Source: a virus. Taken from it: 64,000 nt of DNA. Below the pieces are notes generated by a model. It was not told the origin of the DNA, did no database searches, and saw nothing but the letters and a program-made list of their open reading frames with translations. Made by a program: the position numbers and the translations under genes. The stretch lies in IMG/VR virus record IMGVR_UViG_3300025087_000036, positions 62,001 through 126,000 of that record. The stretch is one strand, 5' to 3'. Below, piece by piece: positions 1 to 64,000 of this stretch (position 1 is the first letter of the stretch; every line of letters starts with the position of its first letter).

Positions 1-2112
1 ACACAAACAGTTGGTAAATTGATCCCAGCATCATCATCGGTAGTTGGCATTGGGGAAACTCACAGGAACCCTTGGTGGCATAGAGAAAAATACAAGTGGC
101 AAGTATCGGAATTGGACCCAGTTGAATTACCATTCCAATCTGGGATGGTTATCACCCATGTCTATCCTTCTGTTAGTAAAAATGCTGTATATAGTGGTGC
201 TGCCGGTAGTGGTCACTCTATACCATCTGCTAGGGTTTCGGTTCATAATGTAGACATTTTAACTGGAAACTCTTTTGCGTCAACAAAGAAAACTCTCCAC
301 TCTGCTACGGTGTTGACTGGATATTCTTTGCCAACGTCAAGGGTGTCTTGCTATGCTTCTGAAATAGACACATACGTTTTGTCCACAGAACAAACTAACA
401 TTCCATCTGACATCATTAGTATGGATATAGTTGAAACCGGATTGACTGAAACTTTGGGTAGTCCATTATTAGTTCCTATTTCTGGACAATATGGAACCAC
501 AACATTTATTGACTACGATAGCAATGCTACGGTTGTTACCAACAACAACACCGTTGATATAGTATTTTCAGCATCAAACCTTTCAACTAGTGGGTACACA
601 AAATTTAACATAGAGTTATTCAAGAGTAACCAAAATGTTTCACTTGTAGATGAAGATTATGAATATAGCATAATAAAATCAGTGAGAGAGTCTTACGGAT
701 CGGGAATATATAAAATTTCTTCTTTGATTAATCTTGACGCTGGAACAAATTTGGTTGTCAGATCTGGATCTTACGATCCATGGCTCAACACAGGTGTAAC
801 CATTACGTCTGTCAATGAACTTAAGAACACAATCACAACTTTCCCAGAGATAGGGTTCTGGACAAGCCCAGGCAGCTTTATGGGAGCAGGTGTCGATTGG
901 TTGAAGTATGTTCGCTCCTATGCGTTTGAAATTATAGATGGTGTGTTTTACGATCTTTACAATCAAAGCAATGTGGTTACACCAACCCTGTATGTGTCGT
1001 TCTTGAATGATATGTACAATATGCATACGGATGTTTACAACATTGAGACACCAAGTTTAGACTTAATGAAAAATGTTGTCAATAGATACTTCCCAACTTA
1101 CACCAATAGGTTAGCACCATTGTTTATGGATATTGGCAAAAACAACAACCTTGGATCAATCAATTTGTTGAACCACTTGAGGCAAAATGCCAACCGTATC
1201 AACATATCTAACGGAGAGGTTAAGATAATAGAACATTACTTAGTTTCGTTGTTCAATGGTACAAAAGCATATAGGTCAATAAACTATTTTGATTGGAACA
1301 ACCCAGACCAATCCATAGAGATCACAAATCTAACCTCAACAACAATGAGTGGTTGGAGCTTACCAGTAATGGTTACAGATTTGGCAGGAAGAAAAACAAA
1401 CACATATTCTATTACTGGAACTGTTAGCGTTGGTGGGTTGAACAGTTTGTATGCCGATATTCTAAAAGACAAAGAAGAGTATTTCTTGAGATACAAGGCA
1501 ACAACTCATTGCCCATCTGGGTGGACAGAACAAATGACCATCCTACCTGTGTTTAGTGGAATAAATTTGATTGAAGGAGAGTATGACAAAACGGTGTACA
1601 ATGGAATCAGATATTATGGAAACTACTTCCTATATCTGAATACCCCAAAGGAACCGAACCTAACTTCTTACCCAGAAGATAGCACAGCCACAACTTTGGA
1701 TTCAGCATCGGTAACTGTAAAATGGAATGGTGTTAGTGATGCAACTAGACTAGAGGTTCAATTTTGGAACAATGGAACTAGTGATGCAAGTACCCTAAGT
1801 GCTTACACACAAATAGCAGATGGCAATTGGGCAACAGCTATAACCATCAATGTTGCAGCAAGACAAAATGTTGCCGATGATTATACCTACACTCAACAGA
1901 CAACCCTAGAACCAGATACATATTATTGGTGGAGGGTGAAAAACTTTAGGGGCAAGTTGAATATGTTTGGGCACAACCTAGAGTCATATATTTCAACCCA
2001 ACCATATGCATTCAAAACAGGATCGTTTACAGACAGTGGTGAATCTCGCGGAGAGATTCCAAGTGAGCCAGAAGCCCCAATAGGAGACATTCGCGTTGAT
2101 TTGGGTGGGTAA
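1..2112 (+). CDS. Virion structural protein with a C-terminal Fn3-like region (5' partial)
   Basis: The reading frame is open from the first base, so the gene starts outside the window; the TTG at 19 is only the first possible start inside it. At least 697 residues are visible. The protein is rich in Ser, Thr and Asn. Around residues 540-650 it has a beta-sandwich, fibronectin-III-like stretch (PKEPNLTSYP, then SVTVKW, then TYYWWRVK near the end), a fold common in phage tail and baseplate proteins. It is followed by tail-type genes, which supports a virion role. The exact protein is not recognised. It ends 59 bp before the next gene. Confidence 0.7.
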   Translation, partial: TQTVGKLIPASSSVVGIGETHRNPWWHREKYKWQVSELDPVELPFQSGMVITHVYPSVSKNAVYSGAAGSGHSIPSARVSVHNVDILTGNSFASTKKTLHSATVLTGYSLPTSRVSCYASEIDTYVLSTEQTNIPSDIISMDIVETGLTETLGSPLLVPISGQYGTTTFIDYDSNATVVTNNNTVDIVFSASNLSTSGYTKFNIELFKSNQNVSLVDEDYEYSIIKSVRESYGSGIYKISSLINLDAGTNLVVRSGSYDPWLNTGVTITSVNELKNTITTFPEIGFWTSPGSFMGAGVDWLKYVRSYAFEIIDGVFYDLYNQSNVVTPTLYVSFLNDMYNMHTDVYNIETPSLDLMKNVVNRYFPTYTNRLAPLFMDIGKNNNLGSINLLNHLRQNANRINISNGEVKIIEHYLVSLFNGTKAYRSINYFDWNNPDQSIEITNLTSTTMSGWSLPVMVTDLAGRKTNTYSITGTVSVGGLNSLYADILKDKEEYFLRYKATTHCPSGWTEQMTILPVFSGINLIEGEYDKTVYNGIRYYGNYFLYLNTPKEPNLTSYPEDSTATTLDSASVTVKWNGVSDATRLEVQFWNNGTSDASTLSAYTQIADGNWATAITINVAARQNVADDYTYTQQTTLEPDTYYWWRVKNFRGKLNMFGHNLESYISTQPYAFKTGSFTDSGESRGEIPSEPEAPIGDIRVDLGG

Positions 2113-2142
2113 TTAGTTGGCACTAAAAAGTTCTTGTGTGTG

Positions 2143-2150
2143 TATTTATA
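2143..2150 (+). promoter_or_regulatory. Late-promoter-like motif TATTTATA
   Basis: TATTTATA ends 21 nt before the ATG at 2172. The same octamer, or TATTTATT, recurs 14-23 nt upstream of several other genes. It is the reverse complement of the T4 late promoter TATAAATA. Role inferred from recurrence and position. Confidence 0.5.
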
Positions 2151-2171
2151 TAGTAGCTAAGAGAGGAACAC

Positions 2172-2717
2172 ATGGCGCATTTATCAAAAGATGAATCAGT
2201 TGCAGTTATCAACATAAAGTTGACAGCTAAAGGTAGGGAGTTGTTAACAAAGGGAATCAAGGATGAGGATCTTTTTGATCTTGTTAAATACTCCTTTGGT
2301 GATTCAGAAATAGATTATAGATTGATCAACGGCACGGATGATTCCAAGATAACTGGTTTGCTTATACAGGAACCGTCCTTTGAGGGAGCAGACCTAAAGA
2401 GTAAATTGTATCAGTCTGGGGAACCGCCAAGTGGAACAGCCCTGGTTAGTCTAACTGTAAACGAAATAACCATGACAAAAAATCAGAGTGGAATTAATGT
2501 TGGAGCCTCTACCTCTTGGCTACCAATTGAGATTTTTGACGAAGAGTATGTGTGGACAAATCTTGGTCCATTGAACGATTATGATTTTAACATAGTCAAA
2601 AACACAGACACCAAGGGAGCATCGTTTGTTACTTATGATGTAGTGGGATCTACTACGATAAAGGTTGAGGGAAAAACCAGTTCAACTTATGCTCTATTGA
2701 CATTGAACATAGAGTAA
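2172..2717 (+). CDS. Tail-associated small structural protein, copy 1 of a duplicated family
   Basis: 181 residues. The N-terminal half is clearly related to the protein at 4737-5387: both have a KLT-x2-G-x3-L stretch, then GDS(E/D)(I/V)DY and an EPS motif about 30 residues later. Family function is not known to me; position among tail genes implies a virion protein. ATG preceded by an AGAGGA site. It forms a pair with the large protein at 2737, and the same small+large arrangement is repeated at 4737/5410. Confidence 0.65.
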   Translation: MAHLSKDESVAVINIKLTAKGRELLTKGIKDEDLFDLVKYSFGDSEIDYRLINGTDDSKITGLLIQEPSFEGADLKSKLYQSGEPPSGTALVSLTVNEITMTKNQSGINVGASTSWLPIEIFDEEYVWTNLGPLNDYDFNIVKNTDTKGASFVTYDVVGSTTIKVEGKTSSTYALLTLNIE

Positions 2718-2736
2718 GCAGAGGAAAGAAAAACAC

Positions 2737-4725
2737 ATGGCTGATATGATACCTAAATTTGTTGCTTCAGTTTCAAGCGGAATAGCCCCGTTAACAGTCA
2801 ACTTTACGAATACATCAAGCGGAAACTTTGTATCTGTTAAGTGGGATTTTGGGGATGGCACAACAAGCACCCAAATAAATCCGACACACAAATACACAAC
2901 CAATGGTTCATTCAAAGCATCGTTGACTGTGTATGATGAAAGTGGTTTGACTGCCACCTATAGTAGTGTTATTGTTGTGTATGCCGAAACAGATTTGGCA
3001 ATAGTATCTTCTGAATTGCAACAAACCCTTTCTCACTTCAAGAGATTTGATTCTAGCCAAGTATCAGTAAGGGCAAGTAAGCAGACAGGCACCGTGTTTC
3101 AAACAACATACCCATTGTCAAGTGATACTAGTATGACAACGGCATCTTTTCGTATACCAGTAATAAAGAGTTGCTTTTCTGGTGATTCAATTACAACAAT
3201 AAACTTTGATGGCACGGATGCAGAAGCAACAGCAATGGCGGTATGGGTTGCAGCTAATGGGTATCATTCAGCATCCAGTTATGTTGCATTGATGGTAAAT
3301 GGAAGCGGGGATACTTCTGGAACATATGATTGGGATAACTATTATAGTGGAAACGCAGACAACTTTCATCAAACATTATTCTATAACATCCTGTCAATGG
3401 GTCCAGCGGACGCGGTTGGAACCATAGTTGTTGATAGACCTTTGCCATATCATAGTGGTGCTGGAAACACCAACCTTACAATTGCCCAGGTGTTTTTGAC
3501 AACAACAGGAACCACAACTAGTGCCAACACCTATTATTCAAATTACAACCCATCCTTGAGATCAAAGCAAGCCATAGACAGCTACAATTATTTTGAAGCA
3601 GTTGGGGTTAGTGCTTCAACAGACGGAAAGGGCTTCTTGAATTTCTATGGGTACGATGATGAATCTGGAAGAACAATAACAGCTATCTATCCATACTACA
3701 GTGGTTACAATTCTGCCGATGCTTGGTATCCAGGCACGATTAGATTGCATCTACCAACAGTGATGTGGCACAAACTATCGACACCAGGTTTGACTTTAAC
3801 AGACACCGTTGATTCAACAATGAGAGATGAAGAGAGTGAACTTCGCTACAGATATTTAAGAGATGGGGCAACAACCTCAAGTAACATTATCGGTAAGGTT
3901 TTCTATGACAAGAAGATGATTATCATAGATGAACCGGAAGTCAATGTTGCTTTACAATTCAATTCGAATAGGTCTTACACTCTACCAGCGTTGAACCACA
4001 CTTACCAGGTGTTGAGCAATTACACATCCGATTTTCAAACCGGAACTGCATATTATTTCACATATGCAATCAGTGGTCAGTCTGGACCAAACACAGGTGC
4101 TACTGGTGGATTTGGAACTGGACACTTAAGACCAATGCATTGTAGATACCTACAAAGGTTTGTCCCTTCGTTGAGTGGTGGAGCTTTGGCCGTACAGCCT
4201 GTGGTAAGTCTTACACCATGGTATGCTTCAACGGCTGCTGGTGGAACTGGTTTTACTGTAGCTGGTAACTATCTGATTATTGGAACTGGGTCTTCTGAAA
4301 CAAACATACCAAACCCAAACTCATTCAAGTATAGTGCGGTAAGTAGTACATACCATGTGTTTTCTACTTTGTTTAAAACTGTGCCGAACTACAGTAGCTT
4401 AGTTAATGCTTACAACTTCACAGGCGTGTATTTGTCTGGAAACTCGAACCTACACTTTGGGAAAGAAATACTTGGTATCGGATATCTATCTGGAAACCTA
4501 GAAACGACTATTTATAAGTTGGCAGCAAGTTGTGTTGCTAAGAACAATGAGTTTAACACCACACAGAACCCAACCTTTGATTCCACAGTAAACGATAGTG
4601 TGTATGTATCAGAGGTTGCAGCGTATAATGAAAACAACGATTTGCTATTGATCGGCAAGTTGAATACACCAATAGAAAAGAACGATCAAAAATATGTAAC
4701 CGTGAAACTTGAGTTAGATTTCTAA
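2737..4725 (+). CDS. PKD-domain virion protein, large partner of duplicated pair 1
   Basis: 662 residues. Residues about 5-82 form a PKD-like Ig domain with the hallmark WDFGDGT. The middle is Gly/Ser/Thr/Tyr-rich and resembles fibre material. The last 90 residues match the C-terminus of the protein at 5410-6639: EFN-x-T-x-NPT, then YV-x-E, then a D-x-LL stretch and a KL-x2-P-x-EKN motif, which suggests a shared attachment or assembly domain. PKD domains usually mediate surface or carbohydrate contacts. Likely a tail fibre or baseplate decoration; the specific role is unknown. Confidence 0.65.
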   Translation: MADMIPKFVASVSSGIAPLTVNFTNTSSGNFVSVKWDFGDGTTSTQINPTHKYTTNGSFKASLTVYDESGLTATYSSVIVVYAETDLAIVSSELQQTLSHFKRFDSSQVSVRASKQTGTVFQTTYPLSSDTSMTTASFRIPVIKSCFSGDSITTINFDGTDAEATAMAVWVAANGYHSASSYVALMVNGSGDTSGTYDWDNYYSGNADNFHQTLFYNILSMGPADAVGTIVVDRPLPYHSGAGNTNLTIAQVFLTTTGTTTSANTYYSNYNPSLRSKQAIDSYNYFEAVGVSASTDGKGFLNFYGYDDESGRTITAIYPYYSGYNSADAWYPGTIRLHLPTVMWHKLSTPGLTLTDTVDSTMRDEESELRYRYLRDGATTSSNIIGKVFYDKKMIIIDEPEVNVALQFNSNRSYTLPALNHTYQVLSNYTSDFQTGTAYYFTYAISGQSGPNTGATGGFGTGHLRPMHCRYLQRFVPSLSGGALAVQPVVSLTPWYASTAAGGTGFTVAGNYLIIGTGSSETNIPNPNSFKYSAVSSTYHVFSTLFKTVPNYSSLVNAYNFTGVYLSGNSNLHFGKEILGIGYLSGNLETTIYKLAASCVAKNNEFNTTQNPTFDSTVNDSVYVSEVAAYNENNDLLLIGKLNTPIEKNDQKYVTVKLELDF

Positions 4726-4736
4726 AGGAGATACCA

Positions 4737-5387
4737 ATGGCTTTTATTGCAAGCGCAGCAACAGTAACAGTGACGGCAAAATTGACGGATGCCGGAAAAC
4801 AAAAACTATACGATTCAATCGAGTCTACTTCCGGTAGGTTCATCACCAAGTTTGGGCTCGGGGATTCAGACGTTGACTATTCAGCCATTGAGGGTGGGGT
4901 TGATGTACTTGCTTCTGGGCATGTTCCAGAACCATCTGCATTTGTTCCCAAGATGAGAAGCCATGCTTTGTTTAGTGGTAAGTATGAACCAACCATCCCT
5001 GTTGTTTTGATTGGTGGAAACTATGGACCACAATTCAACTTCAAACTTGAAGTGGGAACCGATGCTGAAAGGTATGTTGAGTTTGCCGTGGAAACAGAGT
5101 GGCCAAAGAACAAGACATATGGTGAAGTTTATTTGGTGTCTGTTATTAAGCCAACTTCGATGAGCCAAACGAGCTTCGATAGATTGTTTAAACTAACTTC
5201 GATTGGTACAAACAAATGGAGGTTCACAGAGTATGTGAACACAGAAAAAGATTTGGAATATGTGTTTGGAAATTATACAGATAACAACACGGCAGTTGCG
5301 GTTGTATCTACGGTAATTAACATTGTAGGAACAGAGTCTAATCAGTCAACAGAAGTGACGATTGATTTGTCAAAGTACACACCATAA
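4737..5387 (+). CDS. Tail-associated small structural protein, copy 2 of a duplicated family
   Basis: 216 residues, starting at ATG after a strong AAAGGAG site. Shares KLT-x2-GKQKL, GLGDSDVDY and PEPS with the 181-residue protein at 2172. Immediately followed by the large protein at 5410, so this is the second copy of the small+large gene pair. Probably a virion component; no enzyme motif is visible. Confidence 0.65.
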   Translation: MAFIASAATVTVTAKLTDAGKQKLYDSIESTSGRFITKFGLGDSDVDYSAIEGGVDVLASGHVPEPSAFVPKMRSHALFSGKYEPTIPVVLIGGNYGPQFNFKLEVGTDAERYVEFAVETEWPKNKTYGEVYLVSVIKPTSMSQTSFDRLFKLTSIGTNKWRFTEYVNTEKDLEYVFGNYTDNNTAVAVVSTVINIVGTESNQSTEVTIDLSKYTP

Positions 5388-5409
5388 GGTTTAAATAGGG
5401 AGAAGAAAA

Positions 5410-6639
5410 ATGTCAATAGTAAGATATAAGAGCCTATCCACAGAAGATACATTCAAGGGAATTAGTAAAGCATATTCAGCTAAAAAGTCTGCGTATGGTG
5501 ATTCTGGAGCAGACCAAGCTTTGACTTGGTATCTCATTGAGAGATCAGGTACAGTCACAGATAAAAATTGGACTGCTGCCGATGATGACATGAGAAACCT
5601 GTTCATGTCCTTTGGTTTGTCCAGAGCAGACGTAAACGAGTATTACAGATTTGTTGATTCCTTTGACATATACAACGGCAAGAGAATGTTGATTGCAACC
5701 ATTCCACAATCAGGATGTGGAACCTACATTGATGGGTCTACCCTTAGATTGAATGTTCCCATTGGAACCGCTGTAACTGAATTCACAACCTTCTATGGAT
5801 CTTCTTATGCTGGGTACTTGGATAAGACAAATGGCTTGCATGTAAGCAATGAATATGATGATGGGATATACGGATGTGCCTCTATCTATTTGTTTGCCGA
5901 CACAAGCAATCCACTATTGAGTGGATCTTTGCCAACAGGAACATTTACGTCTGGGCAAATATTTCCATACACAGGAACCATAGATGGGTCTATAAATCCT
6001 AATAGTGGCAAGAGATCTTGGGATCCAGACAATGATGATGCAACCTATACTTGGACAACAGCAGAAGCTAAGATGAACATTCACCTAAGAGCCACCCATG
6101 CTTCAAGAAATCCAGATGATGGATATGACATACCATATGGTATTGCTTTCTTGGAGAGGGGTGTGTTTGTTATTTTTGACACATACACAAGTGGCAGGGA
6201 GGACTTCATAGCTAACACCAATGCAGGATCGGCACAAACCATAGGATCAATTTGGTCTGGTAATGATGTAACATTCCAAGCGATAACTTACACAGCAGGA
6301 ACAAAACAACCGAACACAAATACTGCAAACAGAAAGAATGTTAGGTTCACAGGATCGGTTGCTCATGAAAGTGCAAAACTAACCTATAGGACTGTAACAA
6401 AAGATCATAAGATGATCTATTTCTGCCAAGCAAACATGGGGGAATTCAACTTCACAGACAACCCAACCTATAATCACAAGATGGCTTACTACAGGGAAGA
6501 CGATTCAGCCTCTATCTATGTGACAGAAATTGGCCTTTTTGATGATAGTGATACTTTGTTAGCATATGCTAAGTTGTCAGAACCAGTTGAAAAAAACAAG
6601 CTGGAAACCCTAAGCTTTAAGGTTTCCCTGGAGTTGTAA
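5410..6639 (+). CDS. Virion/tail protein, large partner of duplicated pair 2
   Basis: 409 residues. The C-terminal 90 residues (GEFNFTDNPT, IYVTEIGLFD, then LLAYAKLSEPVEKN) parallel the end of the PKD protein at 2737. The TEIGLFD pattern resembles the YVTEIGLYD-type segment found in many phage tail-fibre or collar proteins (family resemblance by eye). It lacks the PKD domain of its paralogue. The stop overlaps the ATG of the next small gene (TAATG). Confidence 0.6.
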   Translation: MSIVRYKSLSTEDTFKGISKAYSAKKSAYGDSGADQALTWYLIERSGTVTDKNWTAADDDMRNLFMSFGLSRADVNEYYRFVDSFDIYNGKRMLIATIPQSGCGTYIDGSTLRLNVPIGTAVTEFTTFYGSSYAGYLDKTNGLHVSNEYDDGIYGCASIYLFADTSNPLLSGSLPTGTFTSGQIFPYTGTIDGSINPNSGKRSWDPDNDDATYTWTTAEAKMNIHLRATHASRNPDDGYDIPYGIAFLERGVFVIFDTYTSGREDFIANTNAGSAQTIGSIWSGNDVTFQAITYTAGTKQPNTNTANRKNVRFTGSVAHESAKLTYRTVTKDHKMIYFCQANMGEFNFTDNPTYNHKMAYYREDDSASIYVTEIGLFDDSDTLLAYAKLSEPVEKNKLETLSFKVSLEL

Positions 6640-6713
6640 TGAAAAGTATTGGTAAAGGCACATATGAGGGTAAATGCCCCAAGTGCGGTAGCTATGATAC
6701 AGATATAATGTAG
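6639..6713 (+). CDS. 24-residue zinc-knuckle-like peptide
   Basis: Very short frame starting inside the previous stop (TAATG) and encoding a CPKCGSYD half zinc ribbon. Translational coupling supports expression, but the size makes it uncertain. It could be the remnant of a longer zinc-ribbon protein. Confidence 0.35.
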   Translation: MKSIGKGTYEGKCPKCGSYDTDIM

Positions 6714-6722
6714 GAGAATTTC

Positions 6723-6968
6723 ATGAAAAAATCTGAATTAAGGAAAATCATAAAGGAAACCATCATTGAGGAAAGTAAACTTAAAGACAAGGCACACAAT
6801 CTTATTAGGAAGTTTGCTAGTTTGCATAACGAGTATTTTGATTTAATTAAACAATACAGTAAAAATAACCAACACTTCAAAAAACTTGAGGAAATATCTG
6901 ATAATTTTGATGAATCAATTGAAAAATTATTGGATGAAATTGATGCAGAAACAGATGGGGAAGTGTAG
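6723..6968 (+). CDS. Small helical protein with MKKSEL-type leader
   Basis: 81 residues with a good site (TAGGAG) 6 nt upstream. It begins MKKSELRKIIKETIIEE, the same leader carried by three small proteins in the head cluster (58626, 59427, 59670). The rest is charged and predicted helical. Inference: a capsid-targeted protein whose leader is cut by the prohead protease, because the leader contains I-x-E sites like the T4 gp21 cleavage motif (L/I-x-E). It sits about 50 kb from the head genes, so the match is unlikely to be simple tandem duplication. Confidence 0.65.
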   Translation: MKKSELRKIIKETIIEESKLKDKAHNLIRKFASLHNEYFDLIKQYSKNNQHFKKLEEISDNFDESIEKLLDEIDAETDGEV

Positions 6969-7084
6969 TGTGGTCAATTGCTTCTAGGATTACCAGATTG
7001 ACCCAGGTTCAATTTAAATTCAAAGCACGATGATGGGTGTCCATCAAGACAAGGACGATTCTAACGAAGATTTAGGGGGTTATG

Positions 7085-7639
7085 ATGAAAAAGGAACTAA
7101 TTTTAGGTTTGGATATAAGTACATCGGTTGTTGGTTACACTATTCTGGATAGAGAACTCCAATTACATGATACTGGTTACGTTTCACTCAAGCAGATAAA
7201 GGGGCTTGTTCAAAAAACAGTTGCCCTAAAAGAACAACTTGAACCATATGTTGGATTGATAAATGGGGTTGCCATTGAGGAACCTCTTGTTATGTTCAAG
7301 GAGGGTTTTTCTAGGGCTCAAGTGCTGTCTCTGTTATCTCAATTTAATGGTATGGGGCAATTATTAGCTTTTACTCTTTACAATCAAGTTCCCTTCATGT
7401 ACAATGTTTCTACAGCTAGGAAACTAGCCTTTCCAGATATGAAGTTTCCAGTTGGATCAAACAGAAAAGAGATAGTGCGAAACAGGGTTGCGATGGAGTA
7501 CCCACAAATAGATTGGCTATACAAACCAAAAGCAATCAAGCCAGATGGCAGTCCGCAAATGAAGGATGAAATGTATGATCTTGCCGATAGCTTGGTTATT
7601 GCAAAATGTCATGTTATTTCATTGAACAAACAGCAATGA
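7085..7639 (+). CDS. RuvC-like Holliday junction resolvase
   Basis: 184 residues from the ATG at 7085, chosen because AGGGGG lies 5 nt upstream; the ATG at 7082 is too close. RNase H-fold signature: LILGLDIST with the first catalytic Asp near residue 10, AIEEP with the Glu near residue 68, and a C-terminal DEMYDLADSLVIA supplying the last acids. The family cuts four-way DNA junctions as a dimer. It would replace T4 endonuclease VII in debranching DNA before packaging. It lies directly upstream of primase and Mre11-Rad50, a replication/recombination block. Confidence 0.85.
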   Translation: MKKELILGLDISTSVVGYTILDRELQLHDTGYVSLKQIKGLVQKTVALKEQLEPYVGLINGVAIEEPLVMFKEGFSRAQVLSLLSQFNGMGQLLAFTLYNQVPFMYNVSTARKLAFPDMKFPVGSNRKEIVRNRVAMEYPQIDWLYKPKAIKPDGSPQMKDEMYDLADSLVIAKCHVISLNKQQ

Positions 7640-7646
7640 GGTTCTT

Positions 7647-8594
7647 GTGTATTATAACAAACAGTTGGTTGACCTTCTATCGGAGATACTTGGGTTTCCC
7701 AAGAGGTATACTCATGGCCTAGTTGAGCTTGAGTTCAACTGCCCTAGTTGCAGAAACAACAAATTCAATTTGGCTGTCAACACAGACAAGAAGAAATTCC
7801 AATGTTGGGCGTGTGAGTATCGTGGAACCATTGACAAGATTGTAAAAGAGTTTGGAACGATTCCGCAAAGAAGACTATATGAAACGATTGTTTCAAACAG
7901 TCGCATTCAGATATCCAAGCAAAATTCCAAAGTGGAACCAATATCAATAGGGTCTTTTCGTTCGATGAAACATGAATGGAAGGACAGTTTGGATTTTTAT
8001 GCTGCAAAGAGGTATCTTGCAACTAGGAAGATAGACCCCTTGTTGATTGCCAAGTGGGATATCTGTTATGCAGAAGATGGACCATACAGCAATAGGGTGA
8101 TCATCCCATCTAAAAGATTAGACGGAAAGGTGGAATACTTTGTTGCCAGAGATTTCTATGATACGGATAGATACAAGTACAAAAATCCACCCCTAAGAAA
8201 ATCAGAGATAATCTTTGGGGAGAAATTTATCGATTGGAAAAAACCAGTGATCTTAACTGAAGGTGTGTTTGATGCCATAGTGTTGCCAAACTCCGTGCCG
8301 ATTTTGGGTTCAAAAATAGAGGGGAACACCAAGCTCATCAAGACCATAGTTGCAAACAGAACCCCAATTATAATAGGGTTCGATGAAGACAAAACAGGAC
8401 TTCGCGGAAAGAAAAAAGTCGGAAAATATTTGGAAAGTTTGGGTATTACTCTTTACTTGTTACCAGAAAACGAGTATAATGATCTAGCGAAAGCATATCA
8501 AATGAAAGGAAAGGACTACCTGATATCTCTAATCAGGGGTGCTAAGAAGTATGATGAGATGGATCTAGCAATAAAATCTTTAATGATGAGGTAA
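7647..8594 (+). CDS. DNA primase (zinc finger plus TOPRIM)
   Basis: 315 residues, GTG start 7 nt after the previous stop. Residues about 28-60 form a CHC2-type zinc finger (NCPSC, then QCWAC). The TOPRIM core follows: VILTEGVFDA near residue 205 with the catalytic Glu, and IIIGFDEDKTG near 250 with the metal-binding Asps. Primases of this type make RNA primers for lagging-strand synthesis at the fork. No helicase domain is present, so a separate helicase is expected, as with T4 gp61/gp41. Confidence 0.88.
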   Translation: MYYNKQLVDLLSEILGFPKRYTHGLVELEFNCPSCRNNKFNLAVNTDKKKFQCWACEYRGTIDKIVKEFGTIPQRRLYETIVSNSRIQISKQNSKVEPISIGSFRSMKHEWKDSLDFYAAKRYLATRKIDPLLIAKWDICYAEDGPYSNRVIIPSKRLDGKVEYFVARDFYDTDRYKYKNPPLRKSEIIFGEKFIDWKKPVILTEGVFDAIVLPNSVPILGSKIEGNTKLIKTIVANRTPIIIGFDEDKTGLRGKKKVGKYLESLGITLYLLPENEYNDLAKAYQMKGKDYLISLIRGAKKYDEMDLAIKSLMMR

Positions 8595-8601
8595 GTTACG
8601 A

Positions 8602-11600
8602 GTGAAAATTTGCCATATAAGTGATATACACATACGCTTGAAAGACAGACAAGAAGAGTACATTGAAGTATTCAAGGAACTGTTCAAGATATTAGGAGAA
8701 ATCAAGCCGGATAGAATACTACTAACAGGTGATATTGTTCACTCAAAAATAACAATGTCTCCTGAATTGATCGTTGTTACTAGATGGTTTTTGAGGCACC
8801 TAGAAAAGATAGCTCCAATTGATTTGATTGCTGGGAACCATGATGTTAACACTTCAAACAAAGATAGGCTTGATGCTCTATCTCCTATTGTGGAAACCAT
8901 AGACAACACTGGAAACGGAATCAATTACTACAAAGCAACGGGACTATATCAAGTGGGAGACAGCAAATTTCACTATGGGGTCTACAGCATTTTGGACGGC
9001 AAGACAATCAACTTAAAAAAGAGTGATAAGGAAGATGGCCATGTCTACATAGCTTTGTTTCATGGGCCAGTTGTTGGGTGCAAGCTAGAGAATGGTTACA
9101 TTTTTGAAGATGCTTCAACCTCTATTAGAACATTCAATGAGTTTGATTTCGTTATGCTTGGGGACATTCACCATAGGCAATTTTTGAGAAGCAATGAAAC
9201 AGCAGCATTTTGTGGTTCCTTGATACAACAGGATTTTGGGGAAGAACTGGAAAAGGGTTTCCTGTTGTGGGATATCAAAGAGGACAAAAGCTTTACCTGC
9301 AACTTTATGAGTGTCAAAAACGATTGTGGCCTTGTGACAATTCATGCCAATGAAATTGAGTCTTTACCGGATAAGCTTCCTAGCAAGTGTAAGATTAGAA
9401 TCATATGGGAAGAGAATGTTTCTAGGTTGGAGATTCTTAGAGTAAGTGGATTGATACGGGACAAGTACAACCCACAAAGTATCCAACTAGCCTATGTTCC
9501 TGTTGCTGGAAAAATGAAGACCATCCATATTGAGGGAGAAAATCTTTCCGATCCAAATGTACAAAGATCAACCCTAAAGAGATGGTTTGATGGTAAGCTT
9601 GAATCAGATGATATTGAAAAAATATTGGAGTTGGATAAGCAGATTACGGATGGTCTGTCTACCAACCTAGAGGATTTTTCAAATTCAACTTGGGATCTGA
9701 AAAAAATGCGGATCGAAAACTTCATGTCATATGGAAGTCCAGTAGAGATTGACTTTGAGAATATGGTTGGAATAGTTGGTTTGTTTGGGCTCAATGCTTC
9801 TGGAAAATCTGTTATCATTGATGCTATAATGTATGCCTTGTTCAACAAGACAACTAGGAACATCAAGAATGAGAACTTGGTAAACAAGTACACAAGCAAT
9901 CCAACTTGTCAAGTGGATTTGGACATTACCATAGGTGGAGATGACTACCAAATTACTAGATCCACAACTAGAAAATATAAGAAGACGGGGGAGTTTATAA
10001 ATGCCAAAACAGATGTTGATTTTAAGAGGAAATCAAGTGATGGTAAATGGGAAGACTTGAAGGAAGACCAAAGGCCAAAGACAGAAAAGATCATTCGTAA
10101 TGCTATTGGAAGCTTCGATGATTTTGTGATAACGTCTTTATCTTCGCAGTCAAAGAATAACGAATTCATAAACCAAGGCCCAACCATGAAATCAGAAAAC
10201 ATGCTTAGGTTCCTTGGCCTAGATATCTATAGTAGGAAGCATGATGTGGCAAAGGATATGCTTAAGACCGTGGACTATGAGATGAAAGGACTGAATTTAA
10301 ACGGGGGGTTGGAACTAGTCAACACAACAAGGGACGATTTGAAAGAGAAGAAAACTGAATTGTCCGAGTTAAAAATTAGGGTGAACAGTATTAGCCTGGA
10401 CATAGAAGCCAATCAGGAAAAGATTGGTGACAACAAATCCCAGATAAATAGCTCAATCAAATTGAACCGTAGTCATGAGGATATAGAAAAAGACAAGGTT
10501 AAGCTGGAGGGGGAAATATCTTCTCTTGATACCACTCAAAAAAAATTGGTTGAGGACGCAAGAAAGTTAAAGGGTGATGCTGAAAAAGTTGAAGCATCTT
10601 TGCTTAGTGAGGATGCACTACGGACCCTTTATGAAAAGAAAGCAACTCACGATAAATTGAAAATAAGTGGGGACGATTTGGTTAAGAACATCGAATCAGA
10701 CAAAAGGTTGCTTAACCTATACCGTGGGGATTTATCCAAAGATGATGAGTGCCCTGTTGCATATGACCCCAAACACTCTACTTGTCCATACTTAGCTGGG
10801 CATGAGCAAAGAAAGGGTGATTGCCTAGTATTACTTTCTACTGTTGAAAAGAAGGTTGGGCAAAAGAAAACAATAGAGGATGAAATATCTTCTCTTGGAT
10901 ATGTAGTAACTGAAATAGATGACAATGATAAGAAGCTTGAGGAAGTGCAAAAGTTTACTAGTTCCCTTACCAAAATAAAACGAGACATAGAAAATACGAT
11001 TGGGTTGATTGAGTCTAAGCAATTCTCGTTGAAGTTAGTTAAAAATCAGTTGGCAGTAGCAGAAGAAAATAGGTTGGCGTTAGACAAAAATGTTGAGTTG
11101 AAAAAACAGATAGAGGGGTATGAACTACAAATTAAGGAACTTAAGAAGAGCTTAAATTTGGTGAACACTAGGATTGTTGATACGGAAAGGAGTGTGGCTA
11201 TAGTAGAGGCCAGCCTTGAAAAGCTAGAGAGGGATCTATCCATCTATGAAGAAAAAAGCAGGGGGGCAAAGTTACTTGGTGAGTACATAAGGGCATTACA
11301 CAAGGATGCAATTCCAGCTATGCTTCTTAGGGGGCACCTTTCAGTTATCAACCATGAGATCAATGTTGTCTTGTCTAGTGTGGTTGATTTTGGGGTGTTC
11401 CTAACAATGGAAGATGATTCAACAGATGTTGAAGTTGTTATGAAGTACGATATAGATGACACAAGACCAGCACAAATGGGCAGCGGTATGGAAAAGCTAC
11501 TGATAAATATGGCAATTAGGTATGCCCTGCTTTCAATAAGCAGCTTGAACAAACCTAGTGTCTGGATAATAGATGAAGGTTTCGGTGTCTTAGATTCAAC

Positions 11601-11766
11601 CAACCTATACAACGTAGCAAAGTTCTTTGACAATGTTAGGGGGGCATTCAAAAACATTATCATCATAACTCACATTGATGCCCTGAAAGATGTCGCGCAA
11701 TGGGTCATTAATGTCGAAAAGAAGGGGGGTGTTTCTTACATAAATGATGCTGTAAGGAATATTTAG
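8602..11766 (+). CDS. Fused Mre11-Rad50-type nuclease/ATPase (gp47-gp46 fusion)
   Basis: 1054 residues, GTG start. Residues 1-345 are an Mre11/SbcD-type nuclease: HISDIHI, LLTGDIVHS, AGNHDV, HGP and GDIHH metal-binding motifs in order. From about residue 365 the chain becomes Rad50/SbcC: Walker A GLNASGKS near 398, long coiled coils, a central Cys-rich turn, ABC signature GSGMEK near 960 and Walker B VWIIDEG near 987. In T4 these are separate proteins gp47 and gp46 that resect DNA ends for recombination-dependent replication. Here one uninterrupted frame encodes both. The hook is odd: cysteines at about 717 and 728 are ten residues apart instead of CxxC. Confidence 0.9.
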   Translation: MKICHISDIHIRLKDRQEEYIEVFKELFKILGEIKPDRILLTGDIVHSKITMSPELIVVTRWFLRHLEKIAPIDLIAGNHDVNTSNKDRLDALSPIVETIDNTGNGINYYKATGLYQVGDSKFHYGVYSILDGKTINLKKSDKEDGHVYIALFHGPVVGCKLENGYIFEDASTSIRTFNEFDFVMLGDIHHRQFLRSNETAAFCGSLIQQDFGEELEKGFLLWDIKEDKSFTCNFMSVKNDCGLVTIHANEIESLPDKLPSKCKIRIIWEENVSRLEILRVSGLIRDKYNPQSIQLAYVPVAGKMKTIHIEGENLSDPNVQRSTLKRWFDGKLESDDIEKILELDKQITDGLSTNLEDFSNSTWDLKKMRIENFMSYGSPVEIDFENMVGIVGLFGLNASGKSVIIDAIMYALFNKTTRNIKNENLVNKYTSNPTCQVDLDITIGGDDYQITRSTTRKYKKTGEFINAKTDVDFKRKSSDGKWEDLKEDQRPKTEKIIRNAIGSFDDFVITSLSSQSKNNEFINQGPTMKSENMLRFLGLDIYSRKHDVAKDMLKTVDYEMKGLNLNGGLELVNTTRDDLKEKKTELSELKIRVNSISLDIEANQEKIGDNKSQINSSIKLNRSHEDIEKDKVKLEGEISSLDTTQKKLVEDARKLKGDAEKVEASLLSEDALRTLYEKKATHDKLKISGDDLVKNIESDKRLLNLYRGDLSKDDECPVAYDPKHSTCPYLAGHEQRKGDCLVLLSTVEKKVGQKKTIEDEISSLGYVVTEIDDNDKKLEEVQKFTSSLTKIKRDIENTIGLIESKQFSLKLVKNQLAVAEENRLALDKNVELKKQIEGYELQIKELKKSLNLVNTRIVDTERSVAIVEASLEKLERDLSIYEEKSRGAKLLGEYIRALHKDAIPAMLLRGHLSVINHEINVVLSSVVDFGVFLTMEDDSTDVEVVMKYDIDDTRPAQMGSGMEKLLINMAIRYALLSISSLNKPSVWIIDEGFGVLDSTNLYNVAKFFDNVRGAFKNIIIITHIDALKDVAQWVINVEKKGGVSYINDAVRNI

Positions 11767-11786
11767 ATATACAAAGGCTGGTGTTT

Positions 11787-12437
11787 ATGGTTGAATATGA
11801 ATCAATTGTGTATGATCTTTCTCCATTTGAAATAGGTTGGATCAACAACATCATAGTTGACAGTGATGCAGACGAAGGTGTGCAAATCAAGGTTAGTTTT
11901 GATGCTGGAAAGTCATATCAGACCACTTCCACAATGAACGAAAAAACCACCATTAACAAGCCATCCACTGGTATAAAGGTGAAAATAACTCTCAATAATC
12001 CAGGTGCCCAAAGTATTTATAGAGTAAAGACAACTGGTTTTTTTCAAAACTACAGTGTTGGAACAGAAATAGTATTCATTAAAAGATCTTCCGAAGAACA
12101 GTTCGCCACCAAATTAGGGGGGAATGGTAGGTATCAAATCTATCTCCCAAGGGGTGTGTATGATGTGTATGTCAAAAACGACATTGGAAAGCTAGACCAA
12201 ATTATGTTTGACTTCAATCCAGAGACAACTTTTGATATACCAACCCATAGGTTGGATAAGGAAAACACAATAGAACAATTTATGAGAGATGTGGATTGGG
12301 TTAAATATTGTATCTTTGACACATTCGACGATAAGGACAAAATGAAAAATGGATCGGCATACATTGATATTGATGGTGACTTGTGCAATTTTGAAACAAA
12401 CACCAAATGTAGGTATTGGGCGATAGGGTTTGATTGA
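11787..12437 (+). CDS. Unknown protein, probably virion-associated
   Basis: 216 residues from ATG 11787, which has AAAGG at a suitable distance; a GTG six bases earlier is too close to it. Beta-rich composition with an IYLPRGVYDVYV stretch resembling small Ig-like or jelly-roll segments. No enzymatic motif seen. It starts the fibre/adhesin gene group, so a structural role is likely. Confidence 0.55.
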   Translation: MVEYESIVYDLSPFEIGWINNIIVDSDADEGVQIKVSFDAGKSYQTTSTMNEKTTINKPSTGIKVKITLNNPGAQSIYRVKTTGFFQNYSVGTEIVFIKRSSEEQFATKLGGNGRYQIYLPRGVYDVYVKNDIGKLDQIMFDFNPETTFDIPTHRLDKENTIEQFMRDVDWVKYCIFDTFDDKDKMKNGSAYIDIDGDLCNFETNTKCRYWAIGFD

Positions 12438-12439
12438 AT

Positions 12440-13045
12440 ATGATAACAGTTAAAAAAAGACGAAAGACAATCAACGGTATCCAAATAACGCTCATGGAAA
12501 AAATAGTTTCTGGGGTGGAATTACAACAGGAAAGTTTTGCCTCCCCAGAAACAGAAGAATCGTTACGGGCTTACATAGACTCCCAACTAGAATCAATCAC
12601 AATCCCCCAACAAGTTTCTCCCATTGATCAAACCTCTCCGCAACCAAATGTTACAACTCAAGTTGTCCAATTTTCAGAAGAGGCGTTAGATATTTCTACA
12701 GAAAGCTTTCTGGGTATTGTTACAAATAACCCAGTTGATGGTAGCATCCTTGAATACAATGGCGATGTTGGGAGTTTAATTTGGGGACAAAAATATGACC
12801 CAACAGAAATATTGGAAGCCATTGAAGCAATCAATGGCCTGGTCGAAGATATACAAGACTTGTTGGGCACCCACACCCACCTTGCCGACCAGATATATGG
12901 TGGAGAGTTTCCAGACCCAGATTATTCTTTTGCAAATGAAGTAAGGGTGGCAACCGTCACATACAAAAATTCTAGCAATGTTGACAAGTATGATATCAAG
13001 TTCAATGCTGTTACGAATTCTCTTGATATAGCATACATCGGATAG
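12440..13045 (+). CDS. Unknown small virion-type protein
   Basis: About 201 residues. ATG 12440 is preferred; a TTG at 12434 overlapping the previous stop is possible and is nearer to the AGGG upstream. Positively charged N-terminus, a Pro/Gln/Thr-rich linker, then a helical EAIEAINGLVEDIQDLLG segment. It precedes two large fibre genes without a gap and may be a linker or chaperone for them. Not recognised. Confidence 0.55.
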   Translation: MITVKKRRKTINGIQITLMEKIVSGVELQQESFASPETEESLRAYIDSQLESITIPQQVSPIDQTSPQPNVTTQVVQFSEEALDISTESFLGIVTNNPVDGSILEYNGDVGSLIWGQKYDPTEILEAIEAINGLVEDIQDLLGTHTHLADQIYGGEFPDPDYSFANEVRVATVTYKNSSNVDKYDIKFNAVTNSLDIAYIG

Positions 13046-13051
13046 AGAAAC

Positions 13052-16000
13052 ATGGGTATAACACTAACCTCAAACTCAAGAGATCCAAGTGGGGCTTTTC
13101 AAAATTCCCTTGAGCTTCCGATTCCTCCGATATTAAATTACCCAACCTATTTATCTGGATATTACAACCTAACCGGATTTTCAACGGAAAATAACCTCAT
13201 TGGTTTTTCTGTGAACAGTGTCTTATACACTGGATCAAATACGGCCTTGGCAGAAGTCTGGATAGGTCTTAGTGATGATATTACTTTTTTCATGTATAGT
13301 GGGTCATCCGATATATTACAAGATCCTGGGGATACGTCCTATAAATGGGATACTTGCGATATTATTGCAACCATATTTGCCGCAAGTGGAGAAACATCCA
13401 GAGGAACTTCTGATCAAGAAATAAATTTGTCATTTCCAGGAAACCCAGCCTATAGCGCGAACTACTTAACAAATTATCAGCATTACCTTGCTGGTCGTGG
13501 AGATTCGGTGTTTAGTGGGTATGATCTATTTGCCAAATTTAGTGGGGATCTTGTTTCTTTGGATATTAGGCTATCTTCTGAAACTGCCCTCCAAGGGTTG
13601 TTTCTAAGGGTTAATGAACAACAGGCTTATGATGATGGCTTGGGGTATCCATGGGAATACTTTTATGGGTGGCCAAGGGCAATTCAAGATCAGACTTCTG
13701 GGTATCATCATTGGAGAACAATATTACCATATGCCAATGTGCTTACCAACTATAGGTGGCCGGTTTGTGATTTGGATTCAACCACAAATCTTTTGGGAAC
13801 AACTGGTCACAATAGACTAGGGATAATGATCAAGTTTTCAAAGCTACAGGATAACGATATATGGTATCACTACTACGCAAGGGCAAACTTTAACCTACCA
13901 AACATCCTAGATGGAAACTTGGGTGATCTTTATTGGGGATACGATAATGATGTTTTGAAATTTAGGACGTTTCCCGGAACAGCAACAACGTGGTCAACTT
14001 TTTATAGCTGGATTCCAACCATGGAATTTTCAGACTTTATAGATCTTACCTACGATGGGGTTGACTACGCAATAGCAGATAAAAAGTCAACGTATTCAGT
14101 TGTGCAAAGTGATGTTGACTATAGCGGATATTCCTGGTATTGGCCAGGGACAGATAACTTATTTCTTGGCGGCTATGTTCCTGTCTTTACAGAACAAGAT
14201 GAACTAGGTCTTTCTGGATCATCCAAAACTGTTTTTAAGGATGGGGTTGGTAACTCATATACAGGAGATAACAGTTCGCAGATTGCCAGAGAATTCTCCA
14301 AGGTGATAACCTATGATTCATCCCTGCTAACCGATAACGTGATTTCGGCAGTAACATTGTCTGGATATGTGTATAACACAGTAACAACATCGGACAGTGG
14401 TTCATGCACAGCTAATACATACATCTTGCACACAAAGATGTTTGATGGGAGCTTTGGCTTAGTTGATGGATCATCACTAGTGAACAAAAAATTAGTGAGG
14501 TCTATGGTTGAAGATGTTGAGCTAAGGTTCACAACAACCAAGGTGAATTCAGATAGACCATCACCAATTACAACATACATCAATTGGGGGGATGGAAATT
14601 CGGAAACGATAACTTGGAATACTGGTATAACATCGGCAAGTACCTATAGTGGATCGACTCATAAATATCAATCGGCAGATATGGTGTATACGGTTTATGC
14701 TTCTGCTGTAACACTAGAACAATCTGCTGTAACAAACCCAGGGTATCCTGCTGATATCTTTGAGGGGTATTGCACGGTATATACTAGACCACCAATGTAT
14801 GTTAATGAAGATGGGCTTTGCTATTGGTATAGATTTGATGATGATAACTGGTCTGCCGATACCATGGGTAATTCAAATATTACCACAATTGTCGGTGGAG
14901 CAATGTACAATTCATTGGGTCTTATTGGGGGTTGTTATAGTGCATCATCTAGTGGATACCTTGTATTGGAGAATCCGTTGTACCCATTTGAGTTTGGAAC
15001 AAATCACTACACAGGAGAAACCAATCAGTTATTGGAAGCAGACACAAGATCAGATTGGACATTTTGTTGTTGGGTTAGAGATAGGTTACTAGTTGGAAGC
15101 AGGGTGTTACTAAGAAAGTATGATGATGTTTCTACAACGATTGTTTATACGTTTGGCTATACCATAGATGTAACCGGATTGTACTTTACATTTCCTGGTG
15201 GGCAATCTTCTTATGTGCCAAACATAATTGCCAATGACACTTGGAATCACTTGTGCTACACAAAAAATGGCAGCACCTTAACAGTTTATGGTAATGGATC
15301 AAAGTTGTATGAGACAGAATCTTTGTCTGGGTGGGCACACAACTTTAGCGGAAATAGCAATAGGGTGTTGGGGTTGAACTCTAACATTCTAATGGACGAT
15401 CTTAGGATATACAATCGTGCTTTGAGTGAACGAGAAATTTGGGATATCAATAAGCTCAAGATATTCGAAACCAAATTTGACACCGCTGTGCTTGACAATG
15501 GTAATGTGTTAATAGACCCAAGTGGGAACTACGATTCAAATTCTCAATTTATGAGGAACGTATCGGACTTCAAATTTACACCATGGGTTGATGATGCTTT
15601 GCTACCGGCAGCAGACACACAAACTTTGTATTGGTATTCTGCTCAAACCAATGTTGCATTATCTGGAATGGATTATGGGTACGTATTCCTAGAAGATGGG
15701 TATGTAAACACCTTGTCATATTCCGATGATTATCTTTCATTCAACTCGTCTGGAAAATCAGAGTTGACCATACAATTTTATGCTAAGTTCCCAGCGGCAC
15801 AAGTTGTGGCAGGAACAAAAAGATATGTGGCAAGCATCATGAAAAATGGTGACACAGAAAGTGATCAGATATTTGGGGTTTCAGTTTGGCCAAATGCTGT
15901 AAACGGAGATGGAAGATTATTGTTTAGCGTAAAGACTATGGACGGGTTCACAATACTTAGTTCATCAACAAACTTCTTTGTGTCAGATGTATGGCACCTA

Positions 16001-17161
16001 TACACTATACAGTTTGCTAGTACATTTGGAACGTATGCATACAGATTATATAGGGATGGAGATTTGATAAAGCAGGAACTTAATGCCGGTCTTGTTGGAA
16101 CCAATTATACATTGGATACTAACAACCCTAGTTATGATATTAGGGTGTTGCCGATATTTAATAGTGGGGAGTATTTTGCAAGCAACAAAGAGGTATACAT
16201 ATCAAACATCAAGATTTGGAAAAGAGCGTTACCAATAAATGACATTGTGAAGGAATACAGAAACATCCTAAGCGTTGATAAATTTGGGTCTGTGTATGGA
16301 ACAGAATACTACGAGGACTTAACTATTTCGTCTGCTATTTCTTTCAACATTTTTGACAAGGAAATACGTTGCCATGAGATAGATGAAATTGGACCGATAG
16401 ATGGATTGATTGGACTATTTAGATTTGACGGCAACAAGGCAGACAGTGGATTTAGTGGTTGCTCAATGACAGATGATTTCGACGGGTTGCATAGGTTGTA
16501 TGCTTATGGGGGTGTTAGCAGAAATCATGCTAGTGGGTTGTATGTGTATGGGGACAAGTATCAAATAGGTTTAAGCACATACTCTTTGAATCAGGTTCAT
16601 GAAATATCTTTACCAGTTGACATACAATTAAGCGGAACATTGGTTATGACTGTGAGAGATTTGGATATGGAAATAGTCACCAATGTTCCTGGTGAATCAA
16701 CGTATGATTTTAAGCTAATGGGTATCGGGGATTGGTTATTGTATTTCAACTTTTCGTTTGCCTTTGACAATGATACCGGCGATGAATGGTTATCTTCAGA
16801 GATAGAGGGATCAGAGACAAACCCAACGACCTTTGATTATCTTGGGTATACACCATATGTTGGTTGGCATACCTACGCAATATCTTGGGATCAAGATTAT
16901 GCTTACCTTTGGATCGATGGGGAACTGGAACAAACAAAGGTGCATAGTTTATCCACACCAATTACAACGGTAAAGATTCTAAATAACGACCTTGCCGTTG
17001 GTTCATCTTCATTCAACTTTTCGTGTATGATTGGAGAGCTTAGAATCTATGACAAGAGGCTAGATGCTGTAGAAATGAAAATTCTAAACGAGATAAATAG
17101 GAGCCAAATGTCTATACGAAATGATATGACAATTTTTTCTTCTGGAAGGATAAAGGAATAA
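13052..17161 (+). CDS. Large adhesin/tail-fibre protein with three LamG-like domains
   Basis: 1369 residues. A PKD-like segment (YINWGDGNSETITW) lies near residue 510. Three concanavalin/LamG-like jelly rolls follow at about 583-803, 893-1070 and 1116-1350, each with the family pattern W-x-H/T-Y, a DG turn and a closing DLRIYNRAL, NIKIWKRAL or ELRIYDKRL strand. LamG folds bind glycans or proteins, so this is a good receptor-binding or virion-decorating adhesin. The stop overlaps the next ATG (TAATG), indicating co-translation with the fibre at 17161. Confidence 0.75.
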   Translation: MGITLTSNSRDPSGAFQNSLELPIPPILNYPTYLSGYYNLTGFSTENNLIGFSVNSVLYTGSNTALAEVWIGLSDDITFFMYSGSSDILQDPGDTSYKWDTCDIIATIFAASGETSRGTSDQEINLSFPGNPAYSANYLTNYQHYLAGRGDSVFSGYDLFAKFSGDLVSLDIRLSSETALQGLFLRVNEQQAYDDGLGYPWEYFYGWPRAIQDQTSGYHHWRTILPYANVLTNYRWPVCDLDSTTNLLGTTGHNRLGIMIKFSKLQDNDIWYHYYARANFNLPNILDGNLGDLYWGYDNDVLKFRTFPGTATTWSTFYSWIPTMEFSDFIDLTYDGVDYAIADKKSTYSVVQSDVDYSGYSWYWPGTDNLFLGGYVPVFTEQDELGLSGSSKTVFKDGVGNSYTGDNSSQIAREFSKVITYDSSLLTDNVISAVTLSGYVYNTVTTSDSGSCTANTYILHTKMFDGSFGLVDGSSLVNKKLVRSMVEDVELRFTTTKVNSDRPSPITTYINWGDGNSETITWNTGITSASTYSGSTHKYQSADMVYTVYASAVTLEQSAVTNPGYPADIFEGYCTVYTRPPMYVNEDGLCYWYRFDDDNWSADTMGNSNITTIVGGAMYNSLGLIGGCYSASSSGYLVLENPLYPFEFGTNHYTGETNQLLEADTRSDWTFCCWVRDRLLVGSRVLLRKYDDVSTTIVYTFGYTIDVTGLYFTFPGGQSSYVPNIIANDTWNHLCYTKNGSTLTVYGNGSKLYETESLSGWAHNFSGNSNRVLGLNSNILMDDLRIYNRALSEREIWDINKLKIFETKFDTAVLDNGNVLIDPSGNYDSNSQFMRNVSDFKFTPWVDDALLPAADTQTLYWYSAQTNVALSGMDYGYVFLEDGYVNTLSYSDDYLSFNSSGKSELTIQFYAKFPAAQVVAGTKRYVASIMKNGDTESDQIFGVSVWPNAVNGDGRLLFSVKTMDGFTILSSSTNFFVSDVWHLYTIQFASTFGTYAYRLYRDGDLIKQELNAGLVGTNYTLDTNNPSYDIRVLPIFNSGEYFASNKEVYISNIKIWKRALPINDIVKEYRNILSVDKFGSVYGTEYYEDLTISSAISFNIFDKEIRCHEIDEIGPIDGLIGLFRFDGNKADSGFSGCSMTDDFDGLHRLYAYGGVSRNHASGLYVYGDKYQIGLSTYSLNQVHEISLPVDIQLSGTLVMTVRDLDMEIVTNVPGESTYDFKLMGIGDWLLYFNFSFAFDNDTGDEWLSSEIEGSETNPTTFDYLGYTPYVGWHTYAISWDQDYAYLWIDGELEQTKVHSLSTPITTVKILNNDLAVGSSSFNFSCMIGELRIYDKRLDAVEMKILNEINRSQMSIRNDMTIFSSGRIKE

Positions 17162-19185
17162 TGGCAAAGCTTGGACCAACAAAGGTGTTTGGTGACTTAG
17201 GGGTATCTGATTCTATATCAAGCAAGAATGTCTATATTGACAGACTTGGTACAGATGAAAGTGTTGGTTTGATTATTGGTAATATAGCAGACGATAAGTT
17301 TGTCCATCTATTGACAACAGGTGTTACCATCAATATCAGAACATCAACTGTTCCCTATGTAGCTGCGTTCACAAATTACAGTGGGGCAAATCAGTTTAGC
17401 ATATTTGGCGCTGGGTTGAATGATGGTCACTATGGACACATGAAAATTGGTACAAGTGGATCTGTCTTAGGCAGTAGGTATGGCTTAATGCAATATGATG
17501 ATGGCAACCAAACCTCTGGTGTATTAAAGATCAAGAACACAGCATCATCCCCCAAGATAGAGTTAATAGCTGGAACCAATACTGGAATAACCATAACCGA
17601 TGGTGAAGTCATAGTGAATGCAGCAGGGGGAACCTTGCTGCTTGGAACGTCCGCAGACGCTATAAGCATTGCCCAGGATGGAACCATAGCACTAAAGACA
17701 AACACTGTCGCTAACGCCAACGTAAGCATTAGTGGAACAGTTGGAGTTGGTATGGCTGTGGGGGCAACTGCCTCTGACACAAGGGTGTATTTTGGATCGA
17801 ACTTAAACTATATTCAATATGATGCAACAGCAGATGATGGTGGTGGTGCCTTACAAATAAACAAAAAGATAAACCCACTAAAAGCAGACTTAACCCCCAC
17901 CGAAACTATGATAGGGCAAGATGGATATGAGGGTCCACAAATTGGCTGGTCTCCATTCTGGTTTGATGATTTCAACAACAATAACATCGACGAATACACA
18001 ATAACTGGATCATACGCAGCTACCTATCCAAAGATAGAGACAAATACCGGGAATCTTCAAATATTGCAGAGTGATGTTGCATTGGTGGTGCCAGGAGTCT
18101 ATACTGGAAATGGTTTATATTTTCCACTAAAAAATGCCAGCACAATTTTGTTTGCAAACAAGATGCGATATTTCACGATGAGGTATAGAGATAAAACAGC
18201 ACCAGGAAACATCTCATACACTAGTGGGTATTTAGCTTGGAAGAAAAATACAGACACAGGTTGGTCTGCAACAAATAGGCATAATTTTGTTTTGCAGACA
18301 GGCGGAACAAAAGTTTGGCATCAATCATGGTTGGATATGTCAGACGATGGTTCCAACTGGTCTGGATCATCAACTTCAGAATACATATCAGACTTGATGA
18401 TACATTTCAATGATCCAATGAGTGGTGCCGGCGGAAATGATGCCCAAGTTACCATTGACTATTGGGGTGTTGGGCATAGAGGATTCGAACAGCGGTTTTC
18501 TTCTAGCGATATGTATCATTGGGGGGATGTTGAAATACAGGGGGATCTGTCTGTTAGTGGTGGTGTGCAATTTGGTGCCATGTCGGCAACATCATTATCC
18601 TACCCAAGCGGAACTTACAAATATGAATACCTAAATGCCGGTGCTGAATTATGGAGTACATTACACTTCACCAAATATCCACTAATGTCATTTGGTGCTG
18701 GATACCAGTATGGATATATGAGTGTGTCAATAACCCCGTCTGGGTCTACCCCAATAACTACAGGGTTTGGAGAAACCATATGGCATGTACCCATGAATTG
18801 GGTAACTGGAACCCCCATAACCTTTGATTATGGTATGGGCATATCATCTTCCATGCCAATACTTGGGTATATGGATGTTTATTGGTCTGCAAATACGCAC
18901 TCATTTAACGCTGTTGGTGATGAGGCTAATTATCTTGGTAGAGAATATTCTACTGCTAGATTTAAGGCGTGGCAAACAACAGGTGTTTCGGTTTATTCAC
19001 AAACATTTAGGTTGGTTGAGGATATAGAATTATCTGCCGATGGAACAATGTCTAGTGTTCCAATTTATAGGGGTGATCAGGTGGCTATGAGATGGTATAA
19101 TAAACAAGCATCAACGGTATCAGGAACAACTGCAACAACAGCTAAAATGATGTACATAAGAATTAAGTATCTAGCCAATAACTAA
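17161..19185 (+). CDS. Tail fibre/spike-like protein
   Basis: 674 residues starting at the overlap with the previous stop. The N-terminal third has short beta repeats of the kind seen in beta-helical fibre shafts (KIKNTASSPKIELI, VSISGTVGVG). The C-terminal half is aromatic-rich and probably globular. No protease or lyase motif was seen. Together with the LamG protein it likely forms the host-recognition apparatus; identity is inferred from composition and neighbours. Confidence 0.6.
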   Translation: MAKLGPTKVFGDLGVSDSISSKNVYIDRLGTDESVGLIIGNIADDKFVHLLTTGVTINIRTSTVPYVAAFTNYSGANQFSIFGAGLNDGHYGHMKIGTSGSVLGSRYGLMQYDDGNQTSGVLKIKNTASSPKIELIAGTNTGITITDGEVIVNAAGGTLLLGTSADAISIAQDGTIALKTNTVANANVSISGTVGVGMAVGATASDTRVYFGSNLNYIQYDATADDGGGALQINKKINPLKADLTPTETMIGQDGYEGPQIGWSPFWFDDFNNNNIDEYTITGSYAATYPKIETNTGNLQILQSDVALVVPGVYTGNGLYFPLKNASTILFANKMRYFTMRYRDKTAPGNISYTSGYLAWKKNTDTGWSATNRHNFVLQTGGTKVWHQSWLDMSDDGSNWSGSSTSEYISDLMIHFNDPMSGAGGNDAQVTIDYWGVGHRGFEQRFSSSDMYHWGDVEIQGDLSVSGGVQFGAMSATSLSYPSGTYKYEYLNAGAELWSTLHFTKYPLMSFGAGYQYGYMSVSITPSGSTPITTGFGETIWHVPMNWVTGTPITFDYGMGISSSMPILGYMDVYWSANTHSFNAVGDEANYLGREYSTARFKAWQTTGVSVYSQTFRLVEDIELSADGTMSSVPIYRGDQVAMRWYNKQASTVSGTTATTAKMMYIRIKYLANN

Positions 19186-19233
19186 CACTTATTAGATGGG
19201 TGGTGTATTATAAAAGCTAATTTTGAAACAGGG

Positions 19234-19920
19234 TTGAAGGTGTGTTCTAAGTGTAAGATTGAGAAATCCATTGATCAGTTTTATACAAATAAGACTAGCA
19301 AAGATGGGTTACAAGGTTTTTGCAAAAGTTGTGGTTGTCTTGCAACGAAAAATTGGAGAGAAAATAACAAAGACAAAATAAAACAACATCGCAAAAACTA
19401 TTGTGAAGTAAACAAAGATAAGATGAGTGGGTATAACAAAAATTACTATGAAGCAAACCAAGATAAGATAAAGCAACTCCACAAAGATTGGGGCAAAAAC
19501 AACAGAGATAGAGCTAATCTAATTCTTAAAAAACATAGGGAGAAATATAAGGAGTTATGCTTGTGTATTCATTGTGGATCGCAATTGATGGAAAATAACA
19601 AATTGCTTTGTGAAAAATGTTGGTTCAAGGCGTGTTCTCGTAAAAATCTTGGTTCATCCAAACATTGGGAGCATCTAAAAACCCTGTTTGAACAACAAAA
19701 CCATAAATGTGCCTACACTGGTCTTGATCTTATCTTGGGGATCAACGCTTCTGTTGATCACATAAAACCAAGGAAAAAATACCCAGAATTAGCAATAGAC
19801 CCAAACAATGTTTGTTGGTGTGACAGATCAATAAATCGTTCAAAGAGTGATCGTGAACTAGGTGAATTTAAAAAAGAACTTGATAAATTAGTTTTTTATG
19901 ACAACCAAGCTATTTATTAA
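19234..19920 (+). CDS. HNH homing-type endonuclease
   Basis: About 228 residues; start uncertain (TTG 19234 or GTG 19240). An N-terminal zinc ribbon (CSKCK, CKSCG) is followed by a charged repeat region with NKDKIKQ/NYYEANQDK units, a second Cys cluster (CIHCG, CEKCW), and the HNH core: CAYTG, SVDHIKPRKK and NNVCWC. HNH enzymes nick or cut DNA and are common free-standing mobile genes in T4-like phages. It lies between the fibre gene and small unknown genes and is not inside another gene. Confidence 0.85.
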   Translation: MKVCSKCKIEKSIDQFYTNKTSKDGLQGFCKSCGCLATKNWRENNKDKIKQHRKNYCEVNKDKMSGYNKNYYEANQDKIKQLHKDWGKNNRDRANLILKKHREKYKELCLCIHCGSQLMENNKLLCEKCWFKACSRKNLGSSKHWEHLKTLFEQQNHKCAYTGLDLILGINASVDHIKPRKKYPELAIDPNNVCWCDRSINRSKSDRELGEFKKELDKLVFYDNQAIY

Positions 19921-19937
19921 AAAGAAGGCGGTGCATT

Positions 19938-20237
19938 ATGGATTGGAACATGGTAACACAAATAATCTCAATAGGTGGGGCGATCAGCATTGGTCTAACA
20001 ATATTGACAAGAATATTACCCAATGATCGTGTTTATATGCTAGGCTGGTCTTCCGGTGCCTTTTTGACCAAGTTCGGCAGAAGTAAAACTGCCGGTGCTT
20101 GGGAAAGCATAGAAAACTTCTTTACTGAGTCTTTGAATTATCTGTTTAGTGGATTAAAAGACGGAATGAATTCCGATGATGGAAACGGTGGTTTACCACC
20201 TAACCCACCAAAGGTCGAAAAAAAGGTTAGGGTATAG
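19938..20237 (+). CDS. Small membrane protein (possible lysis or superinfection role)
   Basis: 99 residues with one N-terminal hydrophobic segment (IISIGGAISIGLTIL), an amphipathic middle and a Pro/Lys tail (PPNPPKVEKK). Strong GGCGG-type site upstream. Could be holin-like, but a single transmembrane segment is not diagnostic and no endolysin is adjacent. Confidence 0.5.
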   Translation: MDWNMVTQIISIGGAISIGLTILTRILPNDRVYMLGWSSGAFLTKFGRSKTAGAWESIENFFTESLNYLFSGLKDGMNSDDGNGGLPPNPPKVEKKVRV

Positions 20238-20240
20238 TTA

Positions 20241-20384
20241 ATGAGTAGGAAATTAGACGCAATTCTTTTGAAAGAAGAGTTGGACAACAAAGATATCACC
20301 TTTGTTAAAGGTCTAATAAATAGACAGCTAAAAAGGTTGTTTTATGTCTTGTATATAAAACACGCATTCTGGGAGGTAAAGTAA
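20241..20384 (+). CDS. 47-residue unknown protein
   Basis: ATG three bases after the previous stop; the stop overlaps the next ATG (TAATG). Charged N-terminus (MSRKLDAILLKEEL) and a Tyr/Phe-rich C-terminus. Tight coupling to both neighbours supports a real gene. Confidence 0.5.
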   Translation: MSRKLDAILLKEELDNKDITFVKGLINRQLKRLFYVLYIKHAFWEVK

Positions 20385-20746
20385 TGTCAAAAGAAGAACT
20401 AAAGAAGATTACGGAAGAGTTGTTTGCGGATTTTGAGGAAACAAAGATCAAGCTGGGAAACCTGGGTAAATTTAACCCAGAAGCGGTGTTCGCTGTTTAT
20501 GCAATAATCCAAGATGTGGTAAAGAAGATCGAAGTTTACGCTGATACAATTCAGCCCCTTGCAAGTGAAGACAAGAAAGCTGTAGCTGTTGGACTTGTAA
20601 ATGACATAGTTGATATCCCTTGGATTCCAGACTTTGTTGAGGAAGCTTTGATTGGATGGTCTATCGATCTTGTGGTGGATGTATTCAATAAAATCGGTGG
20701 AAACACATGGCTAGAATCTCTGTTTGGTGCCGGTCCAGATGAGTGA
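20384..20746 (+). CDS. Unknown 120-residue protein
   Basis: Helical protein (MSKEELKKITEELFADFEE) with a hydrophobic C-terminal half (VGLVNDIVDIPWIPDFVEEALIG, given here only as a region near residues 71-93). Overlaps both neighbours. No domain recognised. The C-terminal pattern could associate with membranes. Confidence 0.55.
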   Translation: MSKEELKKITEELFADFEETKIKLGNLGKFNPEAVFAVYAIIQDVVKKIEVYADTIQPLASEDKKAVAVGLVNDIVDIPWIPDFVEEALIGWSIDLVVDVFNKIGGNTWLESLFGAGPDE

Positions 20747-20906
20747 CAATTTGGTTTGTTCTCTTTGCCTAAAGGAGATAGAAGAACAGGAGGATAAGAT
20801 AGTCATAGGTGAAAAAATTAGACACCTATCTTGTCACACTGAATACGAAGAAATGATCGTGGAGTTGGCTAAAATTTACGATGAAACCTGTGACCAGGAT
20901 ATTTAA
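20739..20906 (+). CDS. Small zinc-finger protein
   Basis: 55 residues from ATG 20739, overlapping the end of the previous gene by 8 nt. CSLC and HLSCH form a CxxC...HxxCH zinc site; the rest is acidic and helical. Function unknown. Confidence 0.55.
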   Translation: MSDNLVCSLCLKEIEEQEDKIVIGEKIRHLSCHTEYEEMIVELAKIYDETCDQDI

Positions 20907-20986
20907 TAGGGAAGGTTGCAGGACGCTTAGGAACTAGTATTGGGAGAGAAAGTCTAGTGCAAGTGATGAACGATCTTCGCATAAGT

Positions 20987-21009
20987 GGGGGAGTTGCCCA
21001 GACTCCCCC
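20987..21009 (+). terminator. Possible transcription terminator hairpin
   Basis: GGGGGAGT and ACTCCCCC form a perfect 8-bp stem with a 7-nt loop after the last gene of the 19.9-20.9 kb group. Only a weak T-tract follows (TGTCTTTAG), so efficiency is doubtful. Confidence 0.4.
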
Positions 21010-21072
21010 TGTCTTTAGTGAGCAAGACCAATCAGTAAATAGTGCCTCATTTTTGTTTCTTTCATTTTTCCC

Positions 21073-21101
21073 TTGACTTTGTTCCAAAAATAGTTTATGC
21101 T
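21073..21101 (+). promoter_or_regulatory. Sigma70-like promoter
   Basis: TTGACT, 17 bp, TATGCT. First of fourteen similar promoters in the 21-50 kb region. It fires into the tRNA-like T-arm segment. Confidence 0.55.
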
Positions 21102-21226
21102 CCTAACTTAGATGTTGGTGGTATGGGTTCGAATCCCATGGAAATTAACGATCCCATATAGAACTAGTCAACTTTCTGGGATACGTTTTTTGGTGTAATC
21201 TGGACAGCACAACAGCATCTAACTTG

Positions 21227-21320
21227 TTGAAAACAAACAACTTATAACTTTCTCGAATTTTCTTCATTTTTTTGTTTACATTTCTCCCAAAATAGACGAT
21301 ATTGATGTTGTGGTTGAGAT
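21227..21320 (+). repeat. 94-bp promoter cassette, copy 1
   Basis: Matches 39134-39227 base for base except three substitutions, with no gaps. It contains the promoter and the start of the leader. A diverged third version lies at about 25590-25650. Confidence 0.85.
21275..21303 (+). promoter_or_regulatory. Sigma70-like promoter (TTTACA type)
   Basis: TTTACA, 17 bp, GATATT, preceded by a T-tract (TTTTTTTG). Drives the DUF2958 gene group. Confidence 0.65.
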
Positions 21321-21345
21321 AGGCGTTGAACAAGGAGAAACAGAA

Positions 21346-21660
21346 ATGATGCTCATGACCAAGGAAATCCAAAAGAAGCTGCCCGCTCTGTATGCGAACG
21401 ATGGGAAGGCTCCTGCGGAGGTTCGGGTGTTCGCAAAGTTCTTCACCCCCTGGACGAATTGGACTTGGTATGCAACCGAATACGATCCCGAAACCCGCAC
21501 GTTTTTCGGTATGGTTGATGGACTTGAGAGAGAGTTTGGTTACTTTACTCTTGATGAATTGCAGAGTATCAAGGGAATGTTCGGGCTGAAGATCGAACGT
21601 GATCGGTTCTGGGATGACTATTCCACCCTGGCAGACGTTCAAAGTGGAAAGGCGCGGTAA
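21346..21660 (+). CDS. DUF2958 family protein
   Basis: 104 residues from ATG 21346 (AAGGAG 7 nt upstream). The sequence has the DUF2958 pattern: MTKEIQKKLPALY, VFAKFFTPWTNWTWYATE, FGMVDGLE, FGYFTLDEL and GLKIERD. The family is common in phages and conjugative elements; its molecular function is unknown. First gene after the duplicated promoter cassette, so probably expressed early. Its base composition looks more GC-rich than the tail genes. Confidence 0.8.
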   Translation: MMLMTKEIQKKLPALYANDGKAPAEVRVFAKFFTPWTNWTWYATEYDPETRTFFGMVDGLEREFGYFTLDELQSIKGMFGLKIERDRFWDDYSTLADVQSGKAR

Positions 21661-21664
21661 GGAA

Positions 21665-21820
21665 ATGAAGAACTATCGGGTTGTTTACTTTAAGAGTGAC
21701 GATAAATCCCCATGGAATTTTTCCCTTGATATTCAACGTCTTTTGAACGAGAATTGGGTAATTGAGCGTGTGGATGGAAACGCTGGGATCTTGGTTTACA
21801 TTTTCTCGAAGGAGATCTGA
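21665..21820 (+). CDS. 51-residue unknown protein
   Basis: ATG 21665 with AAGGAA upstream, 4 nt after the DUF2958 stop. Sequence begins MKNYRVVYFKSDDK. No domain recognised; same early operon. Confidence 0.5.
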   Translation: MKNYRVVYFKSDDKSPWNFSLDIQRLLNENWVIERVDGNAGILVYIFSKEI

Positions 21821-21821
21821 A

Positions 21822-22010
21822 ATGAAGTCAAAACAAAGGATCGAATACCAAAGTGCGACAGACAAACTTGGGCGATGCAAATTCACTTTGTTTTGGATGG
21901 CAAATTATCATCCTGGTGATCCTGCTGGCGAACATCGTTTAGCCGAACGTGCCCAGGTGTTTTTTGCCGATCCAAGGGAATATGGTTTTCCACTACCAGA
22001 AGAAAGGTAA
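21822..22010 (+). CDS. 62-residue unknown protein
   Basis: ATG 21822 follows an AAGGAGATCTGA site that overlaps the preceding stop. Basic N-terminus (MKSKQRIEY); no known motif seen. Confidence 0.5.
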   Translation: MKSKQRIEYQSATDKLGRCKFTLFWMANYHPGDPAGEHRLAERAQVFFADPREYGFPLPEER

Positions 22011-22015
22011 CAGAA

Positions 22016-22354
22016 ATGTCAAGGCTAAACCTTACCGATTCAACGTTGGGCATTGCCACCAAGATGTCCGAAGGAAACCCTGGTGCCCTGACTGTGTTGA
22101 TTCAGTTGATGAGGCTTCCAATAAATTGGGATTCCGCATTTTACATCCTTTGGTTGGATGAAAATGAAATCTACAGCAGTCGAATTTGGCTGCTTTACAA
22201 GGACGTTTGCAAGGAAAACATCGAAGATATGTGTTCTCTTATTACGGGGTGTCAAATGGGACTTTGCACGATTCAGGATATCTCTTGCGCCATGGACAAT
22301 TATGGTAGAGGTATCGATGTAAAGGGAATCGTGGAGCTTGTAAACGAAAGCTAA
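22016..22354 (+). CDS. Unknown 112-residue protein
   Basis: Starts 5 nt after the previous stop with AAAGG upstream. Mixed alpha/beta composition, several Cys residues (CSLITGCQMGLC), no recognised fold. Part of the DUF2958 operon. Confidence 0.5.
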   Translation: MSRLNLTDSTLGIATKMSEGNPGALTVLIQLMRLPINWDSAFYILWLDENEIYSSRIWLLYKDVCKENIEDMCSLITGCQMGLCTIQDISCAMDNYGRGIDVKGIVELVNES

Positions 22355-22370
22355 GGGGGGGCTTAATATG

Positions 22371-22435
22371 TTTTGGACAAGCGAATTACCAAAGGTTGCA
22401 GATTCGAATTCTGCTGTGGGCACCAAACAAAGAAA
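22371..22435 (+). pseudogene. tRNA 3'-half remnant with CCA end
   Basis: A perfect T arm (GCAGA TTCGAAT TCTGC) is followed by TGTGGGC-A-CCA, exactly the 3' end of a tRNA. No upstream sequence pairs with TGTGGGC and no D arm is present, so the 5' half is missing. It sits directly upstream of the ribosome binding site of the next gene. Confidence 0.55.
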
Positions 22436-22447
22436 GAGGTTACAGAA

Positions 22448-22762
22448 ATGAACACTAGTTTTTATAAGGTCGTTTTGAATGGTAAAGCTTACTATGTTGG
22501 AATGACCGGCCTGTTTTCTGACACAAACCATGTATCGGCTATTGCAGCAGTCATGTATTGTGAAGTTCCGGCAACCATGGATACTATTGTTGCAAGCGCA
22601 GTATCGGTGAACAGTGTTCCTCTTACCTTTCCTTGTATCATGGTTGAGGGGTGTGGGTTTACGGTCAAACAAACCAAACGAGAAGGTTATGCTGAAATGA
22701 CCATGGAAGAGATTGAAGCCAAGTTGGGGTATAGGGTAAAACTGGTTGACGAAAATTCTTGA
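22448..22762 (+). CDS. Unknown 104-residue protein
   Basis: ATG 22448 with AAAGAGG upstream. The N-terminus (FYKVVLNGKAYYVGMTGLF) looks like a small beta-sheet domain. No family recognised. The leader between the tRNA-like CCA and this ATG resembles that of the gene at 24944. Confidence 0.5.
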   Translation: MNTSFYKVVLNGKAYYVGMTGLFSDTNHVSAIAAVMYCEVPATMDTIVASAVSVNSVPLTFPCIMVEGCGFTVKQTKREGYAEMTMEEIEAKLGYRVKLVDENS

Positions 22763-22781
22763 AAAAACTTTGAGTTTTTTG

Positions 22782-22810
22782 TTTACATTCCTTGCTGGAT
22801 GATATATATT
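22782..22810 (+). promoter_or_regulatory. Sigma70-like promoter (TTTACA type)
   Basis: TTTTTTG-TTTACA, 17 bp, TATATT. The predicted transcript starts just before the structured leader at 22824 and leads into the HNH/tRNA-Asn segment. Confidence 0.65.
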
Positions 22811-22823
22811 GGTAACTGGTCGA

Positions 22824-22863
22824 TGAGGAAAGTTTGGTGCCTCAATAAATAAAGACCACCTTT
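22824..22863 (+). ncRNA. Candidate structured RNA with H-type pseudoknot
   Basis: TGAGG (22824-22828) pairs with CCTCA (22840-22844). The loop contains GGTG (22836-22839), which can pair with CACC (22857-22860), and AAAG with CTTT alongside. This is the arrangement of an H-type pseudoknot near the 5' end of the promoter 22782 transcript. A further hairpin GCGTT/AACGC lies at 22895-22909. Seen by inspection only. Confidence 0.4.
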
Positions 22864-22948
22864 CTAAATTTTGGTTTCCGTGGTTTCCCAATGCGCGTTT
22901 CCGCAACGCCAAAAAATCACGGCACAGGTTTTGGCTCTAACGGTTAGA

Positions 22949-22956
22949 TATTTATA
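22949..22956 (+). promoter_or_regulatory. Late-promoter-like TATTTATA beside an RBS hairpin
   Basis: TATTTATA lies just 5' of a 7-bp hairpin AGTTAGC/GCTAACT (22956-22976). The hairpin loop holds the HNH gene's GAAGGG site and its stem ends at the ATG. A transcript started from this motif would lack the 5' arm of the hairpin. Confidence 0.5.
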
Positions 22957-22976
22957 GTTAGCGAAGGGTGCTAACT

Positions 22977-23291
22977 ATGAAAAATTGCCGAAGATGCGGA
23001 AAAGATGTAAATAGGGGAAATTTTTGTGATGCTTGCAGGGTAACAAGGTGTCGCCAAGAAAGAAAAAGATTTTTGGTTGAATGTAAAGGCGGCGTTTGTG
23101 AAAAGTGTGGATACAATAAGTGTGTAGGTGCATTAGAATTTCACCATCTTGACCCAAAGGAAAAAAATTACAAATTGGGGTCTGGAACAACTCGCACACT
23201 AGAAAGAGATTTAACTGAAATTGAAAAATGTATTCTAGTGTGTTTAAATTGCCACAAAGAGATACATTTTAGAATCGCTGATGTAGCCTAA
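22977..23291 (+). CDS. HNH endonuclease next to tRNA-Asn
   Basis: 104 residues from ATG 22977. Zinc knuckles CRRCG and CDAC are followed by the HNH core CEKCGYN, ALEFHHLDP and CLNCHKEIH. The last 15 nt overlap the 5' end of tRNA-Asn, so the stop codon TAA is part of the tRNA D arm. The ribosome binding site is in a hairpin loop (22956-22976), as in T4 homing endonuclease genes whose translation is held back on early transcripts. Likely a free-standing mobile gene in the tRNA array. Confidence 0.85.
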   Translation: MKNCRRCGKDVNRGNFCDACRVTRCRQERKRFLVECKGGVCEKCGYNKCVGALEFHHLDPKEKNYKLGSGTTRTLERDLTEIEKCILVCLNCHKEIHFRIADVA

Positions 23292-23359
23292 TGGCTAGGC
23301 ATTCGACTGTTAATCGAAGAGGAAACTCAATGTAGGTTCGAGCCCTACCGTCAGCGCCA
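23277..23359 (+). tRNA. tRNA-Asn(GTT), extra variable-arm hairpin
   Basis: Acceptor GCTGATG/CGTCAGC, D stem GCC/GGC, anticodon arm TTCGA-CTGTTAA-TCGAA, T arm GTAGG/CCTAC, discriminator G, CCA encoded. The variable region is 13 nt with a GAG-GAAA-CTC hairpin where Asn tRNAs normally have about 5 nt. Confidence 0.92.
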
Positions 23360-23365
23360 ATAGTG

Positions 23366-23459
23366 GGAACCTTGTGCGCGTAGGATCGTTGGAGAACGCG
23401 GTGTGGGGGTGATGACCCATGCGAAGATCTCATCAATTTGACACAGGTTCCTCTTTTTT
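23366..23459 (+). ncRNA. Structured RNA candidate 1
   Basis: GGAACCTTGTG (23366-23376) pairs with CACAGGTTCC (23442-23451) with one bulge, closing a 65-nt interior that includes a GGG/CCC hairpin. Six T follow at 23454-23459, so it could end as an intrinsic terminator after tRNA-Asn. Confidence 0.5.
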
Positions 23460-23464
23460 GAAAA

Positions 23465-23599
23465 GGTTGGCTTTGTAACGTAGACCTAGATCGCTTGCCT
23501 CATGAATGTACCCCGTTAGTCGTGCTTTGTGGGTTAACCGTCAATGGTTCCATAAGCTGGGGAAAGGGTCAGGACAAATAGCGATCTGCAAAGCTAACC
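23465..23599 (+). ncRNA. Structured RNA candidate 2
   Basis: GGTTGGCTTTG (23465-23475) pairs with CAAAGCTAACC (23589-23599), 11 bp with one G-U. Nested inside, AGATCGCT (23488-23495) pairs perfectly with AGCGATCT (23580-23587). Two nested long stems over 135 nt are unlikely by chance. The 3' end AAAGCTAACC is shared with the element at 30479-30601. Confidence 0.55.
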
Positions 23600-23606
23600 A
23601 AAAAAC

Positions 23607-23731
23607 TTGCTCCGGTAATAATATGCCTGACAAAAGTGTAGCACCATCGGGGCAGAGAAGAAATCGCCATTGGTTCGCGCACCACAAATCAGGCTCCCAT
23701 GAAAATGGTAGCGGCTAACCGCCTGGAGCAA
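23607..23731 (+). ncRNA. Structured RNA candidate 3
   Basis: TTGCTCC (23607-23613) pairs with GGAGCAA (23725-23731). Inside: GCCTGA (23625-23630)/TCAGGC (23689-23694), a CCAT-GAAA-ATGG hairpin with a GNRA tetraloop (23697-23708), and GCGG-CTAA-CCGC (23711-23722). The combination of a closing stem, nested stem and two tight hairpins makes this the best-looking RNA of the set. Confidence 0.55.
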
Positions 23732-23740
23732 AAAACTTGT

Positions 23741-23816
23741 GCCCCTGTAGCGTAGTGGAAGACGCATCACTCTTCTAAAGTGACACACACAGGTTCGAAT
23801 CCTGTCAGGGGTGCCA
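23741..23816 (+). tRNA. tRNA-Arg(TCT)
   Basis: Acceptor GCCCCTG/CAGGGGT, D stem GCG/CGC, anticodon arm TCACT-CTTCTAA-AGTGA, T arm ACAGG/CCTGT, discriminator G, CCA encoded. Confidence 0.93.
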
Positions 23817-23824
23817 AAATTTTT

Positions 23825-23900
23825 CGGGAAGTGGCGCAATTGGCGGCGCACCCGCTTTGGGAGCGGGGGGTTGCGAGTTCGAACCTCGCCTTTCCGACCA
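23825..23900 (+). tRNA. tRNA-Pro(TGG)
   Basis: Acceptor CGGGAAG/CTTTCCG, D stem GCGC/GCGC, anticodon arm CCCGC-TTTGGGA-GCGGG, T arm GCGAG/CTCGC, discriminator A, CCA encoded. Confidence 0.94.
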
Positions 23901-23907
23901 AAATTAT

Positions 23908-23983
23908 ATGGGTGTAGCTAACCGATAAAGCAAACGTCTTATAAGCGTTGATAATGTGGGTTTGACTCCCACCACCCATACCA
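23908..23983 (+). tRNA. tRNA-Ile(TAT)
   Basis: Acceptor ATGGGTG/CACCCAT, D stem GCT/AGC, anticodon arm AACGT-CTTATAA-GCGTT, T arm GTGGG/CCCAC, A, CCA. A TAT anticodon is uncommon; bacteria usually read AUA with a modified CAT anticodon. Confidence 0.92.
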
Positions 23984-23988
23984 ATCGT

Positions 23989-24065
23989 GCTTTCGTAACT
24001 CCAAATGGTAGAGTAATCGGCTTTTAACCGAATAGCTGTGGGTTCGAATCCCACCGAAAGCACCA
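23989..24065 (+). tRNA. tRNA-Lys(TTT)
   Basis: Acceptor GCTTTCG/CGAAAGC perfect, D stem ACTC/GAGT, loop CTTTTAA in a TCGG/CCGA stem, T arm GTGGG/CCCAC, A, CCA. Confidence 0.94.
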
Positions 24066-24072
24066 AAATTTT

Positions 24073-24161
24073 GCAGGTGTCACCTAGTTGGTTGATGGTA
24101 TCCGACTCTTAATCGGGTGGAAGAAATTCCCGCACAGGTTCGAATCCTGTCACCTGCACCA
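24073..24161 (+). tRNA. tRNA-Lys(CTT), extra variable-arm hairpin
   Basis: Acceptor GCAGGTG/CACCTGC perfect, D stem ACC/GGT, anticodon arm TCCGA-CTCTTAA-TCGGG, T arm ACAGG/CCTGT, discriminator A, CCA. The variable region is 16 nt with GGAA-GAAA-TTCC, abnormal for Lys. Confidence 0.92.
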
Positions 24162-24186
24162 AACTTTAAATAGAAAGAAATAGATT

Positions 24187-24390
24187 ATGACAAAAGGCGA
24201 GATCAAGAATATTTTTAAGCAACATCATGTTCAACTTGGTGCCGATGCTTTGGTGATGATTGAAGATCATCTCAAACGTGAAGTTACCTTGATGGCACAA
24301 AGATGCAAAGAGGGTAATTACAAGAGGTTGACTGTGGAACATTTTTGGGTTGCCTTGGGTAATTGGGGAGACTTTTCTAGTAAGAGGTAA
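24187..24390 (+). CDS. 67-residue protein with histone-fold-like pattern
   Basis: ATG 24187. The order short helix, loop, long helix, loop, short helix can be read as IKNIFKQHHV, then ALVMIEDHLKREVTLMAQRC, then LTVEHFWVAL. Spacing of hydrophobic residues resembles the single histone fold of archaeal-type histones (about 65 residues). No other family recognised. Located between tRNA-Lys(CTT) and tRNA-Cys. Could instead be an unrelated three-helix protein. Confidence 0.5.
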   Translation: MTKGEIKNIFKQHHVQLGADALVMIEDHLKREVTLMAQRCKEGNYKRLTVEHFWVALGNWGDFSSKR

Positions 24391-24394
24391 ATCA

Positions 24395-24508
24395 ATGAAG
24401 GTTTATGTTTTGGCCGATCGGTTCAGCTATAATGATGGCTACTATGACAAAATCGTTGGGGTTTTTTCAAATAGAGAATTGGTAGAAGAGTATACACACA
24501 TACATTAA
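24395..24508 (+). CDS. 37-residue unknown protein
   Basis: ATG 24395 just after the preceding stop, AGAGG nearby. MKVYVLADRF followed by KIVGVFSNRE recalls the 57-residue protein at 26165 (MKVYVVKVQ, EIVGIFTDKE), so probably a short paralogue of it. Confidence 0.45.
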   Translation: MKVYVLADRFSYNDGYYDKIVGVFSNRELVEEYTHIH

Positions 24509-24582
24509 GGGTAAACGATAAGTATGAGGCAAACTATCGTATATTTAAATACACGATTGATGGTCTTACAAGCACATAATTT

Positions 24583-24660
24583 GGGCATGGGCTCTCCTTG
24601 GCGGGGACTTTCGGCTGCAACCCGAATTGATATGCGGTTCGAATCCGCACATGCCTTCCA
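24583..24660 (+). tRNA. tRNA-Cys(GCA)
   Basis: Acceptor GGGCATG/CATGCCT, anticodon arm TTCGG-CTGCAAC-CCGAA, T arm TGCGG/CCGCA, discriminator T as usual for Cys, CCA. Confidence 0.92.
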
Positions 24661-24669
24661 AAAATTGTT

Positions 24670-24744
24670 GCCCCCTAGTTCATTTGGTAGAATATCCGTC
24701 TGATACGCGGAAGGTGCTGGGATCGTAACCCAGGGGGGCAACCA
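24670..24744 (+). tRNA. tRNA-Ile(GAT)
   Basis: Acceptor TGCCCCC/GGGGGCA, D stem GTTC/GAAT, anticodon arm TCCGT-CTGATAC-GCGGA, T arm CTGGG/CCCAG, A, CCA. Confidence 0.92.
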
Positions 24745-24754
24745 AAAAACTAGT

Positions 24755-24831
24755 GGGGATATAGACCAACAGGCAGAGTCAACAAACTTAAAATTTGTAA
24801 AGTTTGAGTTCGAATCTCAATATCCTCACCA
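24755..24831 (+). tRNA. tRNA-Leu(TAA) with short variable loop
   Basis: Acceptor GGGGATA/TATCCTC, D stem GAC/GTC, anticodon arm ACAAA-CTTAAAA-TTTGT, T arm TTGAG/CTCAA, A, CCA. Variable loop is only AAAGT; Leu tRNAs normally have a long variable arm. Confidence 0.85.
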
Positions 24832-24842
24832 AAAAACAATGT

Positions 24843-24918
24843 GCCCCGTTAGGCTAACTGAATAAACCAATGGTCTTCGAAACCAACATTAGAGGTTTGA
24901 ATCCTCTACGGGGTGCCA
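24843..24918 (+). tRNA. tRNA-Arg(TCG)
   Basis: Acceptor GCCCCGT/ACGGGGT, loop CTTCGAA in a TGGT/ACCA stem, T arm AGAGG/CCTCT, discriminator G, CCA. D stem is weak (GG/CC). Confidence 0.88.
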
Positions 24919-24943
24919 ACCAAAAAAGAAAGAGGTTACTAAA

Positions 24944-25222
24944 ATGACAAAGACAGAACAATTGCATGAGATTGTTGATATTAGTGATTTTTCCCTTGAT
25001 GGGGAATATCCAATCTCTCATGGCGCTGGAACAAACGATGATTTCATTGTTAAGGTTATAAGAGCCTATGGGTTTAGTGAGAATAAAATGGTTAACATAC
25101 GCTTTGATGTAAATGGCGGAAATGGACCTAGGGGGATAGACTATAATACTTTTGATGTTCCCATGCTAAAGAGAGCATCACAACTGTTTGCAGATTTGGC
25201 AAAGTATCTTGAGAAAAAATAA
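24944..25222 (+). CDS. Member of a four-copy paralogous early-protein family
   Basis: 92 residues, AGAGG upstream. Shares a layout with the proteins at 43655, 47028 and 47971: short helix, (I/L)-x-G-x-Y near residue 20, a beta-rich middle ending in an N-x-(R/L/D) strand, and a C-terminal LADLAKYLEKK-like amphipathic helix. No known domain. All four lie in the early region behind host-type promoters. Confidence 0.6.
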   Translation: MTKTEQLHEIVDISDFSLDGEYPISHGAGTNDDFIVKVIRAYGFSENKMVNIRFDVNGGNGPRGIDYNTFDVPMLKRASQLFADLAKYLEKK

Positions 25223-25246
25223 TGACCTATGGTGTAAGGAGAAAAA

Positions 25247-25321
25247 ATGGGAATCGCTATTGGACTTTTGATTGCAATTGTATTGGTCTTTTTCATACTT
25301 GAAATGGATGAGGGAGACTAG
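25247..25321 (+). CDS. 24-residue single-span membrane peptide
   Basis: AAGGAG precedes ATG 25247. The peptide is one hydrophobic helix (IGLLIAIVLVFFIL) with an acidic tail; the stop is 1 nt before the next ATG. Typical of phage membrane micro-proteins. Confidence 0.5.
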   Translation: MGIAIGLLIAIVLVFFILEMDEGD

Positions 25322-25322
25322 T

Positions 25323-25574
25323 ATGCTAAACTGGTTATACAAGATTGTCATTCCAGAACACAAACTGGTTAGGGCACTACCCATAATGTGTAACCCAAAG
25401 GAACCACTAACAGATGAGCAATTGGATGGGCTCTCTGATATCATTCGCAAGGTTCAAGCAAAGAGAAAAATCAAGAGGGCTTTATCCTTTGGGGTTTTTC
25501 CAATCAAGTTTTCCCAGGGAAAGAAGCTCCACGAAAAGGGTGTTCCTAGGTGGGTGGTTAAACTCATAACTTAG
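25323..25574 (+). CDS. 83-residue basic unknown protein
   Basis: ATG 25323 with GGGAG upstream, coupled to the membrane peptide before it. Lys/Arg-rich C-terminal half (KVQAKRKIKRAL). No domain recognised. Confidence 0.5.
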   Translation: MLNWLYKIVIPEHKLVRALPIMCNPKEPLTDEQLDGLSDIIRKVQAKRKIKRALSFGVFPIKFSQGKKLHEKGVPRWVVKLIT

Positions 25575-25620
25575 CTAAAATCAATAGGTTATAAATTTTC
25601 AGATTTTCTTCATTTTTTTG

Positions 25621-25649
25621 TTTACTTTTACCTGGGAATAGACGATAAT
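25621..25649 (+). promoter_or_regulatory. Sigma70-like promoter (TTTACT type)
   Basis: TTTTTTG-TTTACT, 17 bp, GATAAT; a diverged form of the 94-bp cassette. Drives the group at 25680-27111. Confidence 0.6.
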
Positions 25650-25679
25650 AGTCTTGTGATCAGAACAAGGAGAAAAGTC

Positions 25680-25862
25680 ATGAAGACCCAACGCAACTAC
25701 TTTCAGATTGGTGATGAAGTCTACAATCCTCCCTTCTTCTTTTGGGGAATCATTGTTGGGTTTGACGGTGAGGTTGCCATGGTTGAGGATAAAGACTGCA
25801 ACCAGTTTGAAATTGAAACCAGGGATCTGGAATTCTTTTCACCCCAATTTGTGGAGGATTGA
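25680..25862 (+). CDS. 60-residue unknown protein
   Basis: ATG 25680 with AAGGAG 7 nt before it. Small beta-barrel-like pattern (YFQIGDEVYN, GIIVGFDG, AMVEDKD), reminiscent of KOW/Tudor-like small barrels, but not assigned. First gene after the promoter. Confidence 0.5.
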   Translation: MKTQRNYFQIGDEVYNPPFFFWGIIVGFDGEVAMVEDKDCNQFEIETRDLEFFSPQFVED

Positions 25863-25863
25863 A

Positions 25864-26163
25864 ATGAAGACTTGGTTTGTTCATTGGGAGATTAACATTC
25901 CTGGTTGGGCAGATAATGAGTTGCATCACAAACATTATGGTCCATTTGCCACAAAGCACGAAGCTTTGATGAGAATGGGTTTCCTCTGCCATGGATTGTA
26001 TCGCATTTATCCTGGTGTTCATGTTGACGAATACGATACAGAAGATCTTGGCAACGGAAAACTCAAGGTGGGAAATATGGTGTTTGATTCTTTTGCCACC
26101 ATATTTTGTGATGGAAGCTCTGGAACTAGCCCCGCCATTCGTGGTATGATTGTGGAGGATTGA
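25864..26163 (+). CDS. 99-residue unknown protein
   Basis: ATG 25864 behind GGAGGATTGAA, a leader string repeated at the next gene. Starts MKTWFVHWEINIPGW; a truncated relative of this N-terminus occurs at 41752. Function unknown. Confidence 0.5.
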   Translation: MKTWFVHWEINIPGWADNELHHKHYGPFATKHEALMRMGFLCHGLYRIYPGVHVDEYDTEDLGNGKLKVGNMVFDSFATIFCDGSSGTSPAIRGMIVED

Positions 26164-26164
26164 A

Positions 26165-26338
26165 ATGAAAGTTTATGTTGTAAAAGTACAACCATATTGT
26201 GAGGACGAAGAGACTTGCAGTTGTCATGATTGGGCTTTTGAAATTGTTGGTATCTTTACAGACAAAGAAAAAGCAAAAACAGAAGCCATGACCACTTTTC
26301 CACCTTCTTTGGTTGAAGAATACGAGGTTATCGACTAA
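26165..26338 (+). CDS. 57-residue unknown protein, related to 24395
   Basis: ATG 26165 behind GGAGGATTGAA. Contains a CEDEETCSC acidic Cys cluster and EIVGIFTDKEKA, seen in shorter form at 24395. The stop overlaps the next ATG (TAATG). Confidence 0.5.
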   Translation: MKVYVVKVQPYCEDEETCSCHDWAFEIVGIFTDKEKAKTEAMTTFPPSLVEEYEVID

Positions 26339-27111
26339 TGGCAAAGATTCTCATAACTGGTGATGTGCATGGCAGTCCTATACAACACCTAAATTATAGG
26401 AAGATTAAGCCTGGAACTCTAACGGAAGATGATTTTCTCATTATCCTTGGCGACTTTGGGGTTATCTTTGGAAAACCCTGTAGTGAAGAAAGGTATATCC
26501 TGGATTGGTTTAATCGTAAACCATGGACAACCTTTGTGGTTGGTGGAAATCACGATGATTGGGATAGGCTTCGGGTTTTACCTTATGAGGATACTCCTTG
26601 GGGGAGATTGCAAAGGATTAGCCACAGGGTGTTTTTTATTCCCAACGGCACCATCCTGTATATTGGTGATAGGAAGATTTTTTGTATGGGTGGGGCAATG
26701 TCCACCGATAGATACATGAGGGTTGAGGGAAAAAATTGGTGGGCAGGAGAGATTGCCACTAATGAGGAAATGCAGCGTGGGGTGGACCTGCTGGACAGCG
26801 TAGATTGGAACGTGGACTACGTTCTAACCCACACCATGCCGTCAGAATGTGTTAGCAAGTTTACCGAATCCATGGGATATCATGAAGATAGGATTAATGA
26901 CCCCATGGCAAGGTACTTTTCCTTCCTTACTAAGCAAGGAATCAAATTCAAGGGGTGGTATTGTGGTCACTTTCACAAGAATCAGAAGTTTGGTGATGTG
27001 AATGTGATTTACCACAATATTGTTGACCTTGATACTGGACAGCTTGTGTTCAAACAACCGGATGATGTGATACACCAATATCCGAAAAACATTTTTTGGA
27101 AAAATGCTTGA
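26338..27111 (+). CDS. Metallophosphoesterase
   Basis: 257 residues. All five calcineurin-type motifs are present in order: GDVHG (near residue 8), GDFG (near 40), GGNHDD (near 72), LTHTMP (near 163) and GHFHK (near 204). These bind two metal ions and cleave phosphodiesters or phosphomonoesters. Substrate unknown; its presence in the tRNA/RtcB region makes an RNA-end substrate possible but unproved. Translationally coupled to the preceding gene. Confidence 0.85.
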   Translation: MAKILITGDVHGSPIQHLNYRKIKPGTLTEDDFLIILGDFGVIFGKPCSEERYILDWFNRKPWTTFVVGGNHDDWDRLRVLPYEDTPWGRLQRISHRVFFIPNGTILYIGDRKIFCMGGAMSTDRYMRVEGKNWWAGEIATNEEMQRGVDLLDSVDWNVDYVLTHTMPSECVSKFTESMGYHEDRINDPMARYFSFLTKQGIKFKGWYCGHFHKNQKFGDVNVIYHNIVDLDTGQLVFKQPDDVIHQYPKNIFWKNA

Positions 27112-27136
27112 CAAATGGTCCCGGTTGTGTTATTCT
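27108..27136 (+). promoter_or_regulatory. Sigma70 promoter
   Basis: TTGACA, 17 bp, TATTCT. The leader contains a perfect 7-bp hairpin ACTAGGT/ACCTAGT (27150-27169) before the gene at 27203. Confidence 0.7.
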
Positions 27137-27202
27137 TATGAGTGTAGAAACTAGGTTGCAATACCTAGTGTGTTTTAAACAAACAATGAAAGAGGTAAGA
27201 CT

Positions 27203-27412
27203 ATGAAGAGTGCAAGGTTTACTAGGAATAGGGTTCGGTTTGTGGTTGCTGAAAACGGTGTTCGTGCATATGATCGTGAATACTGGAATGGGCATAGTTT
27301 TGAGTATGCTATCTATGATAAAAAGCGTATGAAGAAGCTCATTTCCAAACACAGTGAGGATATCCTTGCTGCGGCAAAAAAGGCTAAGATCAAGAACTTT
27401 GTTCTTGCTTAA
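27203..27412 (+). CDS. 69-residue basic unknown protein
   Basis: ATG 27203 with AGAGG upstream. Arg/Lys-rich (MKSARFTRNRVRF; KKRMKKLISK), ending in an amphipathic helix. Monocistronic behind promoter 27108. Could bind nucleic acid; not assigned. Confidence 0.5.
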   Translation: MKSARFTRNRVRFVVAENGVRAYDREYWNGHSFEYAIYDKKRMKKLISKHSEDILAAAKKAKIKNFVLA

Positions 27413-27486
27413 TTAGCCACAGGAGAGTGGGGTGTGAATTAGCGCCCCTCTCCTAAAAAAAAAACAAGGAGTGCAAAGTCCAAAAC

Positions 27487-27552
27487 AAATTGAGCGTAGA
27501 CCGTATGGAAGTCGGTAAAAAGTAAAGACCCCTCTTCACCTATGCTCAATTT
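27487..27552 (+). ncRNA. Three-way-junction RNA candidate
   Basis: AAATTGAGCGTAG (27487-27499) pairs with CTATGCTCAATTT (27540-27552): 13 bp including one G-U. Inside are two hairpins, ACCG/CGGT (27500-27516) and GTAAAGA/TCTTCAC (27522-27539), filling the whole interior. Confidence 0.6.
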
Positions 27553-27612
27553 TCTAAAGAAAAGTTGAATAATTTTTGGATTTTTGTAGGAGATTGGTGT
27601 ATATTTAGAAAT

Positions 27613-27703
27613 GTGACGGTGGTTTGAGTCAGATAACACTTTGACATATAAACCATGGAAACGTTCCTAATCACATAACAAAAGCAAACGAAACTGCCGT
27701 CAC
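27613..27703 (+). ncRNA. Junction RNA candidate
   Basis: GTGACGGTGGTTT (27613-27625) pairs with AAACTGCCGTCAC (27691-27703): 13 bp with two adjacent G-U pairs. The interior has GTCA/TGAC (27628-27645) and GGAA-ACG-TTCC (27657-27667). The G-U pairs inside a perfect helix argue for RNA rather than DNA function. Confidence 0.6.
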
Positions 27704-27766
27704 TTCAAAACAAAATGCCAGTTTTTCGGGTGGTTCTGGCTTGCCAAAAACCTCCGTTCAAAATTT

Positions 27767-27842
27767 GGGGATGTAGCTTAATTGGGAAAGCATTTGACTG
27801 TCAATCAAGAGAGAGTGGGATCGTAACCCATCTTTCCCGCCA
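27767..27842 (+). tRNA. tRNA-Asp(GTC)
   Basis: Acceptor GGGGATG/CTTTCCC (one T-T mismatch), D stem GCT/AGC, anticodon arm TTTGA-CTGTCAA-TCAAG, T arm GTGGG/CCCAT, discriminator G, CCA. Confidence 0.88.
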
Positions 27843-27859
27843 ACAAAAGGAAAGATGAA

Positions 27860-28171
27860 ATGAGCATTGTTAGGCACACAAAAAGCGGTGTTGTGATTGA
27901 TGTCACAAACAGAGGAAAAAACCTAACGCTTATCTTTACAAATGCTCTTTGCGCAGGTCAGCCTTGGACTTGCCATGTTCCAGAGGAAATCGTTGGAAAA
28001 CCACTTACGATGAATTATGGGTTTGTAGACCTAGATGAAATGATGGAGTATGCCGGAAGGTTTGAAGATGGCAGCGTTAGCCACAGGAATGAAGAGTTGA
28101 TTGATATGATCTACATGATCAAAGAAGCACAATGGGATCTTGAAGATCAAATGGAGTTCATGGGGGTTTAA
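27860..28171 (+). CDS. Unknown 103-residue protein
   Basis: ATG 27860 shortly after the tRNA-Asp CCA, using AAAGGAAAG as binding site. Beta-rich N-terminal half, acidic helical C-terminal half. The last codons overlap the 5' acceptor strand of tRNA-Val. Not recognised. Confidence 0.5.
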   Translation: MSIVRHTKSGVVIDVTNRGKNLTLIFTNALCAGQPWTCHVPEEIVGKPLTMNYGFVDLDEMMEYAGRFEDGSVSHRNEELIDMIYMIKEAQWDLEDQMEFMGV

Positions 28172-28235
28172 CATAACGGAAGTGTGATTGGTCTACACCC
28201 AATTAATGGGGGTTCAATTCCCTCAGCCCTCACCA
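28162..28235 (+). tRNA. tRNA-Val(TAC)
   Basis: Acceptor GGGGGTT/AGCCCTC, D stem ACA/TGT, anticodon arm ATTGG-TCTACAC-CCAAT, T arm GGGGG/CCCTC, A, CCA. Position 33 is C instead of the near-universal T, and the 5' end overlaps the upstream gene. Confidence 0.8.
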
Positions 28236-28256
28236 AAAATATTTTCCAGTTTTTTG

Positions 28257-28285
28257 TTTACATTCTGGAAAAAGTGTGGTAAACT
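28257..28285 (+). promoter_or_regulatory. Sigma70-like promoter (TTTACA type)
   Basis: TTTTTTG-TTTACA, 17 bp, TAAACT, opening a transcript that begins with structured RNA rather than a gene. Confidence 0.55.
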
Positions 28286-28362
28286 AAACCAAGAAAATGG
28301 GGTAACAAAAAACGAGTCCTGCAAAGACTTGAAACAAATTGCCCGCCCTTTTGCAGAGGGAA

Positions 28363-28404
28363 ACCGTTGACAGTTCCATATAGGGCTGTCTTATACATGA
28401 CGGT
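28363..28404 (+). ncRNA. Nested hairpin RNA candidate
   Basis: ACCGT (28363-28367) pairs with ACGGT (28400-28404) and GACAG (28369-28373) with CTGTC (28386-28390). Confidence 0.4.
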
Positions 28405-28441
28405 GGTATTTTCATCTTATTTGCCATGTGTAGAAAAAGTA

Positions 28442-28478
28442 AAGTTACGCAATTTGCATAACGCAGCCTGCGTAACTT
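28442..28478 (+). ncRNA. Hairpin RNA candidate
   Basis: AAGTTACGC (28442-28450) pairs perfectly with GCGTAACTT (28470-28478); the loop contains a small TGC/GCA pair. Confidence 0.45.
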
Positions 28479-28537
28479 CAAATGGATGAGCGGCAACGGC
28501 GGTGGTGTTGCAGCAGACTGTAAAAACTTTTACAGAC

Positions 28538-28545
28538 TATTTATA
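28538..28545 (+). promoter_or_regulatory. Late-promoter-like TATTTATA
   Basis: Located 15 nt before tRNA-Tyr, which is followed after 2 nt by an HNH gene. It could drive both. Confidence 0.45.
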
Positions 28546-28560
28546 TATGGGGTGAATTGT

Positions 28561-28656
28561 GGGAGAGTAACAACAACGGCCTGTAAAGCCGCCCTGCCCA
28601 ACAACTGTTGTATGGACTCTGGCAGTAAGTAAGTTCGAATCTTACCTCTCCCACCA
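28561..28656 (+). tRNA. tRNA-Tyr(GTA), D arm apparently missing
   Basis: Acceptor GGGAGAG/CTCTCCC, anticodon loop CTGTAAA in a CGGC/GCCG stem, long variable region with TGCC/GGCA, T arm GTAAG/CTTAC, A, CCA. Only about 10 nt separate the acceptor from the anticodon stem, too few for a normal D arm. Confidence 0.7.
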
Positions 28657-28658
28657 AA

Positions 28659-29300
28659 ATGGATTATGTTTGTGAAAAATGTGGATTGGGGTTCTCTGGG
28701 TATATAAGGTCTGGTAGATTGGTTAGGTGTAGTTCTTGTAAAAGAAAAGTTGTCCACAAAAAGGAAACCGGAGAAATAACTAATCTCTTTGATCTTTCTA
28801 CTAGAACCATTGGAAAAATTTTAGCAAGACTCAATATGTCGTGTTCTATTTGTGGGTGGAATGTTGCAACTTGTGATCTTCACCACATTGTTTCAAGAAA
28901 GAAAGGTGGGTCAAATCACCACACAAATTTAGCTTGTGTTTGTCCAAATTGTCATAGAGCAATTCACAACGGAAAGTTAACCACAAGCATAACTTTACAA
29001 GAACAAATTGGTGACAATTGGTTGAAGGAATATGCACCACCATTAAAAATAACCAACTTGCCAAAAAAAGAATTTGTCTGTAAAACATGCGGTGGCAGAT
29101 TTGAGCTAAAAAGGAAAAATTCCAAATATTGTTCTACTAAATGCTTTGGGATATCACAAAGAGAAAAAGGTATCGTTATACCGTCCAAAGAAGAGTTGCA
29201 GATACTTATAGACAACAATTCTTGGGTTGCAATCGGAAGGATGTTTGGGGTTAGTGATAATGCTGTTCGCAAATGGGCGATAAGGCGTGAGATTTTATGA
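28659..29300 (+). CDS. HNH endonuclease with C-terminal helix-turn-helix
   Basis: 213 residues. Zinc knuckles CEKCG and CSSCK, HNH core CSICGWN, LHHIVSRKKGG and CPNCHRAIH, a further CKTCG...CSTKC pair, and a C-terminal helix-turn-helix (VAIGRMFGVSDNAVRKWAI) for site binding. The ATG is 2 nt after the tRNA-Tyr CCA, so no separate binding site exists unless tRNA sequence supplies it; tRNA processing would leave an almost leaderless mRNA. tRNA-Ala follows 6 nt after the stop. Confidence 0.85.
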   Translation: MDYVCEKCGLGFSGYIRSGRLVRCSSCKRKVVHKKETGEITNLFDLSTRTIGKILARLNMSCSICGWNVATCDLHHIVSRKKGGSNHHTNLACVCPNCHRAIHNGKLTTSITLQEQIGDNWLKEYAPPLKITNLPKKEFVCKTCGGRFELKRKNSKYCSTKCFGISQREKGIVIPSKEELQILIDNNSWVAIGRMFGVSDNAVRKWAIRREIL

Positions 29301-29306
29301 TAACAT

Positions 29307-29377
29307 GGGGGATCCAGAGGGCTGGTCCTATCGCTTGCACCGATGGCTAAAGGGATCGTTACCCTTATCCTCCACCA
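29307..29377 (+). tRNA. tRNA-Ala(TGC)
   Basis: Acceptor GGGGGAT/ATCCTCC, loop CTTGCAC in an ATCG/CGAT stem, T arm AAGGG/CCCTT, A, CCA. D stem AGG/CCT is short. Confidence 0.87.
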
Positions 29378-29441
29378 AACTGACATGGGAGTAGGTAAGC
29401 TATCTAACGAATAGAAACCGATAGCTGGTTTAGAAAAAAGC

Positions 29442-29470
29442 TTTACAAATAGTTCTAGGTGTGTTATGGT
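29442..29470 (+). promoter_or_regulatory. Sigma70-like promoter (TTTACA type)
   Basis: TTTACA, 17 bp, TATGGT. The expected start is at the hairpin GGTGTT/AACACC (29476-29495). Confidence 0.5.
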
Positions 29471-29581
29471 ATAGTGGTGTTGTGGTATAAACACCGGGTT
29501 CAGGCAACAGCAATTGTGGTATATAGGATCGCAGATCATTGAAAACCGCAAGCGTTGAAAATCGCAATAGCTCGTATTAGT

Positions 29582-29622
29582 TCTTGTCTGTTGATGCTAA
29601 CGCTGTTAGGTGTAGGACAAGA
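29582..29622 (+). ncRNA. Nested hairpin RNA candidate
   Basis: TCTTGTC pairs with GACAAGA at the ends; CTAAC (29597-29601) pairs with GTTAG (29605-29609) inside. Confidence 0.45.
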
Positions 29623-29629
29623 TGTTCAT

Positions 29630-29690
29630 AATACTGCCGTCTGGGACAAGACCCGACCCAGGTTGGTACGAAAACCCAACACAGAGTATT
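29630..29690 (+). ncRNA. Compact three-way RNA candidate next to tRNA-Glu
   Basis: AATACT (29630-29635) pairs with AGTATT (29685-29690). Inside are CTGGG/CCCAG and GTTGG/CCAAC hairpins. It ends 2 nt before tRNA-Glu. The second hairpin resembles a T arm, so this could be a shrunken tRNA. Confidence 0.5.
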
Positions 29691-29692
29691 TT

Positions 29693-29768
29693 GGCCGCAT
29701 CGTCTAACAGGTAAGGATGGAAGACTTTCAATTTTTCGATAGGAGTTCGAGTCTCCTTGCGGCTACCA
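29693..29768 (+). tRNA. tRNA-Glu(TTC)
   Basis: Acceptor GGCCGCA/TGCGGCT, D stem GTC/GAT, anticodon arm GAAGA-CTTTCAA-TTTTC, T arm AGGAG/CTCCT, A, CCA. Confidence 0.9.
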
Positions 29769-29770
29769 AA

Positions 29771-29878
29771 TTTCCTGGTGGTGAAAAAGAGGGCATGGGA
29801 TGGCATCCTGAAAAAGCCTAAGCCTACTAGCAGGGTAAAACAGTGACATTGCCAATCAGATCGTGTTAGACCAGGAAA
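29771..29878 (+). ncRNA. Structured RNA candidate
   Basis: TTTCCTGGT (29771-29779) pairs perfectly with ACCAGGAAA (29870-29878), closing about 90 nt that include a GGAT/ATCC hairpin. Confidence 0.5.
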
Positions 29879-29899
29879 GCAATTTTGGACGTATAAAAC

Positions 29900-29936
29900 A
29901 CTAGCAAGAGGCTGACGTACCTCACTATAAGCTAGT
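29900..29936 (+). ncRNA. Two-stem hairpin RNA candidate
   Basis: ACTAGC pairs with GCTAGT at the ends and GAGG (29908-29911) with CCTC (29920-29923) inside. Confidence 0.4.
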
Positions 29937-29948
29937 TACCAAACCCAT

Positions 29949-29979
29949 CTTGGTGGATAATCTGGTCTAGTCAACCAAG
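29949..29979 (+). ncRNA. Hairpin RNA candidate
   Basis: CTTGGT pairs with ACCAAG, loop 19 nt. Confidence 0.3.
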
Positions 29980-30009
29980 CATGATGGGGTCCCAAAACCT
30001 TGAGCAATC

Positions 30010-30054
30010 GGAGAGATAAAAGCCACGATTAAGTTCGGAAAAACAAGGCTCTCC
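30010..30054 (+). ncRNA. Hairpin RNA candidate
   Basis: GGAGAG pairs with CTCTCC at the ends of a 45-nt segment, just before the binding site of the gene at 30087. Confidence 0.35.
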
Positions 30055-30086
30055 ATATTTACCTTAAGAAAAAGGATGGTTCTGAA

Positions 30087-30392
30087 ATGAGCGAACGTAA
30101 AGAAAAGTTTTTGGATTTGATTTCCGTGGTTGATACTTGGATCGTTGAGGTTGCAGTTATCGTGGCGTTGTTCCTTTGGTTTCTGTTTTTCTCCTGTGGT
30201 GGATATGCAAGCACAGAGGGATACACAATTAGGAGAGATTACTGTTCTGGTGATTCTCCAAATCCCAATGTCTTTTTTGATGTTGTTGAAGTAAGGAAAA
30301 TGGGTGAAGATAGAAAAGTTTACACAACTTTTGACATTGATGATGCAATCAGAGTGATGAAGGAAATTGCGGCAAATGGACAAGTACGCTAA
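30087..30392 (+). CDS. Small membrane protein
   Basis: 101 residues, AAGGA upstream. One strong transmembrane helix near residues 15-38 (VEVAVIVALFLWFLFFS), a short Cys/Gly turn, then a soluble C-terminal region. Lies between RNA elements and tRNA-Met. Not recognised. Confidence 0.5.
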   Translation: MSERKEKFLDLISVVDTWIVEVAVIVALFLWFLFFSCGGYASTEGYTIRRDYCSGDSPNPNVFFDVVEVRKMGEDRKVYTTFDIDDAIRVMKEIAANGQVR

Positions 30393-30396
30393 AGTT

Positions 30397-30469
30397 TGCG
30401 GGTTGGGGAAGTGGTCATCCCGTTTGGCTCATAACCAAAAGATCGTGAATTCGAATTTCACACCCGCTA
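30397..30469 (+). tRNA. tRNA-Met(CAT), no encoded CCA
   Basis: Acceptor TGCGGGT/ACCCGCT with the first pair mismatched, D stem GGG/CCC, anticodon arm TTTGG-CTCATAA-CCAAA, T arm GTGAA/TTCAC, A73, then CTT instead of CCA. A mismatched first pair is an initiator-like feature, but the anticodon stem lacks the GGG/CCC of initiators. Could also be Ile(CAU) if lysidine-modified. Confidence 0.82.
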
Positions 30470-30478
30470 CTTTGCAAA

Positions 30479-30601
30479 GGTTAGATACGTTGGAGATTGA
30501 TGCTTACACCATCAACCAAACATTAGACTACTCTAAGGTATTGGGAAGTGTATGACCCAATATACATTGGCATGAGATTGTTTGGCGTTGTAAAGCTAAC
30601 C
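30479..30601 (+). ncRNA. Four-way-junction RNA candidate
   Basis: GGTTAG (30479-30484) pairs with CTAACC (30596-30601). Three consecutive perfect hairpins lie inside: TTGATG/CATCAA (30497-30515), TTAGA-CTAC-TCTAA (30523-30536) and TATTGGG/CCCAATA (30539-30562). The 3' end AAAGCTAACC equals that of the element at 23465-23599. Confidence 0.6.
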
Positions 30602-30611
30602 ACTAAAATTA

Positions 30612-30640
30612 CTAAGGCAAGTGCCGGTTGCTTGTCTTAG
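30612..30640 (+). ncRNA. Hairpin RNA candidate
   Basis: CTAAGGCAAG pairs with CTTGTCTTAG, 10 bp with one wobble. Confidence 0.45.
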
Positions 30641-30647
30641 AAGAAAA

Positions 30648-30715
30648 CACCGCCGATCACGTTGCTTCGGTCGGGATAAAAACGGTGGGGTAAAAGTCCT
30701 ACGTTTAGAAGCAAC
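30648..30715 (+). ncRNA. RNA candidate with two mutually exclusive folds
   Basis: CACCG/CGGTG (30648-30687) encloses CCGATC/GGTCGG. Alternatively GTTGCTTC (30661-30668), within that loop, pairs with GAAGCAAC (30708-30715). The folds overlap as in a pseudoknot or switch. Ends 7 nt before tRNA-Gly. Confidence 0.4.
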
Positions 30716-30722
30716 CAGTTTT

Positions 30723-30796
30723 GCCTTGTTAATACAACGGAAGTATCTTTGGTTTCCACCCAAAAGATATCGGTTCGATCCCGATACAAGGCTCCA
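30723..30796 (+). tRNA. tRNA-Gly(TCC)
   Basis: Acceptor GCCTTGT/ACAAGGC perfect, D stem ATAC/GTAT, anticodon arm TTTGG-TTTCCAC-CCAAA, T arm ATCGG/CCGAT, discriminator T, CCA. Confidence 0.94.
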
Positions 30797-30841
30797 AATA
30801 CACCTATGTTATATACCCCTTGGGCGATCACTAACTATGGG

Positions 30842-30955
30842 CTGGAAGATCAGATCCAGGGTGAACATTTTAGACTTGGAGTGTTTTCCGAATGTTAAAA
30901 ATCAGGTCAGTGTGTTGCCAGTGTGTAGGAGTTGTAAACAGCATTGGCAACACAC
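30842..30955 (+). ncRNA. Series of three hairpins
   Basis: CTGGA/TCCAG (30842-30859), AACATT/AATGTT (30864-30896), and GTGTGTTGCCA/TGGCAACACAC (30910-30955, 11 perfect bp) in tandem, before the Trp tRNA remnant. Confidence 0.5.
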
Positions 30956-30965
30956 AAAAACTTGT

Positions 30966-31020
30966 ACGACCGTGGTGTAATGGTAACATAGCACTCTCCA
31001 AAACTATTTCTGCGTTTTGG
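30966..31020 (+). pseudogene. Degenerate tRNA-Trp-like sequence upstream of an HNH gene
   Basis: A D-arm-like TGGTGTAATGGTAACAT and a Trp-type loop CTCCAAA are recognisable, but no anticodon stem or acceptor can be formed. GGATTCCTTCC follows; GATTCCTTCC is also present in the intact tRNA-Trp downstream of the HNH gene. Probably the remnant left when the HNH segment entered a tRNA-Trp locus. Confidence 0.45.
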
Positions 31021-31032
31021 ATTCCTTCCACA

Positions 31033-31040
31033 TATTTATA
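31033..31040 (+). promoter_or_regulatory. TATTTATA inside an RBS-sequestering hairpin
   Basis: CCACATA-TTTA-TATGTGG (31028-31045), extended by CCT/AGG, covers the GGAGG binding site (31044-31048) of the HNH gene at 31055. The late-promoter-like octamer is the centre of the hairpin. Confidence 0.55.
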
Positions 31041-31054
31041 TGTGGAGGTTTGGG

Positions 31055-31420
31055 ATGTCATACAAAGATAGAGAAAAAAGGATAGAGTATAGTAAAGCTT
31101 GGCACAAGAAAAACTATAATGGAGAATATCGTCAAGCAAGATTGGATAATGCAAAAGCTAGACATAAAGATTTGGAAAGGGATTTCAAGCAATATAAGAA
31201 AACTTTATGTTGTTCGGTTTGTGGTGAAAATGATGCGTGTTGTTTAGACTTTCACCACAAAGACCCAACAAAAAAAGATATGACAATATCATCGGCAATA
31301 GGAAACAATTGGTCTTGGAAAAGGTTGATGGTTGAAATTGAAAAGTGTGAGGTTCTATGTTCCAATTGTCATAGAAAATTTCACAAAATAAAAGATGCGG
31401 GCGAATGTTCCAAGGATTAG
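31055..31420 (+). CDS. HNH endonuclease overlapping tRNA-Trp
   Basis: 121 residues from ATG 31055 (GGAGG 6 nt upstream). A Lys/Arg-rich N-terminus is followed by CSVCGEN, LDFHHKDPTKK and CSNCHRKFH. The last 24 nt overlap tRNA-Trp. Its binding site is within a hairpin carrying a TATTTATA motif, the regulation known for T4 homing endonuclease genes. Likely a mobile gene; a degenerate Trp tRNA lies upstream and an intact one downstream. Confidence 0.85.
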   Translation: MSYKDREKRIEYSKAWHKKNYNGEYRQARLDNAKARHKDLERDFKQYKKTLCCSVCGENDACCLDFHHKDPTKKDMTISSAIGNNWSWKRLMVEIEKCEVLCSNCHRKFHKIKDAGECSKD

Positions 31421-31474
31421 GCGAATTCGACTCCAAATCGAATTGGGAGGGTTCGATTCCTTCCGCCCGTGCCA
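31397..31474 (+). tRNA. tRNA-Trp(CCA)
   Basis: Acceptor GCGGGCG/CGCCCGT (first pair G-U), anticodon arm TTCGA-CTCCAAA-TCGAA, T arm GAGGG/CCTTC, discriminator G, CCA. D stem is weak (GTT/GGC). Its 5' part is also the 3' end of the HNH gene. Confidence 0.85.
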
Positions 31475-31483
31475 AAATTAATT

Positions 31484-31561
31484 AGAGGATTGGCGAAGTG
31501 GTCTAACGCAGCTGACTTTGAATCAGCTATTTCATAGGTTCAAATCCTATATCCTCTACCA
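31484..31561 (+). tRNA. tRNA-Gln(TTG)
   Basis: Acceptor AGAGGAT/ATCCTCT perfect, D stem GCG/CGC, anticodon arm GCTGA-CTTTGAA-TCAGC, T arm ATAGG/CCTAT, A, CCA. Confidence 0.94.
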
Positions 31562-31568
31562 AAATGAT

Positions 31569-31693
31569 GGTGAGTGTGGGTCTACTCTTTGGAGCGGAAA
31601 TCACTCGCCACAACAGCCACAAGTTTATCGGTGGCATAGTTGCACAGAATAGGATAAATGGGTATGCAACTAAATCCCGTGATCATGTGCAAC
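31569..31693 (+). ncRNA. Structured segment of two or three hairpins
   Basis: GGTGAGTG/CACTCGCC (31569-31609), GCCAC/GTGGC (31616-31635) and GTTGCACA/TGTGCAAC (31639-31693, 8 perfect bp). GTTGCA can alternatively pair with TGCAAC inside the last loop. Ends 11 nt before tRNA-Phe. Confidence 0.45.
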
Positions 31694-31704
31694 AACAAGA
31701 AAAT

Positions 31705-31780
31705 GCCAATGTGGTGTAGATGGTCTGCACGCTAGTCTGAAGAACTAGAGGTATCCATTCGAGTTGGATCGTTGGCACCA
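31705..31780 (+). tRNA. tRNA-Phe(GAA)
   Basis: Acceptor GCCAATG/CGTTGGC, D stem GTG/CAC, anticodon arm CTAGT-CTGAAGA-ACTAG, T arm ATCCA/TGGAT, A, CCA. Confidence 0.93.
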
Positions 31781-31790
31781 AATAACGATC

Positions 31791-31831
31791 TGGAAAAGTT
31801 GGCCAAGTCTGTGTGGATGGCTAATTTTCCA
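31791..31831 (+). ncRNA. Long hairpin RNA candidate
   Basis: TGGAAAAGTTGGCCA pairs with TGGCTAATTTTCCA, 14 bp with one bulge and one wobble. Confidence 0.5.
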
Positions 31832-31898
31832 AGTGATGACTGTATCCAGCCAGTAGAAGTGCAAAGAAATACGTTTGCCGCCGCACTACAGTTTTTTG

Positions 31899-31927
31899 TT
31901 TACATTCACTCTAGGATGTGTTAGTAT
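31899..31927 (+). promoter_or_regulatory. Sigma70-like promoter (TTTACA type)
   Basis: TTTTTTG-TTTACA, 17 bp, TAGTAT; drives the compact tRNA run His-Thr-Leu-Thr-Leu. Confidence 0.6.
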
Positions 31928-31948
31928 TTAGATGTAAAGAGGGATTGT

Positions 31949-32037
31949 GTGTAAGTAGGATAATTGGTAGTCCCCTTGACTGTGGATCAAGCTGGTTTAA
32001 AAACCTTGTAAGGGTTCGAATCCCCTCTTACACCCCA
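31949..32037 (+). tRNA. tRNA-His(GTG), extra variable-arm hairpin
   Basis: Acceptor GTGTAAG/CTTACAC, D stem GGA/TCC, anticodon arm CTTGA-CTGTGGA-TCAAG, T loop TTCGAAT, discriminator C as usual for His, CCA. Variable region is 18 nt with GGTT-TAAA-AACC. No G at -1. Confidence 0.9.
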
Positions 32038-32082
32038 TGCAATGAGGCTAGTTGTGTAAATATTGGATGACCCATTGGATTT

Positions 32083-32157
32083 GCTACCATAGCTTAATAG
32101 GAAGAGCGCAATCTTGGTAAGGTTGTGACATGGGTTCAAATCCCGTTGGTAGCTCCA
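32083..32157 (+). tRNA. tRNA-Thr(GGT)
   Basis: Acceptor GCTACCA/TGGTAGC perfect, D stem GCT/AGC, anticodon arm CAATC-TTGGTAA-GGTTG, T arm ATGGG/CCCGT, discriminator T, CCA. Confidence 0.93.
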
Positions 32158-32163
32158 AGAATT

Positions 32164-32248
32164 GCCGGAATGGTGAAATTGGCATACACGCAAGTCCTAG
32201 GAATTTGTGTCTTCGGGCATGGGGGTTCGAGTCCCCCTTCCGGCACCA
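32164..32248 (+). tRNA. tRNA-Leu(TAG), class II
   Basis: Acceptor GCCGGAA/TTCCGGC, D stem GTG/CAC, anticodon arm CAAGT-CCTAGGA-ATTTG, normal long variable arm (TGTC-TTCG-GGCA), T arm GGGGG/CCCCC, A, CCA. Confidence 0.94.
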
Positions 32249-32254
32249 AAATTT

Positions 32255-32331
32255 GCCCTTGTAACTCAATTGGCTAGAGTACCACATTTGTACCGTGGAT
32301 GTTTAGGGTTCAAATCCCTACAGGGGCTCCA
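32255..32331 (+). tRNA. tRNA-Thr(TGT)
   Basis: Acceptor GCCCTTG/CAGGGGC, D stem ACTC/GAGT, loop TTTGTAC in a CCAC/GTGG stem, T arm TAGGG/CCCTA, discriminator T, CCA. Confidence 0.93.
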
Positions 32332-32341
32332 AAAATATTAT

Positions 32342-32418
32342 GCCCGCATATCCCAATTGGAAGAGGAATTGGCTTCAAAACCCAAGTGATGGTGGTTCGA
32401 ATCCACCTGCGGGCACCA
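32342..32418 (+). tRNA. tRNA-Leu(CAA) with short variable loop
   Basis: Acceptor GCCCGCA/TGCGGGC, D stem TCC/GGA, TTGG/CCAA stem around a loop read as TTCAAAA (closing C-C mismatch), T arm GGTGG/CCACC, A, CCA. Variable loop is five nt (GTGAT). A shifted reading of the loop would give TCA. Confidence 0.8.
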
Positions 32419-32495
32419 CTTAACTGAGTTTGCGTTGGTCTTAACTGTGTGACGGGGTGGGGACGTAAGCTCTTCAACAAACGAAAGGTTATGCG

Positions 32496-32726
32496 ATGAT
32501 AAAAGTAGAAATAACTGAACAATTCCATGTTGTGAGACAAATTGACTACCCAACACTAAAAATGGAGCCATGTTCTCTCTTAACGGTTTTATTTGTTTCT
32601 CCGAATACAGGTATGGTTCTTAGACCAGGAAAATCTGAATACAAAACAGGAACATATTGCGGTGATTGGCATGAGGGGGCATTTGACAGATGGGATGGGG
32701 TGTTGGAAGTCAGAAATGATTATTGA
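32496..32726 (+). CDS. Unknown 76-residue protein
   Basis: ATG 32496 with GAAAGG upstream. Beta-rich (MIKVEITEQF, then an LTVLFVSPNTGMVL strand) and ending in an aromatic GDWHEGAFDRWDG segment. First gene after the main tRNA run; overlaps the next gene by 11 nt. Confidence 0.5.
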   Translation: MIKVEITEQFHVVRQIDYPTLKMEPCSLLTVLFVSPNTGMVLRPGKSEYKTGTYCGDWHEGAFDRWDGVLEVRNDY

Positions 32727-32952
32727 CAATCTAAAGAAATGGTGCTTCTGTTTCTTCTTTCATAGGAAGCACAGATGCTATCCAGAAGTGTGGAAAGTAG
32801 AATTGGGATCTTGGCATTGTGCAAAATGTCATCCGTGTGGGGAAGATTTGGAAACCGTTTTGAAAATGGCTGACAATCTTTTATCAAAATCAGTTGACCT
32901 TGATAGTGACATTCAAAGAGCCGTTAGTGAAAATTTTTGGGATCTGTTATAA
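32716..32952 (+). CDS. Small Cys/His-rich protein
   Basis: 78 residues from ATG 32716 (GGAAG upstream). CFCFFFHRKHRC and HCAKCHPCG suggest metal binding; C-terminal half helical and acidic. Not assigned. Confidence 0.5.
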   Translation: MIIDNLKKWCFCFFFHRKHRCYPEVWKVELGSWHCAKCHPCGEDLETVLKMADNLLSKSVDLDSDIQRAVSENFWDLL

Positions 32953-32964
32953 TGGGAGATAAAA

Positions 32965-33351
32965 ATGGCTAAGTGCAACTGGTATGGTGAACCACAAGAG
33001 GAATTCACATGCCCCCATTGTAATGATCAATTTGATGATAGCGGGTTGTGTTCTTGTGGTAGGGGGCCATGCAATGAACAAACTAGTAAGAGGATAAACA
33101 AAAGAGGACATAAATCATACATTCTTGAATACAGATACACACCAGAGTCTTGGGAAGAATACAAAAAAAGTCGAAGCCTATTTGTATTTGGAAAGAACAG
33201 AACCAATGTATGGCGAGTAGAAGGTAGATACAGAACAGAAAAAGCCTTGAATGATGCATACAACGACAGGATGAAACGAAAACTTACACCAATGAAAACG
33301 TGGAATAATGATTGGTATAAACAGTACGAATATAGAAGGGTTTTACCATGA
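32965..33351 (+). CDS. Zinc-finger protein of 128 residues
   Basis: N-terminal CPHCN followed by CSCGRGPC forms a rubredoxin/RING-like Cys cluster (residues about 16-37). The rest is basic, with several Tyr and Arg residues. Ends in an ATGA overlap with the next gene. Function unknown. Confidence 0.55.
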   Translation: MAKCNWYGEPQEEFTCPHCNDQFDDSGLCSCGRGPCNEQTSKRINKRGHKSYILEYRYTPESWEEYKKSRSLFVFGKNRTNVWRVEGRYRTEKALNDAYNDRMKRKLTPMKTWNNDWYKQYEYRRVLP

Positions 33352-33617
33352 AGGATAGTATAGAACTGTTTGCAAAAGTTATTGCTACAATTTTTGTGTG
33401 TGCCGCCATTATTTTGGCTGTTGTATTTATCGGGGGTGGGTTTTCTAAAGATAGGGAAGCATACATATCAATCTGGGGTGATAAATTTATGGTGATGTTA
33501 GATAGGAGCTTTGGCGATGATCGACCATTGTTTATCAGTGAAGATGTGAAAGAAGCAGAGGATTTTTTGGAAAGATGGGATGAGCGTAAACTTGCAAAGC
33601 AGGGGGTTCTGGAATGA
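33348..33617 (+). CDS. Single-span membrane protein
   Basis: 89 residues, coupled by ATGA overlaps to both neighbours. Hydrophobic helix near residues 8-32 (IATIFVCAAIILAVVFIGGG), then an acidic helical soluble part. Not recognised. Confidence 0.5.
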   Translation: MKDSIELFAKVIATIFVCAAIILAVVFIGGGFSKDREAYISIWGDKFMVMLDRSFGDDRPLFISEDVKEAEDFLERWDERKLAKQGVLE

Positions 33618-33859
33618 AGATAACTACTGTTAGTCGTGATCGTGGGTATGAAGGTATTTCTGGTTTTGAGGTAACAATTGAAACTCATGAAGGAAAGCAA
33701 CACATCTCTGCGTATGATATGTGTGAATGCCCAGAAGACGCAATCATGGATAGAGGTTTAGGGTTCATTTATGATGTACCCCATATGCTTAAACTTGCAT
33801 ATGAAGCTGGAAAGAGTGGAGAGGAATTTCTTCTTGTTGAAGAGACAGATGATGAATAA
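33614..33859 (+). CDS. 81-residue acidic unknown protein
   Basis: Starts in the previous stop (ATGA). Beta-strand N-terminus and acidic C-terminus (LLVEETDDE). Its stop is 1 nt before tRNA-Met(CAT). Confidence 0.5.
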   Translation: MKITTVSRDRGYEGISGFEVTIETHEGKQHISAYDMCECPEDAIMDRGLGFIYDVPHMLKLAYEAGKSGEEFLLVEETDDE

Positions 33860-33860
33860 T

Positions 33861-33935
33861 GCCGATACGGAATAGAGTCCAACACGATCTCATAAGTCGT
33901 TAGTCCTAGTGGAGCGTTACCACTTATCGGCACCA
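33861..33935 (+). tRNA. tRNA-Met(CAT), second CAT tRNA
   Basis: Acceptor GCCGATA/TATCGGC perfect, D stem GGA/TCC with a reduced loop, anticodon arm ACGAT-CTCATAA-GTCGT, T arm AGTGG/CCACT, A, CCA. One of the two CAT tRNAs may be Ile(CAU). Confidence 0.85.
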
Positions 33936-33939
33936 AAAA

Positions 33940-34067
33940 TTGTGGGAAATGTAAATGACTTTGCCAAACACTAGCTATAATGGTCGGGGTTGAATTCCGT
34001 GACAAATTGGTTTTATAGAGATTGCAATTTGACTTGGGTTCATAAAAAGTTTGGTATTTTCCCACAA
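33940..34067 (+). ncRNA. 128-nt structured RNA candidate
   Basis: TTGTGGGAAA (33940-33949) pairs perfectly with TTTCCCACAA (34058-34067). The interior contains a T-arm-like CGGGGTTGAATTCCG, so it may derive from a tRNA. Confidence 0.5.
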
Positions 34068-34077
34068 GCAAATAGAT

Positions 34078-34200
34078 GGGATGTTTTCGGGGAAGCAAAC
34101 CAAAGTGTGCATTTTGCAAGTGAATCATAGTAATATGCTGTTGGGTTGTGGAGTGAAAAATTGGGGTTAACTGATACCGAATATAACCAGCATCCCACCA
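34078..34200 (+). ncRNA. tRNA-like-ended RNA candidate
   Basis: GGGATGT (34078-34084) pairs with GCATCCC (34190-34196) and is followed by A-CCA, as in a tRNA acceptor, but the 109-nt interior has no standard D, anticodon or T arms; it has GGTTA/TAACC and TGCA/TGCA hairpins. Resembles a tRNA-like or tmRNA-like end. Confidence 0.45.
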
Positions 34201-34238
34201 AAAATTTTGGGTGGTAGCGCCGTTCTGGATCGGCAAAT

Positions 34239-34323
34239 AGAGGGTGCCGTCAATGGTGACAAATCCGGTTTGAACCCGGAGGGCAGGTTAAACTGTGGCG
34301 TTCAATTCGTCCACCCTCTGCCA
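34239..34323 (+). tRNA. tRNA-Ser(TGA)
   Basis: Acceptor AGAGGGT/ACCCTCT, D stem GTC/GAC, anticodon arm TCCGG-TTTGAAC-CCGGA, long variable arm with GCAG/CTG(T), T loop TTCAATT, discriminator G as in Ser, CCA. Confidence 0.9.
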
Positions 34324-34354
34324 AAATTTTTAATTGGTTCGGAGAACCGCTCCA

Positions 34355-34362
34355 TATTTATT
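34355..34362 (+). promoter_or_regulatory. TATTTATT inside an RBS-sequestering hairpin
   Basis: CTCCATAT (34350-34357) pairs with ATATGGAG (34363-34370), covering part of the GGAGG site of the HNH gene at 34379. The octamer lies across the loop. Confidence 0.5.
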
Positions 34363-34378
34363 ATATGGAGGTACAAAT

Positions 34379-34708
34379 ATGCGTGGAGGATGGAATAGGG
34401 GTACTTATACTCTAATTGAAAGTAACAGAAAGAAAAGGTTCCCAGATAGTCGTGTTTTTGTGGAAAATTCAACTTTTCCAAGACATAGATTGAAAAAAAG
34501 AATCATTGATGAAAATATGCTTGAATGTAAAAAATGTGCCATATGCGGAATGGAGGCAACGTGGCAAGGGAAACCGATGATATTAATACTTGATCATATC
34601 AACGGAAAAAACAATGATAATAGACTTGAAAATTTAAGACTTATTTGCAGTAATTGTGATTCACAGTTGCCAACATACAAATCTAAAAATAGAGCTTTTC
34701 GGGGTTGA
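34379..34708 (+). CDS. HNH endonuclease
   Basis: 109 residues from ATG 34379. CKKCAICG, LDHINGKNND and ENLRLICSNCDSQ are the HNH/zinc core of a compact phage HNH nuclease. The basic N-terminus may bind DNA. The ribosome binding site is in a perfect 8-bp hairpin with the late motif. Lies just after tRNA-Ser(TGA); no tRNA directly follows. Confidence 0.85.
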   Translation: MRGGWNRGTYTLIESNRKKRFPDSRVFVENSTFPRHRLKKRIIDENMLECKKCAICGMEATWQGKPMILILDHINGKNNDNRLENLRLICSNCDSQLPTYKSKNRAFRG

Positions 34709-34740
34709 TAGATAGAAAGACAAAAGAAAGAGAGAAAGAC

Positions 34741-35043
34741 ATGATACTAAAAATTCAAAATCCCTCAGAAAACGATGGGATAAGATGTGGGTGGGTTTTT
34801 ATCGATCACATCTTTGAGTGTCAAGTGAGGCATGTTGCAGAGGGGTCCGAAAAGATGAAAGTTTTTTGGGGAGCAAGAAGAAGTGCAACATATGAAAGTG
34901 GTCGCGGATTAGAAGATCCAGCACCGCATTTTATTTGTGTTACTTGCACCTTTGACAACGGAAGAGAAGACGAAGACTATAACGTAGCTACAGCATCATA
35001 CCTTCTTGCCGATAGTGGTAAGACGGTAGAAAAATTGTTCTAA
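34741..35043 (+). CDS. Unknown 100-residue protein
   Basis: ATG 34741 with AGAGAGAAAG upstream. Contains CGWVFIDHIFECQV and FICVTCTFDNG; small alpha/beta protein with several Cys. Not recognised. Confidence 0.5.
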   Translation: MILKIQNPSENDGIRCGWVFIDHIFECQVRHVAEGSEKMKVFWGARRSATYESGRGLEDPAPHFICVTCTFDNGREDEDYNVATASYLLADSGKTVEKLF

Positions 35044-35085
35044 GAGAAAAATAGTCAACCCCGAAAAACAAAGGTAGGTTACAAA

Positions 35086-35336
35086 ATGCCAACTGTTATG
35101 AAGACATACTGTGATGTATGCAAGAGTGAAATATCAAATGACTGTTCTGGTGAAAAGGCATATGGACTTGGTGAACCATTCATGGACAGGGGGAAGAATT
35201 TTTGACAAAGACTGTGTTGCTTCCTAGAACCATCAATTTGGAAAGACGATGGTTGGAAATGGCAACATGGGTGGAATTTCGTAAATTTGATTTTTGGAAA
35301 TCGCTGCGTTGGACTGCGGATCATTGGCTAGACTAG
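35086..35336 (+). pseudogene. Possible frameshifted small zinc protein
   Basis: ATG 35086 gives 39 residues (CDVCKSE near residue 9) and stops at 35203-35205 just after a run of five T. Deleting one T would join it to FDKDCVAS, restoring a plausible third Cys. A second short frame can start at TTG 35202 behind AGGGGGA. Either a decayed gene or two micro-genes; also the gap between 35044 and 35365. Confidence 0.35.
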
Positions 35337-35337
35337 A

Positions 35338-35345
35338 TATTTATT
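35338..35345 (+). promoter_or_regulatory. Late-promoter-like TATTTATT
   Basis: Located 20 nt before ATG 35366 with GGGAG between; the same spacing as at 2143 and 46337. Confidence 0.45.
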
Positions 35346-35365
35346 GTGAACGCAAGGGAGAATAG

Positions 35366-36148
35366 ATGATCACATTATTTTTGGCTAGTCTTATTTTCAT
35401 TGGTGATGTACAGATAAACAGTTTGTCCACCTACCCAGACAGTGTTGCTTCAATCATATCTTCACAGATAGGAAATGAAGTAATCTATGATGCTGGGGAT
35501 GTTGTTGAACATGGGTCGATGTTTGAGGAACAAGAGTACGCTAGATACCAACAACTGTTTCCCAATTCTATTCCAGTACCAGGAAATCATGATTGGTATG
35601 ATGGTCTGGAAAATTGGAATTGGGGCACTAGTGTTAATGTATACGATGAGGGGATTCACGTTGTTGGCTTTGATACACAGCAATATTGGAATACAGTTGC
35701 CCTTGGAAATCTAAGACAAAACCTAAACGATGGTAAAAATATCACCATACTTTTCATGCACCATCAAGTATATTCTGATAATCTAAGGAATGGGGCAATA
35801 TCAAATAGCATTAGACCATACTTGCTTCCCATTATAGAGGGGACAAAAACAAGTTTGGTTATCTGTGGTCATGGTCATGCCTACGAGAGGCATTATAGCA
35901 ATGGTGTAACCTACCTAGTTATTGGTGGAGCAGGGGCACCGTTGGATTTGGTTGGAGATAGTGAGACACAAATTATTTCATCTAGTGAACACCATTGGGT
36001 GGAGATTGTTGTAACAAGGACAGGTATACATTGTGTGGTTCATGGGTTGGTGCCAGGACAAGTGATTGATGTTTTTGATATAGCAACCCCTGTGTCGAGT
36101 GTATCTATCCCAGATGTTAATTATACCATTGGGGGGTTTGTAAAATGA
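35366..36148 (+). CDS. Purple-acid-phosphatase-like metallophosphoesterase
   Basis: 260 residues. Motifs GDVQ (near 13), AGDVVEHG (near 43), GNHDWYDG (near 73), MHHQ (near 130) and CGHGHAYERH (near 168). The GHGHAYER box is typical of purple acid phosphatases. The hydrophobic N-terminus (MITLFLASLIFIG) overlaps the first metal strand, so it is probably not a signal peptide. Expression from a late-type motif suggests a virion or late role, unlike the early metallophosphoesterase at 26338. Substrate unknown. Confidence 0.75.
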   Translation: MITLFLASLIFIGDVQINSLSTYPDSVASIISSQIGNEVIYDAGDVVEHGSMFEEQEYARYQQLFPNSIPVPGNHDWYDGLENWNWGTSVNVYDEGIHVVGFDTQQYWNTVALGNLRQNLNDGKNITILFMHHQVYSDNLRNGAISNSIRPYLLPIIEGTKTSLVICGHGHAYERHYSNGVTYLVIGGAGAPLDLVGDSETQIISSSEHHWVEIVVTRTGIHCVVHGLVPGQVIDVFDIATPVSSVSIPDVNYTIGGFVK

Positions 36149-36375
36149 AGGCTATTTTGGAGTTTGACTTGCCAGAAGAGAGATCAGAGTTTAATGCTGC
36201 CTCTAAGGGGGTGGATTATTATTTGGTGTTGTGGGATCTTGACCAGTATTTGAGAAACTCTTTGAAGTATGGGACAGCCACAAAAATAACACCAGAACAA
36301 ACATTGGAACTTGTCAGAAAACTTTTGCATGAAAAAATGGAAATTCGTGGCGTATCGTTTGATGATGTAGACTAA
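36145..36375 (+). CDS. Small phage protein of unknown function
   Basis: 76 residues, ATGA overlap with the previous gene. The pattern ILEFDLPEE followed by WDLDQYLRN and KLLHEKMEIRGV is a type I recognise as common in phage early regions, without a known function. Confidence 0.6.
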   Translation: MKAILEFDLPEERSEFNAASKGVDYYLVLWDLDQYLRNSLKYGTATKITPEQTLELVRKLLHEKMEIRGVSFDDVD

Positions 36376-36399
36376 ACAAAAGTAAGAGAAGCTAATGGG

Positions 36400-36588
36400 G
36401 TGTTGCAGAACGTAAAAACAGCGATGAATGTCATATTGGCTTACAAGAGATTAACAAAGGTGTCTGACTTAATAGTGGAAAAAATAGAAAAGAACGAAGG
36501 GGTTTCGGTTGATTTGTTGGCTGGGTATAAGATGCACAGGAACGAATTGGCTAAGATCTTGAACGAAATAGACAGGAAGAAGCAATGA
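36400..36588 (+). CDS. 62-residue helical protein
   Basis: Start uncertain (GTG 36400 or ATG 36424). Two amphipathic helices, charged; ends in an ATGA overlap with the next small gene. Confidence 0.45.
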   Translation: MLQNVKTAMNVILAYKRLTKVSDLIVEKIEKNEGVSVDLLAGYKMHRNELAKILNEIDRKKQ

Positions 36589-36707
36589 GTTTTATGGAGT
36601 ATAGCACACTCATGAGTACAGTACGCTCCCTTCTTGCAAGAAGAGTGTTTACCATTTCAGAGTACATGCAAGAAACCAAACACATCCAAAGAACATTCTA
36701 CAGATAA
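36585..36707 (+). CDS. 40-residue unknown protein
   Basis: ATG in the previous stop (ATGA). MSFMEYSTLMSTVRSLL then a basic end. Probably expressed by coupling. Confidence 0.45.
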   Translation: MSFMEYSTLMSTVRSLLARRVFTISEYMQETKHIQRTFYR

Positions 36708-36710
36708 ATG

Positions 36711-36739
36711 TTTACAAATCCATCAACATATGATATAGT
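36711..36739 (+). promoter_or_regulatory. Sigma70-like promoter (TTTACA type)
   Basis: TTTACA, 17 bp, TATAGT; 30 nt before the exonuclease gene. Confidence 0.6.
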
Positions 36740-36769
36740 TACGGACAACCAAGGGAGAAACAATATCCA

Positions 36770-37723
36770 ATGAAAGATAAAAAATACTGTAAACATTGTG
36801 GTGGATTGTTGTGGGTGCATGGATCTAAGAAGTTAAGGTCATTAGACAAAAAAGCAAAGCAATATAAGTGTTCTGTTTGTGGGAGATTTGAAACAATCAA
36901 TAGTGTAAGATCAGGGGAAAGCGATATAGTTGATGATTTTCCAGCACCAAAAATTCTTGTGCTTGATATCGAGACAGCACCATCTATAGCCTATGTGTGG
37001 GATATCTGGGAGCAAAACATAGGGATAAACCAAATAGAAAAGAACTGGCACATCCTATGCTGGGCAGCAAAGTGGTTGGGTGAAGAACAGATTATTTGTG
37101 ATTCCTTGCCGCAACACCCAGCCAAATATAAGAAGAACCCAGAAGACGATTCCAGTATCCTAATTGGAATGTGGAAATTGTTAGATGAAGCAGACGTAGT
37201 GATAACCCACAATGGGGATAAGTTTGATGTCCCAAAACTCAACACAAGATTCATTCTAGCTGGCATGACACCACCATCCCCATATAGGTCGATTGATACC
37301 CTAAAGGTTGCTAGGGGTGTGTTTGAGTTTACCTCAAATAAACTAGCATACATATCAGAATTTTTGGGGGTTGGATCAAAGATGGAAACAGGGGGGTTTT
37401 CCTTGTGGAAAGGCTGTTTAAGTGGAGATAAAGAGTCTTGGAATTCAATGGTGACGTATAATGCCAATGATGTTAGCATCCTGGAGGCCGTCTATTTTAA
37501 GCTAAGACCGTGGGTAAAGAACCACCCCAACCTTGGGTTGTTTACAGACAAAGGATTGGTGTGCGTGGCTTGTGGTTCGTCTGACGTTGCTCCTGTTGAG
37601 GGTAAGTTTGTCTACACGAATGCCAGCAAGTTCCAATGCTATTTGTGTGATAGCTGCGGAAAATTCATGAGGGGTAGGAAATCCCTAACAACCAAAGAAG
37701 AGAGAAAGAGTCTTTTAGCATAG
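36770..37723 (+). CDS. DnaQ-like 3'-5' exonuclease flanked by zinc ribbons
   Basis: 317 residues. N-terminal zinc ribbon (CKHCG, CSVCG), then a DEDD-type RNase H-fold exonuclease: VLDIETAP near residue 64, THNGDKFDVPKLN near 145 and the DEDDy-style YNANDVSILEAVY near 225, then a second zinc ribbon (CVACG, CDSCG). Such nucleases trim 3' ends of DNA or RNA. Twin zinc ribbons suggest nucleic-acid capture. Own promoter just upstream. Confidence 0.8.
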   Translation: MKDKKYCKHCGGLLWVHGSKKLRSLDKKAKQYKCSVCGRFETINSVRSGESDIVDDFPAPKILVLDIETAPSIAYVWDIWEQNIGINQIEKNWHILCWAAKWLGEEQIICDSLPQHPAKYKKNPEDDSSILIGMWKLLDEADVVITHNGDKFDVPKLNTRFILAGMTPPSPYRSIDTLKVARGVFEFTSNKLAYISEFLGVGSKMETGGFSLWKGCLSGDKESWNSMVTYNANDVSILEAVYFKLRPWVKNHPNLGLFTDKGLVCVACGSSDVAPVEGKFVYTNASKFQCYLCDSCGKFMRGRKSLTTKEERKSLLA

Positions 37724-37725
37724 GT

Positions 37726-37799
37726 GCATCCATAGTTCAATGGTAGAACATTGCCTTCGTAATGTGGAAATTTCGGATCGTTACCGAATGGATGCTCCA
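37726..37799 (+). tRNA. tRNA-Thr(CGT)
   Basis: Acceptor GCATCCA/TGGATGC perfect, D stem GTTC/GAAC, loop TTCGTAA at the canonical position but in a weak stem, T arm TTCGG/CCGAA, discriminator T as in the other two Thr tRNAs, CCA. ACATT/AATGT nearby offers a competing fold. Confidence 0.75.
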
Positions 37800-37833
37800 A
37801 AAAACAAAACTCCCCCAATCAAATGAGGGGAGC
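37799..37833 (-). terminator. Intrinsic terminator of the minus-strand gene
   Basis: Read on the minus strand, CTCCCC/GGGGAG forms a hairpin followed by TTTTGTTTTTT. It ends the 37853-38401 transcript before it runs into tRNA-Thr. Confidence 0.7.
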
Positions 37834-37852
37834 TTGTTCTAGGAGAGGTTGT

Positions 37853-38401
37853 TTAACCATTTCTCCAATAACCCAGGTATGATCCAGACGTTAGTTTTAT
37901 GGAGGTTAATCCAGATTGGTTCCACCATACACCGGCAGTTCCAACAGAAGTTCCATCTGGCAATGTTCCGTTGTAGTATACACCATCTATGCGTATAGTG
38001 TGATACACAGAGTTTGAGGTATAGGTATATGGGGTTGTTCCAATGCCTTGTGGTTGGCCAGAATACAAAGTAGAAATGCTTATGTGCCCACTAAAGTTAC
38101 TGTCTGTATTAGATCCACTTATACCAACCCACAATCCTTCACCAGTGGCACCTGTTCCGGTTGCACCAGAAAACCTCAATATAGCACAAACTCCAAACTC
38201 ATTTCCACCACGCGCTGAAAAAATAAGTTGATCATCTGGGGTGTAGATTACGCTTTGTGTTCTTGCTGAGGTTGTTTGTCTCCATGTCTGTCCAGATGTG
38301 GAATATGAAAATGGTGGGGGTGGAACCGCAGCCAAGTTAGCTGTGTCCCTAGCAAGTTCCAACGCTTGGTTGTCTTGCCAATAACTAGTGGTTCTAGCCA
38401 T
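37853..38401 (-). CDS. Minus-strand structural-type protein
   Basis: 182 residues; AAAGGAG lies correctly upstream of the ATG on the minus strand. Gly/Ser/Thr/Tyr-rich beta pattern with SYSTSGQTWRQTT and LWVGISGS, like small lectin or fibre-head domains. It is the only convincing minus-strand gene in the window and has its own terminator. TATTTATA reads toward it 46 nt upstream. Likely a virion decoration or receptor-binding cargo acquired separately; not assigned. Confidence 0.65.
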   Translation of the reverse strand: MARTTSYWQDNQALELARDTANLAAVPPPPFSYSTSGQTWRQTTSARTQSVIYTPDDQLIFSARGGNEFGVCAILRFSGATGTGATGEGLWVGISGSNTDSNFSGHISISTLYSGQPQGIGTTPYTYTSNSVYHTIRIDGVYYNGTLPDGTSVGTAGVWWNQSGLTSIKLTSGSYLGYWRNG

Positions 38402-38446
38402 AGTATTTCTCCTTTGTTTTGTAAATAGTTAACCTAGATTCTATGG

Positions 38447-38454
38447 TATAAATA
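38447..38454 (-). promoter_or_regulatory. Late-promoter-like motif facing the minus-strand gene
   Basis: TATTTATA on the minus strand (TATAAATA on the plus strand). The orientation agrees with the plus-strand examples if it serves the minus-strand gene; the distance (46 nt) is longer than elsewhere. Confidence 0.4.
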
Positions 38455-38485
38455 GAAGAAACCTTTGTGAAATGACAAGATTGTA

Positions 38486-38514
38486 TTTACATTTTCCCTT
38501 AAATCTGGTATCCT
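38486..38514 (+). promoter_or_regulatory. Sigma70-like promoter (TTTACA type)
   Basis: TTTACA, 17 bp, TATCCT, before the membrane protein at 38540. Confidence 0.55.
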
Positions 38515-38539
38515 TATTAAAACACTTGGAGGTAAACCC

Positions 38540-38806
38540 ATGCGATTTGTTTTTGGTTTTTTGAGTGGAATGCTAGAAGCCACAAAGTTAGTCTTGGGAG
38601 CCATTGTTGGATTGGTTATGCTCTTTATCCCAACAGCAATTGTTGGTTGGTTGGGCGCAATTGTGTTCAATGGTTTACTAGGCACACCAATAGACCTTGA
38701 TCATATGTGGCTTGCAGTAATTCTTTGGTTTCTTTTTGCATCTGCAATCGTAGCGTCTTATTTGTTTGTTCAAATGGTCAACGAAAAGAGGGGAAAAAAT
38801 GAGTGA
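38540..38806 (+). CDS. Membrane protein with two or three spans
   Basis: 88 residues, TTGGAGG upstream. Hydrophobic segments near 18-48 (VLGAIVGLVMLFIPTAIVG) and 58-80 (LAVILWFLFASAIVASYLF), charged ends. Overlaps the next gene. Unknown role at the host membrane. Confidence 0.55.
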   Translation: MRFVFGFLSGMLEATKLVLGAIVGLVMLFIPTAIVGWLGAIVFNGLLGTPIDLDHMWLAVILWFLFASAIVASYLFVQMVNEKRGKNE

Positions 38807-39071
38807 TAAGTTTCAGAACTGGATAGATGATGGCCAGGAGTTTTCCGATTTTTGTGTTCTGTTTTGCAAGACCTATATTGAAAAACAGGGGCATCCAATG
38901 GATGAAGGTGAGTTCGAGCGAATAGTTATGTGGTTGCGTGATGCTGAAATAACATCGACAATATTGAACCTTATCAAGAAGGGGTTGTTTGCCATATCTT
39001 TTCCAGAAGATAAGGATGATGCAATGCTTTCTTTGACCAAAGCTGGGATGCATATAGCAGAAAATTTGTAA
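38799..39071 (+). CDS. Unknown 90-residue protein
   Basis: ATG 38799 inside the end of the previous gene. Mostly helical (WIDDGQEFSDFCVLFC), no motif recognised. Confidence 0.5.
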   Translation: MSDKFQNWIDDGQEFSDFCVLFCKTYIEKQGHPMDEGEFERIVMWLRDAEITSTILNLIKKGLFAISFPEDKDDAMLSLTKAGMHIAENL

Positions 39072-39133
39072 TCTGAAAGTGTAAGTTCGGAGTTGAAAGC
39101 CCTCATGAGAAAAGTTGAAAGGAACGAAACCGA

Positions 39134-39227
39134 TTGAAAACAAACAACTTATAAATTTCTCAAATTTTCTTCATTTTTTTGTTTACATTTCTCCTAAAAT
39201 AGACGATATTGATGTTGTGGTTGAGAT
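39134..39227 (+). repeat. 94-bp promoter cassette, copy 2
   Basis: Three substitutions relative to 21227-21320, no gaps. The downstream genes differ, so the cassette was copied or conserved as a regulatory unit. Confidence 0.85.
39182..39210 (+). promoter_or_regulatory. Sigma70-like promoter (TTTACA type)
   Basis: TTTTTTTG-TTTACA, 17 bp, GATATT inside the duplicated cassette; drives 39253-41052. Confidence 0.65.
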
Positions 39228-39252
39228 GAAACCCAAACAAGGAGAAAAGGAA

Positions 39253-39399
39253 ATGGATTGGGAATTTGAAGTCATGGATGAAATGTTCTCCGATGAAAAT
39301 TGGGACTTCGAAGAACTGAATGAGAGTGACGAGAGCTTTGAGGATGCTATGGCCCTGGAAACAGAAGCCATAATGTTCGAAGATTCGAAGGAATTCTAA
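39253..39399 (+). CDS. 48-residue acidic protein
   Basis: ATG 39253 with AAGGAG upstream. Very acidic (DEMFSDENWDFEELNESDES). First product of the second promoter cassette. A DNA-mimic or decoy role is conceivable; unproved. Confidence 0.5.
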   Translation: MDWEFEVMDEMFSDENWDFEELNESDESFEDAMALETEAIMFEDSKEF

Positions 39400-39401
39400 C
39401 C

Positions 39402-39557
39402 ATGGTTGCCAAGATCCAAATCGTCAACAAGTTCGTGATCCTGTTTGATGTGGAAAACAACAAGGTGATCAAGGAAGTTGCTTTCTCTGGGCACCCTGTT
39501 ATCGCGGAAACCAAAATCCGCGTGTGGGCTAAAAACCATGAAGTGGTGGTGAAGTGA
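39402..39557 (+). CDS. 51-residue unknown protein
   Basis: ATG 39402, 2 nt after the previous stop. Beta-rich (KIQIVNKFVILFDVENNKV). Ends with ATGA overlapping the next gene. Confidence 0.5.
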   Translation: MVAKIQIVNKFVILFDVENNKVIKEVAFSGHPVIAETKIRVWAKNHEVVVK

Positions 39558-39784
39558 TGAATCATGGTGTGCTTAGTGGTGTGGTGGAAAGCTACCATGC
39601 AAATTCTTGGGTTGTTCGGGTTCCCTGTTTCTCCAGGGATCACATCTTTGGGGAACACAACATTGGACCATGGCAGATTGCCCCAAGTCTTAGGGGAATC
39701 CTAACAGTTGGGATGAAGGTTAGAATGGTTTATGTACAGGGTCCATCTGTTCGGGGTTGGCATGTAATGGGAGAGGTTGAATAA
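39557..39784 (+). CDS. 75-residue unknown protein
   Basis: ATG 39557 in the previous stop. Small beta-barrel-like sequence (GVVESYHANSWVVRV, GMKVRMVYVQG). TAATG overlap with the next gene. Confidence 0.5.
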   Translation: MNHGVLSGVVESYHANSWVVRVPCFSRDHIFGEHNIGPWQIAPSLRGILTVGMKVRMVYVQGPSVRGWHVMGEVE

Positions 39785-40032
39785 TGAACGACCACATGCT
39801 GGCAATCAGGCTTGGCGAACTCCAGGTGGAAAGGGACATACTTAAGGCTGAGTTGGTACACCTGGAGCAAGATCTTGCTTGTCTTCGTGATGAGTACGCA
39901 AAGATTCACAATGAAGATACTGCCAAGAATATCGCTGGAAAACTGCTTGGTGCTGATTTTCGTTGCAGCTACACCAAGGGTCGGATCGAAGAACTGGAAA
40001 GCGAAATCAAACTTCTTGTTGGGGGAGACTGA
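39784..40032 (+). CDS. 82-residue coiled-coil protein
   Basis: Heptad-like helix (LGELQVERDILKAELVHLEQ) across most of its length. Coupled to the previous gene by TAATG. Function unknown. Confidence 0.5.
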   Translation: MNDHMLAIRLGELQVERDILKAELVHLEQDLACLRDEYAKIHNEDTAKNIAGKLLGADFRCSYTKGRIEELESEIKLLVGGD

Positions 40033-40033
40033 A

Positions 40034-40330
40034 ATGGACGTTTACGAACTCATGGAAAATAGGTGGGAAAAGAAAGAGGGTTATAAAATGATTAAGATGA
40101 CTGACGCGACCAACAGGGTTAATGGGCGCAACCCCACCCCCGATGTTACCGATGGCAATCGGTATACTGTTGTCACTTCCGGGGGAGCGGAGGTTAGGAT
40201 TGAGGTAATGGATGAGAGTTCTTATGCCGATTTGTACTTGATTATGACCGTGAATCATCAAACCTTTGGGTCGGCTTCAATCCAGGAGCTTATCGATCTG
40301 CTAACGGCAATAAGGAACAAGGATCAGTAA
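40034..40330 (+). CDS. 98-residue unknown protein
   Basis: ATG 40034 behind GGGGGAGACTGAA. Mixed alpha/beta, no family recognised. Confidence 0.5.
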   Translation: MDVYELMENRWEKKEGYKMIKMTDATNRVNGRNPTPDVTDGNRYTVVTSGGAEVRIEVMDESSYADLYLIMTVNHQTFGSASIQELIDLLTAIRNKDQ

Positions 40331-40331
40331 A

Positions 40332-40442
40332 GTGGACTACATCATTCTAGTTGTGGTGTTTCTTTTGGTGTGCTTCTGTTCGATGATGATTAGTTCTGTC
40401 TTTGTGAATGAGAAAGTGAGGATTGAAAATGGACTTCAATGA
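40332..40442 (+). CDS. 36-residue membrane peptide
   Basis: GTG 40332 with AAGGA 9 nt upstream. One hydrophobic helix (YIILVVVFLLVCFCSMMI). Overlaps the next start by 14 nt. Confidence 0.45.
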   Translation: MDYIILVVVFLLVCFCSMMISSVFVNEKVRIENGLQ

Positions 40443-40584
40443 TTCTTTGTACTACGATGAAGATTACTATAACTCCCTTTATTTTGGGGGGGACGAAGAC
40501 GATACCGAATTGGAAGATGATTGGGATGATTACGAGTGTGAAGACGACTACGAAGAAGACGATGATTGGGATAAGGACTACTAA
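40429..40584 (+). CDS. 51-residue extremely acidic, Tyr-rich peptide
   Basis: ATG 40429. Twenty-six of 51 residues are Asp or Glu, with eight or more Tyr and a single Lys. Such composition is known from DNA-mimic anti-restriction proteins (Ocr, ArdA types), though those are longer. No homology claimed. Same operon as the acidic 48-residue protein. Confidence 0.5.
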   Translation: MDFNDSLYYDEDYYNSLYFGGDEDDTELEDDWDDYECEDDYEEDDDWDKDY

Positions 40585-40607
40585 GCTTTCGAGAAAGGAA
40601 AGTTGAA

Positions 40608-40853
40608 ATGAACAGGGACAAGGATTTGACGGTTGAGTTGGATGAAAAGGATCTTGCTAGGGTGAAGAAGTCTGCCAGGAGGAAGGCGATGATCAAGTAT
40701 AGCAAGGTTGATCCGACGACCAAGGTTCACAAGACCAAGGTGCGTTACAGCCGTAAGCCAAAGCACAAGGTTGACCCTCTGGATATCTTTGTTGAAGATC
40801 TGGAGCAAGACAACCAAGAACTTGAAAACCTTATGTTTGAGTTGGGGTGCTGA
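40608..40853 (+). CDS. 81-residue basic protein
   Basis: AAAGGAAAG upstream. Lys/Arg-rich core (RVKKSARRKAMIKYSK; KVRYSRKPKHKV) with an acidic end. Possible nucleic-acid binder. Confidence 0.5.
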   Translation: MNRDKDLTVELDEKDLARVKKSARRKAMIKYSKVDPTTKVHKTKVRYSRKPKHKVDPLDIFVEDLEQDNQELENLMFELGC

Positions 40854-40854
40854 A

Positions 40855-41052
40855 ATGAAACACGTTTGTGCAGTCTGTGGTAGTATCTTGGTTGCAGTTA
40901 GCCAAGATTCTGAAATTGTTCTTGTTTTTCCCTGCCAAGTTTGTTTAGGCAAGGAATATGAAGCTGGTCAGGTTGGTCTTTATGAAGAAAAGAAGCTGTG
41001 TAAAGAATTTAAGGACTTTCCCTACAGGAATTCTTATAGAGAGGGTTGGTAA
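40855..41052 (+). CDS. 65-residue zinc-ribbon protein
   Basis: ATG 40855 at the previous stop. CAVCG (near 5) and CQVCL (near 27) form a CxxC/CxxC zinc ribbon. Function unknown. Confidence 0.55.
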   Translation: MKHVCAVCGSILVAVSQDSEIVLVFPCQVCLGKEYEAGQVGLYEEKKLCKEFKDFPYRNSYREGW

Positions 41053-41135
41053 CAAAAATGTTTCTACCAGATTATTAAACCAGAAGGATTGCCGATGTCA
41101 TTACCAAGAAGTTTCCCACTTTTGGTGGGGGCCGT

Positions 41136-41267
41136 GTGAATAAGGACAACCCAATTTCCTTAGCTTTGAAGGATGAACCAAGTATGTTTGCCGCTGGGGT
41201 TGATGTTTACGAAGTGGTGAGACAGGTTGTGCTGGAAATAGGTAGTGAGGGGAGTTATGTGAGATGA
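41136..41267 (+). CDS. 43-residue unknown protein
   Basis: GTG 41136 with GGGGG upstream; ATGA overlap with the next gene. Reads MNKDNPISLALKDEPSMFAA from the start codon. Short but coupled. Confidence 0.45.
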   Translation: MNKDNPISLALKDEPSMFAAGVDVYEVVRQVVLEIGSEGSYVR

Positions 41268-41419
41268 AAACCGTATCAATGTATTTTCTGATGATCATGA
41301 TTGGATTCTTGCTGGCTGAAACCAGTTGGACATTTTCAGATTGGCAACCATGGGTTGTGTGTGTTTTGTCTGGAATGTTTATTTCCTTTCTAGAAGGGAA
41401 AGATAATGCATATCGTTGA
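41264..41419 (+). CDS. 51-residue membrane protein, two spans
   Basis: ATGA-coupled start. Hydrophobic segments near 6-18 and 32-44 separated by a Trp-rich loop (WTFSDWQPW). Confidence 0.5.
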   Translation: MKTVSMYFLMIMIGFLLAETSWTFSDWQPWVVCVLSGMFISFLEGKDNAYR

Positions 41420-41645
41420 GGTAGTATCAATTTTTAGTGCTTGGCTAAACGATGAGCCAACTTGCATTCTTGATCGTTGGGAAGTAAGACCTTGGTGTGT
41501 ACCATGGCAAAATAATCGTGGCATTTTTGAATTGTATGACAGACACGGTTTCGTTGGAACGTATGAGGCAGAATACAAAACTATTACCCCCATGCATCTT
41601 GGTGTTGATGATATTTATGTGGTAACAGCGATTGAACAAATTTAG
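41406..41645 (+). CDS. 79-residue unknown protein
   Basis: ATG 41406 overlaps the membrane protein's end. Trp/Tyr-rich beta protein (WEVRPWCVPWQ; FELYDRHGF). The last base overlaps the first of tRNA-Ser(GCT). Confidence 0.5.
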   Translation: MHIVEVVSIFSAWLNDEPTCILDRWEVRPWCVPWQNNRGIFELYDRHGFVGTYEAEYKTITPMHLGVDDIYVVTAIEQI

Positions 41646-41733
41646 GCAAGTTGGCAGAGTTGGCATTGCTCCTGATTGCTAATCAGCGGACTAGGTAAAA
41701 CTAGCAAAGGTTCGAATCCTTTACTTGCCGCCA
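41645..41733 (+). tRNA. tRNA-Ser(GCT)
   Basis: Acceptor GGCAAGT/ACTTGCC, anticodon arm CTGA-TTGCTAA-TCAG, long variable arm (ACTAG repeats around GTAAA), T arm AAAGG/CCTTT, discriminator G, CCA. Isolated from the main array, upstream of RtcB. Confidence 0.92.
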
Positions 41734-41751
41734 AAAAAGAAAGGTTCTAAA

Positions 41752-41796
41752 ATGAAAACTTGGGTTGTTGAACAATACGAAACTGCCATAGGTTAA
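41752..41796 (+). pseudogene. 14-codon remnant of a 25864-type gene
   Basis: An AAAGG-containing leader and MKTWVVEQYE followed quickly by a stop. The start MKTW and leader match the type of gene at 25864, so this is probably its truncated relative between tRNA-Ser and rtcB. Confidence 0.4.
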
Positions 41797-41814
41797 AACA
41801 TGATGGAGAATAAC

Positions 41815-42966
41815 ATGCTAACTAAACTAGAAAAATTGGGAAAACCCTTTCACATATATGCTAATCTGGAAACCTTAGATCCAAATGCTCTAAACCAATT
41901 TATTGGTGTTATGGAATTAGATTGGGTTGTTAGAGGGGCTTTGATGCCAGATGCCCATGTTGGGTATTCATTACCCATAGGGGGTGTTGTGGCGACAAGA
42001 GAAATGATCTCTCCGCAATTTGTCGGCTACGATATTGGGTGTGGGATGTGTGCTACCAAGCTAGACACTTCCAAGGAAGACATTATCGCTAATGCAGATA
42101 ACATCTTCAACGAGATCTATAAGATTGTCCCCGTTGGGTTTTCTCATCACCAAAAAGAACAAGCCTGTGGTTGGGATGATTCTACCATAGAGGATTTTTC
42201 TCCGCTGGCAACGGGGATCTTCAAGGATTGTGAAGCCTTAAGGCAAGTCGGAACCCTTGGCGGTGGGAATCACTTCATAGAAATTGGCTACGATGAAAAC
42301 GATAGCTGTTGGATTATTATTCATTCTGGGTCCAGGGGGTTCGGTTGGAAGGTAGCTCAAGCATACATGAAACTTGCTTCCCCAAGTGGAAAGGCAAGTG
42401 AGGGACATTTTGGATTCAGAACTGATTCCACCCTTGGTGAAGAATACATTGCCGATATGAATGGGTGCTTGGAATTTGCTTTGACCAATAGACTATGCAT
42501 CAATCGTTCCGTCTATGCAGCCATAAAGAAGTTTGTTGACTGTGTACCAAGCCAAGATGATGTAAGCTTCATCAACAGAAACCACAACCATGCCGTCTTG
42601 AAGAACGGATTGTGGATTCATCGCAAGGGTGCTACTCATGCAGAGGAAGGAATGATGGGTGTCATTCCAGGCAACATGAGGGATGGTTCTTTTATCGTTG
42701 AAGGTAAAGGAAACCCAGAATCATTGTGGTCAAGTTCTCACGGTGCCGGGAGGGTGTCCAGCAGAAAGGCTATCAAGGAATCAACCAACGTGGTTGACTT
42801 TGAAGTTGCAATGAGAGGGATCAAGGCAAAGGTAAATGCCGATACCCTTGATGAATCCCCATTCGCATACAAGAACATTTTCGATGTGATGTTGGCGCAA
42901 AAGGATCTTGTGGAAATCGTGCATAGGGTACGTCCATTAATCAATGTTAAGGGGGTAACAAAGTGA
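41815..42966 (+). CDS. rtcB: RtcB-type RNA ligase
   Basis: 383 residues from ATG 41815 (TGGAG upstream); ATGs at 41800 and 41803 are also in frame. RtcB motifs in order: GYDIGCGM, GTLGGGNHFIE, HSGSRGFG, NRNHNHA, HRKGATHA and SSHGAGR, including Cys/His Mn2+ ligands and the guanylated His. RtcB joins a 3'-phosphate or 2',3'-cyclic-phosphate end to a 5'-OH using GTP. Host anticodon nucleases leave such ends, so with 29 tRNAs nearby a tRNA-repair role is likely (inference; T4 uses Pnkp and Rnl1 for this). Confidence 0.92.
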   Translation: MLTKLEKLGKPFHIYANLETLDPNALNQFIGVMELDWVVRGALMPDAHVGYSLPIGGVVATREMISPQFVGYDIGCGMCATKLDTSKEDIIANADNIFNEIYKIVPVGFSHHQKEQACGWDDSTIEDFSPLATGIFKDCEALRQVGTLGGGNHFIEIGYDENDSCWIIIHSGSRGFGWKVAQAYMKLASPSGKASEGHFGFRTDSTLGEEYIADMNGCLEFALTNRLCINRSVYAAIKKFVDCVPSQDDVSFINRNHNHAVLKNGLWIHRKGATHAEEGMMGVIPGNMRDGSFIVEGKGNPESLWSSSHGAGRVSSRKAIKESTNVVDFEVAMRGIKAKVNADTLDESPFAYKNIFDVMLAQKDLVEIVHRVRPLINVKGVTK

Positions 42967-43124
42967 AGAAAGTTCTTTCAAACCTAATCGTGTTTTCAGC
43001 ATTGACGCTTTGTTTTCTTGGGGTGTTGGATAGCAGTTTGGATGGATATGAACGATCTATGCTTGGCTTTTTAATTTTTGTCCTTGGTCTTGTCATGGTT
43101 TCTGTGGTTAACGAGAATGAGTGA
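42963..43124 (+). CDS. 53-residue membrane protein
   Basis: GTG start overlapping the rtcB stop (GTGA). Two hydrophobic helices (VLSNLIVFSALTLCFLGVL; GFLIFVLGLVMVSVV). Co-translated with rtcB. Confidence 0.5.
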   Translation: MKKVLSNLIVFSALTLCFLGVLDSSLDGYERSMLGFLIFVLGLVMVSVVNENE

Positions 43125-43194
43125 GGACAAGGTTAACCATCCAACCCACTACACAACCAGGAAAATGAGGATCATTCTCAATAAAGAATTCTAG
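43117..43194 (+). pseudogene. Truncated DUF3310-like protein
   Basis: ATG 43117 overlapping the previous gene. The start MSEDKVNHPTHY matches the conserved VNHPxHY entry of DUF3310 phage proteins (sometimes linked to nucleotide metabolism), but the frame ends after 25 codons and the rest of the domain is absent. Confidence 0.45.
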
Positions 43195-43226
43195 TTTTTT
43201 ACCAACTTCTTGATAGTTAGAAAAAA

Positions 43227-43255
43227 TTGACAACCAGTCCCGGTTGTGGTATAAT
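43227..43255 (+). promoter_or_regulatory. Consensus sigma70 promoter
   Basis: TTGACA, 17 bp, TATAAT: exact consensus at both boxes and spacer, the strongest promoter in the window by inspection. Confidence 0.8.
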
Positions 43256-43292
43256 TGTTCTTATTAGGGGGAAAGATGAAATTTCCATTACC

Positions 43293-43421
43293 GTGAAAAG
43301 TGGTGATCCAGGTGGGGACGGAAATGAGTTTGTAGAATTCATGCGTGAAGCTCTTGCTGAATGGTACGATGGTGGAAAGATCATGTTAGACAGTGAGCTT
43401 CCTAAAGACATGGGTTGGTAA
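43293..43421 (+). CDS. Small unknown protein behind the consensus promoter
   Basis: The frame is open through the promoter, so the start must be downstream: GTG 43293 or a non-standard ATT at 43281 behind AGGGGG. Content includes GDPGGDGNEFVEF and helix MREALAEWYDGG. Start unresolved. Confidence 0.4.
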   Translation: MKSGDPGGDGNEFVEFMREALAEWYDGGKIMLDSELPKDMGW

Positions 43422-43440
43422 ATGAAAGGATGATATAACT

Positions 43441-43596
43441 ATGGGAATTTTGAGTGTGCTTGGGGTTTTGTTTGTGGCGCTTAAGCTGTGCGGGGTTATT
43501 GCGTGGTCTTGGTGGTTAGTAACACTTCCATTTTGGATGGTCTTTGCGATTGTTGCTCTCTTGCTTATATCAGGTGTGGGGGCTTATGGTTTTTAA
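43441..43596 (+). CDS. 51-residue two-span membrane protein
   Basis: AAAGGATG upstream. VLFVALKLCGVIAWSWWLV then LPFWMVFAIVALLLISG; the LKLxGVIxWSWWxV-LPFW pattern is a recurrent phage membrane protein type, sometimes annotated as transmembrane Fragile-X-F-like. Role unknown. Confidence 0.6.
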   Translation: MGILSVLGVLFVALKLCGVIAWSWWLVTLPFWMVFAIVALLLISGVGAYGF

Positions 43597-43654
43597 GGCT
43601 GTGAACAATATCGAATATAGGTTTAAATTGTGGAAAAACAGAAAGAGGTAAAAA

Positions 43655-43951
43655 ATGTCAAAACATGATGAACTAAGAAATTGGCTTTACAAAAAAGAAG
43701 CCTTCGATATTTGCGGGGTTTATGATCTTCCTGGTCAAGCGCATAGCGAAAAAGAAAGATCACCAAGGACACATGCACACAAGCTGGAGGTTAAAAGTTG
43801 TGACCCAGGAAGCTATGTGAACCTAGATATCCAGGATAAAAATGGGCAACCACAACGGGGTGCCAGTTTTTCCTCTACCCAGCTTAGGGCTTTTGGTGGT
43901 ATGTTGTTAGACATTGCCTCCGCAATGGACAAAGCTAGGGGGGATAAGTAA
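43655..43951 (+). CDS. Paralogous early-protein family, member 2
   Basis: 98 residues, AAAGAGG upstream. LRNWLYKKEAFDICGVYDLP at the start, CDPGSYVNLDIQDKNG in the middle and a helical LRAFGGMLLDIASAMDK end place it with 24944, 47028 and 47971. Domain unknown. Confidence 0.6.
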   Translation: MSKHDELRNWLYKKEAFDICGVYDLPGQAHSEKERSPRTHAHKLEVKSCDPGSYVNLDIQDKNGQPQRGASFSSTQLRAFGGMLLDIASAMDKARGDK

Positions 43952-43952
43952 G

Positions 43953-44162
43953 ATGGACAAAGACGCAAAATTCAGCAAGCTAATCCCAGCTAGATTTATC
44001 CGTGATGCAATCAGGAATGGATATACCAGGGACGTTGCAGATTCAAAGGAACGAAACAGACGTAGTGATTGGGAAGCAAAAAATTGGATCGGCAATCCAC
44101 AGTATGGGAAATATTCCATGTTGATGGGTTTCACAAAAAAGTGTAGGCAAGAATATGTCTGA
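43953..44162 (+). CDS. 69-residue basic protein
   Basis: ATG 43953 right after the previous stop. Arg/Lys-rich (FIRDAIRNGYTRDVADSKER). Overlaps the next start by 8 nt. Confidence 0.5.
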   Translation: MDKDAKFSKLIPARFIRDAIRNGYTRDVADSKERNRRSDWEAKNWIGNPQYGKYSMLMGFTKKCRQEYV

Positions 44163-44529
44163 AATCAAGTTCAACGTAAACCATGGTGTTAAGGTTAAGC
44201 TAACCAATCGTGGCAAAAAGTTGTTAGAAGAAGATTACCTAAAGCTAATGGGAGAAAACTGGTCAAAGATCCACCCATATGAATCTCCACACGAAGATGG
44301 TGAGGGTTGGTCAACTTGGCAGCTTTGGGTTTTAATGAGTGATCTTGGTGAGCATATGGGGTGGGGTTTTGACCCACTATTTGAAACAGAGATCAAGTTT
44401 ATTGTGGAAGAGAAAGAAAACTCTGTGCTTGACGCGGACAATTGGTTCGCTAACCTTTCCAATATCGAGAAAGATTATGTTCACAGAATGTTCCTGGAAA
44501 GATTGGCTGAATTAAAGGGGGAAAAGTAA
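44155..44529 (+). CDS. Unknown 124-residue protein
   Basis: Start overlaps the previous gene; TAATG with the next. Trp-rich middle (GEGWSTWQLWVLMSDLGEHM), a type seen in phage early regions with no known role. Confidence 0.55.
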   Translation: MSEIKFNVNHGVKVKLTNRGKKLLEEDYLKLMGENWSKIHPYESPHEDGEGWSTWQLWVLMSDLGEHMGWGFDPLFETEIKFIVEEKENSVLDADNWFANLSNIEKDYVHRMFLERLAELKGEK

Positions 44530-44762
44530 TGCTTTGGTTCCTTAGAAATGCGGGTTTTTACGTTGAACAAATGAAAAACAGAGATGAGCAGATTGAAAAA
44601 CTGCTTAAGATGTGCGATGAGTGGTCTGATTTACACAATAAAATGAAAGAGCAAATCAAGACCAAAGATGCCATAATTGAGATACAAAGACAGACGATTG
44701 AAACCCAAAGGGAATCAATTGGAATCCAAAAAAGAATGTTGGAATTAAAGGGGATGAAATGA
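44529..44762 (+). CDS. 77-residue coiled-coil protein
   Basis: Single long heptad helix (KNRDEQIEKLLKMCDEW; IIEIQRQTIETQRESI) coupled to both neighbours. May pair with the coiled-coil protein that follows. Confidence 0.5.
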   Translation: MLWFLRNAGFYVEQMKNRDEQIEKLLKMCDEWSDLHNKMKEQIKTKDAIIEIQRQTIETQRESIGIQKRMLELKGMK

Positions 44763-45256
44763 GACTACAAAGTTATTACACAACCAAAAAAATGTTAGAA
44801 GTAACTGGTCTTTGCCCATCTTTTGAGTACTATTATAAGGCAAATACGGTTGATGAACTTATCCGTAACTATGATATACAAATTGGTGAGTGGAGGGCAA
44901 AAGTTCATCAACTAGAGGATGACAATGTAAATCGAGATATGCACAAAATAAATGAGTTGATATCATCACAACAAGAAGAAATCTATAGGCTTGGTGGAGA
45001 AAACAGAAGGCTAAAGCGCAAAGCGAATCGTCTGGAAGCCATAAGCATTTTTAATAGGAGCAAAGTATTTGACGAATACATCACCTATTCCAAGCGTGAG
45101 GGAAAAACACAAGGGGCTAGTGAACCAGACCTTACAAACATCTATTTGACGACATGCGGGAAACTAGACCAGATATTGGATGAGGCAAAAAAGACAAACA
45201 AACACCTAGCTAATATTAGCTTTCATTTTGCAAAATCTTGGGGGTTTGGTAAGTGA
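44759..45256 (+). CDS. 165-residue coiled-coil protein
   Basis: ATGA-coupled. Coiled coil near residues 38-100 (IGEWRAKVHQLEDDN; GGENRRLKRKANRLEA) and a C-terminal LDQILDEAKKTNKHLANI helix. Unknown function. Confidence 0.5.
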   Translation: MRLQSYYTTKKMLEVTGLCPSFEYYYKANTVDELIRNYDIQIGEWRAKVHQLEDDNVNRDMHKINELISSQQEEIYRLGGENRRLKRKANRLEAISIFNRSKVFDEYITYSKREGKTQGASEPDLTNIYLTTCGKLDQILDEAKKTNKHLANISFHFAKSWGFGK

Positions 45257-45705
45257 TGAAAAATCCAGAAAGAAATCATATCCTATCTGTGTTTAGGATT
45301 GCCGGTTTGGACGGTCTTACGGTTTCACAAATCGCCAAGATATTTTTCTTGGTTGATCGTGAGTGGCTTTCCATACCAATGTTCTTTTGGGAAAGTGGTG
45401 GATATGGACCGTATAGCAAAGATGTATTTCCAATCATAAACGAGCTAGTGGAAAGCAAACACCTAAGATGCTATCGGGAAAACCCAGGTTTATCTCAACC
45501 AGATAGAACTATCTTTTATCAGATAACTCAACTTGGTATGGATGATTGGGGAGAAAATCAAACAGAAGATCCAGCGTTTAGGTCAACCGTAAAGGGCATA
45601 ATTATGCTTGTTAGGAGCATGGGTTTTAAAGAGTTGTTTTGTTACGTTGCCAAGAGATACCCAGAATATAATGGCAACCTGATATTCGAAGGATGGGGTA
45701 ACTAA
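45256..45705 (+). CDS. Putative winged-helix protein
   Basis: 149 residues from ATG 45256 (TGATG overlap). GLDGLTVSQIAKIFF, ESGGYGPYSKDVFPIINELV and a YQITQLG-type end fit a winged helix, with faint likeness to Panacea/SocA-type antitoxin domains (the GYGPYS box). Possible transcription or antitoxin-like factor; low certainty. Confidence 0.45.
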   Translation: MKNPERNHILSVFRIAGLDGLTVSQIAKIFFLVDREWLSIPMFFWESGGYGPYSKDVFPIINELVESKHLRCYRENPGLSQPDRTIFYQITQLGMDDWGENQTEDPAFRSTVKGIIMLVRSMGFKELFCYVAKRYPEYNGNLIFEGWGN

Positions 45706-45920
45706 TGAAAAATCTAGGTCTAAATGTGTTAGAGGGGGAGTTGTTAGCCATGTTGGCAATGGCGTGGAACAGTTATTGTGAATTGCCAGATAGAAGTAAG
45801 AATGATAATGAATTGTTTAGGGATGGCATAAATGACTGTGAAAGAATCATTGCGCTAAGGGTTGCTAGGAGAGTTAACCCATTAGCTTGGACGCAACCAT
45901 GCAAGAAAGAGGAAGGCTAA
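45705..45920 (+). CDS. 71-residue conserved-type phage protein
   Basis: TAATG overlap with the previous gene. The pattern LAMAWNSYCELP followed by FRDGINDCERIIALR and ARRVNP is a familiar small phage protein of unknown function. Confidence 0.55.
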   Translation: MKNLGLNVLEGELLAMLAMAWNSYCELPDRSKNDNELFRDGINDCERIIALRVARRVNPLAWTQPCKKEEG

Positions 45921-46327
45921 TGAGACACAAACACCCAATTCAGCCATTAGAGTTAGACGATCATGGAACCCTACGCTTCAAACAAAACAAGATAGTAAGG
46001 TATTTGCTTGATAATGATGGTGGCATAGATCTTAACGAGATAGCTTTCTTGGATTTTACCAATGATGACAGACAACAGTTTGCTCAACTGATTGGATATA
46101 GTCTTAGTGGCTATGGTGATCTTGGTTATTGTGATGAAAGCGTAATCGAGATAGCAGAAAGAAGGCACCAATCCAAAGAGGAAACAGAGGACAAACTAAG
46201 GATTGAGTATCTTGAGAATGAGCTAAATAGAACTAAACAAGCCTTTGCCGATGCTTGTCAATTGATTTTTGGTATTGACCCACTGGAGGAATACCATAGC
46301 AACCTGGACAATGGAGTTGAATACTAG
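45920..46327 (+). CDS. Conserved phage hypothetical protein (HPIQPLE type)
   Basis: 135 residues, ATG 45920 in the previous stop. HPIQPLELDDHGTLRFKQN, YLLDNDGGIDLNEIA, FAQLIGYSLSGYGDL: a frequent phage protein with no known function. Helical C-terminus. Confidence 0.65.
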   Translation: MRHKHPIQPLELDDHGTLRFKQNKIVRYLLDNDGGIDLNEIAFLDFTNDDRQQFAQLIGYSLSGYGDLGYCDESVIEIAERRHQSKEETEDKLRIEYLENELNRTKQAFADACQLIFGIDPLEEYHSNLDNGVEY

Positions 46328-46336
46328 GGTACTTGA

Positions 46337-46344
46337 TATTTATT
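46337..46344 (+). promoter_or_regulatory. Late-promoter-like TATTTATT
   Basis: 19 nt before ATG 46364, with AAGGAG between. Confidence 0.45.
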
Positions 46345-46363
46345 CATAACGTAAGGAGACACA

Positions 46364-46699
46364 ATGAAGTCAACTTTTAGCGGTTCAACAACCATTGGCT
46401 CTTTGCCTCCTAGCTTAATCCATTGGACAATCAGATATGATAAGCATTGGCAAATGCCGGAACAGATGCAAGGTGTGTTTGTTGGTGCCTCTGAAAAATA
46501 CAAGTCAGGGGCAGCCCTTGTCATGGGTAACATCTTATCTATCGATATGCAGAACAAAACCATGACCCTAGATGATGGGCAAGTGTTCAATCTCATTGGT
46601 AAAGGCAAGAGAATGATCATCTTGGATGAACAAGAAGTTATTGAAGAAATGATGAACATCTCAAAGAAAAGACTTGAGGATGATAATGACTTAGATTGA
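46364..46699 (+). CDS. 111-residue unknown protein, late-type promoter
   Basis: AAGGAG upstream. Beta-rich middle (MTLDDGQVFNLIGKGKR) and acidic helical end. The late-type motif suggests a virion or late role despite its place in the early region. Confidence 0.5.
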   Translation: MKSTFSGSTTIGSLPPSLIHWTIRYDKHWQMPEQMQGVFVGASEKYKSGAALVMGNILSIDMQNKTMTLDDGQVFNLIGKGKRMIILDEQEVIEEMMNISKKRLEDDNDLD

Positions 46700-46715
46700 G
46701 AATGGTTACTTTTCC

Positions 46716-46744
46716 TTGACATCTGCCGAAAATGGTGTTATGAT
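46716..46744 (+). promoter_or_regulatory. Sigma70 promoter
   Basis: TTGACA, 17 bp, TATGAT, before the membrane peptide at 46777. Confidence 0.7.
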
Positions 46745-46776
46745 TCTTCTGTAAAACTAAATAAAGGGTTCCAAAA

Positions 46777-46899
46777 ATGTTCATCTACTTTTTCCTATAT
46801 GTGATTTGGTGGCTGTTATGCCTTGGTGCAACAGTTGTTGGACTGGCCATAGGATTGGTTTGGGTTCTCATTGGTGAAATCAAGAGTGGGAGAAATTGA
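46777..46899 (+). CDS. 40-residue membrane peptide
   Basis: Hydrophobic throughout (YVIWWLLCLGATVVGLAIGL), basic end. First product of promoter 46716. Confidence 0.45.
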   Translation: MFIYFFLYVIWWLLCLGATVVGLAIGLVWVLIGEIKSGRN

Positions 46900-46917
46900 A
46901 ATGGAAGAGGTTGAATC

Positions 46918-47031
46918 ATGGAATTTTTAAATCAGATTATTGGCTTTCTGTTGATTGGATTGATGGCAAGGTTTATGGGGACGATGATGGTTTTCCACAC
47001 TATACTAAAACAAAAGGGAGTTAAGAAATGA
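46918..47031 (+). CDS. 37-residue membrane peptide
   Basis: ATG 46918 with GAGG upstream. MEFLNQIIGFLLIGLMARF, then a basic tail; ATGA overlap with the next gene. Confidence 0.45.
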   Translation: MEFLNQIIGFLLIGLMARFMGTMMVFHTILKQKGVKK

Positions 47032-47306
47032 GTAATGATAAGAGAAGTCAGTTGAAGAAATTTATTTCTGATGAGAATTTTGACATTAATGGAGTCTATG
47101 TTTTGCCAAAGGATGGTGTGCATAGGATTACTGATTCTTTTTTGTGGGTTGGCACAATTAATCCCGGAGAATATATCAATCTACAGCTTAATAATTCAGT
47201 GAATGTCAGTAGTAGCGACAATGTTACCTTTACTCGCAAGCAACTAAATGATCTAATAGATTTGCTTGGTGAGCTTAGGTCGGCAATAGAAAAATCGAGC
47301 AAGTGA
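47028..47306 (+). CDS. Paralogous early-protein family, member 3
   Basis: 92 residues. FDINGVYVLPKDG, INPGEYINLQLNN and a C-terminal LNDLIDLLGELRSAIEK parallel 43655 and 47971. Confidence 0.6.
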   Translation: MSNDKRSQLKKFISDENFDINGVYVLPKDGVHRITDSFLWVGTINPGEYINLQLNNSVNVSSSDNVTFTRKQLNDLIDLLGELRSAIEKSSK

Positions 47307-47314
47307 GGTAAACC

Positions 47315-47674
47315 ATGAGCTATGACATTTACCTAAAAGACCCAATCACCAAAGAAGTTTTGAAATCAGATGAGTTACACCAGATGCAAGGTGGAACCTA
47401 TGCGATGGGTGGAATAAGAGATATGTGGCTGAATGTAACCTGGAACTATGCACCATTCTTTTCCAAGGTATTTCTGGGTGGAAAGGGTATCAGAACCATA
47501 TACGGAATGACCGGAGCAGAAAGTATTCCTGTGCTTGATGAGGCAATCTCCAAGCTTTGTGATGATGTGGATGATGACTACTGGAAAGCTACAGAAGGTA
47601 ACACAAAGGCAGCATTAATTCAGTTGAAGGAAATGGCGCTCATGTTTCCTCTTGGCATGTGGGAAGGGGACTGA
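47315..47674 (+). CDS. Conserved phage hypothetical (MSYDIYL type)
   Basis: 119 residues. MSYDIYLKDPITKEVL, GGTYAMGG, LNVTWNYAPFF: a type recurrent in phages and bacterial genomes, of unknown function. Confidence 0.6.
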   Translation: MSYDIYLKDPITKEVLKSDELHQMQGGTYAMGGIRDMWLNVTWNYAPFFSKVFLGGKGIRTIYGMTGAESIPVLDEAISKLCDDVDDDYWKATEGNTKAALIQLKEMALMFPLGMWEGD

Positions 47675-47675
47675 A

Positions 47676-47915
47676 ATGAAATTCATCCTAACCAAATTCA
47701 GCAAGGTTGTTGACGCCACCAAGGATTGTGAGTGCCTAACCCATGAAGGTCCACGTTGGGTTCACATGGATAGTATTTGGAAGGAATCCAATCAGAGGTT
47801 CATGCCTGATAACCCGATGGCTTGGGCTGTTGAAGAAGAGGCTAGGCTTAGGGAAAAACTTTTTCAGATGGAATCACATGGGGTAGCTGAAATCATTCAT
47901 GAAGATGGAGACTGA
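47676..47915 (+). CDS. 79-residue unknown protein
   Basis: ATG 47676 behind GGGGACTGAA. Contains CECLTHEGPRWVH and a helical acidic end. Unknown. Confidence 0.5.
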   Translation: MKFILTKFSKVVDATKDCECLTHEGPRWVHMDSIWKESNQRFMPDNPMAWAVEEEARLREKLFQMESHGVAEIIHEDGD

Positions 47916-47970
47916 AATGAACAGAAGATGCCACAGAGAAGTGGTTTGGATAAACAAGAGAGGTTAAAAA

Positions 47971-48258
47971 ATGAGTGATACAACTAAGAAACAAGAGCTT
48001 AAGAATTGGTTGGGAAAAGTTGACAAGATTTACTTGGAAGGAAATTATGGGCTTCCTCCTTGTAAAACCCCTGGTATCAGAGACGATTGGGTAACTCTGG
48101 AGGTTAAGACATTTGATGATTCCAAGTACCTAAATCTAATGTTAAGAAATTCATCTGGTGCAGCCTTTTCATCTTTCGATGAGGAAAGCTTGCGGGATCT
48201 TGCCGAACTTATCACATTGCTGGCAGATGGCATGAAGAAAAAGAAGGAACAAGAATGA
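47971..48258 (+). CDS. Paralogous early-protein family, member 4
   Basis: 95 residues, AGAGG upstream. LKNWLGKVDKIYLEGNYGLP, FDDSKYLNLMLRNSSG, LRDLAELITLLADGMKKK. Closest in layout to 43655. Confidence 0.6.
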   Translation: MSDTTKKQELKNWLGKVDKIYLEGNYGLPPCKTPGIRDDWVTLEVKTFDDSKYLNLMLRNSSGAAFSSFDEESLRDLAELITLLADGMKKKKEQE

Positions 48259-48273
48259 AAAGGATACAAAGTA

Positions 48274-49026
48274 ATGAACACAACAAAAATTGATCAAGAA
48301 ACTTTAAGGGTGCTTAGTAGGGCAACAATAAGTGAAAACACCATTACCTTAACTTGTGGTCAACTTGACAGAAAGCAATATGTGGCAGTCAACAAAGTGT
48401 TAGAAGGTATGGGGGGAAAGTGGAATAGAAAACTAGCAGCACACATATTTGAATCAGACCCAACAAATTTCTTGGAACAGGTTCTTCTTTCTGGGGAAAT
48501 TGTTTTGCCTAAGAAGCAAGGGTTCTTTCCTACACCACCAGAACTAGCAGAGAGAATTGTTAAGATGGCACACACGGAACCCGGTGATCTTGTCCTAGAA
48601 CCATCCGCCGGCCAAGGTGGGATTGCTGATTACATAAACAAGGATTGTATTGTGGACTGTATAGAAATCTTACCAGCTAATGTTGAGGTTCTAAGAAGCA
48701 AGGGTTACAACGTGATTTATGAAGGAGATTTTCTTCAAACCAAATCAGAACCAATGTACAATAGGGTGATTATGAATCCACCATTTGAGAAGCAAGCAGA
48801 CATTGACCATGTGCTTCATGCTTGGGAATTTCTAGTACCAGGGGGAAGGCTAGTTTCTATTATGGCTGCCGGTGTTTTGTTTAGAGAGAACAAGAAGACA
48901 GTCAACTTTAGAGAGTTGATTGAGAAATATGGCTTCGCTGAAAAGAACAGCCCAGAAGCATTCAAGTCTTCTGGAACAATGGTCAACACTGTAATAGTTG
49001 TGCTTAACAAACCAAAAGGAGAATGA
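48274..49026 (+). CDS. DNA N6-adenine-type methyltransferase
   Basis: 250 residues. The class I SAM-binding motif appears as VLEPSAGQGGIADYI (near residue 109), then CIEILPANVEVLRSKG (acidic loop binding SAM ribose), and the catalytic NPPF (near 170). The NPPF motif marks amino-methyltransferases of DNA (or, less often, rRNA/protein). Could protect phage DNA from restriction. The N-terminal 80 residues look like a separate target-binding domain. Confidence 0.8.
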   Translation: MNTTKIDQETLRVLSRATISENTITLTCGQLDRKQYVAVNKVLEGMGGKWNRKLAAHIFESDPTNFLEQVLLSGEIVLPKKQGFFPTPPELAERIVKMAHTEPGDLVLEPSAGQGGIADYINKDCIVDCIEILPANVEVLRSKGYNVIYEGDFLQTKSEPMYNRVIMNPPFEKQADIDHVLHAWEFLVPGGRLVSIMAAGVLFRENKKTVNFRELIEKYGFAEKNSPEAFKSSGTMVNTVIVVLNKPKGE

Positions 49027-49029
49027 CCC

Positions 49030-49293
49030 ATGCCTAGATATTACTTAACAGAAAAAGACATTGGTGATTTTGCGAAGCAAGTGCTTGGCGAAAACTCTAT
49101 AGATCATGCTATCGATTGGATTTGTAGTAACATAAATCCAGAGTGTGTTTACAGTGATAAAGCACTAAAGGAATGGGCAGAAGAAAACCTTGGTTATATA
49201 GCCACTCCAGAAGATGTGTTTACAGTCAAGACACTAGAAGAGTGGGCAAGGGATAATGATTGGGTGAAGAAAGACGAGGTACGTTTCTTATAA
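49030..49293 (+). CDS. 87-residue acidic unknown protein
   Basis: Starts 3 nt after the methyltransferase stop. Two similar helical units, LKEWAEENLG and LEEWARDNDW, suggest an internal repeat. Unknown function. Confidence 0.5.
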   Translation: MPRYYLTEKDIGDFAKQVLGENSIDHAIDWICSNINPECVYSDKALKEWAEENLGYIATPEDVFTVKTLEEWARDNDWVKKDEVRFL

Positions 49294-49394
49294 GAACAGT
49301 AACCGATAGACAAATCCAACAAAGAGACTTGCGAAGAGTTAGAAAAAGCCATCGCTTATGCTTTGAAGGAAACAAACTCATTGGAGGATAAGTC

Positions 49395-49607
49395 ATGAGT
49401 ATCATCAAAATTTTTAGGATCAAAGATGGTACAAAGGTTGGCTATGTTATTGTCCAGTTTGACTTGGACACCAACAAATGGGTTGGCAAGGTTGAAATGT
49501 CTAGGCCACAATTCATCGGTATGGTTGATGTTGGTTTGCTTGAATTTCGTATAGAGGATACCTCAAAGGACAAGTTTGAGGATTGGCTGATAACACACGC
49601 TTCCTAA
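49395..49607 (+). CDS. 70-residue unknown protein
   Basis: TTGGAGG upstream. Beta-rich (IIKIFRIKDGTKVGYVIVQF). Unknown. Confidence 0.5.
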   Translation: MSIIKIFRIKDGTKVGYVIVQFDLDTNKWVGKVEMSRPQFIGMVDVGLLEFRIEDTSKDKFEDWLITHAS

Positions 49608-49632
49608 AATTGAAGACAAGGAGAAAGAGACA

Positions 49633-49809
49633 TTGGAACTAAACACAATTTACCAGGGTGAATGTCTTGAAACCCTAAAGACATTCGAAGAAAACACAGT
49701 AGATGCTATTGTGACCGATCCACCATACGGACTTTCCTTCATGGGAAAGAAATGGGATTATAATGTGCCTAGTGTAGAGATATGGAGAGAGTGCTTGATT
49801 TTTTCTTGA
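49633..49809 (+). pseudogene. Truncated DNA methyltransferase N-terminus
   Basis: TTG start behind AAGGAGAAAG. 58 residues: IYQGECLETLKTF, then the catalytic TDPPYGLSFMGKKWDY of an N4-cytosine/N6-adenine methyltransferase, ending abruptly. The stop TGA overlaps the -35 box of promoter 49806, as if the rest of the gene was replaced by a new transcription unit. Confidence 0.7.
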
Positions 49810-49834
49810 CAAAGGATGGTGGTTGTGTTATACT
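49806..49834 (+). promoter_or_regulatory. Sigma70 promoter
   Basis: TTGACA, 17 bp, TATACT; drives 49877-51762. Confidence 0.75.
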
Positions 49835-49876
49835 ATGCCTAGAAGTTGAGATAACCTCAAGACAGGGAGAAAAGAA

Positions 49877-49981
49877 ATGCGACATGAAATGATCGTTGTC
49901 CAGTACGATGATGAGCAGATGGTTCACATCCTGCAACTGGACACCCAGAGCAAAGAGGAACTTTTCCATGATCGACAGTGA
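49877..49981 (+). CDS. 34-residue unknown protein
   Basis: ATG 49877 with AGGGAGA upstream. MRHEMIVVQYDDEQMV; overlaps the next start by 14 nt. Confidence 0.45.
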   Translation: MRHEMIVVQYDDEQMVHILQLDTQSKEELFHDRQ

Positions 49982-50045
49982 TCATCTTCCCCACATGGAC
50001 TTCGCTGATTTCAAGCGGTATGTTACCGAGAGCTATGTGGACTAA
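49968..50045 (+). CDS. 25-residue micro-protein
   Basis: ATG inside the previous gene; acidic (MIDSDHLPHMDFADFKRY). Overlap on both sides supports coupling but it is very short. Confidence 0.35.
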   Translation: MIDSDHLPHMDFADFKRYVTESYVD

Positions 50046-50100
50046 CCAAGAATACACCATTATTGAGTATCCATCTGGTGAAGAAAAAAGTAAGGGGTAG
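50035..50100 (+). CDS. 21-residue micro-protein
   Basis: Third of three staggered tiny frames; ATG overlaps the previous stop region and the stop is 4 nt before the next ATG. Confidence 0.3.
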   Translation: MWTNQEYTIIEYPSGEEKSKG

Positions 50101-50104
50101 AGCT

Positions 50105-50314
50105 ATGTTTTCAGTCAGACAGAAGAGAGAAATAGCAGACGCCATTCAGAAGATCCTGCGTGATACGAATCACCCAGAGCTTCCCATTGAAGAGATTACC
50201 TTTCACTTGCATGTCCAGGGTGCATTTGCTTGGTCCTGGGCTGATATTCAAAACAACGGTGCTGTGACCAATCCTGGTGTGAACCCATGGAATGAAGATC
50301 AAGACAAGGAGTAG
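50105..50314 (+). CDS. Small conserved-type phage protein
   Basis: 69 residues from ATG 50105. ITFHLHVQGAFAWSWADI and NNGAVTNPGVNPWNE are recognisable from other phages; function unknown. Confidence 0.6.
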   Translation: MFSVRQKREIADAIQKILRDTNHPELPIEEITFHLHVQGAFAWSWADIQNNGAVTNPGVNPWNEDQDKE

Positions 50315-50318
50315 AGCC

Positions 50319-50522
50319 ATGATCAAGGTTGATTCATCTTGCATCAATGCTGTGGAGTATAGGAATCTTGAAAGTGAACTGGTGGTTCTTTTCAACAGTG
50401 GTGATACCTACACCTACTTTGGTGTTCCCAAGACTGTTTACTCTGGTCTGATCAGATCTAGGTCAAAGGGTAGGTATCTCAATTCCAAGGTCAAGGGAAA
50501 GTTCGAATACAGAAAGGTATGA
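50319..50522 (+). CDS. KTSC-domain protein
   Basis: 67 residues from ATG 50319 (AAGGAG 6 nt upstream). VDSSCINAVEYRNLE, VVLFNSGDTYTYFGVP and SRSKGRYLNSKVKG fit the KTSC domain, a small fold found alone in phages and also at the end of some lysyl-tRNA synthetases. Possibly nucleic-acid or RNA binding; unproved. Confidence 0.8.
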   Translation: MIKVDSSCINAVEYRNLESELVVLFNSGDTYTYFGVPKTVYSGLIRSRSKGRYLNSKVKGKFEYRKV

Positions 50523-50526
50523 AGCT

Positions 50527-51033
50527 ATGCCATATTTGAATCAGAAGATCATCAAGAAGATCGTAAAAGTACCAACTGGTATTCAGTTGTTTTTTCTACA
50601 AACCACAAAAGAGGGCAAACAACTGTTTTCCAATGGCTTCTATGCAATCAATTTTGGGATTGGAATACTCCCCCCAGAGTTAAGTGTGTTATGGCCAAGA
50701 CCAGGAAAAACAATTCGGTGGGATAAAGCTGGTTTTTCAGATTCAACAATAGACATCCTGGATGTTGTTTCCAAAACTGTTGGGGTTGAAATCAAACCCA
50801 CTCAATGGATCTATCTTAATTATGGTTATGAGAAACGTCTTTTAGCAAGGGGTGATGAAAAGCTTTTTGTTGACAGCAGCTATTGGAACACCCTCACTAG
50901 TTTGTTTGTCGGTGATTATACCTTTGACCAGGAAGACTTGGACAAGCCTATTGTCTGCCGAGACAATGACAAGTCTTGGTTGTTTATCCTTATGCCATGG
51001 AAGACAACCGAAACAATTGATTTTCCATTCTAA
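50527..51033 (+). CDS. Unknown 168-residue protein
   Basis: Starts 4 nt after the KTSC gene. Alpha/beta with several Trp (RWDKAGFSDST; QWIYLNYGYEKR). No motif recognised. Confidence 0.5.
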   Translation: MPYLNQKIIKKIVKVPTGIQLFFLQTTKEGKQLFSNGFYAINFGIGILPPELSVLWPRPGKTIRWDKAGFSDSTIDILDVVSKTVGVEIKPTQWIYLNYGYEKRLLARGDEKLFVDSSYWNTLTSLFVGDYTFDQEDLDKPIVCRDNDKSWLFILMPWKTTETIDFPF

Positions 51034-51049
51034 GGAAGGAGTAAAGACC

Positions 51050-51265
51050 ATGCTTAAATTTTTCAAAGTCTACGATACACAAAAAGATATCGATATCAAC
51101 CACCTTGGAAACATTTGGATTGTTGACATGGGGGAGTGGTGGTTGGAGAAGATTTTTGTGCCCAATGGTGATTTCGAGAGGTTTTTCAAAGTGGGTGCAA
51201 TCTCGGATGTTGTCCAGGTTTGCACCACAGAGCAATTCGATGAGTGGTTAAGAGAGAAGGAGTAA
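51050..51265 (+). CDS. 71-residue unknown protein
   Basis: ATG 51050 with AAGGAG upstream. Trp-rich (IWIVDMGEWWLEKIF) and acidic end. Unknown. Confidence 0.5.
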   Translation: MLKFFKVYDTQKDIDINHLGNIWIVDMGEWWLEKIFVPNGDFERFFKVGAISDVVQVCTTEQFDEWLREKE

Positions 51266-51269
51266 AACC

Positions 51270-51452
51270 ATGTTACAGTATATTGGAGAATATAACCTTG
51301 GTTGTCAGAGGTTTAGATATTTCCGCTGTGATAAGTGTAAAACTGATTACCCTGTTATTGGAGGTATACTTAAGTGCAATGGCCACATCATTGATGACTG
51401 CCCTTGGTGTAAGCCTAACAGTGAAACCTGGAAAGGTGGAAGGGGGATCTAG
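51270..51452 (+). CDS. 60-residue zinc-finger protein
   Basis: AAGGAG upstream. CDKCK and CPWCK provide two Cys pairs separated by about 20 residues. Unknown role. Confidence 0.55.
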   Translation: MLQYIGEYNLGCQRFRYFRCDKCKTDYPVIGGILKCNGHIIDDCPWCKPNSETWKGGRGI

Positions 51453-51507
51453 CACAATCAATTTCTGTGTGATCAACACCAAAAACCCTAACAAAGAAGG
51501 AATGGCG

Positions 51508-51762
51508 ATGACATTTGACCAAATGAAAAAAGAGTATACTCTTCGTTACAGTAGTGATAAAGAGTTTGCTGACCTGTTGAATCTATTTAAAAAGGCAGAT
51601 AATCTTAGTCAAAATGCTAAGAAGGAATTTGTTGTGGCCTTTAATTTTGATTTTGCATTAGATGGAACCATGTATCTAGGTGGTAAGAAGACTGCTACCA
51701 TAAAGTTTCCAAACCTAGTAGCTGAAGCACCACTAGTTGGAATTCATATCGAAACTAGATAG
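51508..51762 (+). CDS. 84-residue unknown protein
   Basis: ATG 51508 with GAAGGA at a good distance. MTFDQMKKEYTLRYSSDKEF then a beta-rich end. Last gene before the packaging cluster. Confidence 0.5.
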   Translation: MTFDQMKKEYTLRYSSDKEFADLLNLFKKADNLSQNAKKEFVVAFNFDFALDGTMYLGGKKTATIKFPNLVAEAPLVGIHIETR

Positions 51763-51802
51763 TACCAGTTACCAATTTTTGCATCAAGCAAGCCTCCTGT
51801 GA

Positions 51803-51810
51803 TATTTATA
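51803..51810 (+). promoter_or_regulatory. Late-promoter-like TATTTATA before the terminase gene
   Basis: 23 nt before ATG 51834, within a perfect TGATAT-TTAT-ATATCA hairpin (51800-51815). Probable start of late transcription through the head genes. Confidence 0.55.
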
Positions 51811-51833
51811 TATCATAGGGGGTTTCGCTTTTT

Positions 51834-54800
51834 ATGCCTGCATTATCCAAGCAACAGATGACCGAAGAGATCATCAAGTGTTCCGCTAGTCCAGAATATT
51901 ACCTACTCAATTATGGTGTGGTGAGAGACCCAAAGGGTGGGTACGTTAAGTTTCAGTTGTATGATTTCCAGAAAGATTGCTTGAGAGAATTCCAAGAGCA
52001 TAGATTCAACATCATTCTAAAATCAAGACAGTTGGGTATTTCAACAATAGCAGCAGGTTACATTGCTTGGTTGGTGGCTTTTCATAAGGCAACAGAGGTT
52101 GCAGTTGTGGCAAATAAGCAAGTGAACTCTTCTGGGTTTGTTCGCAAGATAAAGTTGATACTGAAAAAGTCTCCCACTTGGTTGGTTCCAAAACTTTTAT
52201 TGGATAACCAGGGTTCAATCGAACTCATTAATGGTTCCAGGGTTATTGCTCACGCCACCACAGATGATGCAGCTAGGTCTGAATCATTGACCCTATTGGT
52301 TATTGATGAGGCAGCAGCCATTCCTACGAATAAGGTTGAGGACTTGTGGGCAGCAGCTTACCCTACATTGTCAATGGGTGGTGCTGGTATTGTTATCTCT
52401 TGCGTTACACCTGACACTTACATTTACACGGATAGGGGTATAAAGCAAATTGGTGACTATGCAAACCTGGACTTACTTGGTGAACAAACAGTTGCTTCTT
52501 ATGGTGTGTTAGGCAAGGATAAACTAAGAACTGGCAGCATAGCTTACAACAATGGAGTGTGTAAAACTAAAATTATATCTACTAGGAGTGCAAAGCTAGA
52601 GGGTTCATTGAATCATAAGCTATGGGCTTTCTCAAATAAAGTTGGAAGATACGATTGGTTTCAATTGAGAGATTTAGAAGTTAATGATTTCGTTGCAGTA
52701 CAGTATGGGATGAATGTCTGGGGAAATAACGATACACTAACCGATTTTCGTCTAACACCAGACCTTAGCACAAACACAACCCTGCATGATAACTTTCTTC
52801 CAACAGTGATTACACCAGACCTTGCCTATCTCCTGGGTGTGTACATTGCCAATGGATCAATGAGCATAATAAATTCTCAACAGGCAAATGAACTCATAGG
52901 GGGATATGTAAGTTTTGTTTCTATAACCCAGGATATGAAGGATAGATTTACTCTTGAAAATGTAGACATCCAAACCCATACTGACAATATTTTTACCACT
53001 TCAAAGAACTTCATTGAATTCCTTCTTTACCTGGGCTTTAAACCAGACACAAAGAACACCCAACGCTCCATACCTCCAAGACTATTGGAGTTGTCTGGGG
53101 GCAATCTAGGGGCCTTGGTGAACGGAATTTTTGATTGCAAAGGATTCTCCAGAGCAGACAGAGGGATTGTGTCCATAGGACTTTCCTCAAAGGTTCTAAT
53201 AGATCAAATAAGAATCATCCTAGACAACATTGGAATCTTGAGTGAGTACGGGGCAGTCAATGGAAGGAACAGCTACTTTCAATACGATACCATCCAGTAC
53301 AGGTTAACTCTCAATCAATCAGAATCGAAATTGTTCTATGAATTGATTGGGTTCAACTCCCAGGAAAAACAGGATAATCAAAACGTCCTTCCTATGCTTT
53401 GTGAGTTGCCCGGCATTTTGCTACAAAGTCAAGCGATGCGCTCACCAATTGAAAATGAGAATCAAATAATTACATCCCAGACTTGGCATGATTCTTGCTA
53501 TAGCAAGTTCTGTGCCAACCAAATCGAACAAAATTCCCCTAGCAAGAATCATACCAGAAATTTTGCAGTTAAAAATCATACAATAAAACCAAATATCAAA
53601 AACTGTGATGGCGAATTTGAGAATCATAATGTTTTGTTGGCTGCTGCTCCGCATGTTAAAAAATTAACAGGCACAGAACTTGAAGGTATCGGTAAACTCC
53701 ACCTATTGCCAATTTTGCCTGGCACGCTTCTTGCTAGGGACGAAAATTTTGATGATTTAGAATCAGGAGATGTTAAAACTTTAACATGCAGGGACGCAGA
53801 CAACCAAAAACTTGGAACGAAAATTGCTTCCCAAAATCTTGTTAAACTTTTAACAACCAAAACTGAAATTTCCGGGGAAAAACACACTATAGATCAAAAT
53901 AATCAAAAACCCATAAGGGGTAAAATGAATTGTTTTGACGTTTTGTATGATAAAAAATTAACAACTGGGTTCACAATTTCACAAAAAGAGAGCATTATAA
54001 ATCAAACCTTTAGCAAGAATCGTGCCAACTATGGGCTGCCCGACAAATTGCTTACAGATGAAAATGCTAGTCAAAACCAATTTGAGTGTGGGTCTAGCAA
54101 GAATCGTGCCAAACAAAATTCTGTGCAGCCCGGTTTTGGCACAGAACTTGCTATAGCAAGAAACGTGCCAGAAAATTTTGAGGTTGAAAATGAGAATCAA
54201 TTAGAAAAAAAATGCCGGGCAGCTAACCAAAGTAATATTACACAAACACTTAGCTCAAAAAACCCAAGTGAGAGCTTCACAAAAAGTAATATTGTAAAGT
54301 CAAGCTCACATGATGTAATACCCAACGGAGTTTATTACTGCAAGTGTTTGTTTGACTTATTACCTTTTGGAACGTGGACGCTGATTAAGAAGTGGGGTTT
54401 GAATATTAATGGGGTACTAAATAAAAAAAGTTTGTACAAAACCCACCATACCTCACGCCAAAACCTATTGAAGCTAAAAAATATTTGCCTACAAAACACA
54501 ACCATTCCTAACAAACTAACAATTGAACTAGATAAGATACTCTCACCAAACGTCAAGTGGGAACCTATTCGTAGCATTACAGTTAGCTCAAACCCTACAG
54601 TTGATTTTTCATTGCCTAGCACCAAAAACTCACACAAAATTTCTTCTGAAATTTCAGAAAGTGATATCAACATGATATCATTTTGGGATCACTCGGTAAT
54701 ATATAACTCAATACTTGGACACCAAACCCCCAAGGGAGTCGGAAATTGGTATCACAAGCAATGGACGCTTGCGGTCAACAAAGAATCTGACTTTAATCCG

Positions 54801-55937
54801 ATAACCATTCATTGGACGGAACATCCATTATACTCTGAAAACTTGGAGTGGATTTGTGCCAGTTGTGGTAATAGACAATTGACAGGATCTATGTTCAATG
54901 GTGAAGTGCTTTGTGAGATTTGTGCTGAATCTAGTTTTCATCCTACCTCATCTTGGTATGAAAACCAAAAGAGACAGTTAGCTTCTGACAGGCTTATCGC
55001 TCAAGAGTTGGATATGGACTTTCTTGGTTCTGGGGATATGGTTATTGAGAACAAGTATATACTTGAAGCAGAGAAAGAATGTAGAAAACCTCTATATGAA
55101 GGCTTTGAAGTGTTGCAGTACCATAAAAAGGAAGATGTTCCTTTCAGTATGTTCTATAAGAATCTTTGGGTATGGGAAGACCCCATTGAAGGCGAAGAGT
55201 ATTTAATATGTGCGGACGTAGCTAGGGGAGATTCTTCTGATTACTCTGCTTTTCATGTTATCAATTCTAGTGATGAGCAAGTTGCAGAGTACAGGCATAG
55301 ACTTCCTCCAGATGAATATGCTGGGTTGTTGTATGATGTTGGAACTCTCTATAACAATGCTTTGATTGTTCCTGAAGCTAATAGCATTGGATATGCAACT
55401 TGTCTTAAGCTAGTTGACCTTGATTATAAGAACTTATTCTATTCACAAAAGGGAATGTACAGCAAAGAGAAAATGAAAAAGATGAATGATCACCCAACCA
55501 AACATGATGTCTCTGCTATACCTGGGTTTCAGACAACGAATACTTCTAGGCCACTTATTATTTCTGCATTGGAAGAGGGTATTAGAGTTGGGAGCTTTAA
55601 GATAAGATCTACCAGGACAATTTCAGAGCTTAGGACTTTGGTTTGGATAAATGGAAAGCCTCAAGCTATGCCAGGGTATAATGATGACTTGTGTATAGCT
55701 GGGGGGATTGGATTGTTTGTTAAGTCTACTCACCTTAAAGACAGATCAAGTGGAAGGGAAGCTGTGGTTGCTGCCTTGAAAGCTATGCAAGGGGAAAGTA
55801 ATCTAGCAGAGAATTCTCTTCCTACAAATAGGGGGTTCATGAATTCTAGGGCAAACCCCAATCCTTGGGTACAGATTGGTCCAAGGGGAGAAAGAGAAAG
55901 TTTGACTTGGTTGATTGATAGAAAACGCAAAGGATGA
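51834..55937 (+). CDS. Terminase large subunit (gp17-like) interrupted by an intein
   Basis: 1367 residues as translated; 592 after removal of the 775-residue intein (T4 gp17 is 610). ATPase: KSRQLGIST near residue 63 (lysine at the front of the Walker A loop, a known variant), Walker B LLVIDEAAAI near 155, coupling motif IVIS/TPKG split by the intein. Nuclease: CADVARGDSSDYS, VPEANSIGY and GYNDDL supply the acids. An inserted zinc ribbon (CASCG...CEIC) lies just after the intein. Pumps DNA into proheads and cuts concatemers. First gene of the head cluster. Confidence 0.93.
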   Translation: MPALSKQQMTEEIIKCSASPEYYLLNYGVVRDPKGGYVKFQLYDFQKDCLREFQEHRFNIILKSRQLGISTIAAGYIAWLVAFHKATEVAVVANKQVNSSGFVRKIKLILKKSPTWLVPKLLLDNQGSIELINGSRVIAHATTDDAARSESLTLLVIDEAAAIPTNKVEDLWAAAYPTLSMGGAGIVISCVTPDTYIYTDRGIKQIGDYANLDLLGEQTVASYGVLGKDKLRTGSIAYNNGVCKTKIISTRSAKLEGSLNHKLWAFSNKVGRYDWFQLRDLEVNDFVAVQYGMNVWGNNDTLTDFRLTPDLSTNTTLHDNFLPTVITPDLAYLLGVYIANGSMSIINSQQANELIGGYVSFVSITQDMKDRFTLENVDIQTHTDNIFTTSKNFIEFLLYLGFKPDTKNTQRSIPPRLLELSGGNLGALVNGIFDCKGFSRADRGIVSIGLSSKVLIDQIRIILDNIGILSEYGAVNGRNSYFQYDTIQYRLTLNQSESKLFYELIGFNSQEKQDNQNVLPMLCELPGILLQSQAMRSPIENENQIITSQTWHDSCYSKFCANQIEQNSPSKNHTRNFAVKNHTIKPNIKNCDGEFENHNVLLAAAPHVKKLTGTELEGIGKLHLLPILPGTLLARDENFDDLESGDVKTLTCRDADNQKLGTKIASQNLVKLLTTKTEISGEKHTIDQNNQKPIRGKMNCFDVLYDKKLTTGFTISQKESIINQTFSKNRANYGLPDKLLTDENASQNQFECGSSKNRAKQNSVQPGFGTELAIARNVPENFEVENENQLEKKCRAANQSNITQTLSSKNPSESFTKSNIVKSSSHDVIPNGVYYCKCLFDLLPFGTWTLIKKWGLNINGVLNKKSLYKTHHTSRQNLLKLKNICLQNTTIPNKLTIELDKILSPNVKWEPIRSITVSSNPTVDFSLPSTKNSHKISSEISESDINMISFWDHSVIYNSILGHQTPKGVGNWYHKQWTLAVNKESDFNPITIHWTEHPLYSENLEWICASCGNRQLTGSMFNGEVLCEICAESSFHPTSSWYENQKRQLASDRLIAQELDMDFLGSGDMVIENKYILEAEKECRKPLYEGFEVLQYHKKEDVPFSMFYKNLWVWEDPIEGEEYLICADVARGDSSDYSAFHVINSSDEQVAEYRHRLPPDEYAGLLYDVGTLYNNALIVPEANSIGYATCLKLVDLDYKNLFYSQKGMYSKEKMKKMNDHPTKHDVSAIPGFQTTNTSRPLIISALEEGIRVGSFKIRSTRTISELRTLVWINGKPQAMPGYNDDLCIAGGIGLFVKSTHLKDRSSGREAVVAALKAMQGESNLAENSLPTNRGFMNSRANPNPWVQIGPRGERESLTWLIDRKRKG
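52401..54725 (+). other. Intein in the terminase (residues 190-964) with degenerate LAGLIDADG endonuclease
   Basis: Starts with Cys (CVTPDTYIYTD, block A), block B GSLNHKLW, and ends SVIYNSILGHQ before Thr+1. The terminal residue is Gln rather than Asn, which some inteins use. Endonuclease motifs LLGVYIANG and VNGIFDCKG have N and K where the catalytic Asps should be, so DNA cutting is probably lost. 775 residues is very long; about 271 come from the palindromic insertion at 53408-54220. Confidence 0.85.
53408..54220 (+). repeat. 813-bp in-frame palindromic insertion bounded by inverted repeats
   Basis: GCCCGGCATTTT (53408-53419) is repeated inverted as AAAATGCCGGGC (54209-54220). Inside are at least seven copies of a 17-bp unit TAGCAAGAA-x-CGTGCCA in both orientations (53484-53500, 53501-53517, 53540-53556, 53720-53736, 54011-54027, 54095-54111, 54137-54153 with 54154-54170), two of them as head-to-head palindromes, and three TTAA-centred palindromes (53654-53669, 53771-53786, 53839-53856). 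Length is 3 x 271, so the frame is kept. Confidence 0.75.
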
Positions 55938-55940
55938 TGT

Positions 55941-57785
55941 ATGCCATATAATTTTAACAGTAACAACAAACTAGCAAGGGATGTATTTACTTCACCAAAG
56001 AATATTGATATCAGGGATAAGAGGTTGGATCTTCCATCCAAGCTTACACTGTTATTGAAGAGGGGAATTGGTAAAAAGTATTATACGGAACCCAAGCAGG
56101 TTGATGCTCCAATAAGGAAACAACACAAGCAATATTTGAAAGACCAATTCATGAAGGCAACATATGACAAGTATGTTAGGACCACTTCATTGGAGATAGA
56201 TAGAAGGAAGTCTTTTGAAGATTTCACTACTATGCAATACAGTCCAGAGATTGCTTCTGCGTTGGATATCTATGCCGATGAAAGTCTTACCAAGAATGAG
56301 TATGGAGAGATTATCCACGTTGAATCAGACAATGAGAAAATCAAGATGGTGCTTGAGAACTTGTTCAACGATATTCTTTGTGTTGAATCTAACCTTTGGA
56401 CTTGGACAAGGAACACTTGCCAGTTTGGGAATCACTTTCTTCTATTGGACATTCAACCAAACAGGGGTGTTGTTGGATATCTTCCAATCAAGGTTGATGA
56501 AATAAGGAGAGAGGAAGCTTATGATGGACAGATAAGCTCCGTCAAGTTTTATTGGGATACGAATAACATCACGTTTGATAACTGGCAGATTGCTCACTTT
56601 AGATTGTTGTCTGACTTGCAGAGAGAACCATATGGAACTTCTGCCTTAGAGGCTGGGCGTTTGGTTTGGAAGCAATTACAGTTAGCAGAGGATTCAATGC
56701 TTATCTATCGTATAACCAGGGCTCCTGAAAGAAGGATCTTCTACATTGATGTTGGGAACATAAACCCAGAAGATGTTGCAGAGTTTATCAAGGGTATCAA
56801 GGATGAAATCAAGAGAACACCTTCGGTTAATATGGCTAGTGGTAATATGGACTTCAAGTATAACCCAATGGCTATTGATGAGGACTTCTTCATTCCACGG
56901 AGAGGGGAAAAGAATACAGAGATTGAAACTCTTCCTGGTGCTTCGAACTTGGATGAGATTGCAGACATAGAGTACATGCAACAGAAACTTTACACTTCAT
57001 TGAAAGTGCCGAAGGCTTATTTTTCGGATGAGTCTGATATCAGGGCGAAGGCAACCTTGGCTGGGCAGGACTTTAGGTTTGCTAGGACGATCAATAGAAT
57101 GCAACAGGCTATGCTTGCAACCTTGAATCAAATTGCGGTGCTGCATTTGTATGCTCTTGGGTTTAGAGAGAAAGAACAGTTGACAAGCTTTGAGTTGGAA
57201 CTTACCAACCCTTCAACCATGTCAGAGATTGAAAAGATTGACCTATGGGATAAGAAGGGAACTGTGTTCAAGAACTTGTGGGATGAGTCAACCTTGTCAC
57301 CAATTTCTTATGTGTGGGGTGCTAGAGAGATCCTTGGGTTTACCGATGATCAGATCAAGGTTATCCTCAACCAACAATTCTTGGAAGGAAAGATAAAACT
57401 ACAGATTGAGACAGTTTCACAACCTGACCTTGGTGATATGAGTATGGATATGGGTGGAGGGTTTGGTTCAACAGAAGGTGTGCCAGGGGTTGCTGATTCT
57501 CCTTTCGTTGATCAGAATGGAAATGCTTTGCCAGCTACACCACCAGAGGGAAAGAAGTATGTGGCAACAGAGATTAGGACAACCATGGAGAATGTAAAAC
57601 AGGGGTTGGATGTTATGCTTGAGAACTACAATGCAGCATTTAAGAAAAAGAAAAAGCCAAGGAATAATGCCTTGGCAACAAACTCTTTTGCCTATGCAAA
57701 CATGATCACAACCCTATCTGAATTAGAAAGAGGGCTTGAGAATCCGATAAAAAATATAAATGAAATCAAATCCAATGAGGACTAG
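55941..57785 (+). CDS. Portal protein (gp20-like)
   Basis: 614 residues, 3 nt after the terminase gene. ITRAPERRIFYIDVGN near residue 255 is the T4 gp20 family signature; KVPKAYFSDE and LAGQDFRFARTINRMQQ follow as in gp20. The portal forms a dodecameric ring at one capsid vertex, nucleates prohead assembly and is the channel for DNA. C-terminal linker and basic KKKKKP stretch near 574. Order terminase-portal is canonical for T4-like phages. Confidence 0.92.
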   Translation: MPYNFNSNNKLARDVFTSPKNIDIRDKRLDLPSKLTLLLKRGIGKKYYTEPKQVDAPIRKQHKQYLKDQFMKATYDKYVRTTSLEIDRRKSFEDFTTMQYSPEIASALDIYADESLTKNEYGEIIHVESDNEKIKMVLENLFNDILCVESNLWTWTRNTCQFGNHFLLLDIQPNRGVVGYLPIKVDEIRREEAYDGQISSVKFYWDTNNITFDNWQIAHFRLLSDLQREPYGTSALEAGRLVWKQLQLAEDSMLIYRITRAPERRIFYIDVGNINPEDVAEFIKGIKDEIKRTPSVNMASGNMDFKYNPMAIDEDFFIPRRGEKNTEIETLPGASNLDEIADIEYMQQKLYTSLKVPKAYFSDESDIRAKATLAGQDFRFARTINRMQQAMLATLNQIAVLHLYALGFREKEQLTSFELELTNPSTMSEIEKIDLWDKKGTVFKNLWDESTLSPISYVWGAREILGFTDDQIKVILNQQFLEGKIKLQIETVSQPDLGDMSMDMGGGFGSTEGVPGVADSPFVDQNGNALPATPPEGKKYVATEIRTTMENVKQGLDVMLENYNAAFKKKKKPRNNALATNSFAYANMITTLSELERGLENPIKNINEIKSNED

Positions 57786-57829
57786 GGGTATATTTCATTA
57801 TAGCGACAACATTTAAGGAGCGTATGTAA

Positions 57830-58639
57830 GTGAACTTTGGAACAATACTACAATCAGTAACAAGTGTCTGTGCAAAGAAAGCATTGGCAAACCAGGAACA
57901 GGACGCTAAGATGTTAGCTAAGACCTTCATAAATTTTGTGAACATCAAGGAAGTATTACACAAGCAATTCAATGTGTTCACACGATTGGAATCATCATAT
58001 ATGGCCGACAGAAGACTAGCAGAGATGTTTGTCAATGAAACGGTATCCGCATTGGATGGAATGAACTTCAAGGATGTTCAAGCTTACAATACTCTTCTTG
58101 AATCTAAGTGTAAGATACCAGCTATGAAGTCTTCTCAATTGAACATGGATATTGGAACAGTCATAAGGTATCGGTTGGATAAGGAATCAGTTGACCCAAA
58201 GAGATATGTTGAATCATTCGATAGAGTTGTTCAGCATGTGAACTCATTGCATGAGGACAAAGATCCCTATGAGAACTTGAGTGAGATGGTTGCCAATTCG
58301 GAACTGAAATTCTTGAAGCCAAAGCATGTTATTAGAATTGCCCTTGGAAAATTCAACAGCAAATACTCAAACCAATTGAATGAAGATGACCGCAAGGTTT
58401 TCTTTTTGTTGAAAGAGAATGATCAAGGCAAGATAGCTGATAAACAAAAATTGATGATAGCGGAAATAGAGTCCCTATTGGTGAAACTTGGTGGATCAAT
58501 GGGCGAAGAGTTGTCTAGTAAGGCAGCAGCAGCCACCAAGCAATGCAAAGAGAACCAAACAGCAGATGGCCTATTGGATACATATGAGTTGGTTTGTGAG
58601 TTAAGAAATCTAAGGGAGAAAGACAATGAAGAAAAGTGA
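57830..58639 (+). CDS. Unknown head-cluster protein, 269 residues
   Basis: GTG start with AAGGAG 9 nt upstream. Helical throughout, with no recognised fold. Placed between portal and the small leader-bearing proteins, where T4 has head-core genes, so a prohead core or assembly role is likely. Confidence 0.6.
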   Translation: MNFGTILQSVTSVCAKKALANQEQDAKMLAKTFINFVNIKEVLHKQFNVFTRLESSYMADRRLAEMFVNETVSALDGMNFKDVQAYNTLLESKCKIPAMKSSQLNMDIGTVIRYRLDKESVDPKRYVESFDRVVQHVNSLHEDKDPYENLSEMVANSELKFLKPKHVIRIALGKFNSKYSNQLNEDDRKVFFLLKENDQGKIADKQKLMIAEIESLLVKLGGSMGEELSSKAAAATKQCKENQTADGLLDTYELVCELRNLREKDNEEK

Positions 58640-58862
58640 ACTGAAAAAAATTATCAAGGAAACCTTGAATGAGGATGTTATGGATGGATACAAAAAGGTA
58701 AAGCTACCGATAAGCTTTCCTTTTACATGGGACGCAAGAGATTATCACAAATTTGATGATATAAAGAATCTACTACAAAAGCTAACTAAAAAGAAAATTC
58801 TTTCTAAAGAGATTGAGGCAGACAATGTGTTTCCTTATAAAGCAATATTTTATGTTAAGTAA
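58626..58862 (+). CDS. Small head protein with MKKSEL leader
   Basis: 78 residues, GGGAG upstream, overlapping the previous gene by 14 nt. Leader MKKSELKKIIKETLNED contains L-x-E before Asp, like the T4 prohead-protease cleavage motif. The mature part would be about 60 residues. Probably packaged in the prohead. Confidence 0.65.
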   Translation: MKKSELKKIIKETLNEDVMDGYKKVKLPISFPFTWDARDYHKFDDIKNLLQKLTKKKILSKEIEADNVFPYKAIFYVK

Positions 58863-58874
58863 CGGAGGAAATTA

Positions 58875-59426
58875 ATGGCTAAATTTGGACCAGGAACAAA
58901 GAAAGAACTAAGTGTTAACAGAAAAGATTGGAAAGTGACCATTGGTGCTATTGAGAACAAAAATAGACCAGAGGCTTTGTACATCGTCTTTAACTCTTGG
59001 GTGAAGCCTAAATTATCGGTTGTAAAGGCCCAGAATACGGCCACACACGAATCAGACGAGTTGGTTGGGGTCATTATGTCTGACTTCGAAAAAGAACTTA
59101 AGGTACGCGGTAGGAGCTTCAAGAATTACTTCAACTCAAAGTTTTTCGATCCAGCTTCTTTGATCTTTGATTATAGTTTTATTGCAGAGGGGGCAGAGAT
59201 AGGGAAAAGACAGTTTTTGGAACTAGAATTCAATATCGATACAGTGAATGATATTGATTGGAATGGTGGCCCAGCACAAAACAAGGATACTGGAAAAGTG
59301 AACAATATTCCCTTTGCTAGTTTTGAGAGTGAGTTACAAGACACAATGAACAGGATTTTGGATATGGATATCTTCAATGAGAGCAAATCCAACTTGAACT
59401 TTTCGAAGGTAAAGGGGGCAGCATAG
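58875..59426 (+). CDS. Unknown 183-residue head-cluster protein
   Basis: GGAGG upstream. Beta-rich N-terminal half (WKVTIGAIENK; ALYIVFNSWVKPKL) and helical C-terminal part. Lacks the MKKSEL leader. Likely structural; not recognised. Followed directly by another leader-bearing gene. Confidence 0.6.
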   Translation: MAKFGPGTKKELSVNRKDWKVTIGAIENKNRPEALYIVFNSWVKPKLSVVKAQNTATHESDELVGVIMSDFEKELKVRGRSFKNYFNSKFFDPASLIFDYSFIAEGAEIGKRQFLELEFNIDTVNDIDWNGGPAQNKDTGKVNNIPFASFESELQDTMNRILDMDIFNESKSNLNFSKVKGAA

Positions 59427-59666
59427 ATGAAAAAGAGTGAACTGAAAAAGCTTATCAAAGAAATACTCCAAGAGGATGTATTTGATCACTACGTTACCGT
59501 TTGGAGTAAAGATGAGAAAAAATTTGTTCTGTCACAATTGAACCATAGGAGTTACAACCTTGGATATGGGTCTAAGATTTTCAAAAAGTGGAATGATGCT
59601 GACGTTGAAGAAATAGAGGGTGACCTAAAGAAGCATGGATATCGTCAATTGAGAATAGAGGATTAA
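59427..59666 (+). CDS. Small head protein with MKKSEL leader
   Basis: 79 residues starting immediately at the previous stop. Leader MKKSELKKLIKEILQED with L-Q-E before Asp. The body has YVTVWSKDEKKFVLSQ and a basic C-terminus. Likely prohead cargo or core. Confidence 0.65.
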   Translation: MKKSELKKLIKEILQEDVFDHYVTVWSKDEKKFVLSQLNHRSYNLGYGSKIFKKWNDADVEEIEGDLKKHGYRQLRIED

Positions 59667-59669
59667 CCA

Positions 59670-59954
59670 ATGAAGAAAAGCGAACTGAAAAAGATTATCA
59701 AGGAAACAATATTAGAAGCAAACATCCACAAACATGGATTTACCACTGTGGAATGGGACTTCAGAAAAGAGTACCAAAACGTATATGGGAATGCAATAGA
59801 AGCATTGGAAGTAGTGTACAGTGTCATCGAAAAAATGAAATCAAAAAAGCAGGCGGCTGTCTTTATGGAAATTTTCAAGAAAGTTATCAGAGAACTTAGT
59901 CAAATTGAGGAAGAAATTGCTAAAGAACTAAAGAACGGGGGAGGCTCCAAATAG
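59670..59954 (+). CDS. Small head protein with MKKSEL leader
   Basis: 94 residues. Leader MKKSELKKIIKETILEA contains I-L-E before Ala, the best match to the (L/I)-x-E|A cleavage rule. The remainder is a long charged helix (AIEALEVVYSVIEKMKSKK), as in T4 internal core proteins. Confidence 0.65.
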   Translation: MKKSELKKIIKETILEANIHKHGFTTVEWDFRKEYQNVYGNAIEALEVVYSVIEKMKSKKQAAVFMEIFKKVIRELSQIEEEIAKELKNGGGSK

Positions 59955-59956
59955 CT

Positions 59957-61636
59957 ATGAACCAAAAACTACTCATAACAGAATGGTTTGAACTAGATGT
60001 TGGTGCTGACATTTTACAAGAGATTGCAGACAACCCAAGCAAACCAGTAATAATCAAAGACAAGCTTCTACAAAAAGCCAACGTGAAAAACCACAATGGT
60101 AGGGTCTACCCAAAAGAGATCTTAGCCAGAGAGGTTAAGAAGTATTCACACATAGTAAAAGATCGTAGGGCCATGGGGGAATTAGATCACCCAGATTGCA
60201 ATATATCAAAAAACTTTGATGTATTGTCAGAATTTGGTTGGAAACCATTTTCTGAGTTAAAACTAGGGGAGAAGATATATGCAATCAATGAAAATAACAG
60301 GTTAGAATTAAATGAAATAGAAAGAATTATCGATGAACCATATAGCGGAAACGCTTATAAAATAAGAGGCAGAGGAATAGATTCTTCGTTTACCCCAACC
60401 CACAAATTGTTACTAGAAGCAAGGTATGGAAAAAGGGAGTATGTCACAATTGAGGAAATACACAACAATAGAGGCAAATACAATAAACATAAAATATTAA
60501 AATCTAATTTTGATTGGTTTGGTAACAACCCAGATTTCATTGAAATTCCAGGTGTGTCAAAAGAAAAATATTCAAATAGATTTACGAATAATGTTGAGGA
60601 ACCACTTAAAATAGACACAATGACATTTGTTCAATTCCTAGGAATTTGGCTCGCAGAGGGCCACACCCGCATAGGGGGTGGATCTTATTTATCAGTAATC
60701 ACACAAAAATCTGGTGTTAAGGCTGATTTGATCAGAGAAATGTTAAGCAAATTCCAAATTGAAATAAAAGAATACAATAAGGGGAATGATAAAATAGTAT
60801 TCTCAATCCAAGATATAAGATTGGCAAAATATTTGGATATATTGGGAAAGTGCCATGAAAAATATATCCCTAGTGATATCAAACAACTTGATCCAATTTA
60901 TCTATCTGAATTGATTGATTGGTTTATCATGGGAGATGGAAGAAAACAAACACACCAACATGGAATTAGACAAAATTTGTTTTCCACCTCGAAAAGGCTT
61001 GTTGAGGATTTACACGAATGTCTTATCAAAATTGGTGGGTCTGGAAATTGGCAAGAAATAATAACCAAGGATGATTATATGTTTGCTGATCATCTAATAG
61101 AGGCCAAAAATAAACGACCACTATATCAGTTAAACATATCCACAACAAATGGTATATATTTGGATGAAAGGTTCTTAAAGATAGAAAAAGTAGAACACAA
61201 GGGAAATATATATTGTCTAACAGTTAAGAATGGAAACTTTTATATGAAGGAAAATGGCAAAGCATTTCTTACAGGAAACTCGGCAATAATTGAATTAAAA
61301 AATGTTTCACACTTAGTAACTGATATTTATATGCGAGATGAAGAGGTTAGGGGATCACTGGAAATTTTGAACACACCCCCAGGGCAGATTCTAAAAAACC
61401 TTATTCAGCAGGGTGTGAAGATCGGAATATCGTCTAGGGGAATTGGATCACTACAGCAAGAGGCTGAAATAAATGTGGTTCAAGATGACTTCGAACTCAT
61501 TGCTTTTGACGCAGTTTCGTCGCCATCCACTCCAGGCGCATATTTAGTAGAGAGTGTTGGAAAAAATGTTACGGACAGATACAATGGACTACGCAATATC
61601 CTTCATGGAATATTGAAAGATTCATACTTTAAGTAA
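59957..61636 (+). CDS. Prohead protease (gp21-like) interrupted by an intein
   Basis: 559 residues as translated, 198 after intein removal (T4 gp21 is 212). Exteins: KANVKNHNGRVYP, GELDHPD with the catalytic His near residue 78, then after the intein GISSRGIG with the nucleophilic Ser. This is the herpes-like serine protease fold that matures T4 proheads by cutting scaffold, core and capsid proteins after (L/I)-x-E. The intein lies two residues after the catalytic His, so splicing is required for activity. Confidence 0.9.
   Translation: MNQKLLITEWFELDVGADILQEIADNPSKPVIIKDKLLQKANVKNHNGRVYPKEILAREVKKYSHIVKDRRAMGELDHPDCNISKNFDVLSEFGWKPFSELKLGEKIYAINENNRLELNEIERIIDEPYSGNAYKIRGRGIDSSFTPTHKLLLEARYGKREYVTIEEIHNNRGKYNKHKILKSNFDWFGNNPDFIEIPGVSKEKYSNRFTNNVEEPLKIDTMTFVQFLGIWLAEGHTRIGGGSYLSVITQKSGVKADLIREMLSKFQIEIKEYNKGNDKIVFSIQDIRLAKYLDILGKCHEKYIPSDIKQLDPIYLSELIDWFIMGDGRKQTHQHGIRQNLFSTSKRLVEDLHECLIKIGGSGNWQEIITKDDYMFADHLIEAKNKRPLYQLNISTTNGIYLDERFLKIEKVEHKGNIYCLTVKNGNFYMKENGKAFLTGNSAIIELKNVSHLVTDIYMRDEEVRGSLEILNTPPGQILKNLIQQGVKIGISSRGIGSLQQEAEINVVQDDFELIAFDAVSSPSTPGAYLVESVGKNVTDRYNGLRNILHGILKDSYFK
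60197..61279 (+). other. Intein in the prohead protease (residues 81-441) with LAGLIDADG endonuclease
   Basis: 361 residues, from Cys (CNISKNFDVLSEFGWK) to AFLTGN before Ser+1. The penultimate residue is Gly instead of the usual His. Endonuclease motifs FLGIWLAEG and LIDWFIMGDG keep acidic residues, so the homing endonuclease is probably active. Block B is FTPTHKLLLE; block F is NIYCLTVKNGNFY. Confidence 0.88.
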
Positions 61637-61650
61637 GGAGAAACGGAACT

Positions 61651-62778
61651 ATGTTGAAACAAAAGAAAGACGTTATTAAGAATGCTCTGCTTGAGGCAGA
61701 AGAACTAGAAAGAGCTTCCTTGGAAGCGGCAAAAAATCTTGTCATTGAGAATTTTGCTCCTAACCTAACTGATTTTTTCAAGGATGTATTGAAGGAAGCG
61801 GAACATGATATTGGTAAGGAAGAGGATCTTGGTAGGGAAGATACCGATGCTGCCTTTGATACAGAGGAACCAATCAAGGAAAGAAAAAAGGTTCGTAAAG
61901 AGGAAGATGAAAAGATTGACCTTGACGATGATGGGGATGATGATGTTGATATCGACTTCGATGATGAAGACGATGAGGATGAAGAACTGGATGAGGTTGA
62001 CGATGTAGCTGGCGATCCAGTTCCAGAGAAAAATCAATCTGCTCAACCAATAAATTTGACTGTTAAGCAAACAGCAGATGGTTGGGAAGCAACAGCCTCC
62101 GCAGCAAAACCAGAACCCATCACCCAAGAGGGAAAAAAGAGGAGTGCCAAAAAACTTCGCAAAGAAGAATTTGGTGATGAAGATGAATTGAAAGACGATG
62201 ATGAAGAGTTTGAAGTGCCCGATGAACTCTTTGATGATGAAGAAGATCTAGGTGAGGCAGACGATGAAGACCTAGACATAGATATCGATTTGGATGATGA
62301 AGACGAGATTGATGTTGACGATCTTGACAGTGAAGACTCAGAAATGGGAGATGAAGAGGATGATGAATTTAAGGATCTTGGAGAGGGTAGAAAGATTAGT
62401 AAGACTACGTTGAAACTAGTAAGAGAAAACAAGAAGCTTAAGAGGCTGATTGAATCTTTGACTACCCAAATGAGAGAGACAAACCTTTTCAACAGTAAGC
62501 TTGCTCACCTGAATAAGCTTTACATGAGTGGTATGTTTACCAACAGGGAAAAGGAAAGGATAGCCGAAAGGTTAGACAGATGCAAGAGCTTGAAGACAGT
62601 AAAGCTTCTTTATGGAAAGATCATCAAGGAAGCAGCAAACAGTGATCCGTCAACTAGTTTCTCTAGCATAATCAAGGAAGTTAAGACTACCTCGAAAGCA
62701 AAGGAAGCAAAGAAGGATAAGCTATACGAATCAGAAGAGTTGAAGAGAATGCGTCAACTGTCTGGTTTGAAAGGTTAA
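61651..62778 (+). CDS. Prohead scaffold/core protein (gp22-like)
   Basis: 375 residues, AAGGAG upstream. Helical N-terminus with cleavable-looking L-L-E|A and L-K-E|A sites, a long Asp/Glu-rich middle (about residues 85-250), and a C-terminal helical part (LVRENKKLKRLIESLTTQ; FTNREKERIAERLDRC) like T4 gp22. The scaffold shapes the prohead and is digested by the protease. Position between protease and capsid genes is the T4 order. Confidence 0.85.
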   Translation: MLKQKKDVIKNALLEAEELERASLEAAKNLVIENFAPNLTDFFKDVLKEAEHDIGKEEDLGREDTDAAFDTEEPIKERKKVRKEEDEKIDLDDDGDDDVDIDFDDEDDEDEELDEVDDVAGDPVPEKNQSAQPINLTVKQTADGWEATASAAKPEPITQEGKKRSAKKLRKEEFGDEDELKDDDEEFEVPDELFDDEEDLGEADDEDLDIDIDLDDEDEIDVDDLDSEDSEMGDEEDDEFKDLGEGRKISKTTLKLVRENKKLKRLIESLTTQMRETNLFNSKLAHLNKLYMSGMFTNREKERIAERLDRCKSLKTVKLLYGKIIKEAANSDPSTSFSSIIKEVKTTSKAKEAKKDKLYESEELKRMRQLSGLKG

Positions 62779-62805
62779 CGAAAAGAAATTGAAGGAGTAA
62801 TATTT

Positions 62806-64000
62806 ATGGGAATGAAACTATTAAAATCAGGGTTGGTGGGGAACATCCAAACCAATCAACTGAAAGAACAAAGAATGAAGGTTGTTAATAGATGGGAAAA
62901 GACAGGTCTTCTTGAGGGACTAGAAGCCCAAAAGAAAACCAACATGGCCCAACTATTGGAAAACCAAGCTGGTGCTTTGTTGAAGGAAGCGGACAACTCA
63001 ACTTCTAACATAGCTGGGTTTGATATCATTGTGTTCCCAATGGTGCGTAGAGTTTTCTCTCGCCTATTGGCAAACGATATTGTATCGGTTCAACCATTGA
63101 ACCTACCTAGTGGATTGTTATTCTATCTTGATCATCAAGTGGAGACAGTTACTACAGGTGCCAGAGGAACCTATGCAAGCGTGTATGATGCACACTATGA
63201 CAATGGTGGGCACAACTATTCATTTGCTACAGGGGCCACAACCTATGGTGCATGGGCAAATGTTGGTGGAGATAACTATGTAACTTTAACTTATAGTGGT
63301 AGCGAGGAATCTCTTGCTTCATTGCAAATTGAAGTTATCTCTGGTATTGGTGCAACTGTAACAGGTGTTACTCACTTTGCTATTGATCCACAAACCTGGA
63401 CCGCTGGGTTGTTTGCTAACAACCAAATCTTGGTTAAGGTTAATGATAGCGGTTATACTGGTACTAACGTAGCCTACGTTGATTGCGTAGCTAACTCTGC
63501 TAGAACTTCATACACAGTGTATGGAGATTTAGAAGGTAGCTCTAACATGGCAGAAGTGAAGTTGATCGTAACTTCTACAACTGTAAGTGTTACCAGCAGA
63601 AAGATGAAAGCTCACTGGACCCCAGAATTGGCACAGGACTTGGCTGCATACCACAGCTTGGACGCCGAAGCTGAATTGACTGCTTTGTTGAGTGAGGAAC
63701 TTGCAGCAGAAATCGACCGCGAAATCATTCGTGACTTGATCCGTGTTGCTCCTTACCAAACAAGCTGGTCTTACGATAGAACAGCTTCGATAACCAGGAC
63801 AGATGGTACAACCATTCCTGGCGATCCTGCAAGCGCATATGTTACCCAAAAGGAATGGAACCAAACTCTGTTGACACAGGTTAACAAGGTTAGCGCCCAA
63901 ATCCACAAGGCAATGTTGCGCGGTGGTGCAAACTGGATTGTTTGCTCCACTGAGGTTGGATCGGTTATGGAAGACATCGAGAAATTCCACGCCGTTTCCG
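62806..64000 (+). CDS. Major capsid protein (gp23-like), 3' partial
   Basis: 398 codons visible; the gene continues beyond the window. ATG 62806 with GAAGGAG upstream. WTPELAQDLAAYHSLDAEAE and LLSEELAAEIDREIIRDL match the T4 gp23 family (HK97 fold). The first 61 residues end in LLKE|AD, a fitting prohead-protease site (T4 gp23 is cut after residue 65). Forms the icosahedral shell. Confidence 0.92.
   Translation, partial: MGMKLLKSGLVGNIQTNQLKEQRMKVVNRWEKTGLLEGLEAQKKTNMAQLLENQAGALLKEADNSTSNIAGFDIIVFPMVRRVFSRLLANDIVSVQPLNLPSGLLFYLDHQVETVTTGARGTYASVYDAHYDNGGHNYSFATGATTYGAWANVGGDNYVTLTYSGSEESLASLQIEVISGIGATVTGVTHFAIDPQTWTAGLFANNQILVKVNDSGYTGTNVAYVDCVANSARTSYTVYGDLEGSSNMAEVKLIVTSTTVSVTSRKMKAHWTPELAQDLAAYHSLDAEAELTALLSEELAAEIDREIIRDLIRVAPYQTSWSYDRTASITRTDGTTIPGDPASAYVTQKEWNQTLLTQVNKVSAQIHKAMLRGGANWIVCSTEVGSVMEDIEKFHAVS

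Follow-up and report, generated by a model that had tools for sequence, protein, structure and literature searches.

The gene at positions 8602 to 11766 of the window, the 64-kb stretch analysed here as part of a 151,986-base and possibly incomplete IMG/VR virus record, encodes, with a probability of about 0.88, both subunits of a phage Mre11-Rad50 complex in one polypeptide, which would perform gp47/gp46-like end resection feeding recombination. The fusion as such is real, conserved and already described, while the fresher part of the analysis lies in its repeated re-splitting in related viruses.

The forward strand carries a single stop-free frame of 1054 codons with a GTG start. Residues 1-191 correspond to the calcineurin-like phosphoesterase family Metallophos (Pfam, E=1.6e-12) and residues 2-214 to a metallo-phosphoesterase family of the PHROGs (1e-26). 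Further downstream, AAA_23 (Pfam, 4e-17) covers residues 368-595, SMC_N residues 366-1041, and the SbcC-like PHROG_77 (1.7e-63) residues 329-1050. In addition, PDB sequence matches of the protein comprise SbcC/Rad50 as well as Mre11/SbcD. Since frame and Pfam, PHROG and PDB matches were all found in these places, the observation on which the preliminary description was built holds: the continuous frame of 1054 residues exists, and its two modules, with all catalytic residues in place, were rightly identified as Mre11 and Rad50. The features of the gene and its upstream neighbours are as follows (window coordinates, strand, identity and basis).

7082-7639, +, RuvC-like Holliday-junction resolvase (PHROG_159, 8e-5)
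7647-8594, +, DNA primase, directly upstream of the fusion (PHROG_47, 1e-40)
8602-11766, +, Mre11-Rad50 (SbcD-SbcC / gp47-gp46) fusion, 1054 aa (Pfam, PHROG, PDB, AlphaFold, Foldseek)
8602-9321, +, Mre11 phosphodiesterase domain, about residues 1-240 (Pfam Metallophos, model elements, catalytic residues)
9160-9171, +, GDIH motif, residues 187-190, nearly invariant in the alignment; GHxH with Asp for the first His
9181-9207, +, short loop after GDIHHRQ, residues 194-202; split site in nine related genes, intact in the window
9322-9531, +, Mre11 capping domain, about residues 241-310 (model strands E244-248 to E293-298; PDB Mre11/SbcD nuclease and capping)
9553-9657, +, helix-loop-helix, residues 318-352 (H318-329 and H335-352 in the model)
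9658-9687, +, linker, residues 353-362, a lower-confidence block between the helix-loop-helix and the first Rad50 strand, of conserved length
9688-11766, +, Rad50 part, residues 363-1054 (Pfam AAA_23 and SMC_N; PDB SbcC/Rad50 matches)
9778-9810, +, Walker A GLFGLNASGKS, residues 393-403 (alignment of 104 sequences)
10222-11298, +, coiled coil with antiparallel arms at residues 541-714 and 729-899; the hook tip spans 715-728 (model)
11479-11577, +, ABC signature GSGMEK and Walker B VWIIDE (alignment)

The N-terminal part constitutes a complete Mre11 with phosphodiesterase, capping and helix-loop-helix domains, and in other Mre11 proteins the latter binds the root of the Rad50 coiled coil. The bipartite ABC ATPase of the Rad50 part is complete as well, comprising Walker A, the SGME signature, Walker B (DE991-992), the D-loop and the H-loop (H1024); within Walker A, G401 and K402 are conserved in 104/104 sequences and S403 in 101/104. 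The hook tip features C717 and C728 without a CxxC, C728 being invariant in alignment A4, and a CxxC occurs somewhere within residues 550-900 in 46 of the 104 aligned sequences. The full-length AlphaFold model used here was built with 58 sequences (mean pLDDT 83, pTM 0.52), a single-sequence model with a pLDDT of 38 having been discarded; because the pTM is only 0.52, the model does not fix how nuclease and ATPase are placed relative to each other. Foldseek searches with this model gave Mre11-Rad50-Nbs1 and SbcCD as best matches in the PDB. Among viral proteins, full-length giant-virus fusions came first (Tupanvirus, 1.5e-68; Harvfovirus, 6e-59), accompanied by further matches in Yasminevirus, Catovirus and Tenacibaculum phages.

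The genomic context is that of DNA replication and recombination genes. A primase lies directly upstream of the fusion in 85 of 100 loci, and a RuvC-like gene is found upstream in 53 of them. Moreover, the same virus genome encodes a RecA homologue (E=1e-57) and a family-B polymerase (4e-51), but no second AAA_23 ATPase, and hence no separate Rad50, was detected in the 151,986-base, possibly incomplete record. Given RecA, the polymerase and the adjoining primase and resolvase, a role like that of T4 gp47/gp46 would be the simplest reading. Two fused chains would most likely assemble into the customary M2R2 complex, in which the nuclease domains dimerise and ATP closes both Rad50 heads on DNA, while the helix-loop-helix of each chain would grip the coiled-coil root of its own or of the partner chain. 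ATP hydrolysis would then open the nuclease for resection of DNA ends, and the resulting 3' single strands could be handed to the viral RecA-type recombinase, which would use them in repair and in recombination-dependent replication. No biochemistry of these phage fusions was found in the literature.

Several other genes of the window deserve mention in their own right. The prohead protease (Peptidase_S77, 59957-61636) is interrupted by an intein extending from Cys81 to about Asn443, with Ser444 as the next residue; a Pfam intein-splicing match covers 98-430 but lies under the curated cut-off. The terminase large subunit (51834-55937, 1367 aa) shows terminase matches at 6-190 and 1108-1285, separated by an insert of ~900 aa that starts with Cys, displays a weak LAGLIDADG match and is probably a large intein. 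Furthermore, 26 tRNA genes are located at 23277-41733, most of them clustered among short ORFs, and an RtcB-like RNA ligase is encoded at 41800-42966.

Structure prediction near residues 345-370, where the junction had been surmised, yields the helix-loop-helix, a linker of about ten residues and then a Rad50 strand, and both sides of the junction are modelled confidently with the 58 sequences. The 55-residue stretch across the junction measures 54-57 residues in most relatives listed and is longer in two of them, with 59 residues in L012 and 62 in Tenacibaculum phage PTm1. The preliminary description had proposed that a fixed 1:1 stoichiometry and a covalent link would constrain the opening of the complex on DNA ends. 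The stoichiometric argument adds little because canonical Mre11-Rad50 complexes are already 2:2. That the link hinders opening is doubtful too: in the normal complex the C-terminus of Mre11 lies ~28 Å from the N-terminus of Rad50, a distance spanned by 9-12 residues (PMC3175470), which is the linker length here. Since the joined termini are already close, the covalent link probably constrains little, and both arguments are further weakened by the window protein being another member of the kind reported by Yoshida et al. 2011. Conservation of the link across a very diverse family could still be taken to mean that it alters the mechanism, for example by forced cis pairing of nuclease and ATPase or by limited opening. 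Such an effect is unlikely, however, in view of the short linker, of relatives in which the chain is broken elsewhere, and of the purifying selection seen on each half in the cases tested; the re-split relatives suggest that an unbroken single chain is not essential.

Within the nuclease, all active-site residues are present (D8, H10, D44, N79, H80, H154, D188 and H190), and the calcineurin-like motif set DxH, GD, GNHD, H and GHxH is complete, its last member reading GDIH. The catalytic residues are nearly invariant across the 104 aligned sequences, and D188 is present in every aligned fusion without a gap at that column, whereas the unfused proteins of T4, Twort and WIL-1 feature GHFH or GHYH where the fusions have GDIH. 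Owing to this change from GHxH to GDxH, metal binding or specificity might differ. The fused protein could even have lost its nuclease activity and serve as a tether or DNA-bridging machine, as might be read from the GDIH of the aligned fusions and from the same replacement in Mimivirus R555 (PMC3175470). This is very unlikely, though, as Asp is also able to bind Mn, and the near-invariance of the other catalytic residues, including H80, H154 and H190, is not expected to persist without catalysis. Two more calcineurin-like phosphoesterases are encoded in the window apart from the fusion, at 26338-27111 and 35366-36148.

IMG/VR searches that took as query the window protein, or just its nuclease half, returned no matches, but a scan that used an alignment of four fused proteins as query matched at least 600 stretches, at least 587 of which encode relatives of the window family. 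Cultured phages carrying the fusion comprise Microcystis phage Mel-JY01 and Tenacibaculum phage PTm1. A plasmid search revealed no fusion, and the three good matches in GTDB genomes all lie in metagenome-assembled genomes, on short contigs of possibly viral origin. Nuclease and ATPase share one frame in 98 of 100 fetched loci, a fraction biased towards full-length fusions by the choice of loci from two IMG/VR scans according to best E-value; in the two exceptions, L008 and L107, the split falls within the nuclease. Listeria phage LMTA-57 contains one frame of 1009 aa (L005 2920-5949) and its relative WIL-1 two separate genes (L223 1851-4881), the single frame having arisen either by recent fusion or through an indel introduced by sequencing. 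Although this pair illustrates that a sequencing or assembly error may join adjacent genes elsewhere, such an error in the window, or the stop/start at the junction that the preliminary description feared to be hidden, is extremely improbable given one-frame genes with a conserved linker in 98 of 100 independent loci and in cultured Mel-JY01 and PTm1. The fusion is no peculiarity of a single virus but is widespread and stable, both in this phage group and among giant viruses of the R555 type.

Accordingly, the novelty implied at the outset has to be given up: Mimivirus R555 and twelve other Mre11/Rad50 fusions were described in 2011, with a Bacillus phage, plasmids, bacteria and eukaryotes among the carriers (Yoshida et al. 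2011, PMC3175470), at least 587 relatives exist in IMG/VR, and giant-virus fusions are the best viral structural matches. The window gene is a well-conserved member of this described family. Like R555, it encodes Mre11 followed by Rad50 in one chain, retains the capping domain and the helix-loop-helix, possesses a linker of 9-12 residues, shows the replacement corresponding to His206 to Asp and comes from a genome in which no separate Rad50 was found; R555-like genes are, moreover, abundant in aquatic viral fractions and DNA (PMC3175470), a further point of likeness. On the other hand, R555 is 1351 aa long with a long coiled coil, compared with 1054 aa and ~170 residues per arm in the window protein, which resides in a phage genome with a primase-RuvC neighbourhood. 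T4 gp47/gp46 and the Twort and WIL-1 recombination exonucleases share the domains and the presumed role in recombination-dependent replication, but are encoded by separate genes, carry the GHxH motif and are placed far off in the phylogenetic tree, which was built without giant-virus sequences. Bacterial SbcD/SbcC and cellular Mre11/Rad50 resemble the window protein in fold and catalytic motifs, yet they are separate subunits with longer coiled coils and a CxxC zinc hook.

In nine records the fused gene is cut directly behind GDIH, within the active site of the nuclease (split A), both halves being seen in seven of them (L003, L008, L107, L166, L192, L193 and L195). The loci are listed below.

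L003, 3956-8166, split A
L008, 5001-8310, split A
L107, 3304-6544, split A
L192, L193, L195, L166/L194, L129/L197 and L137/L196, other split-A records

L008 is the nearest relative of the unsplit window gene in the tree (support 100). Its N-terminal ORF ends 51 residues past GDIHGRQ, and its second ORF picks up the sequence shortly ahead of the GSTIQQ motif, from where it runs through Rad50. The same cut is found in the 484-kb phage LR756508 (L003), where a TnsA-like nuclease ORF lies between the halves; in general, endonuclease-like genes separate the halves in some split-A records and are absent in others. The ends of the N-terminal halves, referred to as tails, are acidic in 9/9 cases (net charge -4 to -15) and comprise 27-51 residues, often with ..ELExYxxxGWEIV, while the starts of the C-terminal halves, referred to as heads, are basic in 7/7 cases (+1 to +7) and comprise 15-19 residues. 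By comparison, unsplit loops at this site have a mean length of ten residues and a mean charge of +0.4. A tail DNA pattern built from L129, L137 and L166 matched exactly at eight places in the viral collection; six of these lie in split N-terminal halves, three of them new (L192, L193 and L195). Searches for tail homologues in cultured phages yielded nothing better than E=9, those with the N-terminal halves of L008 and L003 retrieved L008 itself or nothing, and tail plus head weakly resembles DUF2812 (E=0.064).

An empty and an occupied site can be compared directly in L066 (5646-5681) and L192 (reverse strand, 7287-9696). L066 is unsplit, and its two flanks align collinearly with those of L192 at 87-93% DNA identity, but L192 contains 2.4 kb in place of 36 bases of L066, so that the loop REDETVAYAG gives way to tail, cargo and head. 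This cargo encompasses a 159-aa ORF, DNA methyltransferase-like pieces and a zinc-finger/endonuclease-like ORF. L193, with about 80% DNA identity to L066, harbours a cargo unlike that of L192. ORFs in the cargo of L192 are related to those in the cargo of L195 (35% over 164 aa). Strong purifying selection acts on each of the two halves, with dN/dS of 0.02-0.06 where estimable and some synonymous distances near saturation. As judged by well-supported branches, the six split-A rows on the tree require at least five changes, and therefore the cut was made, or lost, repeatedly.

The cause of these cuts looks like mobile DNA. We lean slightly towards a repeated mobile-cassette target after GDIH, each insertion bringing a docking tail and head with which the nuclease would be put back together without any splicing of RNA or protein. 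Two other origins were considered and rejected: on inspection the tails lack an initial Cys/Ser and no splicing motif was seen, which speaks against an intein, and programmed frameshifting is out for L003, L192 and L195 because their halves are separated by entire ORFs.

The ribonucleotide reductase of Aeromonas phage Aeh1 sets a precedent for surviving the insertion of an endonuclease gene, and one paper reportedly assigned its NrdA tails to assembly. Aeh1 NrdA is split by mobE and active as two chains (PMC2988022). The NrdA-a/MobE/NrdA-b arrangement is comparable to the split-A relatives only, in that a DNA-metabolism gene is broken in a critical region, an endonuclease gene acts as breaker, and new tail and head peptides are of opposite charge. 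It differs in the host gene and in the reversed charges, the tail being basic and the head acidic, and no similar sequence was recognised by eye between the NrdA and split-A tails.

In twelve loci the gene is cut at a different place (split B), between the phosphodiesterase domain and the remainder:

L117, 3971-7569, split B
L124, L125, L130, L131, L134, L147, L149, L156, L157, L162 and L187, split B

In these loci the C-terminal part comprises capping domain, helix-loop-helix and Rad50 as one ORF where the contig reaches, and this ORF starts where the capping domain starts. In the four loci examined, a small ORF of 102-144 aa lies between the parts. The five split-B loci placed in the tree form one clade.

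Taken together, the window gene is evidence of the fusion as a stable and widespread phage state, and the main use of its product would be in structural studies, where it offers a compact single-chain Mre11-Rad50. The wider lesson comes from its relatives, in which the fused gene has been cut again at new places, including the inside of the active site. If the tails and heads of split A dock, these genes would support a general way to survive the insertion of endonuclease genes and would, in addition, provide natural split-protein tags.
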